Assembly: GCA_017619375.1 (NCBI GenBank)
Contig: JAFZSL010000040.1
Span: 62,001 to 126,000, forward strand
Reading direction: 5' to 3'
From: Prevotella sp.
Lineage (GTDB): Bacteria; Bacteroidota; Bacteroidia; Bacteroidales; Bacteroidaceae
Length of the DNA stretch: 64,000 bases
This document shows, in pieces, positions 1 to 64,000 of the stretch. The stretch's first letter is position 1. Each line of letters opens with the position of its first letter. The notes below the pieces were generated by a model. That model was not told the DNA's origin. It worked only from the letters and a program-made list of their open reading frames with translations, and ran no database searches. The position numbers and the translations under genes are program-made.

Positions 1-195
1 GAAGAGGCTTTAAAGGCCCATGACATACAGTATGGCATCCAGTATTTCCCCAATCATCTGCTCTCTTATTTCAAGTCCGACTATCGACTGCCTGTCACCG
101 AAGGTGTGTATGACCGAATCATATCCATTCCCATGCATCCCGAATTGACCGATAGTGACATCCATTTGATCTGCGACCTCATCAATCAACTCTAA
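1..195 (+). CDS. DegT/DnrJ/EryC1/StrS-type sugar aminotransferase, C-terminal fragment
   Basis: Only the last 64 codons lie in the window; the frame is open from base 1 to a TAA at 193-195. The residues VTEGVYDRIISIPMHPELTD followed by a short helix resemble the C-terminus of PLP-dependent sugar aminotransferases of the DegT/DnrJ family, where a SLPxxPxLTDxD segment ends the fold. Such enzymes make amino sugars for LPS or capsule. It lies 4 nt before a sugar cytidylyltransferase, so it very probably shares the same polysaccharide operon. The catalytic lysine region is outside the window, so the substrate cannot be judged. Confidence 0.7.
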   Translation, partial: EEALKAHDIQYGIQYFPNHLLSYFKSDYRLPVTEGVYDRIISIPMHPELTDSDIHLICDLINQL

Positions 196-199
196 GCCT

Positions 200-973
200 A
201 TGAAAACAGTGATTCTTGCTGGTGGTTTCGGCACACGTCTCTCGGAATATACCAAACTCATCCCCAAACCCATGGTGGAAATCGGGGGAAGACCCATCTT
301 GTGGCATATCATGAACCACTATGCTCGTTATGGATACAAGGACTTCGTCATCGCTTTGGGATACAAGGGCGAGGTCATCAAGAACTATTTCCTGCAATAC
401 TATGCCCTTAACCATGACTTCACCATCGACCTCTCCGACAATTCCGTGAAATACCTTAATGAGCACGCAAATGACTGGAAAGTGACACTGGTGGACACCG
501 GTGACGCCTCAATGACCGGGGGGCGCATACTCAGGGTCAAGGATATCATTGGTGACGAAGACTTCATGGTGACATACGGAGATGCCGTTTCTGATGTGGA
601 CATCTCACAATTGGTGGACAGATACCATAAGGCTGGAAAACTGGCCATGGTGACCGCCGTGCATCCCACCGCCAGGTTCGGCGAAATACAAATCGATGAG
701 GACGATTTCGTGAGGTCCTTCAAGGAGAAACCACAACTCAACCAAGGATGGATCAACGGAGGGTTCTTCGTGCTCAGTCCCAAGGTCTTCGACTACATCG
801 ACAACGACCTCACCACATTTGAAAGAGAACCGTTGGAGCGACTCGCGGCCGAAGGGCAGTTGAAAACATACCGCCATGAGGGCTTCTGGCAGTGCATGGA
901 CACCGTGCGCGACCGCGACCTGCTCAACCAGATGTGGGAGGCAGGGAACGCACCATGGGCTTTCGAAAAGTAA
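200..973 (+). CDS. rfbF: Glucose-1-phosphate cytidylyltransferase
   Basis: The protein has 257 aa, the family's usual length. It opens with the nucleotidyltransferase signature LAGGFGTRL (residues 6-14), followed by PKPMVEIGGRPILWHIM, characteristic of RfbF. It would form CDP-glucose from glucose 1-phosphate and CTP, the entry to CDP-linked deoxysugars in the cytoplasm. The later CDP-glucose 4,6-dehydratase is not in the window and is presumably upstream. The start follows the aminotransferase stop by 4 nt, so the two genes are co-transcribed. The GG and WINGGFFVL motifs of the active site are intact. Confidence 0.88.
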   Translation: MKTVILAGGFGTRLSEYTKLIPKPMVEIGGRPILWHIMNHYARYGYKDFVIALGYKGEVIKNYFLQYYALNHDFTIDLSDNSVKYLNEHANDWKVTLVDTGDASMTGGRILRVKDIIGDEDFMVTYGDAVSDVDISQLVDRYHKAGKLAMVTAVHPTARFGEIQIDEDDFVRSFKEKPQLNQGWINGGFFVLSPKVFDYIDNDLTTFEREPLERLAAEGQLKTYRHEGFWQCMDTVRDRDLLNQMWEAGNAPWAFEK

Positions 974-991
974 AAATTTAACCATACCATC

Positions 992-1816
992 GTGGCCACA
1001 TACGATATCCGACCGCTCCAAGAACGCATGCTGAAAGTGCTGCTCGCCATTGACCAGACATGCAAAGAACATGGTCTGAAATATGGCATCGTTGCAGGAA
1101 GTCTCATCGGTGCCGTCAGGCATAAGGGCTTCATACCTTGGGATGATGACATGGACATCATCATGCCACGACCCGACTATGAACGTTTCATCGAGCACAG
1201 CAAGGAGTGGCTGCCCCAACCGTATGAGTTCGTGTGTGCTGAAAACGACAAGAACTACCCTTTGCCCTTCGGGAAGATACAGGATGCATCCACCACGCTC
1301 ATCGAAAGGTTGCACCTCAGTTATCTTGGAGGGATTTATGTGGATGTCTTCCCCCTCGATGCCGTTCCTGACAACATCGTGGCAAGAAGACTGCATTTCG
1401 CACGCTATCACTTGCTCAAGCAAGCTCTATATTGGATACACCGCGACCCCTACCGGCACGGGAAAGGCCCCAACTCATGGGTGCCGCTCATCACACGCAA
1501 GATAACCACCATGGAGAGCCTGCAGAGGAAAATCAGGAAACTCCTCACCAAGTACGACTACGAAAAGGCCACTCTTGTGGGTGACTACGACGATGGCATC
1601 AAGGGAGTCATGCCCAAGGAGGTGGAGGGTGAATACGCCCCGTATGTGTTCGAAGGGGAAACCGTCATGGGAATCAAGGATTACCATCACTACCTCACGC
1701 AAAAATACGGCGATTATATGAAGATACCCGACGGGAACCACCAGCGGCAACACCATTTCCATATCCTCGACCTCGACCTGCCATATCGGGAATACCAAGG
1801 CTCCGAGAAAACATAG
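992..1816 (+). CDS. LicD-family phosphotransferase (first of two)
   Basis: A 274-aa protein with the LicD/fukutin nucleotidyltransferase-fold signature: GSLIGAVRHKGFIPW (residues 36-50) followed by DDDMD (51-55), the presumed metal-binding aspartates. LicD proteins transfer phosphocholine or related phospho-groups from a CDP-activated donor to surface glycans. The start is GTG at 992; the conserved ERMLKVLLAIDQTCKEHGLKY helix begins about 11 residues later, so this start gives a normal N-terminus. There is no signal peptide, so it acts in the cytoplasm. It lies in the polysaccharide operon, 18 nt after rfbF. The donor and acceptor are unknown. Confidence 0.8.
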   Translation: MATYDIRPLQERMLKVLLAIDQTCKEHGLKYGIVAGSLIGAVRHKGFIPWDDDMDIIMPRPDYERFIEHSKEWLPQPYEFVCAENDKNYPLPFGKIQDASTTLIERLHLSYLGGIYVDVFPLDAVPDNIVARRLHFARYHLLKQALYWIHRDPYRHGKGPNSWVPLITRKITTMESLQRKIRKLLTKYDYEKATLVGDYDDGIKGVMPKEVEGEYAPYVFEGETVMGIKDYHHYLTQKYGDYMKIPDGNHQRQHHFHILDLDLPYREYQGSEKT

Positions 1817-1934
1817 CCCTCTAAAAAATCTATGATTTATAGGATCACTATAAAAAATTAGGACCACTTGGATTTCTAGGACAACTATGATCCCTATGAC
1901 AACAAGGAAAACTAAAATAAAAAAATAAAGCAAT
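1817..1934. repeat. AT-rich intergenic spacer with degenerate short repeats
   Basis: This 118-nt gap between the first licD gene and the epimerase contains recurring TAGGA/CTAT words (for example ATAGGATCACTATAAA, TTAGGACC, CTAGGACAACTATGATCC) at roughly 10-nt intervals. No promoter box of the TAnnTTTG type or clear terminator is visible. It resembles other short-repeat spacers in the window but is more degenerate. Confidence 0.35.
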
Positions 1935-3026
1935 ATGCAAAACATTCTTCACAACGACATCAGACACACCCTCGAAGGACTTTCTGCCCAAGAGAGAGCC
2001 AAGTTTGAAAACTCCACCGTGCTCATCACCGGATGTGCAGGGTTCCTTGGCTACTATTTCATGAACTTCTTTGCACAAACAGCCGAAGAACTGGGTGTGA
2101 AGAAAGTCATAGGATTGGACAACTTCATGCTTGGAAACCCGGCATGGATCGACAAGTTGAAGAAGAATCCTGTGTTCAACATCCAGAAATTCGACATCAT
2201 CAGAGACAACATCGCCGACGTGGAAGGGGCCGAACAAGCCGACCTGATCATCCATATGGCATCCATCGCTTCTCCCATGTTCTATAGGAAATATCCCATT
2301 GAAACCCTCGATGCCAACATCTGGGGACTGCGCTCGCTGCTCGACTTCTACTGCCAACGCGACATCAAGGGATTCCTCTTCTATTCTTCCAGCGAACTTT
2401 ATGGCGACCCCGACCCGGCACATGTGCCTACGTCGGAGGACTATAACGGCAACGTATGTCCGACTGGTCCGCGCGCCTGCTACGACGAATCGAAGCGCTT
2501 TGGAGAAACCATGTGCATGCTCTTCGCACAGAAATTCAACATGCCCATCGGGGTGGCAAGGCCGTTCAACAACTACGGACCGGGAATGAGGATTGGCGAC
2601 AAGCGCGTGCCCGCTGACTTCGCACTGGCCATCATGCAGGGAAGGGACATCGAAATCCTCTCCAACGGCACACCGACACGCACGTTCTGCTACATCGCCG
2701 ACTCCATCTGCGGATACCTCAAGATTCTCGTGCACGGCAGTTATGGATATTACAACATCGGCATTGAGAAACCTGAAATCACCATCGCACAACTTGCCGA
2801 CATCTATGTCAAGGCCGGACGCGAAATCTTCGGTTACAAGGGCGAGGTGAGATACGCCACTTCAGAGGACAAGGAATACCTCACCAACAACCCGCAAAGA
2901 AGATGCCCGAACATAGACAAGGCAAGACGCGAATTGGGATACAACCCCACCATCTTCGTTGAAGAGGGCGTGACAAGGTTCTTGCAATACCTTAAGGAGA
3001 GCGAGGAGGGCGAATACCAATGGTGA
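1935..3026 (+). CDS. NAD-dependent epimerase/dehydratase, UDP-glucuronate decarboxylase-like
   Basis: A 363-aa extended short-chain dehydrogenase. The nucleotide-binding TGCAGFLG is at residues 32-39, the SSS substrate motif at 151-153 and the catalytic YDESK at 183-187. The surrounding GPRACYDESKR and the MASIASPMFYRKYPIET segment resemble UDP-xylose synthases (UDP-glucuronate decarboxylases). The next gene makes UDP-glucuronate, its expected substrate, and overlaps it by 7 nt. The pair would therefore supply UDP-xylose to the surface polysaccharide. The N-terminal extension of about 25 residues is longer than usual. A different NDP-sugar epimerase or dehydratase role remains possible. Confidence 0.7.
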   Translation: MQNILHNDIRHTLEGLSAQERAKFENSTVLITGCAGFLGYYFMNFFAQTAEELGVKKVIGLDNFMLGNPAWIDKLKKNPVFNIQKFDIIRDNIADVEGAEQADLIIHMASIASPMFYRKYPIETLDANIWGLRSLLDFYCQRDIKGFLFYSSSELYGDPDPAHVPTSEDYNGNVCPTGPRACYDESKRFGETMCMLFAQKFNMPIGVARPFNNYGPGMRIGDKRVPADFALAIMQGRDIEILSNGTPTRTFCYIADSICGYLKILVHGSYGYYNIGIEKPEITIAQLADIYVKAGREIFGYKGEVRYATSEDKEYLTNNPQRRCPNIDKARRELGYNPTIFVEEGVTRFLQYLKESEEGEYQW

Positions 3027-4276
3027 TCACTGTCTTCGGGTTGGGGTTCGTGGGACTGACCACGTCTCTGGGGTTCGCGGAATACGGACACAAGGTCTAT
3101 GGCGTAGAGAACAACCCACAACGTCTCGACACCATCAAGGCTGGAAAACTCCCTTTCCTCGAACCGGGACTTGACGATGCGCTTGTCAGGCATCTCGGAG
3201 AAAGGTTCATACCCATAGGACCTGAGCAGTTGCAACAGGCCCTTAAAGAGAGCGACTGCGTTTACTACTGCGTGGGAACACCCTACGGGAAGGACGGACA
3301 AGCCGACCTCTCGTTCCTTTTTGATGCCATCGACCAAACCGTCACCTTGAGAGACAATGACCATTATCAGGTGCTCGTGGTGAAATCCACCATTCCACCT
3401 TCTACCACGTCGACCAAAATCATACCGCATTTGGAACAGAAAGGACTGCGGGTGGGAAAGGACGTGGGGGTGGCCAACAACCCGGAATTCCTGCGAGAGG
3501 GCTATTGTTGGGACGATTTCATGCATGCTGACCGCATCGTGTTGGGCGTGAGCGATGAGCGCTCAGCACAGTTGCTCCGACAGGTCTATGCCTGTGTGAA
3601 AGAACCCGTTTGCTGCGTCTCTCTCAATACGGGAGAGTTTATCAAATACCTTTCCAACACACTGCTTGCCACACTCATCAGTTACAGCAACGAGATGAGC
3701 ATTGTGGCCGACACCATCGGAGGCATCGATACCGCCGAGGCTTTCCGCATACTGCATATGGACAAGAGATGGGGTGGGGCGACAATGGCTTCTTATGTCT
3801 ATCCCGGATGTGGATATGGGGGATACTGCCTGCCAAAGGACACCAATGCCCTCTATGCTGTCACGCGGACCGCAGGATTCGATGCGCAGATTCTACACCA
3901 TGTCATCGACACCAACGACCACATGCCGGAGTTCATCGCACAGAAAATCATCCGTGCCATCGGTTCTGACAAGAACCAGAAAATCGGGATGCTGGGACTC
4001 TCTTTCAAGCCGGGAAGCGACGATGTGAGAGATACACCAAGTGCCAAGATCATCAAGGCTTTGCTCGAAGAGGGATACACCAACATTTATGGATACGACC
4101 CCGTGGCTATTGGCGAGTTCAGCAAACATTACCAATTGCCAGTCACATACCTTGACAGTTATGAGGAGATGCTTGACAAGGCTGATGCTTTCGTCATCGC
4201 CACGGCATGGCCTGAGTTCAAGGATGTGAGAACACGAACCGACAAGACAGTGGTGGACTGCAGATACATGCTATAA
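3020..4276 (+). CDS. UDP-glucose 6-dehydrogenase family protein
   Basis: A 418-aa protein of the UDP-glucose/GDP-mannose dehydrogenase family. The N-terminal Rossmann motif GLGFVG is at residues 7-12. The catalytic cysteine is C270 within YGGYCLPKD, and the C-terminal NAD/UDP-binding domain begins near SDKNQKIGMLGLSFKPGSDDVRDTP. It would oxidise UDP-glucose to UDP-glucuronate in the cytoplasm. The start ATG overlaps the preceding gene by 7 nt, indicating translational coupling with the UDP-glucuronate decarboxylase-like enzyme. UDP-ManNAc dehydrogenase activity cannot be excluded by eye. Confidence 0.85.
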   Translation: MVITVFGLGFVGLTTSLGFAEYGHKVYGVENNPQRLDTIKAGKLPFLEPGLDDALVRHLGERFIPIGPEQLQQALKESDCVYYCVGTPYGKDGQADLSFLFDAIDQTVTLRDNDHYQVLVVKSTIPPSTTSTKIIPHLEQKGLRVGKDVGVANNPEFLREGYCWDDFMHADRIVLGVSDERSAQLLRQVYACVKEPVCCVSLNTGEFIKYLSNTLLATLISYSNEMSIVADTIGGIDTAEAFRILHMDKRWGGATMASYVYPGCGYGGYCLPKDTNALYAVTRTAGFDAQILHHVIDTNDHMPEFIAQKIIRAIGSDKNQKIGMLGLSFKPGSDDVRDTPSAKIIKALLEEGYTNIYGYDPVAIGEFSKHYQLPVTYLDSYEEMLDKADAFVIATAWPEFKDVRTRTDKTVVDCRYML

Positions 4277-4288
4277 CAACATCGTGAT

Positions 4289-5212
4289 ATGGAGAACCGG
4301 GTCAACATGCAAGCTGAGGAGCGGAATGGATACCTCATCAGCGAGGAAATGAAAAAGGTGTGGGATGTGCAACTTGACATGTTCCAAAAACTCATCGACG
4401 TTTGCAAGAAACATCAACTGAGATGCTGGTGCGATGGGGGGACGTTGCTCGGTGCCATTCGACACAAAGGATACATCCCCTGGGACGACGACATCGATGT
4501 CTGCATGCCAAGACCTGACTACGACATCCTGCAGCAGGTGGCGAAGGAGGAATTCAAAGCACCATACTTCTTCCAAACGGCAGCCACCGACAAGCATTAC
4601 TATCGTGCGCACGCACAACTGAGACGCAGCGACACCGCTGCCATCAGGCCATCCGACAGTTACCGGCCTTTCAACCAAGGCATCTTCATCGACATCTTCG
4701 CTTTCGAGGGAGTGCCCGAGGATACGGAGGAGGTGAGGCAAACAGTGAAAATGGCCAACAAGCGCATGAAACAACTCAAGTCTATCGACTATCCCATACT
4801 CGTCTCGGGAAGGCTTGGACTGGTGTTCCGAAAGATGAAGTGGAGATACATGGTGAGAAAACATGGCTTCTACAACCTTTTCAAACCCATTGAGGAGGCT
4901 TACAGAAAACACACCTGGGACGAATGTGAGAAAGTGGCGCAACTTGGCATCGATGGCTTGCGTTATGTCTTCGACCGCAACATCTTCGACGAGACACTAT
5001 GGGTGCCTTTCGAGAACATTACCGTGCCGGTACCAGCAGGGTACGACCAGTTCCTGCGAACACAGTACGGAGACCAATACATGACACCCGTACATGCTCC
5101 AACCAACCATGGCACATTGGTCATCGACACACAGCACAGTTATCTTGACATCCTGCCCGAAGTGAGGGAAAACTACAGGAAACGCTTTTGGAAAAAACAT
5201 AGGAAAAACTAA
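4289..5212 (+). CDS. LicD-family phosphotransferase (second of two)
   Basis: A 307-aa LicD protein with GGTLLGAIRHKGYIPW (residues 50-65) and DDDID (66-70), the same catalytic core as the gene at 992 but with a longer C-terminal half. No signal peptide or membrane helix is evident. It is the last gene of the polysaccharide block and is separated from the preceding dehydrogenase by 12 nt. Two LicD paralogues in one locus suggest two phospho-substituent transfers, or transfer to two positions. The donor is unknown; a LicC-like cytidylyltransferase occurs at 13643 but is not part of this operon. Confidence 0.8.
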   Translation: MENRVNMQAEERNGYLISEEMKKVWDVQLDMFQKLIDVCKKHQLRCWCDGGTLLGAIRHKGYIPWDDDIDVCMPRPDYDILQQVAKEEFKAPYFFQTAATDKHYYRAHAQLRRSDTAAIRPSDSYRPFNQGIFIDIFAFEGVPEDTEEVRQTVKMANKRMKQLKSIDYPILVSGRLGLVFRKMKWRYMVRKHGFYNLFKPIEEAYRKHTWDECEKVAQLGIDGLRYVFDRNIFDETLWVPFENITVPVPAGYDQFLRTQYGDQYMTPVHAPTNHGTLVIDTQHSYLDILPEVRENYRKRFWKKHRKN

Positions 5213-5218
5213 CTTATT

Positions 5219-6247
5219 ATGAAACAACGCCGCACATCTTTGAAAGACTTGGCCGAACGACTGGGCGTTTCCATCGCCACCGTCTCGAGAGCCTTGAGGG
5301 GAAGTCATGAGGTGGGCGAAGAAATGAGGGCGAAGGTGAAAGCCCTCGCCAAGGAACTCAACTACAGACCCAACCCCTTCGCACAAAGTCTGAGGAAGGA
5401 GGCACCACGAATCATCGGAGTGGTGGTGCCAAACCTTGTCACGCACTATTACGCTGCCGTCCTCGACGGCATCGAGGAATATGCACGGGAACAAGGTTAC
5501 TCCGTCTTCAGTTCCAACAGTCACGAAGACCACACCCTCGAGGAAATGGCCATCGACAACTTTATCTCCATGCATGTCGAAGGAATCATCGCTTGTCTCG
5601 CACAGGACACCGTCGACTATTCACATTTCAAGGAAATCCATGAAATGGGCATCCCGCTCGTCTTCTTCGCCAGGACATGCCTGCCGGAACTTTTCTCGCA
5701 GGTGGTGGCCGACGGGGACGTGGCGGCGCAGAACGCCACGCAACACCTCATCGACAACGGATGTCGACGCATCGCATTCGTGGGCGGCCCCAACCACCTC
5801 GATATGGTCAAAAGAAGAAAGCATGGATATCTCGAGGCCTTGAGGGACAACCACATTCCCATCGACAGGGAACTCGTTGCATGTGGGAAAATCGACTTTG
5901 ACGTGGCAAGGAACGCCACCATTAAGTTGCTTGAAAGCCCCAACCCGCCTGATGCCATACTCGCATTCAACGACATCATCACATACGCCGCCTTCGATGC
6001 CATCAAGAGCATGGATAAGCGTATCCCCATGGATGTAGCCATCATGGGGTTCACCGATGGGGATAGCGCGGCTTTCGTCACGCCAAAACTCTCCGCCATC
6101 ATGGACCAGGCGCACCTGCAAGGAAAGACGGCATGCGAACTGCTCCTCAAAAACATCAATGGAGACAAGAAAATCTACCGGGAGGTCATCCCCATGATAC
6201 TCAAAATCAGGGATAGCAGCGTGAAGGAAACAGGCCAGAAAAAATGA
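5219..6247 (+). CDS. LacI/GalR-family transcriptional regulator
   Basis: A 342-aa repressor-type regulator. The N-terminal helix-turn-helix runs from about residue 6 to 55 (LKDLAERLGVSIATVSRALR is the recognition region) with the hinge RPNPFAQSLRKEAPRIIGVVVP. A periplasmic-binding-protein-like sensor domain follows. It lies directly upstream of the GH31 and GH2 genes in the same direction, so local control of those genes by a sugar ligand is the simplest inference. No convincing palindromic operator was found in the 31-nt gap downstream. It begins 6 nt after the second licD gene, so it may be partly co-transcribed with the polysaccharide genes. Confidence 0.9.
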   Translation: MKQRRTSLKDLAERLGVSIATVSRALRGSHEVGEEMRAKVKALAKELNYRPNPFAQSLRKEAPRIIGVVVPNLVTHYYAAVLDGIEEYAREQGYSVFSSNSHEDHTLEEMAIDNFISMHVEGIIACLAQDTVDYSHFKEIHEMGIPLVFFARTCLPELFSQVVADGDVAAQNATQHLIDNGCRRIAFVGGPNHLDMVKRRKHGYLEALRDNHIPIDRELVACGKIDFDVARNATIKLLESPNPPDAILAFNDIITYAAFDAIKSMDKRIPMDVAIMGFTDGDSAAFVTPKLSAIMDQAHLQGKTACELLLKNINGDKKIYREVIPMILKIRDSSVKETGQKK

Positions 6248-6278
6248 CAAACTATTAAATCATCAAAAAACCGAAAAC

Positions 6279-9218
6279 ATGAAGTATCTTAAACTCTTTC
6301 TCCCCTTCTTCCTGATGATGGTTGCCGTAGGAGCAAACGCAGCAGGGTTCGTCAAGGAGGGGAACAACGTCACCATCAGGGTAGAAAAACCACAAACCAA
6401 CGGTGCAAAGGTGGTGTGTCTGCAAGTCGTCAACGACAACATCATTCGCGTCAGGGCCACCTCGGAGGAAAGCCTGCCGCAAAAGAACAGCCTCATCATC
6501 GTCCCGCAAAAGGCCAACCCCGCCTTCGAGGTCACAGAGGATGCACAGACCGTCTGTGTCAAGGCGGCCAATGTCAAGGCCGTGGTGAACAAGAACACCG
6601 GCGATGTGGCGTTCTACGACGCACAAGGCAAACAACTCCTCAAGGAGGCCAGGAATGGAAAGACATTCCAACCTTTCCGTGTGCCAGAACGAGAACTTGG
6701 CGTGCAGCAGAGGGAAGTGACGGAGGAAGAGAGAAACGGACTCTCCTGGCACCTTCTGTTCGAACCCGACAACAACCTCAAGGCCGTCTATGGACTGGGA
6801 CAGCATCAGGCCGAAGAGTACAACATGATGGGCAAGAACGAGGAACTTTACCAATACAACACTAAGGTCAGCGTGCCCTTTGTCATCACCAACCTCAACT
6901 GCGGTATCCTTTGGGACAGTTACAGCCTCGGAAGATGGGGGAACCCCGACGACTACATGCAACTCAACAGGGCCTTCAAACTCTATGACAAGAGTGGGAA
7001 GCCCGGCCATCTCACTGGCACCTATGTCGACAAGGATGGCAAGAAAATCGTGCGTGACGAGGACTCCATCTATTTCGAGTTCGACTGCCCCTCCACTTCA
7101 AAAATCGGGAATGCCACCGAGCCAGGAGGTATCAAGAACCTGCCCAAGGGCTTCAACTTCGACGGGGCGCAGGTCGTCTACGACGGATTCATCGAGGCAC
7201 CTCAAAGCGGAGATTACGACTTCATCCTATATTATGCAGGATATGTCCGCGTCTATGTGGGAGGAAAGGAGGTCGTAGCCGAGAGATGGCGCACGGCGTG
7301 GAATCCCAACTCTTGGAAATTCAAGACAAAACTGCAAAAAGGGGAGCTCACGCAACTGCGCATCGAATGGAAACCCGACGGAGGGGTGAGTTACTGCGGA
7401 CTGAGGGCCATGCCTGCATATCAGCATGGGAATGCCATCAGCATCTGGAGCGAGATGAGTCGCGACATGGACTACTATTTCATCGCTGGAAACAACATGG
7501 ACGAGGTCATCGCTGGATACCGCACACTCACGGGAAAGGCATCGCTCTATCCCAAGTGGGTGCTCGGGTTCTGGCAGAGCAGGGAGAGGTACAAGAGCAG
7601 TCTCGACATCGAGAGCACGCTCGGGGAGTTCCGCAAGAGGCACATCCCCGTTGACAATATCGTGCAGGACTGGAACTACTGGCCGCTGCCCGACTGGGGT
7701 AGCCACAAGTTTGAAACCTCACGTTTCCCCAACCCGCAGGCCATGCTCGACAGCGTACATCAGATGCACGGAAGGTTCATGATTTCCGTTTGGCCGAAAT
7801 TCTATGACACCGTCGACAATTACAAGGAACTCGACAGCAAAGGTTGGATCTACCATCAGGCCATGGAAGACGACATCCACGACTGGCTGGGTTACACCGG
7901 TTCCTTCTATGACGCCTATGACGCTGGCGCGAGGAAGATGTTCTGGAGGCAGATGGACGAGAACCTGTACACCAAATACAAGTTTGGCATCGACGCCTGG
8001 TGGATGGACGCCTCCGAGCCCAACGTGCGCGACTGCACACCTGTCTGGTACCGCAAGGCATTGAGCGGCCCCACCGCCCTGGGAACATCGACGGAATATT
8101 TCAACGCTTACTCCATCGTCAATGCCGACGCCATATACAACGGGCAACGTTCCGTCAACCCCAACCAGCGCGTCTTCCTCCTCACCAGAAGCGGATTCGC
8201 AGGGGAGCAACGCTTCTCCACTGCCACATGGTCAGGCGACATCGGCACACGCTGGGAGGACATGAGGGCGCAGATGACCGCCGGACTCAACTACTCCATG
8301 AGCGGACTGCCCTTCTGGGGAATGGACCAGGGTGGATTCTCCGTGGAGAAACGCTATGAGAAGGCCCAGCAGGAATATGACAAGACGGGCGTGGAAACGG
8401 CTGACCTCACGGAATGGAGGGAACTGCAGACCAGGTGGAACCAGTTCGGATGCTTCATCCCCCTTTATCGTGCACACGGACAATGGCCGCTTAGGGAGGT
8501 GTGGAACATCGCACCGGAGGAACACCCCGCATACCAGACCATCGTGTGGTATGACAAACTGCGCTACCACATGATGCCGTACCTATACTCCATGGCGGGA
8601 TGGGTGCACTTCAACGACTACACCATGATGAGGGGGCTCGCCATGGACTTCAATGGCGACAGCAAGGTCTTTGACATCCCCGACCAATGGATGTTCGGAC
8701 CGGCTTTCATGGCATGCCCTGTGGGATATTACAAGGCCAGGAGCAGAAGCGTCTACTTCCCCAAGCAGTGCGGATGGTATGACCTCTACACCGGTGAGTA
8801 CGTGAACGGGGGACAGACACTCGTCGTCGACGCTCCTTACGAGCGCATTCCAGTCTTCGTCAGGGAGGGTAGCATCGTGCCTTTCGGACCTGAAATGGAA
8901 TGGTGCGACGAAAAACCGGCGGAACTCATCAACCTCTATGTATACGAGGGGGCCGATGCTTCCTTCCAACTCTACGAGGACGAGGCAACCAACTACAACT
9001 ACGAGAAGGGAAAATACGCCACCATCGACATCAAGTATGATGAGAAGGCCAAGACGCTCACCTTCGGCAAGAGGAACGGCAACTTCAAGGGGATGCTCAA
9101 GAACCGCCGCTTCAATGTCGTCGTCGTCTCAAAGGACAAGGCACAACCCCTCAATCTCCTCAACCCTGAGGGTAAGATGGTGGAATATGTTGGAAAAGAG
9201 GTGGTCGTCAAACTCTGA
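6279..9218 (+). CDS. GH31 alpha-glycosidase with PA14 insert, probable alpha-xylosidase
   Basis: A 979-aa exported enzyme. The signal peptide covers about residues 1-22 (MKYLKLFLPFFLMMVAVGANA). The GH31 N-terminal beta-domain is interrupted by a PA14-like module at about 275-380 (VVYDGFIEAPQSGDYDF is its typical core). The GH31 barrel follows, with the nucleophile in WWMDASEP (D577) and the acid/base in WSGDIGTRW (D654). PA14-containing GH31 enzymes include xyloglucan-active alpha-xylosidases, and the adjoining GH2 beta-galactosidase fits xyloglucan side-chain removal. It would act in the periplasm or at the cell surface. Substrate specificity is inference. Confidence 0.85.
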   Translation: MKYLKLFLPFFLMMVAVGANAAGFVKEGNNVTIRVEKPQTNGAKVVCLQVVNDNIIRVRATSEESLPQKNSLIIVPQKANPAFEVTEDAQTVCVKAANVKAVVNKNTGDVAFYDAQGKQLLKEARNGKTFQPFRVPERELGVQQREVTEEERNGLSWHLLFEPDNNLKAVYGLGQHQAEEYNMMGKNEELYQYNTKVSVPFVITNLNCGILWDSYSLGRWGNPDDYMQLNRAFKLYDKSGKPGHLTGTYVDKDGKKIVRDEDSIYFEFDCPSTSKIGNATEPGGIKNLPKGFNFDGAQVVYDGFIEAPQSGDYDFILYYAGYVRVYVGGKEVVAERWRTAWNPNSWKFKTKLQKGELTQLRIEWKPDGGVSYCGLRAMPAYQHGNAISIWSEMSRDMDYYFIAGNNMDEVIAGYRTLTGKASLYPKWVLGFWQSRERYKSSLDIESTLGEFRKRHIPVDNIVQDWNYWPLPDWGSHKFETSRFPNPQAMLDSVHQMHGRFMISVWPKFYDTVDNYKELDSKGWIYHQAMEDDIHDWLGYTGSFYDAYDAGARKMFWRQMDENLYTKYKFGIDAWWMDASEPNVRDCTPVWYRKALSGPTALGTSTEYFNAYSIVNADAIYNGQRSVNPNQRVFLLTRSGFAGEQRFSTATWSGDIGTRWEDMRAQMTAGLNYSMSGLPFWGMDQGGFSVEKRYEKAQQEYDKTGVETADLTEWRELQTRWNQFGCFIPLYRAHGQWPLREVWNIAPEEHPAYQTIVWYDKLRYHMMPYLYSMAGWVHFNDYTMMRGLAMDFNGDSKVFDIPDQWMFGPAFMACPVGYYKARSRSVYFPKQCGWYDLYTGEYVNGGQTLVVDAPYERIPVFVREGSIVPFGPEMEWCDEKPAELINLYVYEGADASFQLYEDEATNYNYEKGKYATIDIKYDEKAKTLTFGKRNGNFKGMLKNRRFNVVVVSKDKAQPLNLLNPEGKMVEYVGKEVVVKL

Positions 9219-9224
9219 TACCCG

Positions 9225-11684
9225 ATGAAAGTGATGAAAAGACGTCATGTAAAACAAGGACTGCTGGCATTCCTGCTCCTCTGCACCTTGCAAGTCGGCG
9301 CGAGGGAGAGGGTGTGCTTCGACAGCGACTGGCTCTTCTGCCTCGCCGACTCCGCGCAGATGGCTTCCGTCACTTACAACGATGTGGCATGGAGAAAACT
9401 CGACCTGCCGCACGATTGGGCCATCGAAGGGGATTTCATGCCCTCCAATCCCTCGGGTGCCGGAGGTGGCGCGCTCCCCGGCGGCGTGGGATGGTATCGC
9501 AAGCATTTCACCGTGGAAAAGGCCGACAAGTATTTCGTGGAGTTTGATGGCGTATATATGAACGCCGCCGTATACATCAACGGACATCTGTTGGGCAAGA
9601 GGCCATACGGATACAGTTCCTTCGAATACGACCTCACACCCTATCTCAACTGGAATGGGGACAACGTGATGGCCGTCAGGGTGGACAACAGCGATCAACC
9701 CAACTCCAGATGGTATAGCGGATGCGGCATCTACCGCCACGTGTGGCTCATCGCCACCGCCAATCTCCACGTCGCACACTGGGGTGTGCAGGTCAAGACA
9801 AAGGCCAACGGAGAGGTCACGGTCGATGTAGAACTGGTGGATGAGAACCGTTCGGGGGCACGGCCTGTCATCAGGCATACTGTCACCGATGCCCAAGACA
9901 AGGTGGTGGCAACGACGAAAGGCAATGCCACCAGTGCCAAACTCAAGGTGAAGAAACCCATCCCCTGGTCTGTGGAAAATCCCTATGTCTATCAAGTGAG
10001 AACTGAACTCATCGTCAATGGAAAGACTGTGGACGATGTCATCACCACAACGGGTTTCCGCTCATTCCTTTTCGACCCGCAGAAAGGTTTTTCGCTTAAT
10101 GGAAAGAGCATGAAACTCAACGGTGTGTGCGAGCACCATGACTTAGGATGCCTCGGGGCGGCCTTCGTCGAGGATGCCATGCATAGAAAACTGCAAATAC
10201 TCAAGAACATGGGCGTGAACGCCATCAGGTGTTCGCACAACCCTCCGGCACCGCAACTGCTCAACATGTGCGACACCATGGGACTCATCGTCATGGACGA
10301 GTCGTTTGACATGTGGAGAAGGAGGAAGACGCAGAACGACTACGCAAGGTTCTTTGACGAATGGCACGAGAGGGACCTCGCCGACCTCGTCAAAAGAGAC
10401 CGTAATCATCCTTCCATCCTCATGTGGAGCATTGGCAACGAGGTGCTGGAGCAATGGTCGTCGGCTGAGGCCGACACCCTCACGCTCGAACAAGCCAACC
10501 TCATCCTCAATGCGGGGCACGACGCCTCCACATTGGCAAAGGAGGGGGAACTGAGCGTCAACTCCCTCCTCACAAGGCACCTCGCTGAAATCGTGAGGCG
10601 GTATGACGACACCAGACCCATCACCGCTGGATGCAACGAACCCAATCCCAACAACCACCTCTTCAAGAGCGGAGCCATAGACATCATCGGTTTCAACTAT
10701 CATCACCAATGGGTGAAGGACGTGCCCAAGAACTTCCCTGGAAAACCCTTCATTTTCAGCGAGAGTGTCTCTGCCTTGCAGACAAGGGGCTTCTACATGA
10801 TGCCCAGCGACTCCGTCTATGTCGCTCCCGTGCAATGGTGGCTGCCTTATTCCGACCCGTCGATGAAATGCAGTGCGTATGACAACATGCACGCATCGTG
10901 GAGCAGCACCCATGAGGAGACGTGGGACGTGGTGAAGCATAACGACTTCGTAGGAGGGCAGTTCATTTGGACGGGATTCGACTACATCGGCGAACCTACG
11001 CCTTACTCCTTCCCTGCAAGAAGCAGTTATTTCGGCATCATCGACCTCGCTGGATTCCCCAAGGACACCTATTACCTCTACCAGAGTGAATGGACAGACC
11101 AACCTGTGCTGCACCTCTTCCCGCATTGGAACTGGCTGGAGGGACAGGTCATCGACATGTGGTGCTACTACAACCAGGCCGACGAGGTGGAACTCTTCAT
11201 CAACGGAAAAAGCCAAGGGGTGAGGAGGAAGGCCGACTCACACCAGTACCATGTGATGTGGCGTGTCGTCTTCGAACCGGGAGAGGTGAAGGTCGTGGCA
11301 AGGCAGAACGGCAAGGAGGTGAGGCAGCAGGTCATAAGGACGGCTGGACAACCTCACCACATTAGACTCACAACAGACAGAAACGCCATCGATGCTGATG
11401 GGAAAAGTCTCGCTTTCGTCACCGTGGAAATACTCGACAAGGATGGCAACCTCTGTCCCAACGCAGAGAACCAGGTGTTCTTTGACGTCAAGGGCGACGC
11501 TACCATCGCAGGTGTGGACAATGGATGCCAGACTTCCATGGAGCGGTTCAAGGCGGACAACAGAAAGGCTTTCTTCGGAAAATGCCTCGTCGTGCTCAGG
11601 GCTGGAAAACAAAACGGCGCCGTGACGCTCACTGCAAAGGCCGTAGACCTCAAGGAGGACAAAATCACGCTCCAAGTGAAGTAA
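9225..11684 (+). CDS. GH2 beta-galactosidase-type glycoside hydrolase
   Basis: An 819-aa exported protein with a signal peptide (about residues 1-24), followed by the sugar-binding, immunoglobulin-like and TIM-barrel domains of GH2. The acid/base is E406 in WSIGNEV and the nucleophile E513 in FIFSESVS. The remaining C-terminal portion looks like beta-sandwich modules (DUF4982-like, then an Ig-like domain near GKSLAFVTVEILDKDGN). It lies 6 nt after the GH31 gene and so belongs to the same unit. Removal of beta-galactosyl caps from branched oligosaccharides is the probable role, but other GH2 activities are possible. Confidence 0.85.
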   Translation: MKVMKRRHVKQGLLAFLLLCTLQVGARERVCFDSDWLFCLADSAQMASVTYNDVAWRKLDLPHDWAIEGDFMPSNPSGAGGGALPGGVGWYRKHFTVEKADKYFVEFDGVYMNAAVYINGHLLGKRPYGYSSFEYDLTPYLNWNGDNVMAVRVDNSDQPNSRWYSGCGIYRHVWLIATANLHVAHWGVQVKTKANGEVTVDVELVDENRSGARPVIRHTVTDAQDKVVATTKGNATSAKLKVKKPIPWSVENPYVYQVRTELIVNGKTVDDVITTTGFRSFLFDPQKGFSLNGKSMKLNGVCEHHDLGCLGAAFVEDAMHRKLQILKNMGVNAIRCSHNPPAPQLLNMCDTMGLIVMDESFDMWRRRKTQNDYARFFDEWHERDLADLVKRDRNHPSILMWSIGNEVLEQWSSAEADTLTLEQANLILNAGHDASTLAKEGELSVNSLLTRHLAEIVRRYDDTRPITAGCNEPNPNNHLFKSGAIDIIGFNYHHQWVKDVPKNFPGKPFIFSESVSALQTRGFYMMPSDSVYVAPVQWWLPYSDPSMKCSAYDNMHASWSSTHEETWDVVKHNDFVGGQFIWTGFDYIGEPTPYSFPARSSYFGIIDLAGFPKDTYYLYQSEWTDQPVLHLFPHWNWLEGQVIDMWCYYNQADEVELFINGKSQGVRRKADSHQYHVMWRVVFEPGEVKVVARQNGKEVRQQVIRTAGQPHHIRLTTDRNAIDADGKSLAFVTVEILDKDGNLCPNAENQVFFDVKGDATIAGVDNGCQTSMERFKADNRKAFFGKCLVVLRAGKQNGAVTLTAKAVDLKEDKITLQVK

Positions 11685-11690
11685 CTTACT

Positions 11691-11712
11691 CCCCCTCTAA
11701 GATTAGAGGGGG
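11691..11712. repeat. Perfect 10-bp inverted repeat downstream of GH2
   Basis: CCCCCTCTAA and TTAGAGGGGG flank a 2-nt centre immediately after the GH2 stop codon, followed by a G-rich stretch. There is no T-run, so it is not a classical terminator on the plus strand. Its placement and composition suggest a dispersed intergenic repeat that may stabilise the 3' end of the mRNA. A related G-rich sequence (GAGAGGGGGTGGCCGCAGG) lies near 26974. Confidence 0.6.
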
Positions 11713-11795
11713 CAGGGGGCGTTGACTCTGAAAAAACTTGCAAAAATTGCATTTATTCATATCATTTTATAATCATCATTTAAACAAAGACAAAA

Positions 11796-12347
11796 ATGGA
11801 AAAATTGAACAAACCTGCCATCTTGGTCGTTGACATGCTCAATGACTTCGTTTATGGAGCACTCGCTTGCGACCGTGGAAAGGCCATCGTGCCTGCTACA
11901 GCACAACTGCTTGACGCTGCTCGTGAGAAGGGCGTCCCTGTCATCTTCTGCAACGACTGTCACCGCAAGGGCATCGACCGTGAACTCAAACTCTGGGGCG
12001 ACCACGCCATCGCTGGAACAGAGGGCGCTCAGGTGATTCCCGAACTCAAACTCTGTGACAAGGACTATGTCGTGCCAAAGCGCAGATACAGTGGATTCTT
12101 CCAGACTGACCTCGACATCCTGCTCAAAGAACTCGGCGTCCAGACTGTCGTCATGACCGGCCTGCACGCTCACATGTGTGTGCGCCACACCTCCGCAGAC
12201 GCCTATTGCCTCGGCTACGACGTGGTGGTCGCCAAGGAGGCAACCGATTCCTTCACAGAGGAGGACTACAACATCGGTATCGCTTATCTCAAGACTTGCT
12301 ACGGCGCCGACGCCTACAGCAACGAGGAACTCATCGCCGCTTTCTAA
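11796..12347 (+). CDS. Isochorismatase-fold cysteine hydrolase (nicotinamidase-like)
   Basis: A 183-aa cytosolic hydrolase with the complete isochorismatase-family triad: D13 in VVDMLNDF, K95 in VVPKRRYSGF and C128 in HAHMCVRHTS. Length and motifs match small amidohydrolases such as nicotinamidase, ureidoacrylate or other amide hydrolases. It stands alone: 111 nt separate it from the GH2 gene, and a strong hairpin terminator follows. The true amide substrate cannot be assigned from sequence alone. Confidence 0.8.
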   Translation: MEKLNKPAILVVDMLNDFVYGALACDRGKAIVPATAQLLDAAREKGVPVIFCNDCHRKGIDRELKLWGDHAIAGTEGAQVIPELKLCDKDYVVPKRRYSGFFQTDLDILLKELGVQTVVMTGLHAHMCVRHTSADAYCLGYDVVVAKEATDSFTEEDYNIGIAYLKTCYGADAYSNEELIAAF

Positions 12348-12435
12348 TCGATAGGAGTTTTTCTTTAGGAATATTGGTTTTCTATAATTTCTAATGCTTA
12401 TAGGAAACATAGTGCTCCTAAGATATTTATGTTAT

Positions 12436-12483
12436 AAAAAGGCCGTCCCGCCTCCCTTTATTGTGAGGTGGGACGGCTTTTCC
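12436..12483 (+). terminator. Rho-independent terminator after the cysteine hydrolase gene
   Basis: A long stem pairs GGCCGTCCCGCCTC with GAGGTGGGACGGC around an A/T-rich loop and is bounded by AAAA on the left and TTTT on the right. It lies about 90 nt after the hydrolase stop and just before the promoter of the PLP-enzyme gene. The A and T flanks on both sides could allow bidirectional action. Confidence 0.8.
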
Positions 12484-12572
12484 TATGAATGAAATCACTT
12501 TCAAAATCGCTTTCCTCATATCCCAAAATGCAAATTTTATTCGTTTTTTGCACACATAATCGGATTTTTGCC

Positions 12573-12580
12573 TATCTTTG
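12573..12580 (+). promoter_or_regulatory. Promoter -7 box for the PLP enzyme/cytidylyltransferase operon
   Basis: TATCTTTG matches the Bacteroidota consensus TAnnTTTG, with a T-tract ending in TTG at 12544-12550 about 22 nt upstream. It lies 20 nt before the ATG at 12600. It rules out the upstream in-frame ATG at 12489, which would precede the promoter. Confidence 0.7.
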
Positions 12581-12599
12581 CAGACTAAACTATATTTAT

Positions 12600-13646
12600 A
12601 TGGAAAAGAAAATGAATTATCTCGATAGAAACGAATTCAATTTCGAACCCAGTCAGAAAGTGGTGGAGGCTATCCGCCAATTCGACCCTAAGGATCTTTG
12701 CTTCTACACACGTATCTATGACCAAGGAAAGAAAAGTGTCATTTCTGTAAGACTCAGTGAGATTTACGGCGTGCCGGAGGAGCAGGTGCTCTTGGGATAT
12801 GGTGGAGAGGACATCTTGAAAAACGCCGTGCATTATTATCTGATGAAGGATGACAACAAGACCATCCTCATCCCGCAATTCTCATGGTGGTATTACAACA
12901 AGGTGGCCAGCGAATGCAGGGGAACATTTGAGATGTATCCGCTGCATGAGAAGGAAGACACCTTCGCCTATGATGTACAAGAGGTCATAGAGTACACCAA
13001 CCGCATACATCCAAAAATGCTTTTGCTGGCTTCGCCCAACAACCCCACTGGCAACAGCCTGACACCGGATGAAATCAGGGAAATCATGCAAAACATCCCC
13101 AACGACACGATGGTGCTCATCGACGAGGCGTATGCCAGTTTCATCACCAGCGACACCGACTATATCGCTCCATTGGTCAACGAATACCGAAACCTCATCA
13201 TCTCGCGCACCTTGTCGAAGTTCTATGGATTGCCGGGACTCCGTTGTGGATTCGGATTCATCGGAAAGGGACATGAACATTTCGTCAGTTATATCAACAA
13301 ATACTTGGGCTACAATCGATTCTCTGAGGCTGTCGCCTTGGCTGCATTGGAGAGTGACGACCACTACCGCAAGGTGGCTGACGATATGGAATGGGGACGC
13401 CAACTCTACAAGAAAGCCTTGGAGGGAAGACCGGGTTTCAAGGTCTACAAATCCGTCGCCAACTTCATCCTCATCAAATATCCCGTTGCCATCAAGGACG
13501 AATTGAAGAAAGCCTTGACGGACCAGGACTACAAGATTAAGTTCATGAGCGATACCGGGCTGGAGGAATGCCTGCGCATCACTTTGGGACGCAAGGAACA
13601 GACGCAGACCGTCGTCGACACCATCTTAAGCATCGTGGAAAAATGA
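12600..13646 (+). CDS. HisC/CobD-like PLP-dependent aminotransferase-fold enzyme
   Basis: A 348-aa class I/II aminotransferase-fold protein. SPNNPTG (residues 145-151), DEAYASF (175-181) and SRTLSK with the PLP lysine K207 are all present, and the C-terminal LRITLGR carries the carboxylate-binding arginine. The overall pattern is that of histidinol-phosphate aminotransferase and the related CobD phospho-amino-acid decarboxylases. The stop codon overlaps the start of a LicC-like cytidylyltransferase (ATGA), and no his genes are nearby. A role in making an amino-alcohol phosphate or amino-phosphonate for CDP activation is therefore more likely than histidine synthesis. The start at 12600 is set by the promoter; 12612 (MNYLDRNEF) is an alternative. 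Confidence 0.75.
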   Translation: MEKKMNYLDRNEFNFEPSQKVVEAIRQFDPKDLCFYTRIYDQGKKSVISVRLSEIYGVPEEQVLLGYGGEDILKNAVHYYLMKDDNKTILIPQFSWWYYNKVASECRGTFEMYPLHEKEDTFAYDVQEVIEYTNRIHPKMLLLASPNNPTGNSLTPDEIREIMQNIPNDTMVLIDEAYASFITSDTDYIAPLVNEYRNLIISRTLSKFYGLPGLRCGFGFIGKGHEHFVSYINKYLGYNRFSEAVALAALESDDHYRKVADDMEWGRQLYKKALEGRPGFKVYKSVANFILIKYPVAIKDELKKALTDQDYKIKFMSDTGLEECLRITLGRKEQTQTVVDTILSIVEK

Positions 13647-14380
13647 TTGGGGTCATCCTTGCCGCCGGTATGGCGAAACGCCTGAGGCCTCTCACCGACA
13701 CCAAACCGAAATGCCTCCTCGAGGTGGCGGGGAAAACACTTCTCCAACGCACCGTGGAGGCCATGGTGATGGCGGGAGTCAACGAGTTTGTCATTGTCAC
13801 GGGCTACCGAGAGGAAATGATACGGCAGTTCCTCACCGATTTCGCCAACAATTCCAACAACCTCCATTTCACTTTCTTGAATAACGCCGATTACGAGCAC
13901 AATAACAACATCTATTCCCTTTGGATGGCTGGCAAGGTGGTCAGGGGAAAGGAGTTCCTGCTTATGGATAGCGACATCCTCTGCGACCCCAAGGCCGTGG
14001 GGGAGGTGGCGCGACAGAAAGAGTCCGCGCTTGCCCTTAATAAGCATGAACTGGGTGAGGAGGAGATGAAAATCGTCGTGGATGCCAATGACCACATCAC
14101 CGAAATCAGCAAGACTTGTCGTGTGGAGGATGCCATAGGTGAATCCGTGGGCATTGAGAAAGTGACCGTGGACTTTGGCAACGCCCTCTTTGCCGAACTC
14201 GACAAGATGATTCTCCAAGAGGGACTCGTCGATATCTTCTATGAGCGGGCTTTTGAGCGCCTCATCCCTCAAGGTCATTCCTTCAAGGTGGTGGACACCA
14301 CCCATTGGTTCTCCTACGAACTCGACACGCCGGAAGACTTCCATCGCGCCTCCGAACTTATGCCGATGGAGTTGCGATAA
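13643..14380 (+). CDS. LicC-like sugar/choline-phosphate nucleotidyltransferase
   Basis: A 245-aa nucleotidyltransferase with the signature LAAGMAKRLRPLTDTKPKCL (residues 6-25). The short length and the NNADYEHNNNIYSLW segment recall CTP:phosphocholine and related amino-alcohol-phosphate cytidylyltransferases rather than hexose-1-phosphate enzymes. The start ATG at 13643 overlaps the upstream stop by 4 nt, so the two proteins are translationally coupled. The product would be a CDP-activated head group made in the cytoplasm. Possible consumers in this window are the two LicD proteins or the CDP-alcohol phosphotransferase at 29430, none of them adjacent. The substrate is inferred, not shown. 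Confidence 0.75.
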   Translation: MIGVILAAGMAKRLRPLTDTKPKCLLEVAGKTLLQRTVEAMVMAGVNEFVIVTGYREEMIRQFLTDFANNSNNLHFTFLNNADYEHNNNIYSLWMAGKVVRGKEFLLMDSDILCDPKAVGEVARQKESALALNKHELGEEEMKIVVDANDHITEISKTCRVEDAIGESVGIEKVTVDFGNALFAELDKMILQEGLVDIFYERAFERLIPQGHSFKVVDTTHWFSYELDTPEDFHRASELMPMELR

Positions 14381-14396
14381 CTTCTTGGTAACCATC

Positions 14397-14432
14397 GGCT
14401 CTGAGTCCACTTGAAAAAGTGGACAATGAGCC
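14397..14432 (+). terminator. Two-tier hairpin after the cytidylyltransferase
   Basis: GGCTC and GAGCC enclose GTCCACTT-GAAA-AAGTGGAC with a symmetric 3-nt internal loop (TGA/AAT). The structure starts 16 nt after the stop codon. No T-run follows, so it is either a weak terminator or an mRNA-end stabiliser. Confidence 0.5.
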
Positions 14433-14473
14433 CAAACGGTGTACACTAAAAAACACACAACCTTAAAAAAACT

Positions 14474-15094
14474 ATGGCTAAAAACGTTAAACTGATAAAA
14501 GTAACCCTTGTCTCTTTTGCTGCCTTGAGGATATTCGCAGCGTGTGGAAACAAAAAGTCTCCTGCTCCCAAAAACGAGAAGGAAGAGACAACCATGGAGT
14601 CAAACACTGAGACAAGCATTGAGACAAACTATTTCCCTGCCATCGACCGTTATCTGGTGAATGAAATCGGCAAGCATTACGCCGAGGGAGAACACTGCGT
14701 TCCCATTCACTCCATCGTGACTGTCGACGAGAGGAATGGAGAGGACATCCTTGTTTGGGGTGATTTCTGGGTGTTCAACTACAATCAGGTGGGCGATACG
14801 CTGAAGTGCGTTTCCGGCGGCAGTCATCCCGGACTGATGCACATCCGGCAGACAGAAAAGGGCTTTGAGGTGACTGGATTCGACCAAGTGGAGGACGGGT
14901 CCAATAACTTGCCATCGGCCAAGAAAATCTTTGGTGACAAATACGATGCGTTTCATGCCATCAACAGCGATGCGGATGCACGAGAGAGGCTGAGGGCCGA
15001 GGGGTTGTCTGTTTATGCCAAGAAGCACAATCTTGGTGTCACCATGTATCAAGATTTTGGATGGCCGGCGAAGAAACTGCCAAAATCATTTTGA
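14474..15094 (+). CDS. Hypothetical lipoprotein
   Basis: A 206-aa protein of unknown function. The N-terminus (LVSFAALRIFAAC, C24) resembles a lipoprotein signal with a lipobox ending in Cys, although the Arg/Ile before it are atypical. A charged linker rich in Lys, Glu and Thr follows to about residue 50. The remaining approximately 155 residues form a compact domain with several aromatic residues (ILVWGDFWVFNYN; GGSHPGLMHI) and no motif I recognise. It is followed after 3 nt by a GH24 lysozyme gene, so the two are probably one transcript. Envelope location is inferred. Confidence 0.6.
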   Translation: MAKNVKLIKVTLVSFAALRIFAACGNKKSPAPKNEKEETTMESNTETSIETNYFPAIDRYLVNEIGKHYAEGEHCVPIHSIVTVDERNGEDILVWGDFWVFNYNQVGDTLKCVSGGSHPGLMHIRQTEKGFEVTGFDQVEDGSNNLPSAKKIFGDKYDAFHAINSDADARERLRAEGLSVYAKKHNLGVTMYQDFGWPAKKLPKSF

Positions 15095-15097
15095 TCC

Positions 15098-15598
15098 ATG
15101 AAAGCAAGCAAGGTGTTGATTAAAAGCATCAAGCGCTTTGAGAGTTTTAGAAGCAAGGCGTATCAAGATGCCAAAGGGGTGTGGACCATTGGATATGGAC
15201 ATACCCATCAGGTGAAGGAGGGGGACACCATTACCCGAAAGGAAGCAGAAAAACTGTTACAGGAAGACTTGCAAGAATACGAGAACTATGTCAACAGCCT
15301 TTTTGTCTGTCATGATGACCAATGCCGTTTTGATGCTCTTACCGACTTCGCATACAATTGCGGCATAGAAAATCTACGGAAATCGACTTTGCTAAAATAT
15401 TTATATGAGGATAGGGAGGAGGAGGAAATCCGTGGAGAGTTCATGAGATGGACCTATGACGGAAAACGAAAACTGAGAGGGCTGGCTTTTCGGAGAAAAT
15501 GGGAAGCCGACCGCTTCTTCGGCAGAACAACCCCCATTTCATTATGGGAAAAGTTGACTTTCATCTTGGCAGGAAAATTTGGACATTTCAAAGAATAA
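15098..15598 (+). CDS. GH24 phage-type lysozyme
   Basis: A 166-aa muramidase of the T4/lambda-R lysozyme family. The catalytic pattern E-x8-D-x5-T is intact (E15, D24, T30) with the diagnostic GVWTIGYGHT. The later DALTDFAYNCG segment is also typical. There is no signal peptide, as in many phage endolysins and their chromosomal relatives, so export would need another route. It lies 3 nt after a lipoprotein gene. No other phage genes are near, so it looks like a domesticated or horizontally acquired single gene rather than a prophage. Confidence 0.85.
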   Translation: MKASKVLIKSIKRFESFRSKAYQDAKGVWTIGYGHTHQVKEGDTITRKEAEKLLQEDLQEYENYVNSLFVCHDDQCRFDALTDFAYNCGIENLRKSTLLKYLYEDREEEEIRGEFMRWTYDGKRKLRGLAFRRKWEADRFFGRTTPISLWEKLTFILAGKFGHFKE

Positions 15599-15603
15599 TG
15601 CCT

Positions 15604-15741
15604 GAATCTCCTCCGAAAAATCTCTCCGAAAAATCTCCTCCGAAAAGTCTCTCTGAAAAATCTCCTCTGAAAAGTCTCTCCGAAAAATCTCTCCGAAAAG
15701 TCTCCTCTGAAAAATCTCTCCTGAAAAATCTCTCCTCAAAA
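15604..15741. repeat. Tandem repeat array with ~13/14-nt units (27-nt dimer)
   Basis: About ten units of CTCCGAAAAATCT and variants (CCTCCGAAAAGTCT, CTCTGAAAAATCT) follow the lysozyme stop codon. Alternation of 13- and 14-nt units gives a 27-nt higher period, so a 9-residue period appears in the minus-strand translation (DFSEEIFQR-like). No coding role is supported. It ends at a dispersed GC-rich hairpin repeat. Confidence 0.85.
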
Positions 15742-15768
15742 GTAGGGGCGGGTCTTGTGCCCGCCCGA
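15742..15768. repeat. Dispersed hairpin repeat GTAGGGGCGGG...CCCGCCC (copy 1)
   Basis: A 7-bp stem (GGGCGGG/CCCGCCC, 15746-15766) encloses TCTTGTG. A near-identical sequence lies at 39407-39430 after the gntR stop codon. Two copies downstream of unrelated genes indicate a dispersed intergenic repeat rather than a gene-specific terminator. Confidence 0.6.
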
Positions 15769-15780
15769 AATTCGTTTTGT

Positions 15781-15840
15781 CGTTATCCCGTTATTACGTT
15801 ATTACGTTATAACGTTATAACGAAAATCCCGAAATCCCCA
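15781..15840. repeat. AACGTTATAACG-rich repeat, copy left of the pectate lyase gene
   Basis: The segment is built of CGTTAT/ACGTTATAACG words and ends in GAAAATCCCGAAATCCCC. A related segment with CGTTATAACGTCAT and GAAAATCCC lies at about 17803-17860 on the other side of the pectate lyase gene, in the same orientation. Confidence 0.5.
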
Positions 15841-15845
15841 AAAGT

Positions 15846-17582
15846 CTAATAATTGACGATGGCTTTACCTTTCCTTGAGCCGTCGGCTGTCTTTTCCACG
15901 CGGATGACGACACCCTTTTTCGAAGCATCGCATTTCCTGCCGTCTGTTGTATAGTATTCCACTGACACAGGTGAGTCGGAACGCATCATTTTGATGCCGA
16001 CGGGGTTGCATACGGGGTAGTATTCATCCACTCCGCTTTGGGCGTCGCTATTGCCATTCCTCATGATGTCCTCTACCAAGGAGTTGAGGTAAACCTCCAA
16101 GTTGCAGTACCATTTCTTTTCCACGTCGATGGTGAATAGTGCGGCATCGCTGGCGTCGTTGGGATTGAGGCCGTTGGCCGACTCCCATTCGTCGGGCATT
16201 CCATCGTTGTCGCTATCCCAACCGGCGGGGCGTTGGCCTGTGCCGAAATTGGCTTCCGTATAACCCTCCACGTCTGACACCAGGTCGATGCGGCCAAGGG
16301 TCTTCGTCACTGAGCCCCTGTAGGTGGCAGTGCCGGTCCGTGCCTCGTGGGCGTAACGCTCGTCCACATTGTCGCGGATGAGGGATGCACCGGCGTAGTC
16401 GAGCACTTTGTCGAAGGCGACGGCGGCGCTATGGGTGGTCACCTCGCCGATCGCTGTCGGTTCGTCGCACTTGATGCGCACGCTCTCCACGCCGTCGATG
16501 GTCTCGTAGGTCACACCGCTGCCATAGTAGTGGTTGGGGTCGTGGGTGTAGCGGACGCCGTTCTTGTTGGGCACGCCGTTGTCATAGGTCACGCCGCTCC
16601 AGTCGTAGTTCACATTGTTGTTCACTTGGTTGCCGTTGATGTAGTAGCGGCTGGTCATGTCCCAGAAGGTGCGGTCGTCACCGGCATTGCCACTGCCTGC
16701 GAGAGAGACGGTGGTGATGCGGTTGGTGGCGGCGGCGGGACCGGTCTTGTAGTAGTTGTTCACGATGTTGATGTAGCCACCGCCGGGACCGCCATAGCAA
16801 CCGTTGCCGCAGTTGTAGATGACGCAGTTGCGGAAGTCCACGTTCTCGGCCTGGAGGGTGTTCTCCCATTGGTATAGGCTGTAGAGCTTGTTGCTGGTGT
16901 AGCCGTTCCAGTTATAGCGGGCACCGTTGAAGCGTGGTGAACGGTTGTTCACATGAGCGATGAGATTGTGATGAAAGGAGGCGAGTTTGCCGCCCCAGAT
17001 GCCACCGTAGCCGTGGGCGCCTTTGCCATGGCCAGCGTTGTTGAGGCTCTCGGCGATGGTGCACCATTGCATGGTGAAGTTGTTGTTGTCATAGAACGAG
17101 GCCACCTCGTCGATGCTCCACGACAGAGAGCAATGGTCATAGATGATGCTGGTGGCGTTGCGCTTCCAAGAGGCATCGGCGCCGTCGTTGACGTTCTTTT
17201 CCTGACCGCGGCGGAAGCGGATGAAGCGGATGATGTTGTTCGCACCGGGATTGACCGTGTAGTAGCGGAGGGTGATGCCAGGGTAGGGGGCTGTCTGTCC
17301 GCAGATGGTGGTGTTGGCTCCAATGGTGACGTCGGAGGCAAGGGGGATGACGCCGCCCACGTCGAAGACGATGATTTTCTTGGCTGAACCGGAAACGGCG
17401 GAGCGGAACGACCCTGTGCCACTGTTGTTCAGGTTGGTCACATGGATGACTTTTCCGCCACGACCGCCTTGCACATATCGGCCATGACCTTCGGCGCCGG
17501 GGAAGGCGGGCACCTCGTCTTGGGCTATCATGGACAGTGATGCAGTCAGCATCATTATCAGCATCAATACTTTTCTTGTCAT
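15846..17582 (-). CDS. Secreted PL1-like pectate lyase
   Basis: A 578-aa exported right-handed beta-helix protein. The signal peptide covers about residues 1-20. It is followed by FPGAEGHGRYVQGGRGGKVI, the typical N-terminus of Bacteroidota family-1 pectate lyases, and by the helix core with SIIYDHCSLSWSIDE and NHAGHGKGAHGYGG-like metal/substrate segments. After about residue 480 there is a linker and a short C-terminal tail (VEYYTTDGRKC) like those on other secreted proteins here. It would cleave polygalacturonate outside the cytoplasm, fitting the GH28 enzyme at 27333. It has its own promoter at 17619. Confidence 0.82.
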   Translation of the reverse strand: MTRKVLMLIMMLTASLSMIAQDEVPAFPGAEGHGRYVQGGRGGKVIHVTNLNNSGTGSFRSAVSGSAKKIIVFDVGGVIPLASDVTIGANTTICGQTAPYPGITLRYYTVNPGANNIIRFIRFRRGQEKNVNDGADASWKRNATSIIYDHCSLSWSIDEVASFYDNNNFTMQWCTIAESLNNAGHGKGAHGYGGIWGGKLASFHHNLIAHVNNRSPRFNGARYNWNGYTSNKLYSLYQWENTLQAENVDFRNCVIYNCGNGCYGGPGGGYINIVNNYYKTGPAAATNRITTVSLAGSGNAGDDRTFWDMTSRYYINGNQVNNNVNYDWSGVTYDNGVPNKNGVRYTHDPNHYYGSGVTYETIDGVESVRIKCDEPTAIGEVTTHSAAVAFDKVLDYAGASLIRDNVDERYAHEARTGTATYRGSVTKTLGRIDLVSDVEGYTEANFGTGQRPAGWDSDNDGMPDEWESANGLNPNDASDAALFTIDVEKKWYCNLEVYLNSLVEDIMRNGNSDAQSGVDEYYPVCNPVGIKMMRSDSPVSVEYYTTDGRKCDASKKGVVIRVEKTADGSRKGKAIVNY

Positions 17583-17618
17583 TTTCTCTTTGTTTCAAGG
17601 TTAGATTAGTTTCGTTTG

Positions 17619-17626
17619 CAAAGGTA
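17619..17626 (-). promoter_or_regulatory. Promoter -7 box of the pectate lyase gene
   Basis: On the minus strand this reads TACCTTTG (TAnnTTTG), with TTTG at 17647-17650 exactly 20 nt further upstream, a near-ideal Bacteroidota promoter. It predicts a leader of about 30 nt before the ATG at 17582. Confidence 0.75.
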
Positions 17627-17760
17627 CGATTAAGTGAGTGAAAAGCCAAATGTTTTTGGACTTTTCCGAACGTGAGTACCCTTGGGCGCAGCCAAAATTA
17701 CTACATTTTTTTACCAACAGTGCATAAAAAATGCTTTTTTACCTTTTCTTTATGATTATG

Positions 17761-17800
17761 ATTATCGGAGTAATCAAAGGAATCTGATTACTCCGATAAT
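17761..17800. repeat. Perfect 16-bp inverted repeat
   Basis: ATTATCGGAGTAATCA and TGATTACTCCGATAAT flank an 8-nt loop. It lies between the outer-membrane barrel gene's 3' end and the pectate lyase promoter. A strong hairpin is expected in RNA from either strand. No T-run follows on the minus strand, so it is either a factor-assisted terminator for the barrel gene or a protein-binding palindrome. Confidence 0.75.
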
Positions 17801-17802
17801 TC

Positions 17803-17860
17803 GTTATCTCGTTTTTAACGTTATTCCGGCATCGCGTTATAACGTCATCTTGAAAATCCC
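17803..17860. repeat. AACGTTATAACG-rich repeat, copy right of the pectate lyase gene
   Basis: The core GCGTTATAACGTCAT and the following GAAAATCCC match the segment at 15781-15840 in the same orientation. Together the copies form imperfect direct repeats bracketing the pectate lyase gene and its promoter. Confidence 0.5.
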
Positions 17861-17867
17861 ATTTCTC

Positions 17868-20800
17868 TTAGAATCCTCCTGGTCTTCCTCCACCTGGGAA
17901 GCCACCTCCACCTGGGAAGCCTCCTCCGCCCGGGAATCCACCTCCGAAGCCGCCTCTCTGGCCTTGTCCTTGTCCGCCTCTTCCGCCTTGCCCGCCTCTT
18001 CCTCTGCCGAACATGTTGTAGCGGTAACTGACATGTATCATGGCATAGGAAGTGATGGCGTTCACCTCGCGGTCGGTCCATCCGTTGGCGTTCACGGTGC
18101 GTGAGAACGTGGACTGTTGGTTGAGGATGTCATACCACTGCAGCATGATGGTGAGCGGTTTGCCACGCAGGAAACTTTGTGAGATTTGCGCGTTCCAGAG
18201 CAGTTCGTTGGTGTTGAGGCTCTTGTCGCTGTAACCCCGTTTGCTGTTCATGTGGATGTCGGTGGAGAACTCGGTTCCCCAAGGGGCGTTATATCTTGCG
18301 TTGGCACCATAGAAGTGGTTCCACGTGGTGAGGTTGTTGGAGGCTTGCAGACGGTTGCGTGTGCGTGCGAAGGTGGTGTTGTAGTTGAGGGAGAAGTTGA
18401 GCGTCCTGTTACGGAAACTGAGCGACACTTGCGGTGAGAGGTTGTATGTGCGCGTGATGTTGCGGTCGGGGATGGCCGTGCGGTTGAGGTTGACATAGGC
18501 CACCTGGTGGCTGTAACTGCCACGGATGGAGCCGCTGAAATCCCAACGGTTGAGGGTGTCGAGGGCGATGTTGAAAGTGGCGCCACCGTTGGCGTTCCAG
18601 TTGCCGTTGATGTTTTCTGGACGGCTGATGCGTCCACCCGTTTCCTCATTGTAGGTCACCACGTTGCCGATGGAGTTGCGCGTGCGTTGGAAACTGCCGT
18701 TGAGGTTGTAACTCCAATGCCGTTGGTTGATGGGGATGTTCATGCCGAGGGTGTCGGTGCGGAATTTGGTTTGGCGTTGCTTTTGGAAGTTGGCGCTCAG
18801 GTTGGTCGTGAGAGAGGGCTTAAGACCCGGGTTGCCCATGCTGATGTTGAGGGGGTTGGTGTCGTCATAGATGTTGAGCAACTGGGTGATGGAGGGCTGC
18901 GATGTGTTGCCCCTGTACGTCACGTTAAGGTTGGTTTGGCGGTTGAAACGATAGCGCAAATTGAGCGTGGGCGTGAAGTTGGTCACCGTCCTTGTGGTGT
19001 CCACGGGGACGCCGAGGTATTGCTGGATGAAATGCGAGCGCTGGGGCTGGATGGACACGCCGGCGTTCACGTTCAGTTTCTCCCTGACGTAACGCAACTG
19101 TACGTCGATGTTGTGCTCGTGCTCTGTACGCTCCGAGTAGCGGCTGAGGTCGTCGGAGAGATAACTCTCATAGGGATTGGGCAGGAAGCCGAAGAGCCTC
19201 GTCCAGTCGCGGTATTGTTGGAGGACGTCGTAGAAGGCTTCCTCGGTGTAGTCGGGGAAGTCATAGGTTAGAGGGTCGCTCTTCTGGTGGTTGTAACGGT
19301 AACGGTAGTTGGTTTGCAGGAACAGGCCTTGGAGGCCACCTTGGCCGCTTCCCATCCTGCGACCGCCGCCGAAGGGACCTCCGCCGGTTATCTCCTCTGT
19401 CTCTTCTTGTGGCTTCGGCTGAATGATCAGGAGGGGCTCGGTGTAGGAGAAGCCGATGGTGGCGCTGAAGTTGTTGGAGGGACTGTTGCTGTAGCGATTG
19501 GTCTGGTAGATGGAGTCATTGCCAAAGATGTTGGTTGTCTGGTAGAGATGGACCAACGAGAGGTTGGCGTTCTTGTTTTTGTTGTTGCTGTAGTTGATGT
19601 TGCTGTTGATGGTCATGTTGCGTCCGCGGCGGTTGAGACGGCGGAAGAGTTGCAACTGACTGCTGAAGTTATTGTTGGTGCTGTAACTCATCGACTTGTT
19701 GTTGCGGCTGTTCACGATGAGGTCCAGGTCGTCCATCACCTGCAAACCAGAGGCCTCAAGCGGGTTTTCGGTGTAGTCGAAGGGGTTGGCATTGAACGAA
19801 GCCGAGGTGGAGTGGCTGCGGCTATCGTTGGTGGAAATGGTGAAGTTGGGGCGGAAGGAAAGGTTGGTAAGTGAGTCAATCTGCCATTGCAGGTTCATGT
19901 TGCCGGTCCAACTGTTGGCGCGGGAATAACTCTGGCTGATGCTGTTGGAAAAGGCGCCGCCGCGGGTGTTGACGAAGGTTTCCGACCCTGTGCGGTTCCA
20001 ATTGTCGGTGTTGTTGTGGTTCCAGGTGATGCGGCCGCTCATCTTCAGTATCTGGCCATTCTCGTAACTGGCGTCGAGGGCCGATGTTTTCGTGTGACGT
20101 TGGCCGTTGTTGTTGCCGCGGCCGCGACCGCCGCGGCCGGTGAAGTTGCGGTCGTTCACGTTGTTCGCATTGCCCATGAACGTGTAGCGGATGGCGCCGA
20201 AAGGTTTCATCGCCGTCAAGCGGATGCCATAGCGGTGGTCGGTGCCCAAGCCGATGTCGGGGTTCATCTGAAGACCGTTGCGCGCACTGCGTTTCGTGAC
20301 AAATTCGAGGACGAAGTCATCGTTGCCGTCATCGATGCCGGTGAGTCGTGACTGGTCGCTCTTCTCATCGTAGGCTTTCACTTGGTCGATGACATAGGAG
20401 GGCAGGTTCTTCATCACCGCATCGTTGTTGCCCGTCATATAGTCGCGCCCGTCCATCTTGAAGCGTCTCACGTTCTTGCCGTTGATGCTGATGGAACCGT
20501 TCTCGTCGATCTTAGCACCGGGAAGCGCTTCCACCAATGCTTCGATGACGGAGCCTTCGGGTACGCGAAAGGCATCGGCATTATAGACGAGAGTGTCGTC
20601 TTTCACCACCATCTTGGGGATGTTTGCTGTCACCACGGCCTCGTCCAGCATCATGGCATCGGTTTTCATCTCGATGTTGCCAAGGGCGATAGGGGTGTTG
20701 GTCTTACGTATCGAGCGGGTGACATCCTCATAGCCCACGTAACTGGCTTTGAGAAGGTATTGCCCGTTGGCAATACTCTTGAAGGCGAAGCGCCCTTCGT

Positions 20801-20999
20801 CGTCGGTGACCACGCCATCCACGAAGGTGGTGTCTTGGCGTTGAATGCGATAAAGTTGCAACGTGGCTTTGGGGAGCCCTTCCAGACTTTCTTTGTCCAG
20901 CACACGACCGGACAAGGCCGCTTCTTGGGCGGCGGCGGGAAGAGCGGAAAAAAACAGCAAGGCTAAGAAAAACAATGCTGAAGGCAAATGGGTCTTCAT
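17868..20999 (-). CDS. Outer-membrane beta-barrel protein with carboxypeptidase-regulatory domain and Gly-rich tail
   Basis: A 1043-aa protein. A signal peptide (about residues 1-24) precedes a CarboxypepD_reg-like beta-sandwich (about 25-115, GRVLDKESLEGLPKATLQLY), then a plug-like region (NGKNVRRFKMDGRDYMTG) and a long barrel with alternating aromatic strands. It resembles the TonB-receptor-related OMP_b-brl_3 group, but no SusD partner is present and I see no clear TonB box. Arg-Gly-rich loops occur inside (GRGGRGRGNNNGQ). After the strand VSYRYNMF the protein ends in about 48 residues of RGG and repeated FPGGG units. Ligand unknown; possibly substrate uptake or surface assembly. Confidence 0.8.
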   Translation of the reverse strand: MKTHLPSALFFLALLFFSALPAAAQEAALSGRVLDKESLEGLPKATLQLYRIQRQDTTFVDGVVTDDEGRFAFKSIANGQYLLKASYVGYEDVTRSIRKTNTPIALGNIEMKTDAMMLDEAVVTANIPKMVVKDDTLVYNADAFRVPEGSVIEALVEALPGAKIDENGSISINGKNVRRFKMDGRDYMTGNNDAVMKNLPSYVIDQVKAYDEKSDQSRLTGIDDGNDDFVLEFVTKRSARNGLQMNPDIGLGTDHRYGIRLTAMKPFGAIRYTFMGNANNVNDRNFTGRGGRGRGNNNGQRHTKTSALDASYENGQILKMSGRITWNHNNTDNWNRTGSETFVNTRGGAFSNSISQSYSRANSWTGNMNLQWQIDSLTNLSFRPNFTISTNDSRSHSTSASFNANPFDYTENPLEASGLQVMDDLDLIVNSRNNKSMSYSTNNNFSSQLQLFRRLNRRGRNMTINSNINYSNNKNKNANLSLVHLYQTTNIFGNDSIYQTNRYSNSPSNNFSATIGFSYTEPLLIIQPKPQEETEEITGGGPFGGGRRMGSGQGGLQGLFLQTNYRYRYNHQKSDPLTYDFPDYTEEAFYDVLQQYRDWTRLFGFLPNPYESYLSDDLSRYSERTEHEHNIDVQLRYVREKLNVNAGVSIQPQRSHFIQQYLGVPVDTTRTVTNFTPTLNLRYRFNRQTNLNVTYRGNTSQPSITQLLNIYDDTNPLNISMGNPGLKPSLTTNLSANFQKQRQTKFRTDTLGMNIPINQRHWSYNLNGSFQRTRNSIGNVVTYNEETGGRISRPENINGNWNANGGATFNIALDTLNRWDFSGSIRGSYSHQVAYVNLNRTAIPDRNITRTYNLSPQVSLSFRNRTLNFSLNYNTTFARTRNRLQASNNLTTWNHFYGANARYNAPWGTEFSTDIHMNSKRGYSDKSLNTNELLWNAQISQSFLRGKPLTIMLQWYDILNQQSTFSRTVNANGWTDREVNAITSYAMIHVSYRYNMFGRGRGGQGGRGGQGQGQRGGFGGGFPGGGGFPGGGGFPGGGRPGGF

Positions 21000-21243
21000 T
21001 GGGTGACGGGTATTTTATTAATTGGATGTTTGAAAGTAAAAAAAGTTTAATGATGGTTGGTGAAAACTATTCGTTGTTGCTAAATGATGAACATCTATCG
21101 GCTAAAAATGACTTTCACCATTAAATTTTTTCTACTGACCCATCCAAGGGGAGGGGGGCAGTGCAATAAAGAGCGGGAAGTCTCGTTTACCAATTGAAAA
21201 GAGGATAAGATGTCATTCGTGTCAAGAACAGAAAGTTAAGCAA
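21000..21243. other. Intergenic region between divergent barrel and DKNYY genes
   Basis: A 244-nt AT-rich divergent spacer. Apart from a G-rich patch near 21150 (GGGGAGGGGGGCAG) I see no hairpin, complete TAnnTTTG promoter, RNA gene or small ORF. Both flanking genes start outward, so promoters must lie here even though none matches well. Confidence 0.4.
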
Positions 21244-22650
21244 ATGGTTCAGCAAAATCAATCAAAAGGATGGGCTGCCCGTATATTGGGAGGTCAGCCT
21301 ACACGTCTTCAGGAAATTTTTTTCTGGTTGATGGTCTTGTCTCTTTTGTTGTGGCCGATGGCATTTTTTGTGTCATTGTTCTTTTTCGATGCTCCAATCC
21401 GCACGTCTGTTGATGAAATCTGTCGGTGGGGCATGGTCTTGACCATTTGGCTTTATCCTATCTATTTGTTCCCATTGATGAAATCATTGTACTGGTTGTC
21501 CAAACGTTTGAGATGGCCATTGCTGTTCTGTTCCTGCCCATTGATACCAGTGGCTGCCCTTTTCCTGTTTGTCTCAATTGCTTCCAGTGAATATGCGGCA
21601 GAGAAACCTGAGGGATATGATGCTTCAACATTCAAACGCATCAATAAAACGTATGCGACAGATGTCAACCATGTGTATTGTTGGAACGAAATCTTGGAAG
21701 GAGCCGACCCCGTCTCTTTCCGCGTTTTGAGCGAAAGCTATGCCGCAAACTATGCCGCCGACACGCTGCATGTATGGTATAATGGAAACATCATCGAGGG
21801 TGCCGACCCTGCAACTTTTGTCGCGCCAGGTGACAAGAATGCTTCCAATCTTGCTCACGATGCCCATGATTACTATTGGCAAGACCAACCTCTACATGTT
21901 GCCGATATGGGAAGTTTCAAAATAATAGGTGACGGATGGGCTGTGGATTCCAGAAATGTCTATTATCTTGGACTCGATGCCGAGATTGGCGAGAATGTCA
22001 TACCTGTCGGTGATTACCGCTCTTTCCGGGAACTGAACGAATTTTATGCAGCCGATGACAAATACGTCTATTACAAGAACCATCGGGTGGAAGGAGCAGA
22101 CCCAAAGACTTTCGCTGTGCTGAAGGGGGAACATCACTATGGAAAAGATGGAAATCGTGTCTATTGTGAGGCTCAGGGAACTTCCATCCGGGATCTTGAC
22201 GCTTTGAAACACAAGAATATGAGGGATGGTTTGCGGGATGCTTTCCATACCGATGGCACTACGGTATATAATCCAGACCTGTTACCCATGCCGGATGATA
22301 CGGATTTTGCGTCTATCCATAGGGTCGAGCGTTATCGCGACTGGTTTGCAGACAAACAGCGGGTTTACTTTGAAAATCGTCTTTTGCCTGGAGCCAATCC
22401 GCAGACACTCAAGATATTCCAGTTATACGAAGTGTTTGAAAAGGATGTGTCAGACAATAATATGGATTACCATTATTCCTATGATGGAAACCGTGTCTAT
22501 TATTGTGATTCCTTAATGCTTGGCGTGGATATACCCTCTTTCGTCTGTGGTTATGACTATGTGGAGTCCCAATCTTTTGCATTCGACAAGAACCGATATT
22601 ACCAGGGGAATCCTAATCCTCGACTCGAAAAGTTGCGGCAAGGGAAATAG
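21244..22650 (+). CDS. DKNYY-family membrane-anchored repeat protein
   Basis: A 468-aa protein with three hydrophobic segments in the first about 120 residues (FFWLMVLSLLLWPMAFFVSL; MVLTIWLYPIYLFPLM; PLIPVAALFLFVSIA). A large soluble domain follows. It has repeats of about 35-45 residues of the form YAxDxxxVYYxxxxxEGADPxTF, for example YCWNEILEGADPVSF, VWYNGNIIEGADPATF and VYYKNHRVEGADPKTF, the hallmark of DKNYY proteins. The function of this family is not established. The topology suggests an inner-membrane anchor with an extracytoplasmic repeat domain. It is monocistronic. Confidence 0.78.
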   Translation: MVQQNQSKGWAARILGGQPTRLQEIFFWLMVLSLLLWPMAFFVSLFFFDAPIRTSVDEICRWGMVLTIWLYPIYLFPLMKSLYWLSKRLRWPLLFCSCPLIPVAALFLFVSIASSEYAAEKPEGYDASTFKRINKTYATDVNHVYCWNEILEGADPVSFRVLSESYAANYAADTLHVWYNGNIIEGADPATFVAPGDKNASNLAHDAHDYYWQDQPLHVADMGSFKIIGDGWAVDSRNVYYLGLDAEIGENVIPVGDYRSFRELNEFYAADDKYVYYKNHRVEGADPKTFAVLKGEHHYGKDGNRVYCEAQGTSIRDLDALKHKNMRDGLRDAFHTDGTTVYNPDLLPMPDDTDFASIHRVERYRDWFADKQRVYFENRLLPGANPQTLKIFQLYEVFEKDVSDNNMDYHYSYDGNRVYYCDSLMLGVDIPSFVCGYDYVESQSFAFDKNRYYQGNPNPRLEKLRQGK

Positions 22651-22714
22651 GAAGAATAAAGATGTTAACTCGCAGAAAAAGTGTAAAATCCTTGCAAATA
22701 TGCCTGAAACGTCC

Positions 22715-22722
22715 TATTTTTG
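22715..22722 (+). promoter_or_regulatory. Promoter -7 box of the serpin gene
   Basis: TATTTTTG fits TAnnTTTG, with TTG at 22692-22694 exactly 20 nt upstream. The predicted leader to the serpin ATG at 22759 is about 30 nt. Confidence 0.7.
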
Positions 22723-22758
22723 CGGTTAGAAACAAAACACATCTAAATCATCATCATT

Positions 22759-24123
22759 ATGATAAAACATGGACTTTTGACGATACTCTTGATGCTTTCA
22801 AGTTTGACAGGCTATGCACAGGAGGAAAAATATGACTCCCTTGCCGCAAAGGAGAGGGCGTTCGCATTCCAAATCTTCGATGCCGTGGCAGCGGAAAACG
22901 AGTCCAACATCTGTTTCTCACCCCTCTCGGTGCAGATGGCACTTTCCATGGTGCAGAACGGTGCCGACGGCAATACCTTGCAACAAATCAAGGACGTAAT
23001 GGGGGTGGGGGACTATACTTGCGAGGACGTAAACCTCTACAACCAACAACTGACAAAAAAACTCGTTTACAGGCCCGAGTTCGAGTACAATCCAAATGGA
23101 TGGTATTCAGAAGAGGAACAGAAGGATAATTACGAGAAGGCATACCCCATTTGCGAATTGGCCAACGGTGTTTGGTCGCGAAAGGGCACCGTGTTCCGTC
23201 AGGAGTTTTATGACACCTTGAAAACGTATTACGATGCCGAGGTGGCCGATGTCGATTTCACCACACAGGAGGGCATCGACCAAGTCAACCAATGGGTGAA
23301 AAACAAGACACACGAACTCATCCCTTCCATCTTCGACGAACCACAGTCGGAATACCTCGCCATGGTGCTCGCCAACGTACTCTATTTCAAGGGCGCATGG
23401 ACGTTGCCTTTCTTGGAGGAATACACCTTCCCCGGCAATTTCCACCTCGCTGACGGCACGATGGTGAAAGCCGAAATGATGAACGCCTCTGAATCATACC
23501 GCTCCAGCAGGACGGAGAAATTCCGCACTGTCACACTGCCCTATGGCCGTGACGGGAAATTCTCCATGACACTGTTCGTACCCGTGGAGGGATATGAACT
23601 GCCTGCCCTTGGCTATGACGACTGGGCCTATGCCAAGAAAGAGTCGAAATACAAGGACCTGGCCTTGCAGATGCCGAAATTCTATGTCGAGGGCAAATAC
23701 AACTTGAATGATGTGCTCAAAACCATGGGGATGCAGGATGCTTTTGACACTTACCTTGCTGATTTCAGCCGTATGTATGACAAAGACTTGTGGATAGACA
23801 AGGTTTATCAGATGAGCAAGATCGTCGTCAATGAGCAGGGCACGGAGGCCACGGCGGTCACCGTGGTCGAGATGTACGACAATGCTCTTCCTGATGAACT
23901 GGAAGATTTCCGTGTGGACAGGCCGTTTTATTTCACCATTGAGAGTCAGGACGCCATCCTCTTCGTGGGAAGGGTGAATGAGTTGCAGAGTACCGCAGGA
24001 GTCAGCACCGCCAAGGTGGCTCCCCATCGTGACGGCATCTACGACCTCCAAGGTCGCCGCTTGTCGCAACGACCCGACAGAGGGCTCTTCGTGGAGGACG
24101 GAAAACTAAAGGTCGCACAATAA
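22759..24123 (+). CDS. Secreted serpin-family protease inhibitor
   Basis: A 454-aa serpin with a signal peptide (residues 1-20, cleavage near GYAQ). The body has the family landmarks NICFSPLSVQMALSMVQNGA near the start and LYFKGAWTLPF in the middle. The reactive-loop hinge reads EQGTEATAVTVV, with small residues at P12-P9, as expected for an inhibitory serpin, and the following EMYDNALP contains the likely P1 site. Counting 17 residues from the hinge Glu places P1 at or next to Asn. After the normal serpin end (FVGRVNEL) there are about 37 extra residues ending in a GIYDLQGRRL tail. It would act extracellularly or on the surface against host or competitor proteases. Confidence 0.9.
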   Translation: MIKHGLLTILLMLSSLTGYAQEEKYDSLAAKERAFAFQIFDAVAAENESNICFSPLSVQMALSMVQNGADGNTLQQIKDVMGVGDYTCEDVNLYNQQLTKKLVYRPEFEYNPNGWYSEEEQKDNYEKAYPICELANGVWSRKGTVFRQEFYDTLKTYYDAEVADVDFTTQEGIDQVNQWVKNKTHELIPSIFDEPQSEYLAMVLANVLYFKGAWTLPFLEEYTFPGNFHLADGTMVKAEMMNASESYRSSRTEKFRTVTLPYGRDGKFSMTLFVPVEGYELPALGYDDWAYAKKESKYKDLALQMPKFYVEGKYNLNDVLKTMGMQDAFDTYLADFSRMYDKDLWIDKVYQMSKIVVNEQGTEATAVTVVEMYDNALPDELEDFRVDRPFYFTIESQDAILFVGRVNELQSTAGVSTAKVAPHRDGIYDLQGRRLSQRPDRGLFVEDGKLKVAQ

Positions 24124-24206
24124 TCACCTAATCCCCCTACAACTTCCTATACCACCCTAAAATCTCCTACAACCTCTTAGGACTTCCTAAAATCTCCTAA
24201 TCGACG
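24124..24206. repeat. Spacer made of 10-nt periodic repeats
   Basis: Between the serpin stop and the anSME start the sequence divides into consecutive 10-nt units beginning with CTA or TTA: CTACAACTTC, CTATACCACC, CTAAAATCTC, CTACAACCTC, TTAGGACTTC, CTAAAATCTC, CTAATCGACG. CTAAAATCTC occurs twice exactly. No promoter or terminator is visible. Confidence 0.6.
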
Positions 24207-25445
24207 ATGAGCGACCTTCGCAGCACGGCTTCCCCTTTCGCACATCCCCTCTATGTGTTGGCCAAACCTGCTGGTCCGCGTTGCAACCTGGCTTGCCGTT
24301 ATTGCTATTACTTGGGAAAGGATGCGCTCTATCCCGAGGCGAAAGGGATGGCCATGGACCTTCCCCTTCTCGAAGAATTTGTCAAGCAATACATCCAGGC
24401 GCAGACGCAGCGCGAGGTGCTCTTCACCTGGCATGGGGGTGAGGCGATGCTAAGACCGCTGCCTTTCTATGAAGAGGTGCTTCGCCTCCAAAAGAAACAT
24501 GCGGGAGGACACGACATCGACAATTGCATCCAAACCAACGGCACGCTCCTCACCGAGGAGTGGTGCCGTTTTCTCAAACAGAACAACTGGTTGGTGGGGG
24601 TGTCGCTCGACGGACCTCAACCATTGCACGACGCTTTTAGGAGGGATAGGCAGGGCAACGACTCTTTTCACAGGGTAATGGAAGGAGTGGAGAGGCTCAA
24701 CCGCCACGGAGTGGAATGGAATGCCATGGCGGTGGTCAACAGCCTCAATGCCGAACATCCAAGGGAGTTTTATCAGTTCTTCAAGGACATCGGATGCCAT
24801 TACATCCAGTTCACGCCGGTGGTGGAGAGGGACGTGTCATCAACGGTGTCGCCGCTGGAAGGACTGTATGAGGATTCGCCATTGACAATGACACAGGAAA
24901 CGGTGTCGCCTCGGCAGTGGGGACGATTCCTTTGCACCATCTTTGATGAATGGGTGGCAAGCGACGTAGGCGTGTTCTTCATTCAGTTGTTTGATGCCAC
25001 CCTGGCCAATTGGGTGGGCGTGGAACCGGGGGTGTGTTCCATGGCGCGTTTCTGCGGCAACGCCTTGGCCATGGAGCACAACGGCGATGTCTATGCGTGT
25101 GACCATTTCGTGTTTCCCGACTTCCTCTTGGGCAACATTCGCCAGCAACCGCTGGCTGCCATGGCTTATGGTGAGCGGCAGAACAGTTTCCGACAACTGA
25201 AGACAAACCTGCCCGCACAGTGCCGAAGATGCAAGTTCGAGTTTGCCTGTCATGGCGAGTGCCCCAAGAACCGCCTGCTGACAACCGCAGAAGGGGAGAG
25301 GGGCTTGAATTACCTTTGCGAGGGCTATTATCGGTTTTTCGACCATGTGGCGCCTTATATGGATTTCATGGCGCGTGAGTGGAGGGAAGACGGGGCACCG
25401 GCAAGGGTGATGGATGCCGTGGCAGAAGGCTTATTCGCCAGGTAA
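24207..25445 (+). CDS. Anaerobic sulfatase-maturating enzyme (radical SAM/SPASM)
   Basis: A 412-aa radical SAM enzyme. The SAM [4Fe-4S] motif is C26NLAC30RYC33. The SPASM-type cysteine set is in the C-terminal half (GVCSMARFCGNALAMEHNGD, YACDHF, CRRCKFEFACHGECPKN, YLCEGY). The length fits anSMEs, which oxidise a Ser or Cys of sulfatases to formylglycine without oxygen. A Ser-type sulfatase lies convergently next to it, with the two 3' ends overlapping by 15 nt. The sulfatase is therefore its probable client. Cytosolic. Confidence 0.88.
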   Translation: MSDLRSTASPFAHPLYVLAKPAGPRCNLACRYCYYLGKDALYPEAKGMAMDLPLLEEFVKQYIQAQTQREVLFTWHGGEAMLRPLPFYEEVLRLQKKHAGGHDIDNCIQTNGTLLTEEWCRFLKQNNWLVGVSLDGPQPLHDAFRRDRQGNDSFHRVMEGVERLNRHGVEWNAMAVVNSLNAEHPREFYQFFKDIGCHYIQFTPVVERDVSSTVSPLEGLYEDSPLTMTQETVSPRQWGRFLCTIFDEWVASDVGVFFIQLFDATLANWVGVEPGVCSMARFCGNALAMEHNGDVYACDHFVFPDFLLGNIRQQPLAAMAYGERQNSFRQLKTNLPAQCRRCKFEFACHGECPKNRLLTTAEGERGLNYLCEGYYRFFDHVAPYMDFMAREWREDGAPARVMDAVAEGLFAR

Positions 25446-26837
25446 GGGCCAGTTGGGAGAGGGTGTGCGCATTGCTTTCATCTTCCGGTCGAACTCCTCC
25501 ACCATCTCGGGATAGTCGTCGGCAAGGTTGTGGCTCTCCGTCACATCGTCTCTCAGATTGTATAGTTCAAGGGGCGCATCGCGTTTCACCGTCACACATT
25601 TCCAGTCTCCTTGCCGGGCGGCACGTTGCACGCCGGGGAATTCCCAATACAGCATCCTTTTGTCGGTCTCCACCTGACCTCCATAGAACAGGGGCAGGAT
25701 GTTGATGCCGTCCACTTGGCAGGGCAGGTGGGCGGTGGAACCAGTCAATGCGGCGAAGGTGGGCATCATGTCGGGGAAATAGACGATGTTGTCGAGCGTC
25801 TGCACAGGCACCTTGCCGGGTTGGTTGACGATGAGGGGCACGCGGATGCCACCTTCGTAGAGTTGACCCTTGCGACCGCGGAAGCCAGCGTTGCAGTTGA
25901 ACAGTTTCAAGGGGGCTTGCACTGCCGCACCGTTGTCGCTGGCGAAGATGACGAGGGTGTTCTCACGCAGGTGCAGGCGGTCGAGGGTGTCGAGCAGGCG
26001 GCCGATGGCGGCATCCATGTGGGTGATGAGTGAGGCGTAGCGTTTGGTGCTCATATCCCAACTTTCGTCATCATACCACACGGTGTTGTCGATGATGTAA
26101 GGCTCGTGGGGAGCGTCGAAGGCCAGGTAGAGGAAGAACGGATGTTTCTTGTTGCGCTTGATGAACTTGATGGCGTCGTCCGTGGAAAGGTCGGTGTTGT
26201 GCTTCACATGGCGGTCGTGCGCGTTGGCCTTGATGTGGATGAGGCGGTCGTTGTCGAAACGGTAGTAGGGGTAATAATAGGGAGAGTTGGAATGTACCGT
26301 GGAGATGGTCCAGCCATAAAACTCGTCGAAGCCGCGGTGGTTGGGTGAGGCGCCGGGGTCGTACCCGTCGAGGTGCCATTTGTTCACCAGACACGTGCGG
26401 TAGCCTGCGGTGCCGAGGACGGTGGCGATGGTGGTGTCCTCTGGCAGCAGGTTGGCTCGGCGGATGTAGGTGGTGTCGCCCTTGGCGTTGATTTTCACAC
26501 CCTTGATGCCGCCGGCGGTGCACTGGTTGTCACGGATGCGGGTGTGGCCGCTGTTCTTGCCCGTCATCAGCGAACAGCGGGAGGGGGAACTGATACCGCT
26601 GCCGGCATAACATTGGGTGAATCGCGTTCCTGTGGCGGCCAACTGGTCAATATGGGGAGTGCGTACATGTTCGCTGCCATAGCAGGAGAGGTCGCCGTAG
26701 CCCATGTCGTCGGCCAGGATGAAGATGATGTTCGGACGGTCGGGGGTGGCCTTCCCGTCAGGTTCGCCGGCTTCGCCTGTTTGGGGGAGGGCGATGCCGG
26801 CGGCCAGCATCGTGCCGTATCGGATGACTTTCTTCAT
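25431..26837 (-). CDS. Ser-type arylsulfatase family enzyme
   Basis: A 468-aa sulfatase. The N-terminus is a probable signal peptide (about residues 1-23). NIIFILADDMGYGDL provides the metal-binding Asp pair, and the modification motif is S83-S-P-S-R with CSLMTGK following. Ser rather than Cys at the first position predicts dependence on an anaerobic maturase, which is encoded by the adjoining convergent gene. Further metal and substrate motifs HLDGYDPG and FASDNGA are intact. It probably removes sulfate from host or algal glycans in the periplasm; the exact substrate is unknown. The two genes overlap tail to tail by 15 nt. Confidence 0.88.
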   Translation of the reverse strand: MKKVIRYGTMLAAGIALPQTGEAGEPDGKATPDRPNIIFILADDMGYGDLSCYGSEHVRTPHIDQLAATGTRFTQCYAGSGISSPSRCSLMTGKNSGHTRIRDNQCTAGGIKGVKINAKGDTTYIRRANLLPEDTTIATVLGTAGYRTCLVNKWHLDGYDPGASPNHRGFDEFYGWTISTVHSNSPYYYPYYRFDNDRLIHIKANAHDRHVKHNTDLSTDDAIKFIKRNKKHPFFLYLAFDAPHEPYIIDNTVWYDDESWDMSTKRYASLITHMDAAIGRLLDTLDRLHLRENTLVIFASDNGAAVQAPLKLFNCNAGFRGRKGQLYEGGIRVPLIVNQPGKVPVQTLDNIVYFPDMMPTFAALTGSTAHLPCQVDGINILPLFYGGQVETDKRMLYWEFPGVQRAARQGDWKCVTVKRDAPLELYNLRDDVTESHNLADDYPEMVEEFDRKMKAMRTPSPNWPLPGE

Positions 26838-27008
26838 AACTTGATTCTATCAGCAATAAAACATATAATTGTCATATAATACCTCAATAATTCTTGCTGC
26901 GCAAGTATCTCCAGCGAAACAATAATCACAGTTAATGCGAACATACGTTCCTTTACCTCCTCCTCCTCTGCCCGAGAGGGGGTGGCCGCAGGCCGGGGGC
27001 GAGGGAGA

Positions 27009-27357
27009 ACTCCCTTTTAACTCCTCTTTAACTCCTCTTTAACTCCCCTTTACCTCCCGAAACAAATAGACATACGTCCCTTTAACTCCTCTTTAACTCC
27101 CTTTTAACTCCTCTTTAACTCCCTTTTAACTCCTCTTTAACTCCCTTTTAACTCCTCTTCAACTCCCGAAACAAACGGACATCTGTCCCTTTAACTCCTC
27201 TTTAACTCCCTTTTAACTCCTCTTTAACTCCCTTTTAACTCCCTTTTAACTCCCTTTTAACTCCTCTTCAACTCCCGAAACAAACGGACATCTGTCCCTT
27301 TAACTCCTCTTTAACTCCCTTTTAACTCCCTTTTAACTCCCGAAAGAAACGGACATT
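27009..27357. repeat. 11-nt-period tandem array with ~110-nt higher-order units
   Basis: The array consists of CTCCTCTTTAA and CTCCCTTTTAA 11-mers. It is interrupted at 27054, 27163 and 27273 by a spacer CTCCCGAAACAAACGGACAT followed by CTGTCCC (the first copy is diverged). Spacers are about 110 nt apart, and the last interval is about 66 nt, both multiples of 11. The right end of the array is a fourth copy of the spacer, which encodes the final codons and stop of the GH28 gene. The remaining spacer 26838-27008 upstream of the sulfatase holds a G-rich repeat (about 26965-27000) and no gene. Confidence 0.9.
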
Positions 27358-28790
27358 TTGCTGCTTACAAATTGCACGTTGTCCTGTTTCAGCGAGGCGG
27401 TGTTGGCGTTGATGTCCGTGGCTTTGCCGTGGTAGGTGATGGTGCTGTTGTTGATATGGATGTCGTGGATGGCGTTCGTTCCTTCAATGCCATTGGCGCG
27501 TATGCCCGTCTGACAACCCGTGCAGGTGACATTGTCGATGTGGATGTCCTGGAATTCAGGAATGCGCTCGCCGGCCTTGATTTTGGCTTCTTGCTCTTTC
27601 TTGACGGCCTCAGGGTTGCTACCCGCCTGCATGTTGGCGTAGTCGCATTGGAAAATGATGGCTTCCGACTTGATGTTGGCCATCATGATATGGCTGATGT
27701 GGATGTTCTCCGTCCGTCCGCCGTTGCCGATGCCGCTCTTGAAGCGCAGGCCCGTGTCGGTGTCGATGAAGCGGCAGTGGCGCACCACGATGTTGCGGAT
27801 GGCGGTGACGGTGTTGCTCCCGATGACGAAGCCGCCGTGGGCGTGATTGACGGTGCAGTTGTCGATGAGGATGTCGCTGGTGCCGTTGTTCACGGCATTG
27901 GCTCGCTCGGCGCTGCTCTTCATGCAGATGCCGTCGTCGCCAACGGAGACGGTGCTGTTGACCACCAGGCATTGCGAACAGTCGCTCAGGTCGATGCCGT
28001 CGCCGTTCTGCACGTTCCACTCGCTGCGCACCGTGACGCCGTCGATGATGATGTTGCGGCTGTTGACGGGATGGAGGTGGAAGCGTGGGGAGTTCTCAAT
28101 GGTGACGCCTTCTACGAGGATGTTCTCACAATTGGTGAGCCTCACCAGGTCTTGGCGCAAGTTTTCCTGTTTCTCACGGGTATCGGCGATGTTAGGACTG
28201 CCGATGGTCATGTCCCACGGATACCACAACTGCCCGTCGTCGGTCACCGAACCGCCCATCCGTTTGTATTCCTTCCATTCCACGTCACTCATTTTACTTC
28301 GCTTCACGGGTCTCCAATATTGACCATTGCCGTTGATGACCCCATCTCCAGTGATGGAGATGTTCTTGCATTTGTTGGCGCCGATGCCAGGCTTGCAACG
28401 ACTGCTCTTGCCAGGAGCGGAGAGGTGGAGGCGTTTGTCGGGGGTGAGCAGGAGGATGGCGTTTTTGTCGAGGTGCAGGTTGATGTTGCTTCGCATCTCG
28501 ATGGGGGCGGTGAGCCAGACGCCTTCGGGGATGGTCACATGGCCGCCGCCTTTCGATGCCACATCGTCGATGGCGCGCTGGATGGCCTCGGTGCAGAGGG
28601 TTGCTCCGTCGCCTTTCGCGCCGAAGTCGGTGATGCTGACACTCAGGGAGGGGAGCGTGAAGGGTGTCACCTGGGCTATGGGGGTGGGAAGTGACTGGTA
28701 ATATTGCTGATAGTCCGGCTCGTCAGATGCCTTCAGGGTGGTGGCGACAAACGACAACGCCATTACCCATAAAAATGATGTCGCTCTCAT
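27333..28790 (-). CDS. GH28 polygalacturonase-type pectin hydrolase
   Basis: A 485-aa exported enzyme. A signal peptide covers residues 1-20 from the ATG at 28790 (MRATSFLWVMALSFVATTLK); an in-frame ATG at 28862 would place 24 charged residues ahead of it and is rejected. The right-handed beta-helix has the GH28 catalytic regions QNGDGIDLSDC, VGDDGICMK (the DD pair), HAHGGFVIGS and LRFKSG. The opening ITDFGAKGDGATL is also typical. It would cleave galacturonic-acid backbones, complementing the pectate lyase. The last eight codons belong to a sequence that recurs in the tandem array just downstream. Confidence 0.88.
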   Translation of the reverse strand: MRATSFLWVMALSFVATTLKASDEPDYQQYYQSLPTPIAQVTPFTLPSLSVSITDFGAKGDGATLCTEAIQRAIDDVASKGGGHVTIPEGVWLTAPIEMRSNINLHLDKNAILLLTPDKRLHLSAPGKSSRCKPGIGANKCKNISITGDGVINGNGQYWRPVKRSKMSDVEWKEYKRMGGSVTDDGQLWYPWDMTIGSPNIADTREKQENLRQDLVRLTNCENILVEGVTIENSPRFHLHPVNSRNIIIDGVTVRSEWNVQNGDGIDLSDCSQCLVVNSTVSVGDDGICMKSSAERANAVNNGTSDILIDNCTVNHAHGGFVIGSNTVTAIRNIVVRHCRFIDTDTGLRFKSGIGNGGRTENIHISHIMMANIKSEAIIFQCDYANMQAGSNPEAVKKEQEAKIKAGERIPEFQDIHIDNVTCTGCQTGIRANGIEGTNAIHDIHINNSTITYHGKATDINANTASLKQDNVQFVSSKMSVSFGS

Positions 28791-28851
28791 AATGTAGATG
28801 TTTTTGGTAGTTTGTCTGTATGCTCGCAAGAGGCAGTGTTCAGCCGCTGTG

Positions 28852-29319
28852 TCATTCCACAATGACGGTGCGGGTGGTGTAGTTGGAATAGACTACGATT
28901 TGCACCCCTTTCTCATTAGGCTGTACGGGCATTCCTTGTAGGTTGTACCTGGCCACTTCTTTGACGTCGCCGTTACCATCACGCTCCACCGTCAGATTCT
29001 CTCGCACCTGTGTAGGCGTGGGGGAAGCATTCTTCGACAACACGATGACTTCCCTCATCTGCCCTTCGTAGGTGGTGCACGACATCTGTTCTACCTCAAA
29101 ACCGTGAGAGGCCAGTTGGTTGAGGACTGTTCCCACCAAGGTCTTGTCGTAATAGTCGTCATAGAACTGTTGCATGTCGGAAGGGATGTCGCCCGACAAG
29201 TATATGTTGTGGCCAAAATTGTTGTTCACACCCAGCGCGACAACATTCACATAGGTTTTCTGCGCCATGGCGCAAAGGGGTAGCACGATGGCTGCTATCA
29301 GGAAAAATGCTTTTCTCAT
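28852..29319 (-). CDS. Small secreted hypothetical protein with C-terminal tail motif
   Basis: A 155-aa protein with a signal peptide (residues 1-19, MRKAFFLIAAIVLPLCAMA). The body (VNVVALGVNNNFGHNIYLSG...) suggests a small alpha/beta domain with GFEVEQMSCTTYEGQMREVIVLS, but I recognise no family. The last about 35 residues (VARYNLQGMPVQPNEKG) form a short tail shared in pattern with several other exported proteins in this window. It lies 61 nt upstream of the GH28 start in the same orientation, so the two may be co-transcribed. Function unknown. Confidence 0.65.
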   Translation of the reverse strand: MRKAFFLIAAIVLPLCAMAQKTYVNVVALGVNNNFGHNIYLSGDIPSDMQQFYDDYYDKTLVGTVLNQLASHGFEVEQMSCTTYEGQMREVIVLSKNASPTPTQVRENLTVERDGNGDVKEVARYNLQGMPVQPNEKGVQIVVYSNYTTRTVIVE

Positions 29320-29429
29320 AGGCTTTATTTTCAGATTTAGTTTCGCTGATTTTTATCGTGACTCTTCAAATTTGCGATTAAGCGAGAGCAGACAAAGCCT
29401 GCTTAAGGTCAATCTTCAATTTTCAATTT

Positions 29430-30416
29430 TCAATCTTCAATCTTATCCGCTATTGCCTTGCAGAAGTTTTCATGCCTGCGGTTGACATACCATTTCAGCA
29501 TGGTCATCGCGATGGCTTCAAAGAGGAAGTGCATGACAGGCACGTCGAGCAGACAAAACAAGAAGAAAAAGGCGGACCGGAAGTTGAACGTCAGCATGCC
29601 GTTCCATTTCATCAATGCCAAAGAGTTGCTGTGGAACTCTTCCCTGATGGCGGGAGGGATGTCAGTGGAGTTGTGGTATTTCTGTCGCAACAGGGTGACC
29701 AGGCGTTGGAGTTGGGGAGTCACTTGCTCTTGTTTGCGCGTATAGTCGATGTAGGATTTCTGGAAGACCCGTTCAACGAGGGGTGCATCTTTCGGCATTT
29801 GGTCGTAGATTTCCTGCTGGCGTACAGAGTTGTCAAACTCGCTGCCTTCCTCGTTTTTCAGGAAGAAGAGGTGGGCTTGGATGTAGTAGTCGGCCAAGCG
29901 CGATTGCGCCCCCATTCCGGCAAAACCAGCGATGGCTCCCAACACGAGGACAACGATGGTGGCGATGAGGGTGTTCGTCGGGGTGTCGCTGATGCCAAGC
30001 CATCCAAACTCGATGTCGTGGTGAATGTAGAACCGATAAACCAACAGGGCGTAGATGGGGACGAACCAGACAAAACCTGCTATGCCGTCGAGGATGCGTC
30101 CCATGCGGCTTTTCTTTCCGGTCATACGGGCCAGTTGACCGTCGGTGCAGTCCAACAGGTCGGCGATCATAAGCAAGATGATGGCAACAATGTTGCAAAC
30201 AAGCCCGGTGGTGCCTTCATAGAAGAAACAGCCATGGGCGAAGAAAAAACTGCTGCCGACGCCGAAGAACATCGACAGGATGGTCACGGTGTTGGGATGG
30301 ATGTCGAAACGGGCAAAGAACACCGCCAGGTAATAACATATCGGCCTGACAACATGGAAGTCCAACCAGTCCTCTGTCTCTTTGGACTTCAGTGTTTGGT
30401 AGTATTTTTCGTTCAT
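29430..30416 (-). CDS. CDP-alcohol phosphatidyltransferase-family membrane enzyme with altered signature
   Basis: A 328-aa integral membrane protein with about six hydrophobic segments. The family signature D89-x2-D92-G93-x2-A-R97-x8-G106-x3-D110 is present (DCTDGQLARMTGKKSRMGRI then LDGIAG), but the position of the last conserved Asp is Gly (G114). That Asp is the presumed general base in characterised members, so the chemistry may differ or be lost. A region of about 90 residues with charged helices (LFFLKNEEGSEFDNSVRQQE) interrupts the membrane part and is unusual. The start at 30416 follows the promoter at 30469; an in-frame ATG at 30479 lies ahead of it. It could attach a head group to lipid, or use a soluble acceptor. 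Confidence 0.8.
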   Translation of the reverse strand: MNEKYYQTLKSKETEDWLDFHVVRPICYYLAVFFARFDIHPNTVTILSMFFGVGSSFFFAHGCFFYEGTTGLVCNIVAIILLMIADLLDCTDGQLARMTGKKSRMGRILDGIAGFVWFVPIYALLVYRFYIHHDIEFGWLGISDTPTNTLIATIVVLVLGAIAGFAGMGAQSRLADYYIQAHLFFLKNEEGSEFDNSVRQQEIYDQMPKDAPLVERVFQKSYIDYTRKQEQVTPQLQRLVTLLRQKYHNSTDIPPAIREEFHSNSLALMKWNGMLTFNFRSAFFFLFCLLDVPVMHFLFEAIAMTMLKWYVNRRHENFCKAIADKIED

Positions 30417-30468
30417 GGTTTCTTGGTTTTGGTCTGCACCCTTTTTCGCTTCGTTCGGGTTGCGACTG

Positions 30469-30476
30469 CAAAAATA
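30469..30476 (-). promoter_or_regulatory. Promoter -7 box of the CDP-alcohol phosphotransferase gene
   Basis: The minus strand reads TATTTTTG (TAnnTTTG). It places transcription initiation downstream of the in-frame ATG at 30479 and so decides for the start at 30416, with a leader of about 45 nt. Confidence 0.65.
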
Positions 30477-30653
30477 CATCTTTTATGGTAATTATCGGCA
30501 TTTTGAACAAGATTTTGTTTTTCTTTAGCATATAATTGCTGGATATTATTTAACAGCAATTTTCTTTGATTCATATTAACTGCAACCACGCCTGCGAAGG
30601 CAATAAGGTGGAGGAAAAGTTAAAAAAAATTTGGCTCTTCATTCGTTTATTCG

Positions 30654-30661
30654 TAACTTTG
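30654..30661 (+). promoter_or_regulatory. Promoter -7 box of the CE15-CotH operon
   Basis: TAACTTTG matches TAnnTTTG. TTTG at 30630-30633 lies 20 nt upstream. The leader to the ATG at 30682 is short, about 15 nt. Confidence 0.75.
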
Positions 30662-30681
30662 CATAATCAATTATTCACACT

Positions 30682-31938
30682 ATGAGATACTTGTCTTTAT
30701 TGTCAGTTTTCGTCATGTGCTCCTTGAGCATGTCGGCGCAGAAATCCATCCCTCTTGTTTATGATGTGGAAAACACCGCAGCAGATGTCACACCTGTCTT
30801 CCCAGCAAGGCAGGAGGCACGGAAAAACGTGGGCCTCACCGACCCCCTGGAATGGTCGAATGGGAAAGGAAGAGTGAAGAAATTCTCCAAATGGAGCAAG
30901 CGTCGCGGTGAGATTGCCAAGGAAATACAACATTATGAGATAGGCGAGAAACCTGTTGTGCCACCATCGGCCGTCAAGGCGAAGATGGAAGGGGAGAAAC
31001 TGATAGTGGATGTGACGGTCAATGGACAGACCCTCCAACTCAGCGCCACCATCAAGTATCCAGAGACGGGACAGCCGCCCTATGCGCTGATGATTGGCAC
31101 CAGTGGCATTGCATTGCCTCCGGCAGTGTATTCCACCAGGCCCATCGCCACCATGGTGTTCAGTGAGAGGCAGGTTGCCAATTATTCGCAGTTTGGCAAA
31201 CGTGGGGACCGGGGGGAATATGAGTTCGACCGACTCTACCCGTCGTTGAAACAGAATGGCGCCTACAGCGAATGGGCGTGGGGACTAAGCCGTTTGCTCG
31301 ACGGCTTGCAGCAACTTGGTACGGAGGTCACCAAAATTGATATGAAGCACATCGGCGTGACGGGATGCTCTTATGCCGGAAAGATGGCCCTCTTCTGTGG
31401 TGCTTTTGATGAACGTGTCGCTCTCGTCATCACCCAGGAACCCGGAGGTGGTGGCGCCGCCGCATGGAGGTATTCCAGTTGGATGAACGCCCAGCCGGGT
31501 GCTACGGCTGTAGAAGGCATCGACAACACCGACTACCATTGGTTCATGGAGAGCCTGAAGGAAAACTTTGGTGGCGATAACATCTCCTATCTCCCTTACG
31601 ACCATCATGAACTGGTGGCCATGGTTTGTCCCAGGGCGCTGCTCATGCTCGGCAACCCCGATTACCCGTGGTTGGCCGACCCCGCTGCATACGTCTCCAT
31701 GAACGGAGCCATCAAGGTGTGGGAACAATTTGGCATCGACGACCGCGTAGGATATTCCATCGTCGCAGGTCACGGCCATTGCCAACTCCCGGAGTCGCAA
31801 TACCCGGAAGTGGAGGCATACATCGACAAGTTCTTGCTGGGCAAGGACAATGGTAATACCAAGGTGAGGAAAGCGCTGGAGGGGTATGCCGACATCGACC
31901 TCGAACCATGGATCGGATGGTGGGGCAAAAAGAAATGA
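30682..31938 (+). CDS. CE15 glucuronoyl esterase
   Basis: A 418-aa exported alpha/beta-hydrolase. The signal peptide is residues 1-19 (cleavage near MSAQ). The nucleophile motif is GVTGCS230YAGK, followed by GAFDERVALVITQEPGGGG, and the histidine is in GHGHCQLPE; this is the CE15 pattern. Such enzymes cleave ester bonds between glucuronic acid on xylan and lignin alcohols. The stop codon overlaps the next start (ATGA), so the downstream CotH-type protein is translationally coupled. Plant cell-wall deconstruction outside the cytoplasm is the likely setting. Confidence 0.87.
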   Translation: MRYLSLLSVFVMCSLSMSAQKSIPLVYDVENTAADVTPVFPARQEARKNVGLTDPLEWSNGKGRVKKFSKWSKRRGEIAKEIQHYEIGEKPVVPPSAVKAKMEGEKLIVDVTVNGQTLQLSATIKYPETGQPPYALMIGTSGIALPPAVYSTRPIATMVFSERQVANYSQFGKRGDRGEYEFDRLYPSLKQNGAYSEWAWGLSRLLDGLQQLGTEVTKIDMKHIGVTGCSYAGKMALFCGAFDERVALVITQEPGGGGAAAWRYSSWMNAQPGATAVEGIDNTDYHWFMESLKENFGGDNISYLPYDHHELVAMVCPRALLMLGNPDYPWLADPAAYVSMNGAIKVWEQFGIDDRVGYSIVAGHGHCQLPESQYPEVEAYIDKFLLGKDNGNTKVRKALEGYADIDLEPWIGWWGKKK

Positions 31939-33593
31939 GGCAAGTTTTCATATTCCTCTTCTGCAGCCTCATGGCCTGCCTCGATGTGGCAGGCCAAATC
32001 ATGATTGATGGTGTACCTGTCGCCTATGACAGGCTATCCAACACATTCCTTGTCTCCATACCCGCCAACCAGTGGGGGAGGGACTGGCAGGCACACGTGG
32101 CCTTGGAGGACAGCACCGGCTGGCAACAGGTGGAGGTCAATGGACAACCTGTCGGACAGATGGTGACTTTCGAACAGGTGGAACCACAGAAGACTTATAC
32201 CGTCAGGGCCATGCTCGGCGACAGCCTCGTGCATAGACAACTTGAATTCACCTACCTTCCCATCGTCCATCTATGGGGAGAATTTGGCATAGAACAGGCT
32301 CCAGCCCGCATCACCTTCCAAATGCCGGGGGAGGGCGAACAGGAGTTGAAGGCCATGGTGAAATGGAGAGGATACACCACCAACGATTCAGCCAAACATA
32401 AAAGGAATTACAAAATCAATTTCATAGACAAAAAAGGGGAGAAGAAAGACTATCGGTTCTTCGGCTTAAGGAAAGACAATGGTTGGATTCTTGATGCGGG
32501 ACAGGTGGACCTCTTCAGGATGAGAAACCACATAGCGGCAAAAATGTGGGATGACTTCGCCACCAAACCCTATTATGCCACCGAGGACATGGAGGTGCAC
32601 ACCTCTTCGAGAGGTGAAATCGTGGAGGTGTTCCTCAACGACCAATACCAAGGCATCTACAACATGGGTGAACCCGTGGACAGAAAACAGATGCAACTAA
32701 TGAAATTCGACAGTACGACGGGCGAGATTCACGGAGGACTCTGGAAGTCGGAAGGGTGGGAGGACACCACATTCTGGACACTTACTTCACAATATGACAA
32801 CACCGAACCCAGATGGGCGGACTTCCAACTCGAATACCCGGGACTCGACGACCTCTGCCCCTCAGACTACAGCACGCTTTACAACGCCATCGACTTTGTA
32901 GTCAACTGCGAGGACCACGAATTCAAATACCTAATCGACGAATACATCGACATCCCGGTGTTCATTGACTACTATATCTTCGTCAACATCCTCAATGCCA
33001 TCGACCTCCAGGGGAAAAACATCTTCTGGGCTGTCTATGACAAGCAGGCTGACAAGAAACTGACCCTGGCCCTCTGGGACCTCGACACCACCGTGGGACA
33101 AAACTATAACGACCTGCCGCCGCACACCGAAATGACAGCCTACGACGCCTTCCCTATGACACCAACGAAAATCGGATGGCAGTTGGTGAGCACCAATCCC
33201 GACAACTTCAACCAAAAGGTGCGAGACAGATATTTCGGACTTAGGGAAAACATCTTCTCCGCCGACAGTCTTGTCAATAGGTATCGCTCTTGTTATGAAA
33301 AGGTGAAAAACTGTGGGGCGGCCAACAGGGAGGAGAGACGATGGAGCAGGGACGAAGACATCGGCTACCTCCCCTTGGACTTCGATGAGGAAATAGCCTA
33401 TATCGAGGACTGGTTGCGCCACCGTCTCGAGGTTACCGACGAGTTCTTCAACAACCCAAGGACCGGCATCGATTGCATCACCATGCAAACCGGTGACGAT
33501 GATGTGCTCTACAACCTTATGGGTCTCAAGGTCAATGACGGGTACAAGGGCCTCGTCATCACCAAAAATGGGAAGAAATACATCAAAAAGTGA
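31935..33593 (+). CDS. CotH-type secreted protein kinase family protein
   Basis: A 552-aa exported protein beginning MRQVFIFLFCSLMACLDVAG; SLMAC could be a lipobox, or cleavage could follow VAGQ. An N-terminal beta domain of about 100 residues precedes the CotH kinase-like region. There RNYKINF, the hydrophobic LFRMRNHIAAKMWDDF, GIYNMGEPVDRKQM and LWDLDTTVGQNY match the family, the last probably holding metal-binding Asp. The C-terminus has the tail YNLMGLKVNDGYKG. CotH proteins phosphorylate exported substrates in spore formers; in Bacteroidota their targets are not known. Its start overlaps the CE15 stop, so an in-frame ATG at 31908 is rejected. Carbohydrate or protein phosphorylation is open. 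Confidence 0.8.
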   Translation: MRQVFIFLFCSLMACLDVAGQIMIDGVPVAYDRLSNTFLVSIPANQWGRDWQAHVALEDSTGWQQVEVNGQPVGQMVTFEQVEPQKTYTVRAMLGDSLVHRQLEFTYLPIVHLWGEFGIEQAPARITFQMPGEGEQELKAMVKWRGYTTNDSAKHKRNYKINFIDKKGEKKDYRFFGLRKDNGWILDAGQVDLFRMRNHIAAKMWDDFATKPYYATEDMEVHTSSRGEIVEVFLNDQYQGIYNMGEPVDRKQMQLMKFDSTTGEIHGGLWKSEGWEDTTFWTLTSQYDNTEPRWADFQLEYPGLDDLCPSDYSTLYNAIDFVVNCEDHEFKYLIDEYIDIPVFIDYYIFVNILNAIDLQGKNIFWAVYDKQADKKLTLALWDLDTTVGQNYNDLPPHTEMTAYDAFPMTPTKIGWQLVSTNPDNFNQKVRDRYFGLRENIFSADSLVNRYRSCYEKVKNCGAANREERRWSRDEDIGYLPLDFDEEIAYIEDWLRHRLEVTDEFFNNPRTGIDCITMQTGDDDVLYNLMGLKVNDGYKGLVITKNGKKYIKK

Positions 33594-33671
33594 AATCTTA
33601 GCCCTATGGGAAAACAAGAATCCCAAGGTAAACCTGCCCCTTAAGAAAAAACTATCAACCTATTTATAATT

Positions 33672-35117
33672 ATGAGAAAATTAGTCTTTTTGAGTTTGTT
33701 GCTGGTGGCGATGACCATCCAGGCACAAACAGCGAGGAATTTCAAAATCGACCTGGTGGAGGGCGAATCGCACATGGTGGCGTTCCTTCCCGAGAATCCG
33801 TCGGGGAAAGCCATCGTTGGCATCCCAGGTGGAGGCTACTCCGTGCTCTCCAACTCCCATGAGGGACTGCAATGGTCGAACTGGCTCAACCAACAAGGTA
33901 TTGCCTACTTCGTAGTGAACTACAGACTGCCCGAAGGCGACCGCACACGACCCATCGGTGACGTGGAGAAAACGTTCCGCATCGTCAGGGACTCGGCGGC
34001 AACATGGGGCATCAACCCTCACGATGTCGGCATCATGGGATTTTCCGCAGGTGGACATTTGGCATCGGTCATCTCCACCCTCTCTCCTTATGAACTGAGG
34101 CCCGACTTCACCATCCTTTTCTATCCCGTCATTTCCATGGATGAGAAGGTGTCGCATGTGTGGTCTTGCCGCAACTTCCTTGGTGAGGACCAGAAAAATC
34201 CCGAGATGGTGAAGAAATACTCCACGCAGAACGCCGTGAAGAGACACCTCACGCCGCCTGCAGTCATCCTCATGTCCAATGACGACAGACTTGTGCCGCC
34301 GGTAACCAATGGCATCGCATACTATTCGGCCATGCGCAATGCAGGTAACGAATGCTCGATGTTCGTATATCCTTCCGGCGACCACGGATGGGGCGTGGGA
34401 CCGTGGTTCAAATACCACGACCAGATGCTCAACGACCTCGGCAACTGGCTCAAAAACCGACAGACTCCGAAGACCGACGCCATCAAGGTGGCGTGCATAG
34501 GAAACAGCATCACCGACGGACACGGCATCGACATGGCTCCACAACATGGATATCCAGCACAACTGCAAAGAAGACTGGGAAGCGACTATTGGGTGAAAAA
34601 CTTCGGCGTGAGTGGCAGGACGATGCTCAACAAAGGTGACTTGCCCTATATGAACGAGACGGCGTGGCAGGATGCACTTGCCTTCCAACCCGACATCGTC
34701 GTCATCAAGTTGGGCACCAACGACACCAAACCGCAAAACTGGCAGTATGGTGACACCTTCAAGCAGGACTTGAAAGAGATGATTACCCAACTCTGCCCGT
34801 CGCTTGCATTACAAGCCAAGGGCAAGAAAAAAGTAAAGAAGACTAAAGTGGCAGAACCTGTCAAACCGCAGATATTCCTCTGCACCCCCATTCCGGCCTT
34901 CAAGTCATCGTGGAACATCAACGACTCCATCATTGTCAATGGCGTCATTCCCATCCAGCAGGAGGTGGCCAAGGAATACGGCCTGAACATCATCGACCTC
35001 CACTCCCTCTTCGCCGAAGATGGCGACTTGGTGCAGCCGGATGGCATCCACCCCAATGACAAGGGCGTGGCGAAGATGGCGGAAATCATAGCCGACGAAA
35101 TCAAGAAAAACCAATAG
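33672..35117 (+). CDS. Two-domain esterase: alpha/beta-hydrolase fused to SGNH hydrolase
   Basis: A 481-aa exported protein with a signal peptide (residues 1-18, TIQAQ). Domain 1 (about 25-265) is an alpha/beta-hydrolase of the acetyl-xylan-esterase/carboxylesterase type with IPGGGYS as oxyanion motif, the nucleophile S125 in MGFSAGGH and the histidine in YPSGDHGWG. Domain 2 (about 272-481) is an SGNH/GDSL hydrolase opening with CIGNSITDGHG and ending with the DGIHPND block. Both active sites look intact, so the protein could remove two kinds of acyl groups or act on two positions of a decorated polysaccharide. It is monocistronic and ends at a clear terminator. Confidence 0.85.
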   Translation: MRKLVFLSLLLVAMTIQAQTARNFKIDLVEGESHMVAFLPENPSGKAIVGIPGGGYSVLSNSHEGLQWSNWLNQQGIAYFVVNYRLPEGDRTRPIGDVEKTFRIVRDSAATWGINPHDVGIMGFSAGGHLASVISTLSPYELRPDFTILFYPVISMDEKVSHVWSCRNFLGEDQKNPEMVKKYSTQNAVKRHLTPPAVILMSNDDRLVPPVTNGIAYYSAMRNAGNECSMFVYPSGDHGWGVGPWFKYHDQMLNDLGNWLKNRQTPKTDAIKVACIGNSITDGHGIDMAPQHGYPAQLQRRLGSDYWVKNFGVSGRTMLNKGDLPYMNETAWQDALAFQPDIVVIKLGTNDTKPQNWQYGDTFKQDLKEMITQLCPSLALQAKGKKKVKKTKVAEPVKPQIFLCTPIPAFKSSWNINDSIIVNGVIPIQQEVAKEYGLNIIDLHSLFAEDGDLVQPDGIHPNDKGVAKMAEIIADEIKKNQ

Positions 35118-35158
35118 GAAAGACTTGATTATCTTGATTCCTTCCTATCCCTATATAA

Positions 35159-35184
35159 AAAGGTCACCTCGGTGGCCTTTTTTT
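35159..35184 (+). terminator. Rho-independent terminator after the double esterase gene
   Basis: AAAGGTCACC and GGTGGCCTTT pair (one G-T wobble) around a minimal loop, followed by a run of T. It lies about 40 nt after the esterase stop. Confidence 0.85.
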
Positions 35185-35236
35185 GTCTTAGGATAAAAAA
35201 ACAACTTATATAAGGATGGATTTCAAAATCTTTTCC

Positions 35237-35244
35237 TATCTTTG
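35237..35244 (+). promoter_or_regulatory. Promoter -7 box of the SH3-domain gene
   Basis: TATCTTTG (TAnnTTTG) occurs 52 nt before the ATG at 35297, just beyond the upstream terminator. Confidence 0.65.
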
Positions 35245-35296
35245 CCGTGTCCTTTGAGTAGATTTTTTAGTAAATAACTATTATAACTCTTATAAG

Positions 35297-35731
35297 ATGA
35301 AGAAAAAAATCGTTTTGATGGCAGCAGCCTTGTTGTGCTGTTTGGCCATGTCGGCCCAAAGCATGAAGATGGTGGTCGACTCGAAAGGAGAAGTGGTGGG
35401 ACGACTGGTCAGAATAAATGCCGACACCTATACCGTGGATGTGCAGGATTCTTATGACGTGCCCAAGGCGGGCAACCGTGTCGTCACCTACAGCGCTGCC
35501 AACGGACAGGGCATTTGCTATCGCCATCCCGACCGCAGGGGCAACATCAACGTACGGAAAGGCCCGTCCACCAAAACTGCTGTCATAGCCAAGATTCCTG
35601 ATGATGATTACCTTCCCGAATGCTATCCTTGTTTGGGTAAGTCCAACGGATGGTACAAGATTCGCATCGACGGAAAGATTGGTTATGTCCGACAGGATTT
35701 GGCCCAATGGGATGGCATGTGCACCTTCTGA
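35297..35731 (+). CDS. Secreted bacterial SH3-domain protein
   Basis: A 144-aa protein with a signal peptide (residues 1-20, MSAQ). The C-terminal about 65 residues form an SH3b domain with NVRKGPSTKTAVIAKI, NGWYKIRIDGKIGYV. The middle 40 residues (MKMVVDSKGEVVGRLVRINADTY) precede it without a known family. SH3b domains bind peptidoglycan or protein partners in the periplasm. It has its own promoter and is followed by a 15-bp hairpin. Function unknown beyond envelope binding. Confidence 0.75.
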   Translation: MKKKIVLMAAALLCCLAMSAQSMKMVVDSKGEVVGRLVRINADTYTVDVQDSYDVPKAGNRVVTYSAANGQGICYRHPDRRGNINVRKGPSTKTAVIAKIPDDDYLPECYPCLGKSNGWYKIRIDGKIGYVRQDLAQWDGMCTF

Positions 35732-35793
35732 GAAAAACTTTTTGGGGAGTGGGCCTTTAAGGTCTTTACAAGGCTTGGCTCCTTATGATATTG

Positions 35794-35830
35794 TTCGGGC
35801 GGATTTGCTGAATTGGCAAATCCGCCCGAA
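35794..35830. terminator. Perfect 15-bp hairpin downstream of the SH3 gene
   Basis: TTCGGGCGGATTTGC and GCAAATCCGCCCGAA enclose TGAATTG. It is the only structured element of the 244 nt between the SH3 stop and the promoter at 35976. No T-run follows, so it is a terminator-like or mRNA-protecting hairpin. The rest of 35732-35975 holds nothing I can recognise. Confidence 0.6.
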
Positions 35831-35975
35831 AGCGTCTTCCTATGGTGTCTGATTTTCCTGGTGTTCCGGGTCTTCATAGGGGTCTTGGAATCCTGTGAAT
35901 TGTAAACAAATGTTAAAAATGTGGCTTTCGGTGAAAAAAAGTGCCGAAATATTTGGAGGGTATCCTTATTTGACA

Positions 35976-35983
35976 TACTTTTG
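35976..35983 (+). promoter_or_regulatory. Promoter -7 box of the DUF3836-ABC-gntR operon
   Basis: TACTTTTG matches TAnnTTTG, with TTTG at 35952-35955 exactly 20 nt upstream. A perfect inverted repeat begins 2 nt downstream, so the start of transcription would fall inside it. Confidence 0.8.
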
Positions 35984-35984
35984 C

Positions 35985-36008
35985 AGTGTACTATTAAAGT
36001 AGTACACT
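35985..36008. promoter_or_regulatory. Probable GntR-family operator (9-bp inverted repeat)
   Basis: AGTGTACTA and TAGTACACT flank TTAAAG directly after the promoter -7 box. The operon it heads ends with a YtrA-like gntR gene. Small GntR regulators of ABC-transporter operons bind such palindromes in their own promoters. The position would block initiation or clearance, so autorepression is inferred. Confidence 0.7.
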
Positions 36009-36047
36009 AAAACACTAAAAACAGTAACCCTTTAAAATATCAACATT

Positions 36048-36524
36048 ATGAACGTCATCATCACCGCCTTCACCATCATGAGCATGTACTTGAACCTCTC
36101 TCAAAGTACCGATAACATGTATTGCTACAACGCCGACACCGAGAACGGCGCAGTCACCACACTCTATGTCTACGAGAATAAAGCCGGATACCTCACTCCT
36201 AAGGTTTGCTATCATTTCGACTACGACGAACAGGGACGGCTCACCGAGCGCATCAGATGCAAATGGAATGCCGAAGCAAAGACCTACCTACCCAAATCTT
36301 GCCTCAGGTTCAACTACACCGAGAATGACTACGTACTCTCACACAGCACTTGGAACAACAATACCAGTTCCTGGAATCCCACCGATGAAAAGATGCTCTA
36401 TAGCCTCGGAAGCGACCAACTCGATTCCGTCACGCATATCCTCGTTGGTAGCAACGATGAAACCACTATCAAGCGACTCTTCATCCTTGGCTCCCACAAC
36501 GAACGCCTCCTCACCCAAAAGTAA
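36048..36524 (+). CDS. DUF3836-like small secreted protein
   Basis: A 158-aa protein whose N-terminus (MNVIITAFTIMSMYLNLS) is a short hydrophobic stretch, possibly a signal or anchor. The body has repeated strand patterns: YVYENKAGYLTPKVCYHFDYDEQGRLTERIRCKWN and LRFNYTENDYVLSHSTWNN are halves of RHS/YD-like strand pairs seen in Bacteroidota DUF3836 proteins. The family name is a tentative recognition. It is the first gene of an operon with an ABC transporter and GntR regulator, 53 nt ahead of the ATPase, so it may be an envelope partner of that transporter. Confidence 0.55.
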   Translation: MNVIITAFTIMSMYLNLSQSTDNMYCYNADTENGAVTTLYVYENKAGYLTPKVCYHFDYDEQGRLTERIRCKWNAEAKTYLPKSCLRFNYTENDYVLSHSTWNNNTSSWNPTDEKMLYSLGSDQLDSVTHILVGSNDETTIKRLFILGSHNERLLTQK

Positions 36525-36576
36525 ACCATAATTCCTATTTCCTCCTATAGAAATAATCACTAAATAACATATCATC

Positions 36577-37422
36577 ATGATCGATATCCAAAACATCAGT
36601 TTCAATTATGCAGGACAAAAGACGAAGGTCTTCGACAACTTCAGCCTGCAACTGACAGAGAACAACATCTACGGCCTTCTGGGCAAGAACGGAACGGGTA
36701 AGAGCACACTGCTCTACCTCGTTTCCGGTCTCCTCAGGCCTTGTAAGGGAACAGTCAAGGTCGATGGCATGGAGTCGGCTCTACGCAGACCCGAAATGCT
36801 CGAGGAACTGTTCATCGTCCCTGAGGAGTTCGAACTCCCCAACATGACCCTGGAGAAATACGTCAGCATCAACCAACCTTTCTATCCACGTTTCAGCCGC
36901 GAGGTGTTGCAAAACTGCCTCAACGACTTCGAACTGCCCGCATCTCTCTCACTACAGTCGCTTTCCATGGGACAGAAGAAGAAGGTGTTCATGAGCTTCG
37001 CACTCGCGGCTGGAACACGGTTGTTGCTGATGGACGAACCCACCAACGGACTCGACATCCCATCAAAAGTGCAGTTCCGGCGCGTCGTGGCCAACAACAT
37101 GACCGACGACCGCACACTCATCATCTCCACACACCAGGTGCACGACGTGGAGTCACTGCTCGACCACATCCTCATCTTGAGCAATGAGAAACTGTTGCTC
37201 GACGCTTCCGTGGCCGACATTTGCGAGCAGTACAGTTTTGAATACAGGACACCGGGCGCAACAGACGACGACGTCCTCTACAGCGAACCGTCAGTGCAGG
37301 GCAACGCCGTCATCACGAGACGCACCTCTGACATGACGGAGACTCCGCTCAACCTCGAACTCCTCTTCAACGCCGTAACATTGGGCAAGGTGAATGGAAA
37401 CATAGGTAACGTTGCACGATAA
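36577..37422 (+). CDS. ABC transporter ATP-binding protein (YtrB-like)
   Basis: A 281-aa ATPase. Walker A is GLLGKNGTGKST, the signature is LSMGQKKKV (a variant of LSGGQ), Walker B is LLLMDEPTNGLD and the switch histidine is in IISTHQVHD. The reduced size and variant signature fit drug/lantibiotic-type exporters of the YtrB class. It is co-transcribed with two membrane proteins and a GntR regulator, which together make the complete transporter. The substrate is unknown. Confidence 0.9.
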   Translation: MIDIQNISFNYAGQKTKVFDNFSLQLTENNIYGLLGKNGTGKSTLLYLVSGLLRPCKGTVKVDGMESALRRPEMLEELFIVPEEFELPNMTLEKYVSINQPFYPRFSREVLQNCLNDFELPASLSLQSLSMGQKKKVFMSFALAAGTRLLLMDEPTNGLDIPSKVQFRRVVANNMTDDRTLIISTHQVHDVESLLDHILILSNEKLLLDASVADICEQYSFEYRTPGATDDDVLYSEPSVQGNAVITRRTSDMTETPLNLELLFNAVTLGKVNGNIGNVAR

Positions 37423-37435
37423 AACAACCAAGACC

Positions 37436-38215
37436 ATGAGCCAGAATTTCAATTTGCAACGACTGGGGAGATTCCTACGATGGACTCTCGTCACCGACCT
37501 GCCTTATTACAAGAAGACCTTGGGGTCTTTATTGGGGGGAATGATCATCATCTTCCAGTTTATCAACTTGTTCATGTGGAGAGGCGATGGGTTTCATTTC
37601 GTCTATGTCGTTGTCTCCTCCCTCATGATTATCATTCCCTTGGTGGGGTCTACCTATTTCTTCCATTCCTATTCGAATTGGAAAGACGGCATACGCGACC
37701 TCTTCATGTTGCCCGCATCCAACCTGGAGAAATTCCTTGTCAGATACATTCTCTCCGTTTTGGTGCAGCTGGTGCTCTTCTTTATCAGTTGTGTGGTGGG
37801 AGACATACTGCAGTACATTGTGGGACTTGTCGTAGGACGCGAACCATTGAGATTCATCTTCTGGGACATCCTCTCCATGATATCCTTCCAACCGACATTT
37901 AGCAAGGAATTCTTCTGTACGGCAATGCTGTTGTTGTGGATGCATACTCTGTACTTGTTGGGAGCCAATTTCTTGAGAAACATCAAATATAATTTCGTCT
38001 TCCCGACCTTGATACTCTTGCTTCTCTTCATCTTTGTGATAATGTTGCTGCCTGACAGTGGGTATGGAAAAGGAAAGGTGATGCACGAAATCGTGCTCAA
38101 CCATGGCGTGGTCGTTGGCTGCCTGTTGCTCGCCGCCAGCATCTTCAACTATATGCTTTCATATCGCCTCTTCTGCCGCAGGCAGCTGATAGGACGGTTC
38201 TTCAACACACTTTAA
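37436..38215 (+). CDS. ABC-type transporter membrane protein (first)
   Basis: A 259-aa polytopic membrane protein with about six hydrophobic segments (GGMIIIFQFINLFMW, FVYVVVSSLMIIIPLVGSTY, YILSVLVQLVLFFISCVVGD, ILLLLFIFVIMLL, VVVGCLLLAASIFNYM). The polar LFMLPASNLEKFLVRYIL segment between helices is shared with the next gene (LTLPATNLERWTSALIF), which marks the two as paralogous permease subunits. It starts 13 nt after the ATPase stop; an in-frame ATG at 37412 inside the ATPase gene is less likely. Confidence 0.8.
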   Translation: MSQNFNLQRLGRFLRWTLVTDLPYYKKTLGSLLGGMIIIFQFINLFMWRGDGFHFVYVVVSSLMIIIPLVGSTYFFHSYSNWKDGIRDLFMLPASNLEKFLVRYILSVLVQLVLFFISCVVGDILQYIVGLVVGREPLRFIFWDILSMISFQPTFSKEFFCTAMLLLWMHTLYLLGANFLRNIKYNFVFPTLILLLLFIFVIMLLPDSGYGKGKVMHEIVLNHGVVVGCLLLAASIFNYMLSYRLFCRRQLIGRFFNTL

Positions 38216-38226
38216 AACTTGATACA

Positions 38227-39039
38227 ATGGATAATTTCAATTTCAATAGGTTCGTCAGAACATTCAAATGGTGCTTTTATGAGCAACGAGGCAAACTGCT
38301 GAAATGGACGACTGTCGCCATGATTGTCACCTTCGCCGTCGAAATGTTTTTCGTGTTCATGCTCAAAAATAAGACAAATGACATGGGGAGCATGCCTGCC
38401 TATCAGGCAGCAGTGGAAATCTCAAGCACAATAAGTTCGCTCTTCTTGATGATTGCCGTCATGATGGCCAACAGCAACATCTTCGAGTGGATGAAGACCA
38501 AGCAGAAACGTGCCGCATACCTCACACTGCCGGCCACCAATTTGGAAAGATGGACCTCTGCCCTCATCTTTGCGCTTGTCGTCTTCCCCGTATGCATCTC
38601 AATGGGGTTTGTCGTAGGAGATTACATCAGAGACGGTATCTACTATGTCCTGGGCAAGGAATGGATGTCGGGGACGGGTTACCTCCTCAATGTCCTTGGA
38701 ATAAAAAATAATGCCATGGAATTTGACTTGTTGGGGTTAGCCGTGACTGTCTGGTCGGCCTCTTGCTACATTCTTGCAGGGACTTGGTTCAAAAAGGGAC
38801 AGTTCGTCGTCCCCACGGTCTTCATCATCGCTCTTATGTCATTCCTGACGTATCTGGCAAATCACTACGGTAACGAGATTGCAGAAATGGTTGTTAAAGG
38901 TGTCTCTAAAGGGTATGCCGACACAATGAAATACTCTGTCATTTCTTTCATCTTCCTTGCTGCAATTTTCAACCTCTGGTTGAGTTTCAGACTCTTCAAA
39001 CGATTCCAAATCATCTCCACTAATTGGACCAACCTATGA
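38227..39039 (+). CDS. ABC-type transporter membrane protein (second)
   Basis: A 270-aa membrane protein with about six hydrophobic stretches and the same LTLPATNLERW landmark as the upstream permease, 11 nt away. Both end in an ...LWLSFRLFKRFQI- or NYMLSYRLFCRRQL-type final helix. Together with the YtrB-like ATPase they would form a heteromeric exporter. The stop codon overlaps the start of the GntR gene (ATGA). Substrate unknown; antimicrobial resistance or envelope stress is typical of such operons. Confidence 0.8.
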   Translation: MDNFNFNRFVRTFKWCFYEQRGKLLKWTTVAMIVTFAVEMFFVFMLKNKTNDMGSMPAYQAAVEISSTISSLFLMIAVMMANSNIFEWMKTKQKRAAYLTLPATNLERWTSALIFALVVFPVCISMGFVVGDYIRDGIYYVLGKEWMSGTGYLLNVLGIKNNAMEFDLLGLAVTVWSASCYILAGTWFKKGQFVVPTVFIIALMSFLTYLANHYGNEIAEMVVKGVSKGYADTMKYSVISFIFLAAIFNLWLSFRLFKRFQIISTNWTNL

Positions 39040-39407
39040 CATTCAGCAACGACAAAGCCATATACATCCAGATGGCCGACCGCCTCTGCGATGAGATTCT
39101 CTCAGGGAAATACGAGGACGATGCGCGAATCCCGAGTGTTAGGGAATATGCCGTGCTCCTCCAGGTGAACACCAACACCGCCATGAAGGCTTACGACCAA
39201 TTGGCTCGCGACGAGGTCATCTACAACAAGCGTGGATTGGGCTATTTCGTCAAGCCGGGGGCCAAGGAGCAGATCATGACGGCAAGGAGAAAGGAGTTCC
39301 TTGAGGAACACCTCCCTGAACTCTTCCGAAATATGAAATTGCTGGGCCTCGACATCAAAGACGTCATCAAGGCCTGGGAAGAGATGGACAACAATCTCCC
39401 GAAGTAG
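39036..39407 (+). CDS. GntR-family regulator, YtrA-like
   Basis: A 123-aa protein with an N-terminal winged helix (IYIQMADRLCDEILSGKYEDD, IPSVREYAVLLQVNTNTAMKAYDQLARDEVIYNKRGLGYFV) and a short C-terminal helical arm of about 50 residues rather than a ligand-binding domain. That size is diagnostic of the YtrA subfamily. The start ATG at 39036 overlaps the permease stop; the upstream in-frame MDQP is rejected on that basis. It probably represses its own operon through the palindrome at 35985-36008. Confidence 0.88.
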   Translation: MTFSNDKAIYIQMADRLCDEILSGKYEDDARIPSVREYAVLLQVNTNTAMKAYDQLARDEVIYNKRGLGYFVKPGAKEQIMTARRKEFLEEHLPELFRNMKLLGLDIKDVIKAWEEMDNNLPK

Positions 39408-39430
39408 TAGGGACGGGGCTTGTGCCCGCC
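39407..39430. repeat. Dispersed hairpin repeat (copy 2) after gntR
   Basis: GTAGGGACGGGGCTTGTGCCCGCC resembles the copy at 15742 (GTAGGGGCGGGTCTTGTGCCCGCC). It overlaps the gntR stop codon region and ends 30 nt before the stop of the convergent NRPS gene, so it may serve both genes as a 3'-end hairpin. Confidence 0.55.
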
Positions 39431-39459
39431 AGCCGGTGAAAACTCCTGCTTTTGGCCTT

Positions 39460-42400
39460 TCACCACTCCAAACCAATTTGGCGGAGCACCTCTGCGCTGG
39501 AAGAACAGTCGATGAGGTTCGGGCGATGGCCTTCCGCCACAGACAAATGGGCGACAGCCGACAATGCCATGGTGCGCATGGCGTTGTCGGCTGACGCCTT
39601 TTCCACGGCATCCATGAACAAATGGTCATCCACCACGCGGATATCTGGGACAGAGGTGTCTGGGGAGACGGTATGGCATTGGCTTCTCAGCAGTTCGAGG
39701 AAGGTTGGCGCATGGGCTTGGGCGATGTGGAAGACTTTGGGGTCTTCAGTGTCTTGGAATGGCCTTTTCCGCAGCGTTGTCAGACGGAGGATGGCGTCGG
39801 CAGCCACATCTACAGGGATGAGGCTGACGGGGAGGTCGGCGACAGAAACCGGGACCATGCGCAAAAGGGCACATAGCCGCAATGCCATCGCAAGGCTGTT
39901 GGTTTCGGCATGGCGTTGGAACCGTTTGTCGGATGAGCGTGGCGACAGAGACCCTACGCGCATGATGAGTGCGTCGAGTTGCTTGTCGGCCATCATTTCC
40001 AGCACCAAACGTTCGGCCATGAACTTGCTATGTGTATAGGGGTCGTCCAATAGTTGGCCGATATGCAAGTCGCGTACGGTCAACGTGGAGGCGCACCCCG
40101 ACAGCGCATCATGGTATCCCGCGATGCCCAGGGTGGACACCTGCACCAATAATGAGTGATGGTCGTGGCAGAATGCTGCTAATCGCGACACCGCTTCTGT
40201 GTTCACGGCATGCAGCAGTGAGGGGCGGGCGAAATGCCTCACATCGGCGGCGCAGTTGATGACCATGGAGAAATGACGACCATGCAACGGGGTGAGGGCG
40301 TCGACATCGGTCAGGTCGCCAGGCACCACGTCGAGATGCCGGAGTTGTTCTTCGGAGAGGGGTTTCCCGAAATAATAGGCATGGGAGTCCTGCAGTCGCT
40401 GTTGGGCGTGTGCCGATGACGCTCCTCTGACAAGGCAACATACGTCTCCCTTCTCGCGCTCCAAATATTCATGGAGCAAATGGATGCCCAGATATCCCGT
40501 GCCACCGGTCAAGAGCATACCTCCTTGGCAGGCATGGCTGTCATCGCTCCTATGGTTCCCATCGCTCCTCAGGCACTGATGTATCCGTGAGTAGTCGCCA
40601 TCGATGGGATAAAGGGTGGTGGTGTGTTCATGGGCCAACTGATGTGCCAGTTTTCTCGGTGTAGGATGTAGAAACACCCATCCGTATTCCGTTTTGCATC
40701 CCACTTCTCCAAGCACTGACATCAGGCTCATGGCTGTCAGCGAAGAACCACCAAGGAGGAAGAAGTCGTCGTCGAGACCCACGGCGTCACATTGCAGCAC
40801 TTGGCTGAATGCGTCGCAGACTACACGTTGGAGGCGTGTGAGTGGGATGGCGGTGGAATGGGAGGTGGAGAATTCGGGAGATGGCAGATTCTTGCGGTCG
40901 ATTTTCCCATTGGATAGCAGGGGAAACTGCTCCATCTCTATCCAACAGGTGGGTACCATGTAGGAAGGAACTTGCTCAAGCATCGCCTGCATCAGTGTCT
41001 TTTCGTCCGTCGTCTCTTTGGAAGTGTAGTAGGCGCATAGTTGGGTGCGTCCCTGGTGGGTGGCTGTGGTGACGCAGGCTGATGTGACATGGGGGAGATG
41101 GGCGACGAGGCGTTCCACCTCGTCAAGGCTCACCCTGTAGCCGTTCACTTTCACCAAACGGTCCAAACGCCCCATGTATTCCAACTGCCACTCCTCATTC
41201 CATCGCGCCAGGTCGCCGGTGTGATAAAGGAGGGGCATGGGTTCTCTGGGATTTCTGCTATCCCTGGTGTCCATAGGAGTGAATCTCTCCTTTGTCAGTA
41301 GTGGGTCTTTCCAATAGCCGGTGGCAAGTTGCGGCCCCGACAGGCAGAGTTCGCCGACGGCACCTTGGGGAAGGAGTCGGCCGTGGTGGTCCAACACGTA
41401 GGCGGCGGTGTTGTCAAGGGGGCGGCCGATGGGGATGGTGGCGTATGTGCGCCCTTGTTCCAGTTCGTAATAGGTGGCATCCACGCAGAATTCCGTAGGC
41501 CCGTAGGTGTTGTAGATGTGGCAGGTCGACGCCGGGACGTTCATCAGTTGTTCACCACCAAGACAGATGTAGTCGAGTGTGGGGTGGGGACGGCTTGCCA
41601 CCAGGGCGCCCATCTGCGTGGTGTAGCAGCCGCCGGTGATGTGGTGGTCGTCGAGGAACAGGTGGAGTTTGTCCATGTCATGCCTCACCTCTTCGGGCAT
41701 CATATGGACGCTTCCCCCGACGGTGAGGACGGGGAACAGGTCTTCCACGTGGGCGTCGAAGGTCAGGGAGGAATGGCAACTGATGCGACTGTGTGCGTCT
41801 ATGTGCCAGCGACGCACGATGAAATGCAGCAGGTTGGTCAGGGCGCGATGCGGGAGCATCACACCTTTTGCATGGCCTGTCGTGCCTGATGTGAAAATCA
41901 TGTAGGCAGTGTCGTCGGGAAGGACCCGGGGAAGTTGGATGACACTTCCTGAGGCGGGGTGGGGGAGGCGCATGGGGTCGAGCGTCACTCTTAGGTTGGC
42001 ATCCGTGACAATCGCCTCGCGGTAGGTTTCCGGCCAGGAAGGGGCGAGGGGCACGTAGGCGGCTCCTGACAGCATGATACCGACGACGGCCGTCAGGAAT
42101 CCGCAGCAGGGGATGGCTGTCACGCCGACGAAATCGCCTCGTCCCACACCCTGTTCTGCGAGCCAATACGCCACGTCGCTCGCCGCACTTTCCAACTGTG
42201 CGTAGGTCAGCGTCTCGCGACCATCATCCACCGCCACGGCATCAGGGGTGCTGCTCGCTTGCGCTTGCCACAGGTCCAGGAAAGTCTTGTCGGCATCATA
42301 AGGCACCCGTTCGCCTTGCGACAGATGGATGATGTCCGTTCGCTCTTTTTCGTCCACAAGTTCAACGTTCTTGATGGCAAGGTGGGGGTGTCTCAGCATT

Positions 42401-43653
42401 TGTTGGATGCAGCGTGACATGCACCTGGCGAACATCTCCAAGGTCTCTTCCCCTTGGTATGACGCACTCGCATCGACACGAATCTCATACTCTTGGTCAC
42501 TGGCATAGACAATGCACCCCAGCCCGTTGCCGGCTACGCCCTTGCGGAGTTGAACGCCCTCCACTGATGCTCCGCCCACGGTGACGCGCTCAAGGATGTC
42601 GTTCCCCTGGAAGGCGAAAGTGGCTTCCGCGCTTTTGAGCAGGTCGCGACAGAAATGGGTGTAGGGGTAGATGGAGTGACGCAGGGAGGCGGTCAGCAAA
42701 GGCCTGAGGCTGTGAAGATAGTCCAATATTGAAACGTCGGCAGCCAACTCGCTCACCATGGGGATGGTCTTGACAAACATGCCATAGGCATCTCGATACT
42801 TGCGGATGCGGCCGTGGGTGAGGGTGGCGAAGGCCACGCGGGGGGTGTGGCACAACTTCGACAATACGATGCAGAAAGCACCCATCAGCAGTTGGTTGGG
42901 GGTGGTGTGGTGGGTCTCGCACCATTGGTCGATGGATGAACGGGGAACCCTCTGGCTGACAACGAATCCGCTGTCAGACTGCTTCCCGGCAAGTGTGTGC
43001 GCACTGTGACGACGGGATTCCCGTTGCTCTCTTGGTTCGTGGTTGGTTGTGGAGGGTAATGCGGTGAACTCCACATCGGTGAAAAGTGCATGATGGTACG
43101 CCTTGGCGGCCTGGTAGGCTGGGGTGGAGGACTGCCGTTCCTCTTCTTCGGCTTGGTCGTAGAGCAGATGGTCGCCGTCTTCCAGAGGCTGGCCTGCATA
43201 GGCTGCTGGCAGGTCTCGTCCCATGAAGCAATGGGCGATGGTGATGCCGTCGGCGATGACATGGTGGAAGTCGGACAGCAACCAATGGTGCGTCTCCGTT
43301 TCCACCACCTCGAAACGACACAAGGGATGGGGGGAGAACAACTGGAAAGGGCGGACAAAACTGTCGCGTATGTAGGCGAGGACCTCGGATTCCTTCATCC
43401 TGCGGAGTGGCACCGTCACCTCCATTTCCGCATCGGCATATTGCCGGGGAATGCCTCTCTCGGAGAAGACAAGCCGGGTGCGGAGTGTCGGGCGGCTTCT
43501 CACGATGGCCTTGACGGCGAGTACGAGTCTGTCTGCATCCACCTCCTTGGGGAATGGGATGGCGGAAGGCAGGTTGTAGGAGGTGGACCCTGGGTGTTGC
43601 CCGCAAGCCACCACGATGCCCGTCTGCGATTGTGACAGTGGATAGGTTTTCAC
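39460..43653 (-). CDS. Single-module nonribosomal peptide synthetase: C-A-PCP-reductase
   Basis: A 1397-aa multidomain synthetase. Condensation domain at about residues 1-420 (YPLSQSQTGI; HHVIADG, H131 catalytic). Adenylation domain at about 450-940 (FTSGTTGHAKG; FDAHVEDLF; YNTYGPTE; GKIDRK). Carrier domain with phosphopantetheine serine S971 in LGGSSL. NAD(P)-dependent thioester-reductase domain at about 1045-1397 (TGGTGYLG, VQVSTLGIAG, YTHSK). All key residues seem present. It would condense an external acyl or aminoacyl donor with one amino acid and release an aldehyde or alcohol. By eye the pocket residues read D-A-E-C-I-L-T-V-D-K; I make no firm substrate call. The GTG at 43653 begins the C domain correctly; a TTG at 43698 is less plausible. 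No tailoring gene adjoins it. Confidence 0.88.
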   Translation of the reverse strand: MKTYPLSQSQTGIVVACGQHPGSTSYNLPSAIPFPKEVDADRLVLAVKAIVRSRPTLRTRLVFSERGIPRQYADAEMEVTVPLRRMKESEVLAYIRDSFVRPFQLFSPHPLCRFEVVETETHHWLLSDFHHVIADGITIAHCFMGRDLPAAYAGQPLEDGDHLLYDQAEEEERQSSTPAYQAAKAYHHALFTDVEFTALPSTTNHEPREQRESRRHSAHTLAGKQSDSGFVVSQRVPRSSIDQWCETHHTTPNQLLMGAFCIVLSKLCHTPRVAFATLTHGRIRKYRDAYGMFVKTIPMVSELAADVSILDYLHSLRPLLTASLRHSIYPYTHFCRDLLKSAEATFAFQGNDILERVTVGGASVEGVQLRKGVAGNGLGCIVYASDQEYEIRVDASASYQGEETLEMFARCMSRCIQQMLRHPHLAIKNVELVDEKERTDIIHLSQGERVPYDADKTFLDLWQAQASSTPDAVAVDDGRETLTYAQLESAASDVAYWLAEQGVGRGDFVGVTAIPCCGFLTAVVGIMLSGAAYVPLAPSWPETYREAIVTDANLRVTLDPMRLPHPASGSVIQLPRVLPDDTAYMIFTSGTTGHAKGVMLPHRALTNLLHFIVRRWHIDAHSRISCHSSLTFDAHVEDLFPVLTVGGSVHMMPEEVRHDMDKLHLFLDDHHITGGCYTTQMGALVASRPHPTLDYICLGGEQLMNVPASTCHIYNTYGPTEFCVDATYYELEQGRTYATIPIGRPLDNTAAYVLDHHGRLLPQGAVGELCLSGPQLATGYWKDPLLTKERFTPMDTRDSRNPREPMPLLYHTGDLARWNEEWQLEYMGRLDRLVKVNGYRVSLDEVERLVAHLPHVTSACVTTATHQGRTQLCAYYTSKETTDEKTLMQAMLEQVPSYMVPTCWIEMEQFPLLSNGKIDRKNLPSPEFSTSHSTAIPLTRLQRVVCDAFSQVLQCDAVGLDDDFFLLGGSSLTAMSLMSVLGEVGCKTEYGWVFLHPTPRKLAHQLAHEHTTTLYPIDGDYSRIHQCLRSDGNHRSDDSHACQGGMLLTGGTGYLGIHLLHEYLEREKGDVCCLVRGASSAHAQQRLQDSHAYYFGKPLSEEQLRHLDVVPGDLTDVDALTPLHGRHFSMVINCAADVRHFARPSLLHAVNTEAVSRLAAFCHDHHSLLVQVSTLGIAGYHDALSGCASTLTVRDLHIGQLLDDPYTHSKFMAERLVLEMMADKQLDALIMRVGSLSPRSSDKRFQRHAETNSLAMALRLCALLRMVPVSVADLPVSLIPVDVAADAILRLTTLRKRPFQDTEDPKVFHIAQAHAPTFLELLRSQCHTVSPDTSVPDIRVVDDHLFMDAVEKASADNAMRTMALSAVAHLSVAEGHRPNLIDCSSSAEVLRQIGLEW

Positions 43654-43657
43654 GCTG

Positions 43658-43665
43658 CAAAAATA
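43658..43665 (-). promoter_or_regulatory. Promoter -7 box close to the NRPS start
   Basis: The minus strand reads TATTTTTG (TAnnTTTG) only 4 nt before the GTG at 43653. If used, transcription would begin almost at the start codon. It is divergent from the LOG-gene promoter at 43730. Confidence 0.5.
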
Positions 43666-43729
43666 GACAATAAAATGAATCACACCTTCAAAAAACAATC
43701 TAAAATAACCTTTTTTCCTCGATTTTCAT

Positions 43730-43737
43730 TATCTTTG
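43730..43737 (+). promoter_or_regulatory. Promoter -7 box of the LOG-family gene
   Basis: TATCTTTG (TAnnTTTG) lies 22 nt before the ATG at 43760. The upstream box is not clear; a T-rich stretch lies about 20 nt before. Confidence 0.65.
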
Positions 43738-43759
43738 CCACACCTTAAGCAAAATACAT

Positions 43760-44719
43760 ATGTTTACTATTAGCAACGAGAAGGATTTGACACAGGTCGT
43801 GGAGTATCTCAAGGATGTTCCCTACGAGGTGTCGCGCAGCCGACTTTATGATGCGGCGGAGTTGTATGACGGCTTTGTTCCTTGCGACGAAGATAGTTTT
43901 ACCAGTTGTTACGACACGAGGGTGTACCAACATTTCGTATCAAAGGGCAAGCAGACCGAAGACGTGATGGAGTTGCTCGCCCGCACCCTTCACGACCATG
44001 GCATCCATGTGGCACTCAACGACTTCTTCCATCAGCATGACCCACGAAAATGCGTGGGGGTCATGGGAGGACACGCCTTGCTGCGCACCGATGCCATGTT
44101 CCGTGAAATCGTGTTGTTGTCAAAAAGGCTCACCGAACTTGGCTTCTGTATGCTCACCGGTGGTGGACCGGGAGCCATGGAGGCCACCCATCTCGGAGCG
44201 TGGATGGCGGGGAGGAGCGGTGAAGAGACCGGGGACGCTGTGAAGATGCTGGCCGATGCGCCTTCATTCAAGGACAAAGGTTGGCTGGCAACTGCTTTCA
44301 ACGTCATGGAAAAATACCCGCAGCATAAGTTCCATAGCCTGGGAATGCCGACTTGGCTCTATGGGCATGAACCGTCTACGCCTTTTGCCACACATATTGC
44401 CAAGTTCTTTGAGAACAGCATCCGCGAGGACAGCATACTCACCCTTGCCTATGCTGGAATCGTCTACACCCCGGGAAGTGCGGGCACGATGCAGGAAATC
44501 TTCCAGGACGCCGTGCAGAACCACTACCTCTCCTTCGGCTTCTCCAGCCCCATGGTGTTCTTGGGGAAGGATTTCTGGATCAACGAGATGCCTGTCTATC
44601 CCCTCCTCGAAGGCCTCGTGAGCACCGGCAAATACAAAAACCTCATCCTCTCTCTCACCGACAGCCTTGACGAGGTGGTGGATGCTCTCTTGAAATTCCA
44701 ATCAGGGAAAAAGGAGTGA
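43760..44719 (+). CDS. LOG-family nucleotide-binding protein (large form)
   Basis: A 319-aa protein of the lysine-decarboxylase-like/LOG Rossmann family. VMGGHALLRTDAMFREIVLL and LTGGGPGAMEATHLGAWMAG provide the N-terminal nucleotide site, and YTPGSAGTMQEIFQD is a version of PGGxGTxxE. Characterised LOG proteins are phosphoribohydrolases acting on nucleoside monophosphates. The N-terminal about 100 residues (FTISNEKDLTQVVEYLKDV...) are longer than in minimal LOG proteins. It is divergent from the NRPS and separated by 106 nt; no functional link is evident. Confidence 0.8.
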   Translation: MFTISNEKDLTQVVEYLKDVPYEVSRSRLYDAAELYDGFVPCDEDSFTSCYDTRVYQHFVSKGKQTEDVMELLARTLHDHGIHVALNDFFHQHDPRKCVGVMGGHALLRTDAMFREIVLLSKRLTELGFCMLTGGGPGAMEATHLGAWMAGRSGEETGDAVKMLADAPSFKDKGWLATAFNVMEKYPQHKFHSLGMPTWLYGHEPSTPFATHIAKFFENSIREDSILTLAYAGIVYTPGSAGTMQEIFQDAVQNHYLSFGFSSPMVFLGKDFWINEMPVYPLLEGLVSTGKYKNLILSLTDSLDEVVDALLKFQSGKKE

Positions 44720-44751
44720 AAACACCTGTCACGCACTCGGTTTTGCCACTT

Positions 44752-44777
44752 CGTTCGTTGAAGAATCAATCGAACGA
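44752..44777 (+). terminator. Bulged hairpin after the LOG gene
   Basis: CGTTCGTTGA pairs with TCAATCGAACG, leaving one bulged T, around AGAA. It lies about 33 nt after the LOG stop. It lacks a T-tract, so terminator function is uncertain. Confidence 0.4.
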
Positions 44778-44870
44778 TACGAACGTGTACGCCCGCCTCA
44801 AAAGATGTCAGTTTAACATGGACGAGAAACAAAAAATATCGCTTTTGTTTTGTTTTCCACTTTCTTTTAC

Positions 44871-44878
44871 TATATTTG
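44871..44878 (+). promoter_or_regulatory. Promoter -7 box of the LRR-queH unit
   Basis: TATATTTG (TAnnTTTG) with TTTG boxes 18 and 23 nt upstream (44844-44852). It implies a leader of about 110 nt before the ATG at 44998. Confidence 0.7.
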
Positions 44879-44888
44879 CACATTGATT

Positions 44889-44932
44889 GGCAAGCGTGGC
44901 CCATCGTGCCTCGCTTGGCGTTAAGGTGGGCT
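44889..44932 (+). promoter_or_regulatory. Possible pseudoknot in the long leader of the LRR gene
   Basis: CAAGCG (44891-44896) can pair with CGCTTG (44912-44917), and GCCCA (44899-44903) with TGGGC (44927-44931). The order of the four segments makes an H-type pseudoknot. A short competing hairpin GCC/GGC (44908-44919) also exists. It is unlike any riboswitch class I can name; it may be chance. Confidence 0.3.
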
Positions 44933-44997
44933 TTTCCATCGTCATGTGATGAATGGAACACACCTGAAATGGATGTTAAAGACAAATATGTGAAGTT

Positions 44998-46773
44998 ATG
45001 AACAGGTTTTTGATGGCCATGCTTTTGTCTCTTGTAGCCACGATGCAGGCAAAGGCTCAGTATGACCTTTACGTGGAGGTGTATGAGGCAGGAACCTTGG
45101 AGGCGGAGGTCAAGCAGATCTCCGAGGATGCATATGGCATCACCTCGATGAAAGTCTTCGGTCCCCTCAACGGTAAGGATATGATGTTCATCCGCGACTT
45201 GTGCGGAGTGAAAGGCTTTTCCGAACCCACGGAAGGCCAGTTGAAAGTGATTGATTTGGAGAACACATACATCGTGGACTCCTACGAACCTTATTTGAAT
45301 CTGCAAGGCAGGGACCTCTACTCGCAGTTCGGGCATTTCGGCACATGCTTCCTCTACAACTGCAAGAACCTGGAACAAGTGGTGCTGCCTGATGGCTTGG
45401 AATGCATCGATTCGCTCGCTTTTGCCAACTGTGTGAATCTCAAGTTTTTGGACATCCCTTATATGGTGTCTTCCATCGGCTATGGCGCTTGTGTGGGATG
45501 CGACAACATCGTTGCTCTCAGGGTGCCCGACGGCGTGACGGAAATCGGAGTGGGGGCTTTCCAGCAGATGCGACGGTTGAAGGAACTTTCCTTGGGCGAT
45601 GGCGTGGAGAAAATCGACAACTCTCTCATCATGTATGATGACAGTTTGGAAATCATCAACCTCGGGAGAAAATTCAAAACATTCAATCCCGTGGTGTTCT
45701 ATACCGCCAAGGGGCTAAATGAATTGTTCGTGGTGTCGGACAACCCCTATTATTCCTCGGAAGATGGCATATTGTATACCGTGGAAAAAGACACCTTGGT
45801 CTCCTTTCCCCCGGCTTTGGAAGTGGAGGATTTCAAGATGCCTTTGGAAATAAGGGATGTCGCCCAATATGCCTTCTGCAACGCCAGGTTCCTGCAGACA
45901 GTGGAATGCTCCCCAAACCTTGAGTCCATCGATTCCCTGGCTTTCTTCGGGTGCACCGCCTTGAAGGAAGTGAACCTTGATGATGGGTTGAAACATATCG
46001 GCTTTGGCGCCTTCGGCATGCCGATTGGCGAGGAGTCTGCTTTGGAACAGTTGCTCATCCCCGCCTCTGTCTCCGACATCGAGGGAGGAGCCTTCATCCT
46101 CAACACCGCCCTTCAGGCAATCCAGGTGGATGAGGCCAATCCCTATTACGTCGCCGACGAGCAAGGTATGCTTTTCTCCAAGGACTACAGACGCTTGTGC
46201 CATGTGCCTTGCGTGGCTGAGGAGGTCAATCTGCCTGAGACAGTGGAAGAGGTGGGGGCGTACGCCTTCGCGGGGGCGATGGGCATGAAATCCATCTCCA
46301 TTCCCGACCATGTGAAGACCATAGGCGACGGGGCTTTCGCCTACGCTTCCGCCTTGACCGACTTGTTCCTTGGCGAGGGGGTGGAAAAGGTGGGCGACCT
46401 GGTGCTCGACGAGTGTGAGGCTCTTGAGAACCTCTACCTTTTCGCTCCGGACATTCCCGAGGAGAACCTGCAACCCTACTCCTTCCTCGACACGAGCGGG
46501 GCAGTGATGGAGCAATGCTTGCTCCATGTCCTTCCCGGAACAGCAATGAACTACCTGACCAAGAAAGGCTTTTATTCGGAGGAGTTTGACGCCTTCTTTT
46601 TCAAGGATGTCACAGAGATGGAACATCCAGAAGGAGTGGCTGACTTGGAAGTCGCACGCGACGCTCAGGTGAAGGTGTTCGATACTACCGGAAAACGGTT
46701 GGATGGACTGACACGAGGACTGAACATCATCACCTCGCCTGGTCACAAGACACTCAAACGGTTGGTGAAGTAA
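44998..46773 (+). CDS. BspA-like leucine-rich-repeat surface protein
   Basis: A 591-aa exported protein with a signal peptide (residues 1-20, MQAKAQ). It consists of LRR_5-type repeats of about 23 residues (LPDGLECIDSLAFANCVNLKF, VPDGVTEIGVGAFQQMRRL, IPDHVKTIGDGAFAYASALTD), broken by non-repeat inserts such as NPYYSSEDGILYTVEKDTL. The C-terminal about 40 residues carry the tail VKVFDTTGKRLDGLTRGLNI. BspA-like proteins act in adhesion. It has a long leader, and its stop overlaps queH by 1 nt. Confidence 0.85.
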   Translation: MNRFLMAMLLSLVATMQAKAQYDLYVEVYEAGTLEAEVKQISEDAYGITSMKVFGPLNGKDMMFIRDLCGVKGFSEPTEGQLKVIDLENTYIVDSYEPYLNLQGRDLYSQFGHFGTCFLYNCKNLEQVVLPDGLECIDSLAFANCVNLKFLDIPYMVSSIGYGACVGCDNIVALRVPDGVTEIGVGAFQQMRRLKELSLGDGVEKIDNSLIMYDDSLEIINLGRKFKTFNPVVFYTAKGLNELFVVSDNPYYSSEDGILYTVEKDTLVSFPPALEVEDFKMPLEIRDVAQYAFCNARFLQTVECSPNLESIDSLAFFGCTALKEVNLDDGLKHIGFGAFGMPIGEESALEQLLIPASVSDIEGGAFILNTALQAIQVDEANPYYVADEQGMLFSKDYRRLCHVPCVAEEVNLPETVEEVGAYAFAGAMGMKSISIPDHVKTIGDGAFAYASALTDLFLGEGVEKVGDLVLDECEALENLYLFAPDIPEENLQPYSFLDTSGAVMEQCLLHVLPGTAMNYLTKKGFYSEEFDAFFFKDVTEMEHPEGVADLEVARDAQVKVFDTTGKRLDGLTRGLNIITSPGHKTLKRLVK

Positions 46774-47357
46774 TGGGCAAGGAGAAAGCCATCGTCGTCC
46801 CTGAGGGTGCCGAACAGGTGCTCTTGCACGCTTGCTGCGCTCCATGCTCCACCGCCATCGTGGAGTGGATGGTGAGCCATGGCGTCACGCCGGTGGTGTT
46901 TTACTATAATCCCAACATCTTCCCTCAGGAGGAATACCTTGTCAGAAAGGAAGAGAGCAAGCGCCATGCCGAACTCTTGGGGCTGGAATGGGTGGATGGC
47001 GACTATGACCATGCCCGGTGGAAGGAATGTGCCATGGGCATGGAAAACGAGCCCGAACGTGGAAGGAGATGCCTGGAATGTTTCAAGATGCGTCTCGTAG
47101 AGGCGGCAAAAGAGGCAAGGAAAAGGGGCATCACCCATTTTGCCACCACATTGGCCTCGTCGAGATGGAAGAGCATCGAACAGGTGAACGAGGCCGGCAT
47201 GGCGGCTCAGGAGAAGGTGCCGGGCACCATGTTCTGGGCACAGAACTGGCGCAAGGGTGGGCTCTATGAGCGGCGCAACCAACTTCTTAAGGAATATGCC
47301 TTCTACAACCAACAATATTGTGGTTGTGAATTCAGTATGCGAAAACAGGAAACATGA
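46773..47357 (+). CDS. queH: Epoxyqueuosine reductase QueH
   Basis: A 194-aa protein of the DUF208/QueH family. It has the CC-x2-C motif (C21-C22-x2-C25 in LLHACCAPCS), later cysteines GRRCLECFK and YCGCEFS, and the conserved EWVDGDYD and FATTLASSRWK segments. QueH uses an Fe-S centre to reduce epoxyqueuosine to queuosine in tRNA. The length is normal. The ATG at 46773 shares its A with the upstream LRR gene's TAA, so translation is coupled to a secreted adhesin-like protein, an odd pairing. Cytosolic. Confidence 0.85.
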   Translation: MGKEKAIVVPEGAEQVLLHACCAPCSTAIVEWMVSHGVTPVVFYYNPNIFPQEEYLVRKEESKRHAELLGLEWVDGDYDHARWKECAMGMENEPERGRRCLECFKMRLVEAAKEARKRGITHFATTLASSRWKSIEQVNEAGMAAQEKVPGTMFWAQNWRKGGLYERRNQLLKEYAFYNQQYCGCEFSMRKQET

Positions 47358-47403
47358 TGATGTGAAGTCGGTTTAGACCATGTCATCTCACTTGTTTGTT
47401 CGT

Positions 47404-47460
47404 GTATGAACCACGGGATTTGAACCCATCGTTGCGGCAATCACATGACCTGTCATAGGG
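47404..47460 (-). pseudogene. tRNA-like 3' half (remnant)
   Basis: On the minus strand a T-arm ATGGG-TTCAAAT-CCCGT is followed by a 7-nt acceptor-like strand. It is preceded by a 5-nt variable loop and an anticodon-like loop ATGTGAT (GTG, as in tRNA-His) on a degenerate stem. No matching 5' acceptor strand or D-arm is found in the preceding 60 nt. It looks like a tRNA fragment, perhaps left by integration or duplication. Confidence 0.4.
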
Positions 47461-47539
47461 CAATTATATATGGAAAAATGAATATTTCATTTAGTAAGAG
47501 ATGTTTACATATTTCAAGTAACTTCTATTTTACCTAATT

Positions 47540-48523
47540 ATGAAAATCATCAAATGGGGATTCATCGGATGCGGCGAGGTGACCGAAATCAAAAGCGGCC
47601 CGGCCTTCAACGAAGTGGAAGGGTCGATGGTGGAGGCGGTCATGAGCAGGACGGAGAGAAGGGCGAGAAGCTATGCGGAGCGACGCCATGTCAGGAAATG
47701 GTACACAGACGCGCAGCAACTCATCGACGACCCGGATGTCAACGCCATCTATGTCGCAACGCCCCCGTCAAGCCACACCACATACGCCATCATGGCCATG
47801 AAGGCGGGAAAACCGGTATATGTGGAAAAGCCTCTTGCTGCCACCTATGACGACTGTGCACGCATCAACAGGATCAGCGAGCAGACCGGGGTGCCGTGCT
47901 TCGTCGCCTATTACAGGAGATACCTGCCCTATTTCCAAAGGGTGAAGGACATCGTGAAAAACGGTGTCATCGGGAAAATCATCAACGTGCAAGTCAGGTA
48001 TGCATGCCCGCCAAGGGACACCGACTACTCCAAACCGGATGAACTGCCGTGGAGACTGAGGCCGGAAATCTCCGGAGGAGGCTATTTCTACGACCTCGCC
48101 CCGCACCAACTCGACCTGCTGCAGGACTTCTTCGGAGTCATCGTCGATGCCAAGGGCATTTGCGACAACAGGGGAGGGCTCTATTCCCCGGAAGACACAC
48201 TCAGCGCTTGCTTCAAATTCGAAGGGGGACTGCCCGGCAGCGGCTCCTGGTGCTTCGTGGGACATGAGTCGGCAAGGGAAGACCGCATCGAGGTCATCGG
48301 AGACAAGGGCATCGTGCTCTTCTCCGTGTTCGACTACAAACCCATCCAACTCTTCACCAGCGAAGGGGCCATCTCCATCGAGGTGCCCAACCCTCCTTAT
48401 GTGCAACTACCCATCATCACAGCCGTCATACGTCATTTGCAAGGGCTCGACGTGTGTACCGCCACGTGTGTCTCTGCCACGCCCGTCAACTGGGTGCTTG
48501 ACCGTATCTTGGGAAAATTCTGA
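47540..48523 (+). CDS. Gfo/Idh/MocA-family NAD(P)-dependent oxidoreductase
   Basis: A 327-aa cytosolic dehydrogenase. The N-terminal Rossmann motif is GFIGCGEV (residues 7-14), the mid-region has VATPPSSH and EKPLAATYDDC (the conserved EKP), and the C-terminal domain contains YFYDLAPHQLDLLQDFFG with the conserved His. These enzymes oxidise or reduce sugars, inositols or related polyols. The stop overlaps the next gene's start by 1 nt. The neighbours are envelope genes, so no pathway can be assigned. Confidence 0.85.
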   Translation: MKIIKWGFIGCGEVTEIKSGPAFNEVEGSMVEAVMSRTERRARSYAERRHVRKWYTDAQQLIDDPDVNAIYVATPPSSHTTYAIMAMKAGKPVYVEKPLAATYDDCARINRISEQTGVPCFVAYYRRYLPYFQRVKDIVKNGVIGKIINVQVRYACPPRDTDYSKPDELPWRLRPEISGGGYFYDLAPHQLDLLQDFFGVIVDAKGICDNRGGLYSPEDTLSACFKFEGGLPGSGSWCFVGHESAREDRIEVIGDKGIVLFSVFDYKPIQLFTSEGAISIEVPNPPYVQLPIITAVIRHLQGLDVCTATCVSATPVNWVLDRILGKF

Positions 48524-49617
48524 TGCGAAAGGTTCTCATCATCATACTCACCCTGCTGCCGTCCCTGGCCGTCATGGCCACCACCATCGAAAAGGACAGC
48601 GTCACTCGCAAAAAGTCTTTTGTGAGCAAGGTTGCCAAGGGGGTGGGGGGAGTCTTGAGGGAGTTCAACAACATCGACACCACATACATCGAACCGCAAC
48701 ATTACAAGTTCACCACCACCCTCATGTCCACCTACACCTTCGAGTCCTACCGCATCACAAGCAAGTCGGGGCAAGAGGTGCACTTCTCTCCTGAGGCAAG
48801 GGTGAAAGTGGGACCATACATCGGATGGAGTCTCCTCTTCCTCGGATACACCATCGACCTCGCTTACATCAGCGCCAACAAGAAAAAAGAGATGGACCTC
48901 AGTGTCTATACCTCCATGCTCGGACTCGATTTCTTCTACAGAAGGTCGGGAAACGACTATCGCATCAGGTCCTGGGACCTGGGCGACGGGGAAAACAGCC
49001 ATGTCACAGGCATACCCTTCGACGGGCTGAAGGTGTCCATCACGGGACTCAATGGCTACTACATCGCCAACCATAGGAAATTTTCCTATCCGGCAGCGTT
49101 CAACCAAAGCACGAACCAAAGGAAAAGTTGCGGCTCGCTCATGTTCGGAGGGGGCTATACCCGGCACTCGCTCGAACTGGACTACCACAAATTGCAGGAC
49201 GTGTTGAGGGAGGCCAGTCCGGAGCATGTCGAGGAACTTGACAGCGGGTTGCTTTTCAACAAAATCAAATACACCGACGTGCAACTCTCCGCAGGATACG
49301 GCTACAACTGGGTGTTTTCACGCAACTGGCTGCTCTCCGCTTCCTTGTCTGCCGCATTGGGATACAAGCATTCCTCGAGTGCGCACGACCCTATCAACTT
49401 CTTCTTCGACGACTTCTCGTTCAGCAATTTCAACTTGGACGGGGTGGGGAGGATGGCCATCACTTGGAACAACTCCAAATGGTATTTCGGAGCCGACGGC
49501 ATCGTGCATTCCTACAACTACAGCAAGTCGAGATTTGCCACCAGCAATTATTTCGGTAATGTCAGGGTCTATATCGGCATCAATTTTGGAAGAAAGAAAT
49601 CACATAAAAAAACATAA
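48523..49617 (+). CDS. DUF4421-family outer-envelope protein
   Basis: A 364-aa exported protein with a signal peptide (residues 1-19). VKVGPYIGWSLLFLGYTIDL and alternating aromatic strands (RKSCGSLMFGGGYTRHSLEL; LSAGYGYNWVF; RVYIGINFG) indicate a small beta-barrel, as in Bacteroidota DUF4421 proteins. It begins on the last base of the oxidoreductase stop. The following DUF1460 amidase-like lipoprotein starts 1 nt after its stop, so the three form a tight operon. An outer-membrane location is inferred; function unknown. Confidence 0.75.
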   Translation: MRKVLIIILTLLPSLAVMATTIEKDSVTRKKSFVSKVAKGVGGVLREFNNIDTTYIEPQHYKFTTTLMSTYTFESYRITSKSGQEVHFSPEARVKVGPYIGWSLLFLGYTIDLAYISANKKKEMDLSVYTSMLGLDFFYRRSGNDYRIRSWDLGDGENSHVTGIPFDGLKVSITGLNGYYIANHRKFSYPAAFNQSTNQRKSCGSLMFGGGYTRHSLELDYHKLQDVLREASPEHVEELDSGLLFNKIKYTDVQLSAGYGYNWVFSRNWLLSASLSAALGYKHSSSAHDPINFFFDDFSFSNFNLDGVGRMAITWNNSKWYFGADGIVHSYNYSKSRFATSNYFGNVRVYIGINFGRKKSHKKT

Positions 49618-49618
49618 G

Positions 49619-50623
49619 ATGAGAAATTTATTGGTCATAATGGTCATGTTGGGCTTGGGCCTCTTTTCATGCAGCAGCCAAAGTGCGTCACACCAAGAAG
49701 GTGACAACGACAATTCAGATCAACAAAGTGAGAAACTGACAACACCTGTGTCGACGGAGAAAAAGACACGACAGGAGGCGACGTCGGATGCCGTGCGTGA
49801 GAAGACACCCCCCTATGAAATCCGCATTAAAAACACCAATGACAGCGTCAGGATAGAAAAACTCCTGCAAGAGGGGGTGGCGCTGCCGGAAAATGAGAAC
49901 ATACCTCTTTTCTTTGCCAAGAAATTCTTGGGAAAACCCTATGTCGGCGGTACGCTTGACAAAGACAAGGAAGAGGGACTGGTCATCAACACCGAACAAC
50001 TGGACTGCACCACGTTCGTGGAGAACGTGCTGGCACTATCCATGTGCACCAAGAAGAAACAAACCTCTTTTGCCGATTTCTGTCGCGCACTCGTCGATGT
50101 CAGGTACATCGGAGGGGAGGTGGCCTATACCACACGCCAGCACTACTTCACCATCTGGATTGCAGACAACATCAAGGACGGCATCATTGCCGACATCGAA
50201 TTGCCCGACCCGCCCATGTCGGCCAAGCGTAAACCAAAGGTCAACTACATGACCAACCATGTCGCTTCCTATGCCATGCTCAACGCTCACCGCGAATGGC
50301 TGCCGCAAATCAAGGCCATGGAACAACAGGTGAATGACATCACATTCACCTACATACCCAAGGAACAACTGGACAAGTCGATGCGCTACAAGGAATACAT
50401 CCACGACGGCGACATCATCGGCATCGTCACCAACAAGGAGGGTCTCGACATCTCACATGTGGGCTTCGCCATCTGGCACAATGACGGACTGCACCTCCTC
50501 CACGCCTCTTCATCCAACAGAAATGGCAAGAAGGTGGCCGATGACCCCAGGACGATGTTCCAATACCTGAAGGAGCAGACGAGCAGCGTGGGCATCAGGG
50601 TCGTGAGGATAAATGAAAGATGA
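49619..50623 (+). CDS. DUF1460 lipoprotein, amidase-like NlpC/P60 relative
   Basis: A 334-aa lipoprotein (LGLFSC lipobox, C18). After a Ser/Thr/Lys linker to about residue 60 comes the catalytic domain with C130 in LDCTTFVEN and H280 in ISHVGFAIW. This is the Cys/His arrangement of DUF1460, a family associated with N-acetylmuramoyl-L-alanine amidase activity. YIGGEVAYTTRQHYFT fits the substrate-binding region. It probably trims peptidoglycan or muropeptides in the periplasm. The in-frame ATG at 49226 lies inside the upstream gene and is rejected. Confidence 0.82.
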   Translation: MRNLLVIMVMLGLGLFSCSSQSASHQEGDNDNSDQQSEKLTTPVSTEKKTRQEATSDAVREKTPPYEIRIKNTNDSVRIEKLLQEGVALPENENIPLFFAKKFLGKPYVGGTLDKDKEEGLVINTEQLDCTTFVENVLALSMCTKKKQTSFADFCRALVDVRYIGGEVAYTTRQHYFTIWIADNIKDGIIADIELPDPPMSAKRKPKVNYMTNHVASYAMLNAHREWLPQIKAMEQQVNDITFTYIPKEQLDKSMRYKEYIHDGDIIGIVTNKEGLDISHVGFAIWHNDGLHLLHASSSNRNGKKVADDPRTMFQYLKEQTSSVGIRVVRINER

Positions 50624-50725
50624 AGATTTGAGAATTGAAATCAGAGGGTGCGCATTTTGAAAACGATTGCGGAAAAGATAAACAACTTATTTCTGCTTTT
50701 TGTTGTAATTGTCGTTTTTTTTGCG

Positions 50726-50733
50726 TATCTTTG
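50726..50733 (+). promoter_or_regulatory. Promoter -7 box of the rseC-rnf operon
   Basis: TATCTTTG (TAnnTTTG), with TTTG at 50699-50702 about 23 nt upstream. It lies 41 nt before the ATG at 50775 and downstream of an in-frame ATG at 50709, excluding that start. Confidence 0.75.
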
Positions 50734-50774
50734 CAAGATACAAACAGGACGTAGCCAAGGAACCTGAAAACACT

Positions 50775-51200
50775 ATGGGAAAAATCTCACACAAGGGGGT
50801 TGTGGAAGCCGTGGATGCTGACACTGTGAAGGTGCGCATCACGCAAGGTTCCGCGTGCGCTGCATGCAGGGTGGCCAACCACTGCAGTGCTGCCGAGAGC
50901 AAGGAAAAGACGGTGGAGGTCGTCTGCACCGATGCTGGCAAATATGCCGTCGGCGACGAGGTGGTGGTCTCCATGCCTATGGGGAATGGCAGTAGGGCGG
51001 TGTCGCTTGCTTTCGTCTTCCCCTTCCTTGTGATGTTGGCGGTGCTGCTCCTCACGCTCTGGGCTACGGGCGACGAAGCACTCTCCGCCTTGCTCGCCAT
51101 TGCGAGTTTGATACCTTATTACGCCTTCATCTATCTTTCAGAGAAGAAAATAGCCAAGAAATTCTCTTTCGTCATCGAACAATCAACAAATATCAACTAA
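50775..51200 (+). CDS. RseC/SoxR-reducing-system family protein
   Basis: A 141-aa protein with an N-terminal cytoplasmic domain holding the Cys cluster SACAACRVANHC, then two adjacent transmembrane helices (VSLAFVFPFLVMLAVLLLTLW and ALSALLAIASLIPYYAFIYL). This is the RseC_MucC fold. In Bacteroidota it commonly heads the rnf operon, as here (10 nt before rnfB), and a role in redox maintenance or assembly of Rnf is inferred. Confidence 0.82.
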   Translation: MGKISHKGVVEAVDADTVKVRITQGSACAACRVANHCSAAESKEKTVEVVCTDAGKYAVGDEVVVSMPMGNGSRAVSLAFVFPFLVMLAVLLLTLWATGDEALSALLAIASLIPYYAFIYLSEKKIAKKFSFVIEQSTNIN

Positions 51201-51210
51201 AACGAGCATT

Positions 51211-52152
51211 ATGGATTTCATTTTGAATGCAGTAATCGTACTTGGAGGCATTGCCTTGATTGCAGCCGTCATCCTGTACGTCTGCTCCAAGAAGTTTGCT
51301 GTGAAGGAAGACCCACGGTTGGGCCTCGTGCAGGAGCAACTGCCGGGAGCCAACTGTGGAGGATGCGGCTTCCCAGGATGCTCCGGACTGGCCGACGCGC
51401 TGGTCAAAGGAGCCGATGCTGGGTCGATAGACGGTCTGTCGTGCCCCGTGGGCGGACCGGAAGTGATGACCAAGGTGGCCGACCTGCTTGGGATGGCCAT
51501 GGCCAACACCGAGCCCAAGGTCGCCGTCGTCAGGTGCAACGGAACGTGTGAAAATCGTCCAAAGACGGTGCAATATGACGGGTTGCGCACCTGCACCGCC
51601 ATGCACGCTTGCGGTGCGGGCGAGACAGGGTGTGGCTACGGTTGCCTCGGTTGTGGCGACTGCGTGGCCGCGTGTCAGTTTGGTGCCATCGCCATCAACG
51701 ACCAGACGGGCCTCCCGGAGGTGGATGAGGAGAAGTGCACCTCTTGCGGAGCGTGTGTGAAGGCTTGCCCACGCAACATCATCGAACTGAGAAAGCGTGG
51801 ACCGAAGAGCAGGCGCGTTTACGTGCAATGTGTCAACAAGGACAAGGGGCCGGCAGCGAAGAAGGCTTGCAAGGCCGCTTGCATCGGATGCGGCAAGTGC
51901 CTCAAGGAGTGCAAGTTCGAGGCTATCACCATCAACGCCAATCTCTCTTACATCGACCCGGAGAAATGCAAGATGTGCCGCAAGTGCGAGGCTGCTTGTC
52001 CCACCGGGGCCATCATCGCATACAACTTCCCGCCAAGGAAGGAGAAGCCGGCAGAGCCTAAGCCCTTGGGAGCCACTACGGCACAGCCCGCTGCCACTCA
52101 GGCGGAACCTGAAGTCAAATCGCAACAAAAAGGAAAGGAGGAACAAGCATGA
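51211..52152 (+). CDS. rnfB: Electron transport complex subunit RnfB
   Basis: A 313-aa iron-sulfur subunit. It has an N-terminal membrane anchor (ILNAVIVLGGIALIAAVILYV) and the [4Fe-4S] domain with CGGCGFPGCSG and a later C. Several ferredoxin-type clusters follow (CLGCGDCVAAC, CTSCGACVKAC, CIGCGKCLKEC, CKMCRKCEAAC). The C-terminal 40 residues are rich in Pro, Glu, Ala and Lys and are dispensable-looking. It passes electrons from ferredoxin to RnfC. It overlaps rnfC by 4 nt. Confidence 0.92.
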   Translation: MDFILNAVIVLGGIALIAAVILYVCSKKFAVKEDPRLGLVQEQLPGANCGGCGFPGCSGLADALVKGADAGSIDGLSCPVGGPEVMTKVADLLGMAMANTEPKVAVVRCNGTCENRPKTVQYDGLRTCTAMHACGAGETGCGYGCLGCGDCVAACQFGAIAINDQTGLPEVDEEKCTSCGACVKACPRNIIELRKRGPKSRRVYVQCVNKDKGPAAKKACKAACIGCGKCLKECKFEAITINANLSYIDPEKCKMCRKCEAACPTGAIIAYNFPPRKEKPAEPKPLGATTAQPAATQAEPEVKSQQKGKEEQA

Positions 52153-53501
52153 AACTGCATACATTCAGCATGGGCGGCGTACACCCTGAGGAGAACAAAC
52201 TGTCGGCAGAGGTGAAGACCACGCCAGCGGCATTGCCCGCACAAGCAGTATTCCCTCTCTCACAGCACATCGGCGCGCCTGCCAAACCCGTCGTCGCTCG
52301 TGGCGACAAGGTGAAGGTGGGAACGATGATTGCAGAGGCTGGAGGCTTCGTCTCTGCGCCCATCTTCTCCTCTGTCTCGGGCACGGTGCTCAAGATAGAC
52401 AATGCCATCGATGCCACGGGATACCTCAAACCCTCCATCATCATCAAGGTGGAAGGCGACGAATGGGAGGAGTCCATCGACCGCTCCGACAAACTGGAGA
52501 CGCTTGCCGACCATCCCGAACTCACCCCGGAGGCCATCGTGGAGAAGGTGAAGAACGCCGGTATCACCGGCATGGGCGGGGCGGGATTCCCTACCTTTAT
52601 CAAACTCTGCCCCCCGCCCACGGCAAAGGCGGAGTGCATCATCATCAACGGTGTGGAATGTGAACCTTACATCACCGCCGACTATCGACTGATGATGGAA
52701 CATGCCGACGAAATCCTCGTGGGACTGGAACTCCTCATGAAAGCCGCCAAGGTGAACAAAGGCTATATCGGCATAGAAGACAACAAACCGGCAGCCATCC
52801 AACTCTTTGAGGAGAAGACCGCCGGACGTGACGACATAGAAATCGTGCCGCTTGCCAAGAAATACCCGCAGGGAGGCGAGAAACAACTGGTGGACGCCGT
52901 CATCAAAAGACAAGTCCCAGCGCCACCCGCCATCCCCGTCAACGTCGGCGCCATCGTGCAGAACGTGGGTACTGCCTTCGCCGTCTATGAGGCGGTGATG
53001 AAGAACAAGCCCCTCTTCGAGCGTTACACCACGGTGACGGGCAAGATGCTCAAAAATCCCTCCAACTTCCTCGTGAGGATGGGAACGCCGATGATCGACC
53101 TCATCAACGCATGCGGGGGGATGCCCGAAGGCGACCACAAACTCCTCGCCGGCGGACCCATGATGGGTAAGGCCCTCACCTCCGCCGACGTGCCGGTGTG
53201 CAAGGGCACCAACAGCGTCACGCTCATCAGCGGTGAGGAAGCCTGCAGAAAAGAACCGCAACCGTGCATCCGCTGTGCCAAATGTGTCAGTGCATGCCCC
53301 ATGGGACTGGAACCCTACCTCCTGTCGCAAGTGTCGGCACTGCACCTGTGGGAAAAAGCCGAGGAGGAGGACATCACCTCCTGCATCGAGTGCGGCTCAT
53401 GCATGTTCACTTGTCCGGCGCATAGGCCGCTGCTCGACAACATCCGTCTCGGAAAATCCACTGTCATGGGCATCATCAAGGCCCGCAATGCTAAGAAATA
53501 A
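52149..53501 (+). CDS. rnfC: Electron transport complex subunit RnfC
   Basis: A 450-aa peripheral subunit with the NADH/FMN domain (KNAGITGMGGAGFPTFIKL at about 135) and two ferredoxin-type clusters near the C-terminus, CIRCAKCVSACPMGLEPY and CIECGSCMFTCPAHRP. The N-terminal biotinyl-lipoyl-like domain has GGVHPEENKL. It is the NAD-reducing end of the Rnf complex. Its ATG overlaps rnfB. No long His- or Gln-rich C-terminal extension like that of E. coli RsxC is present. Confidence 0.92.
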   Translation: MKLHTFSMGGVHPEENKLSAEVKTTPAALPAQAVFPLSQHIGAPAKPVVARGDKVKVGTMIAEAGGFVSAPIFSSVSGTVLKIDNAIDATGYLKPSIIIKVEGDEWEESIDRSDKLETLADHPELTPEAIVEKVKNAGITGMGGAGFPTFIKLCPPPTAKAECIIINGVECEPYITADYRLMMEHADEILVGLELLMKAAKVNKGYIGIEDNKPAAIQLFEEKTAGRDDIEIVPLAKKYPQGGEKQLVDAVIKRQVPAPPAIPVNVGAIVQNVGTAFAVYEAVMKNKPLFERYTTVTGKMLKNPSNFLVRMGTPMIDLINACGGMPEGDHKLLAGGPMMGKALTSADVPVCKGTNSVTLISGEEACRKEPQPCIRCAKCVSACPMGLEPYLLSQVSALHLWEKAEEEDITSCIECGSCMFTCPAHRPLLDNIRLGKSTVMGIIKARNAKK

Positions 53502-53512
53502 AGTTTACCACC

Positions 53513-54505
53513 ATGTCTAAATTCATAGTTTCACTTTCTCCACACGCCCACGGAAACGACTCCGTGGAGCGCAACATGTATGGAGTCATCATCGCATTGG
53601 TGCCGGCATTGGTCGTGTCGTTTCTATATTTCGGCATTGGGTCGGCCCTCGTTTGTGCGGTGAGCGTGGCCGCTTGCGTGTTCTTCGAGTGGGCCATCAC
53701 CAAATATCTCTTGAAAAGGCCGACGTCCATTTCCGACGGCTCGGCCATCCTCACCGGCCTGCTTCTGGGATTCAACCTCCCTTCTAACCTGCCGTTGTGG
53801 ATCATCGTCATCGGAGCACTCGTCGCTATCGGAATAGGTAAGATGACCTTCGGCGGCCTGGGGTGCAACCCCTTCAATCCCGCCTTGGTGGGACGCTGCT
53901 TCCTCCTCGTCTCCTTCCCCGCGCAGATGACCTCGTGGCCGGTCGTGGGACAACTTGGCAAATATGCCGACGCCACCACGGGAGCAACGCCCCTCAGCAT
54001 CATGAAAAACGCCATCAAGACAGGCGACTCCTCCGTCCTCGACCAACTGCCCGACTCCTTGCACCTCTTGCTGGGCAACGTCGATGGTGGCGCTGGAACA
54101 ATCGGCGAGGTTTGCGCCCTCGCATTGCTCATCGGCTTGGCTTACATGCTCTGGAAGAAGATCATCACATGGCACATTCCCGTGAGCATAATAGCCACCG
54201 TCTTCGTCTTCTGCGGATTGCTGCATCTGGCAAATCCCGTCTACGCCGACCCCGTGGCCGCCATCTTCAGCGGCGGTCTCATGCTTGGAGCCATCTTCAT
54301 GGCCACCGACTATGTGACTTCGCCCATGACCCACAAGGGACAAATCATCTACGGCGTATGCATCGGACTGCTCACCGTCATCATCCGCAACTGGGGCTCT
54401 TATCCCGAGGGAATGTCGTTCGCCATACTCATCATGAACGCATTCACCCCCCTCATCAACACCTATGTCAAACCTAAACGATTCGGGGAGGTTCAGGAAA
54501 AATGA
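53513..54505 (+). CDS. rnfD: Electron transport complex subunit RnfD
   Basis: A 330-aa NqrB/RnfD membrane protein with about nine hydrophobic segments. The covalent FMN motif is TTGATPLSIMK (the Thr of the S/T-G-A-T box). SPHAHGNDSVERNMYGVIIALVPAL is the usual N-terminus. It is 11 nt downstream of rnfC and overlaps rnfG by 4 nt. Confidence 0.92.
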   Translation: MSKFIVSLSPHAHGNDSVERNMYGVIIALVPALVVSFLYFGIGSALVCAVSVAACVFFEWAITKYLLKRPTSISDGSAILTGLLLGFNLPSNLPLWIIVIGALVAIGIGKMTFGGLGCNPFNPALVGRCFLLVSFPAQMTSWPVVGQLGKYADATTGATPLSIMKNAIKTGDSSVLDQLPDSLHLLLGNVDGGAGTIGEVCALALLIGLAYMLWKKIITWHIPVSIIATVFVFCGLLHLANPVYADPVAAIFSGGLMLGAIFMATDYVTSPMTHKGQIIYGVCIGLLTVIIRNWGSYPEGMSFAILIMNAFTPLINTYVKPKRFGEVQEK

Positions 54506-55140
54506 AAAAGTTAGAATCTACATTAGTCAACATGGTGGGCGTGCTCGTATGCACTTGCCTCATCATGGGAGGCATCCTTGCCTTCGTCAACCATGCCACA
54601 GAGGGCCCCATCAGCCTGCAGGCGGAGAAGGCGCTCTCCGACGGCATCAAGGCGGTAATGATGAGCGACCAACTCAACGTCACCGCCAACGACACGGTGA
54701 AGGAGACCATCGACAACAAGGAGTGCGTGTTCATCGTGCATAAAGTGGCCGATGCATCCGGCAAGGAACTGGGCGCAGCCATAGAGTCCACCACACTCGG
54801 ATTCGGAGGCGACCTCAAGGTGCTCGTGGGATTCAACCCACAGGGAGAGATACTGGGATACACCCTGCTGGAACATGCCGAGACACCGGGACTGGGGGCG
54901 AAAGCCGACAAGTGGTTCCAGAAAGACGGAAAGGCAAGCATCATCGGAAAGAATCCCGCCACACCGCTCAAAGTCAGCAAGGATGGGGGAGACGTGGATG
55001 CCATCACCGCCTCGACTATCACCTCAAGGGCATTCCTCAAAGCCGTCAACCAGGCCTACAATGTCTATATGAAAAAGGACACCGATGCTGAAAGCGGTGC
55101 CACAAAGAAAGTTGCCACCATTAAAGCCGTACAGCCATGA
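54502..55140 (+). CDS. rnfG: Electron transport complex subunit RnfG
   Basis: A 212-aa protein with one N-terminal membrane helix and an FMN-binding domain. The flavin attachment box is DAITASTITSR; the usual form is S/T-G-A-T, so the Gly-Ala is Ala-Ser here while the acceptor Thr is kept. GFGGDLKVLVGFNPQGEILGYTLL and TPGLGAK are typical of RnfG/NqrC. Overlapping starts on both sides show tight coupling. Confidence 0.9.
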   Translation: MKKLESTLVNMVGVLVCTCLIMGGILAFVNHATEGPISLQAEKALSDGIKAVMMSDQLNVTANDTVKETIDNKECVFIVHKVADASGKELGAAIESTTLGFGGDLKVLVGFNPQGEILGYTLLEHAETPGLGAKADKWFQKDGKASIIGKNPATPLKVSKDGGDVDAITASTITSRAFLKAVNQAYNVYMKKDTDAESGATKKVATIKAVQP

Positions 55141-55721
55141 ACCACATGAGAATACTGACCAATGGTCTTATCAAGGAGAACCCCATCTTCGTTCTCCTGC
55201 TGGGCATGTGCCCCACGCTGGCCACCACCACGTCGGCCATCAACGGTCTCTCCATGGGACTGGCCACCATGTTCGTACTCATCTGTTCGAACATCGTCAT
55301 CTCCTGCATCAAGAGCATCACACCCGACAAGGTGCGCATTCCCGTGTTCATCGTCGTCATCGCATCCTTCGTCACCATCCTACAACTGTGTGTCAAGGCA
55401 TATCTGCCGGATGTGGACAAGGCACTGGGACTCTTCATCCCGCTGATTGTAGTCAACTGCATCATCCTGGGACGTGCGGAGGCTTTCGCTTGCAAGAATT
55501 CTCCGCTCGCCAGCATGTTCGACGGCATCGGCATCGGACTGGGCTTTACCTTCGCGCTCACACTCCTGGGCATGGTGCGTGAACTCTTTGGCGCCGGATC
55601 GCTCTTCGGCTTCGTCTTGCTGCCGGAAGTGTGCAACATCCTCGTGTTCGTCTTGCCTCCGGGTGCATTCATCACCCTCGGCTACATCATCGCCATCGTC
55701 AACAAACTCAAGAAAGGATAA
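55137..55721 (+). CDS. rnfE: Electron transport complex subunit RnfE
   Basis: A 194-aa membrane protein with six hydrophobic segments of the RnfE/NqrD family. LGMCPTLATTTSAINGLSMG and LGLFIPLIVVNCIILGRAEAFA contain the conserved Cys residues that in Nqr/Rnf bind an intramembrane iron centre. It shares 4 nt with rnfG and is 3 nt from rnfA. Confidence 0.92.
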   Translation: MNHMRILTNGLIKENPIFVLLLGMCPTLATTTSAINGLSMGLATMFVLICSNIVISCIKSITPDKVRIPVFIVVIASFVTILQLCVKAYLPDVDKALGLFIPLIVVNCIILGRAEAFACKNSPLASMFDGIGIGLGFTFALTLLGMVRELFGAGSLFGFVLLPEVCNILVFVLPPGAFITLGYIIAIVNKLKKG

Positions 55722-55724
55722 GTC

Positions 55725-56327
55725 ATGGAATACATATTGATCTTTATTTCAGCCATCTTCGTCAACAACATCGTGTTGTCGCAATTCCTGGGGATATGTC
55801 CGTTCCTCGGGGTGTCTAAAAAGGTGGATACTGCCTTGGGAATGGGAGGGGCGGTGGCCTTCGTCATGACGCTTGCCACCATCGTCACCTTCCTCGTGCA
55901 GAAATATGTGCTGGAGCCCATGGGGCTACAATACCTGCAGACGCTGGCGTTCATCCTCGTCATCGCGTCCTTGGTGCAGATGGTGGAAATCGTGCTCAAG
56001 AAGGTTTCTCCAAGCCTCTACCAGGCCTTGGGAATCTTCCTGCCGCTCATCACCACCAACTGTGCCGTGCTCGGTGTGGCCATCCTCGTCATACAGAAGG
56101 ACTTCAACCTCTTGCAGTCGGTCGTCTATGCCTTCTCTACGGCCATAGGCTTCGCACTGGCACTCACCGTCTTCGCCGGCCTTCGCGAACAACTCTCGCT
56201 GGTGAAGATTCCCAAGGGGATGAGTGGCATGGCCATCGTGCTCGTCACCGCCGGCTTGCTCAGCCTGGCCTTCATGGGCTTCTCCGGTGTCGACCTCGGC
56301 TTGAAAGACCTCTTCGGACTTGAATAA
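55725..56327 (+). CDS. rnfA: Electron transport complex subunit RnfA
   Basis: A 200-aa membrane protein of the RnfA/NqrE family. NNIVLSQFLGICPFLGVSKK and GIFLPLITTNCAVLGVAIL carry the two conserved Cys motifs mirrored in RnfE. It is the last gene of rseC-rnfBCDGEA. With all six subunits the complex can couple ferredoxin:NAD+ oxidoreduction to Na+ or H+ translocation. Confidence 0.92.
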   Translation: MEYILIFISAIFVNNIVLSQFLGICPFLGVSKKVDTALGMGGAVAFVMTLATIVTFLVQKYVLEPMGLQYLQTLAFILVIASLVQMVEIVLKKVSPSLYQALGIFLPLITTNCAVLGVAILVIQKDFNLLQSVVYAFSTAIGFALALTVFAGLREQLSLVKIPKGMSGMAIVLVTAGLLSLAFMGFSGVDLGLKDLFGLE

Positions 56328-56349
56328 ACTCACAAACTATCATATCAGA

Positions 56350-57387
56350 ATGAAAAAGACAATTCTTGTTACGGGTGGAACGGGTTTCATCGGTTCCCAC
56401 ACCACCGTTGAACTACAAGAGGCTGGCTACGATGTCGTCATCGTGGACAACCTCTCCAACTCCAAAATCGAAGTGGTGGATGGCATTGAGAAAATCACTG
56501 GCATACGCCCGGCTTTCGAGCAGGTGGACTGCTGCGACATCGACGCGCTGAAGGCGGTGTTCGCCAAATATCCCGGCATCTGCGGCATCATCCATTTCGC
56601 TGCCAGCAAGGCAGTGGGGGAGAGCGTGGAGAAACCTCTGCTCTATTACAGAAACAACATCAACAGCCTCATCAATCTCTTGGAACTGATGCCGGAGTTC
56701 GGGGTGAAAGGCATCATCTTCTCCTCGAGTTGCACCGTCTACGGACAACCTTCGGCGGAAAACCTCCCCGTGACGGAGAAGGCTCCCATCCAAAAGGCGC
56801 TCAGTCCTTATGGAAACACCAAGCAAATCAATGAGGAAATCATACAGGATTACATACACAGCGGTGCCAACATCAAGTCGGTCATCCTGCGCTATTTCAA
56901 CCCCATCGGGGCGCATCCTTCGGCACTGATAGGCGAACTGCCCTTGGGCGTGCCTATGAACCTCATTCCCTTTGTCACACAGACAGCCATCGGCGTGAGG
57001 GAGCAACTGAAGGTGTTTGGAAACGACTACAGCACTCCCGACGGCACTTGCATCCGCGACTATATCTATGTGGTGGATTTGGCCAAGGCCCATGTGGCGG
57101 CCATGACACGTGTGCTGGAGCAGGAAACCGACCCCGTGGAGGTGTTTAACATCGGCACGGGTAGGGGACTGAGCACCTTGGAAGTGGTGCAGGGATTCGA
57201 GAAGGCCACCGGAGTGAAACTCAATTGGGCCTTCGCTCCTCGTAGAGAGGGCGACATCGAGAAGGTTTGGGGCAATGTGGACAAAGCCAACAAGGTGCTT
57301 GGTTGGAAGGCCGACACACCTATCGAGGACGTCCTCGCCTCTGCCTGGAAATGGCAACTGAAACTGAGGGAAGACGGCATCATGTGA
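56350..57387 (+). CDS. galE: UDP-glucose 4-epimerase
   Basis: A 345-aa SDR. TGGTGFIGSHT (residues 8-18), the SSSCTVYG serine motif and YGNTKQINEEI with the catalytic Tyr/Lys are all intact, and RYFNPIGAHPSALIGE is diagnostic of GalE. It interconverts UDP-glucose and UDP-galactose in the cytoplasm. The ATG at 56350 gives the usual MKKTILVTGG start; an ATG at 56320 would overlap rnfA. It may read through from the rnf operon (22-nt gap) and ends before a hairpin terminator. Confidence 0.92.
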   Translation: MKKTILVTGGTGFIGSHTTVELQEAGYDVVIVDNLSNSKIEVVDGIEKITGIRPAFEQVDCCDIDALKAVFAKYPGICGIIHFAASKAVGESVEKPLLYYRNNINSLINLLELMPEFGVKGIIFSSSCTVYGQPSAENLPVTEKAPIQKALSPYGNTKQINEEIIQDYIHSGANIKSVILRYFNPIGAHPSALIGELPLGVPMNLIPFVTQTAIGVREQLKVFGNDYSTPDGTCIRDYIYVVDLAKAHVAAMTRVLEQETDPVEVFNIGTGRGLSTLEVVQGFEKATGVKLNWAFAPRREGDIEKVWGNVDKANKVLGWKADTPIEDVLASAWKWQLKLREDGIM

Positions 57388-57409
57388 CGCTGCTTTCACA
57401 ATGTGAACC

Positions 57410-57445
57410 ACGAGGGTGTGTCTATTCATTTAGGCACACCCTCGT
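57410..57445. terminator. Hairpin between convergent galE and addB
   Basis: ACGAGGGTGTG and CACACCCTCGT form an 11-bp stem around a 14-nt loop in the 76-nt gap between convergent genes. No long T-run flanks it, so it is probably a bidirectional 3'-end hairpin. Confidence 0.6.
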
Positions 57446-57463
57446 TGTTGGTGCTCCTGATGC

Positions 57464-60451
57464 CTACACCTGCTTTCTTTTCCCGCAGATGGCTTTGTAG
57501 GCACAGTAGAAGCAGGTATCCTTGTCGCTGGTGGGTTGGAATGGTTCGTTGGGCTCGAGGATATGCGCCACCAATTCTGACAGTCTTTTTTCGAAATCGG
57601 CGTTGTACTCGCTGATGTTGAGGATGTCTTGTTTGTTGAATCGCAAGACGGGGGAGTACTTTTCGTCTTTGGCTTTTTGGATGAAGAGGAGGACGGGGCT
57701 CACCGGCAAGTGATTGGGGTTCACTTCCTCGTCACGGCTCACGAGCATGGAGTAAAGCATGGTCTGTAGGAAATAGTCGCTGTGAGCGGAGATTTTTTCC
57801 GACATGAATACTTCCTCCATTCCGTTGAGGGAAAGGCTGTTTTTATTCAAATAGCCGGTCTTGTAGTCCACCACGCGGATGCGTCGCCCTTTGTCGTCTT
57901 CCACTTCGTCCAACCTGTCGATGCGTCCGCCTATCTTCACCTTGCGGGTGCCAAGGCTGGTGGTCACCTCGATGGTGGAGAAGATGTCTCCTTCATGGCC
58001 TCGGATGGTGAAGGGTGCAAGTTCTTTGTCGATGGCCATCAACTGTTGTAGGTAGCGTATCAGGACTTTGCGGTTGATAAGTTGCAACCCGTTGTATTCC
58101 GGGAGTTGTTTGTTGTCTTTCGGCTTGAAGAGGTTTTTCATGAAGGCCTTGTCCAGGTTGCGCTCTATCACGGAAGGGTTTTTCAGTACGTTGTCGATTT
58201 GCTGGGGATGTATCACCACGCCGGCATTGGCGAAGGGATGTTTGGTGTCGATTTTTTCACGGTCGACGCCGCTGATTTCGTCATAGATGAATTGGATGGA
58301 GTCATGGAAGATGCTTCCGAAAGTGCGATGGTCGATGTCGGTGGTTTCTTCTTCCGGTTCCTTGATGTTGGCCACGTATTTGTAGAAAAACAGCAGTGGG
58401 CAACGGAGATAACTGTTGATGGCGGTGGGGGAGAGTTTTGACATGGCGTTGAGGCGTTCCATCACCTTTTCGCTCTTCTCTATGCCGTATCTTTCCGTGA
58501 TGGTGGGTTTTTGCGTGGTGATGAGTGCTTGGCGTTTGATGTCATGCCGCCCTTCCACCAGGAGTTGGAGCATGAAACGGCTCTTCTCGCCGGTGTGCTT
58601 GTCATCGGCAGCGTTGCCATACATGATGGTGATGTCGGAGGCGCGTTGCAACATGCGGTAGAAATAGTAGGCGTAGATGCCCACTTTCATGTCGATGGTG
58701 GTCAGTCCGAAGGCTTTGCGGATGCTCTGTGGGATGAACGAGGGCGTGTCGATGCCTCGTGGCATGTTGCCTTCGTTGCAGGAGAGCACGAGCAAGTGGT
58801 CGAAGTCGAGGTTGCGGGTTTCCAACACGCCCATCACTTGCAGCCCGATGGCTGGTTCGCCATGGAAGGGGATGGTCGTGGTGGCGACCAGCTCTTGGAG
58901 CAGTCGTTGGTAGGTGATGGTGTCGATTTTCAGTTCGTCTTGGTCGAAGAGGTTCTGCAGGCGGTTGAGGAGGGTGTAGGCCCTGAAAAGCGACTCGTGG
59001 GTGAGGGGCTCTTCTTGCTTGTTCTGCTGGGCGGTCATCGCCACTTGTCGCAGGATGTCGAGCATCCATTGGTTCACCTCCCTGTTGGCATCGTATTCCC
59101 GGTCTTTCGTCTGTGAGATGCCGGTGTCGCGGAAGAGCAGCCGTGTGCCATCGTCCTTCTGCAACTCCTCGCGGGTGGGGAAATAGATGTGGTCGGTGAC
59201 GAGATGATGGCGCAATTCTGAAGCATCGGGGACGATGTAGGGAGCGTAGGGGTGGCTGAGAAGGGTGAGGACGAATTGCTGGCGGTACTTGTTGTTGCCG
59301 GCCCGGCCTTGGAAGGCGAGTTCGGTGAGTTGTTTCACGAGCGATGCGGCAGCTGTCTGCATGAGAGGGAAGCCTGTGGTGATGTTGATGTCGGTGACGT
59401 TTCCCGGGATGGAGTGCAGCACGGTGTGGAGCAATCCTTCGTTGCAGAGCACCACGGCGCTTCTGTTGCCGGCTTTCACACGTTGCTCGTTTTCGAGCCA
59501 TTGGTTGACGTAACGTCCTTGCATGCTGTCGGTGGTTGCACCGATGAACGTGATGTCTTTCTCTTTTTCGAATTGGTCGTAGATGTCGGAATCGTTGTCG
59601 AATTCGTTGCCAAACTCATCCACGAAGGTCTTCAGTAGTTCTCCGGCTTCGTGGGCTTGCTTGGAGTTCTTCGCAGGCATGTAGTAGTGGTCGAAGTCCC
59701 AGTAGAAGATGGCCTTCCCTGCCTGGCGGAGTCGTTTGAATAGTTGGTATTCCACCTTTTGCAGGGCGTTGAATCCGACGAAGGCATAGGTGTTGTCGCC
59801 GAAGTCAACCTCCTCGTCCTCCACCACTTCGCGGTATAGTGCTCCTTCGTAGGTCAGTCCTTGCTTTGCCAACCGTTGGCGGAAGTCGTTGTAGATGTCT
59901 CCGAGTCGGTTCCACAACTGTAGGAATTTCCTCTTCAGATAGGTTGTCTGCTCTTCATTGAAGTCTTGGAAGAAATGCTTGAGCACCTCTATCTGGGGTT
60001 CTGTGAGGTAGTCGGCGGTGTCATAACTGTGGAGGTCGCTGAGGTTGGCGAAGACCCCCTGCGCGTTGGCCATGCTCTTGTCGATGTCGTCGAAGTCGGA
60101 GAGCAGCACCTTGCCCCATGCAAAGAATTTGTCCAGGCTTTCGTCGTTTTCCGGGTAGGAGGTGAAACAGTGCCATAGGTCGCAGATGAGTTTGATGTCG
60201 TCGGCCACGATGAGTTTGGAGTGCTCGCGGAAGAGGTCGCTGATGGTGGTGATTTCGGGGCACCACAAGGGTTGTTGCGTGAGGCGCGAGAGGTGTTCCT
60301 TGAGAAAGAGCGATGCCCTTTTGTTGGGAAAGACAATGGTGACGTGGGAGAGGTCGTTGCCGTATTTCCCGTACAGGTCTCGTGCCACATGCTCGAGGAA
60401 TGGTGTGGCAAGGGGTTTGTTCTCTGCTGATGAATGATGGTTGGGTGTCAT
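57464..60451 (-). CDS. AddB-like helicase-fold/exonuclease subunit
   Basis: A 995-aa protein with a PD-(D/E)XK nuclease domain near the C-terminus (RRIRVVDYKTGYLNK). The cysteines form an AddB-type Fe-S cluster: one in NSYLRCPLLFFYKYV and three in CFYCAYKAIC. The N-terminal half has VTIVFPNKRASLFLKEHL, reminiscent of an inactivated helicase domain. With the upstream helicase-nuclease it would process double-strand ends for recombination. The start at 60451 overlaps the addA-like stop (ATGA); an in-frame ATG at 60712 lies inside the upstream gene and is rejected. Confidence 0.85.
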   Translation of the reverse strand: MTPNHHSSAENKPLATPFLEHVARDLYGKYGNDLSHVTIVFPNKRASLFLKEHLSRLTQQPLWCPEITTISDLFREHSKLIVADDIKLICDLWHCFTSYPENDESLDKFFAWGKVLLSDFDDIDKSMANAQGVFANLSDLHSYDTADYLTEPQIEVLKHFFQDFNEEQTTYLKRKFLQLWNRLGDIYNDFRQRLAKQGLTYEGALYREVVEDEEVDFGDNTYAFVGFNALQKVEYQLFKRLRQAGKAIFYWDFDHYYMPAKNSKQAHEAGELLKTFVDEFGNEFDNDSDIYDQFEKEKDITFIGATTDSMQGRYVNQWLENEQRVKAGNRSAVVLCNEGLLHTVLHSIPGNVTDINITTGFPLMQTAAASLVKQLTELAFQGRAGNNKYRQQFVLTLLSHPYAPYIVPDASELRHHLVTDHIYFPTREELQKDDGTRLLFRDTGISQTKDREYDANREVNQWMLDILRQVAMTAQQNKQEEPLTHESLFRAYTLLNRLQNLFDQDELKIDTITYQRLLQELVATTTIPFHGEPAIGLQVMGVLETRNLDFDHLLVLSCNEGNMPRGIDTPSFIPQSIRKAFGLTTIDMKVGIYAYYFYRMLQRASDITIMYGNAADDKHTGEKSRFMLQLLVEGRHDIKRQALITTQKPTITERYGIEKSEKVMERLNAMSKLSPTAINSYLRCPLLFFYKYVANIKEPEEETTDIDHRTFGSIFHDSIQFIYDEISGVDREKIDTKHPFANAGVVIHPQQIDNVLKNPSVIERNLDKAFMKNLFKPKDNKQLPEYNGLQLINRKVLIRYLQQLMAIDKELAPFTIRGHEGDIFSTIEVTTSLGTRKVKIGGRIDRLDEVEDDKGRRIRVVDYKTGYLNKNSLSLNGMEEVFMSEKISAHSDYFLQTMLYSMLVSRDEEVNPNHLPVSPVLLFIQKAKDEKYSPVLRFNKQDILNISEYNADFEKRLSELVAHILEPNEPFQPTSDKDTCFYCAYKAICGKRKQV

Positions 60452-63400
60452 GGCTTTTTCTGTGGTTTTACGGGTACGACTTTGTTTTCTCCTACATACC
60501 AGAGGAATCCCTCCACCTGGTTGTGACCCATATTCTGGAGTTGTTCGATGTATTTTTCCACTTGTTCCTTGTGTCCAGTCCAAGGCTTTCCGAATTTGTA
60601 GTCCACCACGATGGTTCGCTCGCCGTTGGTCATCACGCGGTCGGGGCGCATGTCTTTCAGTTCCCCTTCCTTGTTGTGATAGAGGATGGAGCATTCGTTG
60701 TGTAGTTTCCATTTAGGCGAGAACCATTCCTTCACTTGCTTGTTGGACAAGGCTCGTTGGAGCAGGTGGCGCAGTTCATCGGGACTGGTCTCGTCATAGA
60801 TGACGCCTTCGTGTTGCATTTGGTGCAGTACGCGCTCGATGTCGTCTACGGTTCTCAGTTTGGAGAAGATGTTGTGGAGCAGGTTGCCTCTCTCGATGTA
60901 ACTGGCTCGCAAGAGGGTGTTCTCATCTGTGGTGGTGAAGGCTTGGCTGTTGTTGCTTTGTCGGAAGGTGGCGCGTGAGGCATGTGACTTCAATCGTATG
61001 CTGATGCTCTCTTCAGGTTGCAGGAAGATGTTTTGGCTTTCATCCTTCTTCTTGGAGGTGTCCTTGGTTTCCTGGAAACACTGTCCGTAGTCGAAGACGA
61101 TGGTTTTATCTTCCTCGTTGACTTGCATTGTGGCATCGAGGGCCTCGAGTGTTTCCTTTGTGTCGTCGGGCAGGGAGTACTCGAAAGGTTGTGTCAAGAG
61201 CGGCAGGCATTGCTCTATCAGGATGCCACGGTGGGAATGGGTGTTGTCGTCCAGTTTCGATGATTTCGCCTTGAGGGTGCCGTAGACGAAGAGCCTCTCC
61301 TTGGCGCGGGTGAAGGCCACATAGAGCAGGTTGAGGTTGTCGACGGAGTTTTGGAGATGCTCGTTCTTGTAGTTCTCGTCGTATACCGTGCCTTCCATGT
61401 TCTTCCTGCTGAAACCGATGGGAATGACGGGTAGTTTGTCGAATGGCGGCGTATCGGTGTGGCACCAAAGGATGCTGTCCTTTTCCATGTTCCAGTGGCA
61501 GAAGGGGATGATGAGGTTTTCATATTCCAATCCCTTGCTTTTGTGTATGGTGACCATCCTCACTCCATCCACATTGTCGCCATGGATGTTTTTATTATGG
61601 TAGTTGTCATCCCATGCTTCCAGAAACCTGCTGATGTCCGAGGTGTTTTCTTTCATGTATTCTGCCAGGATGTCGTGGAAGGTGCACAGGTAGGCGTTTT
61701 GTCCATCCATGCGGTCAAGTTGGAAAATGTTGTAGATGCTTTCCACCAGGTCGGCAAGGGGTTGTGTGCGCAGGTGTGAGAAGTCTTGTGGGCCGCGGAA
61801 TCCCGACGGCAGCCATTCCTTGAACGCGTGTTCCACGTCGTTCTCGTCGTAGGAGAGCATCAAGGTGTCGTCGGCGATGTCGTTGCCCATGACTTGGCAT
61901 TGGAAGGTTTTTGCCAAGGTGCATTTGCCGAGCACGTCGTTCTCGTTGACGAGTATGCGCAAGGCGGTGATGATGGTGTCGACGGCGAGCGAGGAATCCA
62001 GGCGGAAGGCTTCGTCGGAGACGATGCGGATGTCGGGCTCGTTTTTTTGGAAATAGTCGGCGGTCCTCTCTATTTCCATGTTGCTGCGTGCAAGGATGGC
62101 GATGGCTCTTTGAGACACTCCGTGTGCCATCAAGTCCTTGATGGTGTCGGAGATGCGCTGCATGATGACTTCCTTGTGTGTCTCCTTTTCCATTAATTCC
62201 ACGTGCACGTAGCCGGTGTCGCCTTTGTTCTTCGCCACTTTTTGCTCCACATCGCTGTAGGCGAGTCGCAATTGGGCGGCTTGGGGACCCACGAATCCCG
62301 ACAAGCGTTGGTATTCCAGTTGCCTTGCCACGATGAAGAAATGGTTGTTGAATTCCACCACCTTTCGCGAAGAGCGGTAGTTGGTGTCGAGCGATTTCAC
62401 CTCCACCATGTTGTTGTGGAATTTGCTCTCAATGTTGTTGAGCAGTTCCCAATCGCCTGAGCGCCAGCGGTAGATGCTTTGCTTGACATCTCCCACGATG
62501 AGGTTGCTGGTGCCTTGGTGCATCAAGTCCTGCAGCAGCACTTTGAAGTTTTCCCATTGCACGGTGCTGGTGTCTTGGAACTCGTCTATCATGATGTGCT
62601 TGAGGAATGTTCCTGTCTTTTCGAAGATGAATGGCGTGTCGCTGCCTTCGATGAGGGCGTTGAGCATTCCTTGCGTGTCGCTGAGTAAGAAGCGGTTGGC
62701 GTCGTTGTTGATTTTCCTGACGCTCTGCTCGATGCTGTCGAGCAGCCTTAATTGGTCGATGTGGTTGAGGATGAGTTCAACCGACTTCTTCAGTGAAAAA
62801 CAGCGTTGGCGGTCGGCTTCTGTGGTTTGGAGGAGGGGTATCAGCCGTGTGCGTGCCAATGCGGTGATGGCGGCGCGGTCGCTTTTGCTACTGGGCCATC
62901 TCTCGGCGTCGTCAAGGAGGGGCCTGACATGAGTGCTGAGCGGTGCGTTGTTGAAATCCCCGTTTCGTAGTTTGGTGAAATAGTTATAGACACCTTGGGA
63001 ACCTTGGTAGAAGTCTTTTGATGTATAACTGGCCGTGGCCTCGAAGAACTCTTCTCCATGGGCCTTCATCGTATCTATGCACTCGTTCTTGATTTTCCAC
63101 AATTCTGCCTTGAATAGTGTGAAGAAATCGGGCTGGCTGAGTTTCGCTTGCAGTTCTTTACGATACTTCTTATAGGAATCCTTGAAGATGTTTTCACCGA
63201 ATTTCTTCACGTGTTGTATGACGTTCCATTTTTTGCCTTCATCGATTTTGCTGATGATGAATTCCATGATCCAGGAGAGGACATGGTCGTGGCTCGTGAG
63301 TGAGTCTATCATCTTGTCTACGGCCTCTTGCTCCACCTCCTTGTCGTTCAGTTCAAGACGGAGGTTGGCGGTGAGGTCGAGTTCACGGGCAAGGTTCCTG

Positions 63401-63765
63401 AGGATGCGTTGGAAGAACTTGTCTATGGTCTCCACGCGGAAGGAGGTGTAGTCGTGGATGATGTTGTTGAGTGCAAGACGGGCGTTCTCACGGACGGTTT
63501 GCTCGCTCACCTGCATCTCGCTGGTGATTTTGTCGAGGTAGTCATTGGAGTCGTCGTATCCGTTGGCCAAGCCATGGAGTTGGCTGATGATGCGTTGCTT
63601 CATCTCCTCCGTGGCCTTGTTGGTGAAGGTGACGGCAAGGATGTTGCGATAACTCTCTGGGTTGTCAACCAGGAGTTTGATGTATTCCACGGCGAGGGTG
63701 AAGGTCTTTCCGCTTCCCGCGCTGGCTTTATACACTTTCAATGGGGGGGATGAGTGATTGGTCAT
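60448..63765 (-). CDS. AddA-like UvrD-type helicase with C-terminal nuclease domain
   Basis: A 1105-aa protein. Walker A is ASAGSGKTF (residues 14-22), followed by NILAVTFTNKATEEMKQRI, and further SF1 motifs include IMIDEFQDTS and VDGVRMVTIHKSKGLE. The C-terminal RecB-type nuclease has PDRVMTNGERTIVVDYKFG. It is the motor and one nuclease of an AddAB-type complex. A promoter-like box lies at 63873 on the minus strand. Housekeeping DNA repair. Confidence 0.88.
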   Translation of the reverse strand: MTNHSSPPLKVYKASAGSGKTFTLAVEYIKLLVDNPESYRNILAVTFTNKATEEMKQRIISQLHGLANGYDDSNDYLDKITSEMQVSEQTVRENARLALNNIIHDYTSFRVETIDKFFQRILRNLARELDLTANLRLELNDKEVEQEAVDKMIDSLTSHDHVLSWIMEFIISKIDEGKKWNVIQHVKKFGENIFKDSYKKYRKELQAKLSQPDFFTLFKAELWKIKNECIDTMKAHGEEFFEATASYTSKDFYQGSQGVYNYFTKLRNGDFNNAPLSTHVRPLLDDAERWPSSKSDRAAITALARTRLIPLLQTTEADRQRCFSLKKSVELILNHIDQLRLLDSIEQSVRKINNDANRFLLSDTQGMLNALIEGSDTPFIFEKTGTFLKHIMIDEFQDTSTVQWENFKVLLQDLMHQGTSNLIVGDVKQSIYRWRSGDWELLNNIESKFHNNMVEVKSLDTNYRSSRKVVEFNNHFFIVARQLEYQRLSGFVGPQAAQLRLAYSDVEQKVAKNKGDTGYVHVELMEKETHKEVIMQRISDTIKDLMAHGVSQRAIAILARSNMEIERTADYFQKNEPDIRIVSDEAFRLDSSLAVDTIITALRILVNENDVLGKCTLAKTFQCQVMGNDIADDTLMLSYDENDVEHAFKEWLPSGFRGPQDFSHLRTQPLADLVESIYNIFQLDRMDGQNAYLCTFHDILAEYMKENTSDISRFLEAWDDNYHNKNIHGDNVDGVRMVTIHKSKGLEYENLIIPFCHWNMEKDSILWCHTDTPPFDKLPVIPIGFSRKNMEGTVYDENYKNEHLQNSVDNLNLLYVAFTRAKERLFVYGTLKAKSSKLDDNTHSHRGILIEQCLPLLTQPFEYSLPDDTKETLEALDATMQVNEEDKTIVFDYGQCFQETKDTSKKKDESQNIFLQPEESISIRLKSHASRATFRQSNNSQAFTTTDENTLLRASYIERGNLLHNIFSKLRTVDDIERVLHQMQHEGVIYDETSPDELRHLLQRALSNKQVKEWFSPKWKLHNECSILYHNKEGELKDMRPDRVMTNGERTIVVDYKFGKPWTGHKEQVEKYIEQLQNMGHNQVEGFLWYVGENKVVPVKPQKKP

Positions 63766-63872
63766 TCTTTGTATGAGATTATTGGGGGTGGGAGGGTTTG
63801 GGAGTGGATAGGAAGTAGCAGGAGTTAATGGGCGATGATGGGATGGTTGATGGTATCTTTTCTTTTTTATTG

Positions 63873-63880
63873 CAAAAGTA
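63873..63880 (-). promoter_or_regulatory. Promoter -7 box of the addAB operon
   Basis: The minus strand reads TACTTTTG (TAnnTTTG), about 108 nt before the ATG at 63765. It abuts the putative upstream box (TTG, 63870-63872) of the divergent plus-strand promoter at 63895, so the two promoters interleave. Confidence 0.55.
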
Positions 63881-63894
63881 CGCTTTTCTTTTGA

Positions 63895-63902
63895 TATTTT
63901 TG
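63895..63902 (+). promoter_or_regulatory. Promoter -7 box of the gene starting at 63979
   Basis: TATTTTTG (TAnnTTTG) about 77 nt before the ATG at 63979. It is divergent from and interleaved with the addAB promoter. Confidence 0.5.
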
Positions 63903-63978
63903 TGCTTTTGTGTGGTTGTCTGATATACTTTTTTTGTCTTTTTTGCGTTTGATAGGAAAACTGAATGAGACAGGTGGT

Positions 63979-64000
63979 ATGAAAAGGTTGCTTTTGCTTC
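63979..64000 (+). CDS. Start of a truncated gene, probable exported protein
   Basis: Only the first seven codons are in the window: ATG then Lys, Arg and four Leu codons, the beginning of a typical signal peptide. It follows a promoter-like box at 63895. No product can be named. Confidence 0.35.

Follow-up and report, generated by a model that had tools for sequence, protein, structure and literature searches.

A stand-alone C-A-T-R nonribosomal peptide synthetase in Prevotella as a candidate one-gene pathway to N-acyl amino aldehydes or alcohols

Several described systems resemble the nonribosomal peptide synthetase (NRPS) reported here in part. The myxobacterial myxochelin synthetase MxcG is described as using lysine, a donor from a separate carrier and reductive release (PMC8400222), and the same logic is proposed here. 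The aureusimine synthetase AusA has the same reductive release (PMC12153313), but is organized as A-T-C-A-T-R with its own A-T loading module, whereas the present enzyme is a single module. Ruminopeptin and other NRPS peptide aldehydes are reported from gut anaerobes, the aldehyde being regarded as the active form (PMC12327764); these are dipeptide aldehydes, whereas the prediction here is of a single amino acid and a single gene. Lipopeptide synthetases (those of surfactin and glidobactin, and RzmA/HolA) have N-terminal starter condensation (C) domains. Starter domains are described as using acyl-ACP or acyl-CoA, among them two from clusters without an ACP or ligase gene, and a donor from primary metabolism is possible (PMC7804268). 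OaaC, a fatty-acid-amide condensation enzyme of Coprococcus, is described as a gut bacterial C domain using acyl-ACP (PMC13142362), although it is free-standing, has small-molecule amine acceptors, and is likened here by description and not by sequence.

The window analyzed is a 64,000-nucleotide stretch of a Prevotella sp. contig, and the NRPS gene (39460-43653; 1,397 aa) and all of its features lie on the minus strand. The best NCBIfam match is AusA, with residues 3-1397 aligned to 994-2353 of the model (its second, C-A-T-R half), although at 567 bits against a cut-off of 2500; identity to an unannotated Staphylococcus record taken for AusA is 25.5%. The MxcG model aligns over residues 3-1294 and shares the domain order (C, A, carrier, reductase), but at 378 bits against a cut-off of 2300. 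MxcG also belongs to a siderophore cluster that includes aryl-acid genes and a gene for an aryl carrier, whereas neither is found among the 20 neighboring ORFs scanned here. By analogy the enzyme may be said to work like MxcG, but on its score it is not filed as MxcG.

The ORF extends from 39460 to 43698, and the GTG at 43653 is the likely start of the gene; it aligns with the first codon of six of the 16 orthologue frames and lies within one residue of it in two more, while the other eight frames are open further upstream. A putative promoter-like stretch, TATTTTTG (43658-43695), ends four bases short of the GTG, has TTTTTTG on its upstream side, and is nearly identical at the locus of the nearest orthologue (L101). 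It is likened to TAnnTTTG, which we take to be the Bacteroidota promoter consensus. At 0.69 the GC3 of the gene falls inside the range of 0.65-0.74 measured for 12 other genes of the window, and composition, including the elevated GC of this stretch, thus gives no sign of recent import.

Pfam and our own profiles identify C, adenylation (A), carrier (T) and terminal reductase (R) domains in a single polypeptide with no loading module, all four Pfam matches being above their curated cut-offs. The C domain (residues 2-441; 42331-43650) matches Condensation (PF00668; 3.8e-51) and contains the catalytic motif HHVIADG (residues 130-136; 43246-43266). The A domain (residues 450-925; 40879-42306) matches our own profile and, over residues 463-781, AMP-binding (PF00501; 1.5e-61). 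The T domain (residues 942-1004; 40642-40830) scores 92 bits with our own profile and matches PP-binding over residues 944-1004 (PF00550; 7.1e-8; 33 bits against a cut-off of 20.8), with the phosphopantetheine serine S971 in LGGSSL (40741-40743). The terminal thioester reductase domain (residues 1044-1397; 39463-40524) matches NAD_binding_4 over residues 1048-1288 (PF07993; 1.8e-31) and TIGR01746 at 112 bits, under its curated cut-off of 213. Both of its short-chain-dehydrogenase motifs are present: GxxGxLG, in the nucleotide-binding TGGTGYLG (residues 1049-1056; 40486-40509), and YxxxK, in the catalytic Y1206-xxx-K1210 (40024-40038).

These motifs were compared in an alignment of 17 sequences (the window's and 16 others). 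H131, D135 and G136 of HHxxxDG, G968, G969 and S971 of the carrier, G1050, G1053, L1055 and G1056 of the nucleotide motif, and Y1206 and K1210 of the reductase are invariant, the last two also in 20/20 R domains; H130 and the threonine at 1049 vary. An earlier sequence-only reading of this DNA had proposed a C-A-PCP-reductase in one gene with an intact HHVIADG and the reductase tyrosine and lysine, and had named loss of a key residue on proper alignment as evidence against it; both the architecture and the catalytic residues stand.

The relatives are scattered through Prevotella and its kin, the gene being found in 10 of 100 Prevotella genomes and in 11 of 399 genomes of a family sample (the host in both; listed rows of ≥39% identity, read by hand, with partial contig-edge copies counted and multimodular enzymes not). 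Such patchiness could be expected of a decaying remnant or of an inactive C domain, but this is very improbable given the invariant catalytic residues, the lack of stops in the 17 aligned frames (although only stop-free frames could enter), and a dN/dS of 0.20 overall, with the C domain most constrained at 0.14 and the R domain at 0.27 (hand-written NG86 script, pairwise against the L101 orthologue). The gene is intact and under purifying selection.

The ten-letter code of the adenylation pocket is DAECCGTVDK. It had previously been read by eye as DAECILTVDK, of which positions five and six were wrong and the other letters stand; with the columns used for that reading, E. coli EntF comes out as DVWHVCLVDK. 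Once two of the columns are moved by one, EntF reads DVWHFSLVDK, which we take to be its established code. With the corrected columns a B. paralicheniformis locus reads, in order, DGFFLGVVYK, DLYNLSLIWK, DAWFLGNVVK, DAKDIGVVDK, DGFFLGVVYK, DAESIGSVCK and DVGEIGSVDK, in agreement with the order expected for bacitracin, Ile-Cys-Leu-Glu-Ile-Lys-Orn. The lysine code obtained in this way is also that given for BacB, DAESIGSV (PMC3207962). The window code shares five of nine letters with the lysine code DAESIGSVCK and the same number with the glutamate-type codes DAKDIGVVDK and DAQDLGVVDK, the two types being told apart only by the sign of the third residue, and four of nine with the ornithine code. 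The third letter is acidic in 21/23 stand-alone members, like that of the BacB lysine code, and points to a basic substrate, with lysine as the first candidate; the earlier suggestion, drawn from the same residue, that the side chain is polar or basic survives the correction. No paper on DAECCGTV or DAECVGTV was found in the open-access literature searched (most subscription papers lying outside this scope), and the same holds for the C-A-T-R family itself.

The host genome (99.98% complete) contains a single detected condensation domain, that of the NRPS gene, and only two PP-binding matches, the NRPS carrier and an AcpP-like protein of the fatty-acid type. The latter is a frame of 81 aa, or 79 aa counted from its ATG, that adjoins a FabF-like ORF, recognized by eye. 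The genome search gave no A-T protein whose carrier could be detected, although divergent carriers may escape PF00550 (in dimodular relatives the first T domains score only 9-21 bits with our own profile). There is one PPTase-family match, of the Sfp type (around L002:1465-2001), whose best NCBIfam match is the AusB PPTase at 70 bits (cut-off 225). Of the four ligases at the multimodular loci described below, three have 42-55% identity to the closest ligases of the host, and that of L153 has 29-33%; a dedicated ligase is rejected, since the family occurs in 27/30 Prevotella genomes sampled, the host included (1e-100), and we judge these ligases to be housekeeping enzymes. The expectation that the donor must arrive in trans is supported by the whole-genome search. 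An NRPS module is an unlikely donor, because no other C domain is detected and the only other detected carrier is AcpP.

The enzyme might serve in trans as one module of a bigger NRPS assembly whose genes are dispersed; C domains can take donors from separate proteins, and at one related locus (L147) a C-A-T-R gene does follow a dimodular NRPS. This is nevertheless highly unlikely here, where neither another C domain nor an A-T protein with a recognizable carrier is detected in the genome, and a single C domain is the rule among relatives. Of 23 genomes with the stand-alone gene, 19 were scanned for C domains and carriers (all but G338, G322, G341 and G366). A lone C match was obtained in 14 of them, one of which (G548) carries it on a separate contig from the other parts of the gene; G626, whose two C pieces belong to one ORF, brings the single-domain genomes to 15/19, and G303, G313, G321 and G437 have more matches. 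An alignment-based search returned at least 80 related loci, with domain order read in 15 and pocket codes in six more, and a single-protein search of genome contigs gave no relative. Close relatives on mobile elements were sought and rejected, as phage and plasmid matches were all <60% identical (about 25-30% for the best listed).

The C-domain phylogeny that the sequence-only reading had suggested places 20/22 stand-alone C domains in one 25-row clade with a branch support of 100/100 (99 rows, unrooted; L115, at a contig edge, has no usable C domain and was left out). The other members are the N-terminal C domains of three multimodular Prevotella lines, L147_10001, and the first C domain of the Lachnospiraceae locus L153; those of two further stand-alone relatives, L118 and L119, fall in another C clade. 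For a second tree, short hits were removed along with four epimerase-like rows and three unusual reference C domains. None of the 25 members follows a carrier in cis, and all are N-terminal without an upstream carrier. Each of the four multimodular lines (L140, L153, L227 and L230) has a FadD-like AMP-binding ligase in its neighborhood, identified by Pfam for L227 and L230 and by a below-cut-off best NCBIfam match to long-chain-fatty-acid-CoA ligase for L140 and L153; in L153 a carrier protein, the ligase and the NRPS lie in a row. A topology that unites the clade with five classical-looking starter C domains is rejected, with an lnL lower by 44.8 and a p-AU of 0.0009, the group having been named after the tree was seen; one of the five is fengycin-type, as inferred from its dacB neighbor, and surfactin, glidobactin and RzmA/HolA are outside the tree. 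The term initiator is therefore read from position and neighborhood and not from family membership, and a lineage-specific initiator type is the best reading of the C domain.

The C domain could instead join two aminoacyl units of the same enzyme, either from two copies or from one used twice, to give a homodipeptide aldehyde that would cyclise to a pyrazinone. This needs no other aminoacyl carrier, and cyclising dipeptide aldehydes are described as the product class of AusA, the nearest curated model (PMC12153313). We regard it as improbable, as the clade consists of N-terminal, initiating domains, its four multimodular members are near acyl ligases, and the C domain of the Staphylococcus record taken for AusA, which follows a carrier, is elsewhere in the tree. 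Since the C domain groups with initiating domains and the genome yields no A-T protein whose carrier is detectable, acyl-ACP or acyl-CoA is favored over an aminoacyl carrier as the probable donor.

The acyl group might also be short or aromatic, from acetyl-CoA or from an acid activated by an unlinked ligase, giving a small N-acyl amino alcohol as in myxochelin. MxcG is described as taking its aryl group from a distinct carrier protein, with reduction of the thioester to the aldehyde and alcohol (PMC8400222), and its model matches here, if below cut-off; against this, no second small carrier besides AcpP that could hold an aryl group was detected in the genome. This argument bears on an aryl donor and not on acetyl-CoA, but a short or aromatic donor seems unlikely overall. 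The best reading by analogy is MxcG-like logic without the aryl-carrier genes.

The surroundings of the gene are in keeping with the earlier statement that no tailoring gene, thioesterase or PPTase adjoins it, as none is among the 20 neighboring ORFs scanned with Pfam between 21 and 52 kb (three gave no Pfam hit, and the scan did not extend to small ORFs like 39024-39407); no ligase or carrier was seen adjoining the gene. A conserved neighborhood indicative of tailoring or transport was rejected, since the blocks that 20 loci of orthologues and other relatives share with 40 kb of the window are common only to close pairs or small groups. The neighbors found (DUF5020, MsbA-like ABC, MurF, DHPS-like, DisA-type cyclase and S13 peptidase) look mostly like housekeeping genes. 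Against this, L102 and L103, two of the four nearest relatives, have a DUF5020 gene directly 3' of the NRPS gene on the same strand, followed in L103 by an MsbA-like ABC exporter; among the neighbors scanned, no DUF5020 gene adjoins the NRPS gene of the window. The ABC genes at 36577-39039 are convergent with the NRPS gene and belong to a block (29430-39039) that recurs in L101, and they may or may not act in export.

We consider it fairly probable that the gene encodes a self-contained pathway, in which an initiator C domain takes acyl-AcpP or acyl-CoA and the R domain releases an N-acyl (lysine-like) aldehyde or alcohol. The A domain would activate a basic amino acid, most likely lysine, and load it onto the T domain, armed by the single detected Sfp-type PPTase. 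The C domain would then N-acylate the amino acid with an acyl group supplied in trans from primary metabolism, as acyl-AcpP or as acyl-CoA from the housekeeping ligases. The R domain with NAD(P)H would release the N-acyl-aminoacyl thioester as an N-acyl amino aldehyde, and a second reduction would give the alcohol. We infer the acyl donor, lysine, the degree of reduction and the biological role.

A broader proposal is more tentative: that a Bacteroidota-centered lineage of initiating C domains, distinct from classical starters, gave rise to one-gene C-A-T-R pathways making N-acyl lysinals or lysinols with acyl chains taken directly from the cell's fatty-acid carrier, the lysinals being lipid-tailed aldehydes of a basic residue with the shape of trypsin- or gingipain-type protease inhibitors, in gut and rumen Prevotella. 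If so, one portable gene would turn housekeeping acyl chains into a reactive lipid-amino aldehyde, and its product, donor and target would be testable with one expression plasmid. It would provide defined chemistry for Prevotella, for whose NRPS clusters expression but no product is reported (PMC8241843), and would point to more than one origin of acyl-initiating C domains.

The gene at 39460–43653 on the minus strand has 1,397 codons with a GTG start in a frame open to 43698, and encodes Condensation, AMP-binding, PP-binding and NAD_binding_4 domains in that order, with every Pfam match above cut-off. Its best NCBIfam matches are AusA (567 bits, residues 3–1397) and MxcG (378 bits), both known reductase-ended NRPSs and both far under the equivalog cut-offs. 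In a 17-sequence alignment (the window protein and 16 others) the condensation (C) motif keeps its second His, its Asp and its Gly throughout, and the carrier (T) GGxS and the reductase (R) GxxGxLG and YxxxK motifs are invariant, the reductase motifs also in a separate R-domain comparison. The protein is 75–76% identical to its nearest orthologue (locus L101), with a dN/dS of 0.20 for the whole gene and 0.14 in C. The stand-alone C-A-T-R gene proposed in the sequence-only reading is therefore real, and it is under purifying selection. A TATTTTTG box at 43658–43695 ends 4 bases before the GTG, and the nearest relative has it in almost the same form; the transcript may therefore lack a leader, or translation may start further in.

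Placing the C domain in a phylogeny with reference C domains, as the same reading had proposed, puts it in an initiator-position clade. Two unrooted trees with small reference sampling, a first of 87 rows and a second, careful one of 99 rows, agree: 20 of 22 stand-alone C domains group with those at the N-termini of three large Prevotella assembly lines (L138, L139 and L140). In the second tree the clade also takes in the C domain of a C-A-T-R gene at locus L147 and the N-terminal C domain of a Lachnospiraceae line (L153), and comprises 25 rows with 100/100 support, none of which follows a carrier in cis. Outside it are those C domains of the tree that follow a carrier, the dimodular family's N-terminal C domains, and the two stand-alone exceptions, L118 and L119. 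AMP-binding ligases are found near all four multimodular lines of the clade. In L153 the ligase directly precedes the NRPS, as the middle member of a row made up of an 84-aa carrier, ligase and NRPS. It is one gene upstream in L227 (the L138 locus), upstream in divergent orientation in L140, and a few genes downstream in L230 (the L139 locus). The L227 and L140 ligases are 78% identical. Equipment of this kind next to an NRPS is typical of acyl initiation. Union of the clade with five classical-looking starter C domains is rejected (p-AU 0.0009), the tested group having been picked after the tree was seen and one reference bearing an inferred fengycin label. Since position and neighbourhood suggest initiators but a joint clade with these starters is rejected, we read the clade as a putative lineage-specific initiator type.

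The genome carrying the gene (4.26 Mb, 78 contigs, 99.98% complete) has one condensation domain by genome scan, 11 AMP-binding matches, among which the NRPS's own is alone in a protein with a detected carrier, and two PP-binding domains. One of these is that of the NRPS; the other lies in a frame of 81 aa (79 aa from ATG) that precedes a FabF-like ORF recognised by eye. Searches of this genome with the C, AMP-binding and PP-binding profiles thus reveal no NRPS loading module, which is excluded as far as the profiles see; this bears out the earlier argument that the donor must come in trans. Some carriers can be missed, as the first carriers of dimodular relatives (L121, L122, L124 and L126–L137; the second of three in L136), in which GLTS replaces GGTS, score 9–21 bits versus 79–107 for the last T of the same proteins. 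The single PPTase-family gene lies on a different contig from the NRPS and is of Sfp type by length and motifs read by eye. Stand-alone genes come from 23 genomes, and scans of 19 of them gave a single C match in 14, two pieces within one ORF in one, and more in four; just two carriers were found in the window's genome, G702 and G517, three to eight in 15, and one in G548 (78% complete).

On the columns of the sequence-only reading, E. coli EntF gives the pocket code DVWHVCLVDK. A one-column shift at positions 5 and 6 yields DVWHFSLVDK, the established EntF serine code, and DAECCGTVDK for the window; the pocket read by eye was thus wrong at these two positions, while its acidic third position stands. 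Applied to a B. paralicheniformis locus, the corrected columns return a series of codes that fits the residue order of bacitracin, with lysine read as DAESIGSVCK and ornithine as DVGEIGSVDK. An excerpt of PMC3207962 gives the BacB-Lys code as DAESIGSV. The 23 stand-alone proteins have DAECCGTVDK (14), DAECCGTVNK (1), DAECVGTVDK (4), DAEGTGVDDK (2) and, in the remaining two, DASDVGQVAK and DATDVGQVAK. Over nine letters, the window code agrees with the lysine code at 5, but glutamate-type codes also reach 5, and ornithine reaches 4. A basic amino acid is favoured as the predicted substrate because the third letter is acidic, opposite in sign to the lysine of DAKDIGVVDK.

At 1e-60, matches are present in 37 of the 100 Prevotella genomes sampled and in 60 of the 399 in the family sample, many being dimodular or larger enzymes. 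Stand-alone relatives (rows of at least 39% identity, read by the author, some cut at contig ends) occur in 10 of the 100 and 11 of the 399, the window's genome counted. Across an order sample of 295 genomes, the best-scoring C-to-R matches outside the family are 33–34% identical among the matches listed. Neighbourhoods are conserved only in close pairs or small groups, and locus comparison showed no gene accompanying the NRPS throughout its relatives. Directly 3′ of the NRPS on the same strand in the near relatives L102 (7276–8013) and L103 (7882–10416) is a DUF5020 gene, followed in L103 by an MsbA-like ABC exporter; the two are a candidate export pair. The exceptions L118 and L119, which have differing codes, adjoin genes of one shared family (L118:6325–7062, a nitroreductase by Pfam, and L119:11758–12495), a possible tailoring enzyme. 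A serpin (protease inhibitor) gene is located at 22759–24123, ~15 kb from the NRPS.

Two stand-alone C-A-T-R proteins from other Bacteroidales families (L022:1168–5310 in genome G066 and L023:1186–5214 in G174) have ornithine-like codes (DVGEIGSIEK and DVGEVGSIEK), and their C domains do group with the fengycin-type reference starter. They apparently represent an independent route to the architecture and perhaps make N-acyl ornithinals. In L147 a dimodular R-ended NRPS (2695–9978) is separated by 22 bases from the stand-alone gene (10001–14398; code DAEGTGVDDK), placing two reductase-ended synthetases in tandem. Directly 5′ of three multimodular Prevotella NRPS genes is a MATE-type transporter fused to a histidine-kinase-like ATPase, HATPase_c_2 (L227:11940–13688, L228:9750–11504 and L140:9800–11617), a combination that looks unusual.

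The C-A-T-R architecture itself is already known. A search of the open-access literature gave no match for this variant, an orphan one-gene system in Prevotella with an initiator C outside the classical starters and a conserved acidic-pocket A domain; in the portions available, PMC9248904 names Prevotella solely in a reference title and PMC8241843 describes rumen expression of Prevotella NRPS clusters without products. With the domains, motifs and C placement observed, and no competing parts detected, we infer the acyl donor, amino acid, reduction level and biological role as follows. In the best-supported course of events, the PPTase would arm T, A would load a basic amino acid onto it, C would acylate the amino acid with a chain from acyl-AcpP or acyl-CoA, and R would reduce the thioester to an aldehyde or further. 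Starter domains accept both acyl-ACP and acyl-CoA, also where the cluster itself encodes no ACP or ligase (PMC7804268). MxcG is the studied enzyme that works by the same logic: its donor arrives in trans, its amino acid is lysine and its product is released by reduction (PMC8400222). Because aldehydes are the active form in this product class according to part of PMC12327764, we would guess, by analogy, that the product may act as a protease inhibitor.
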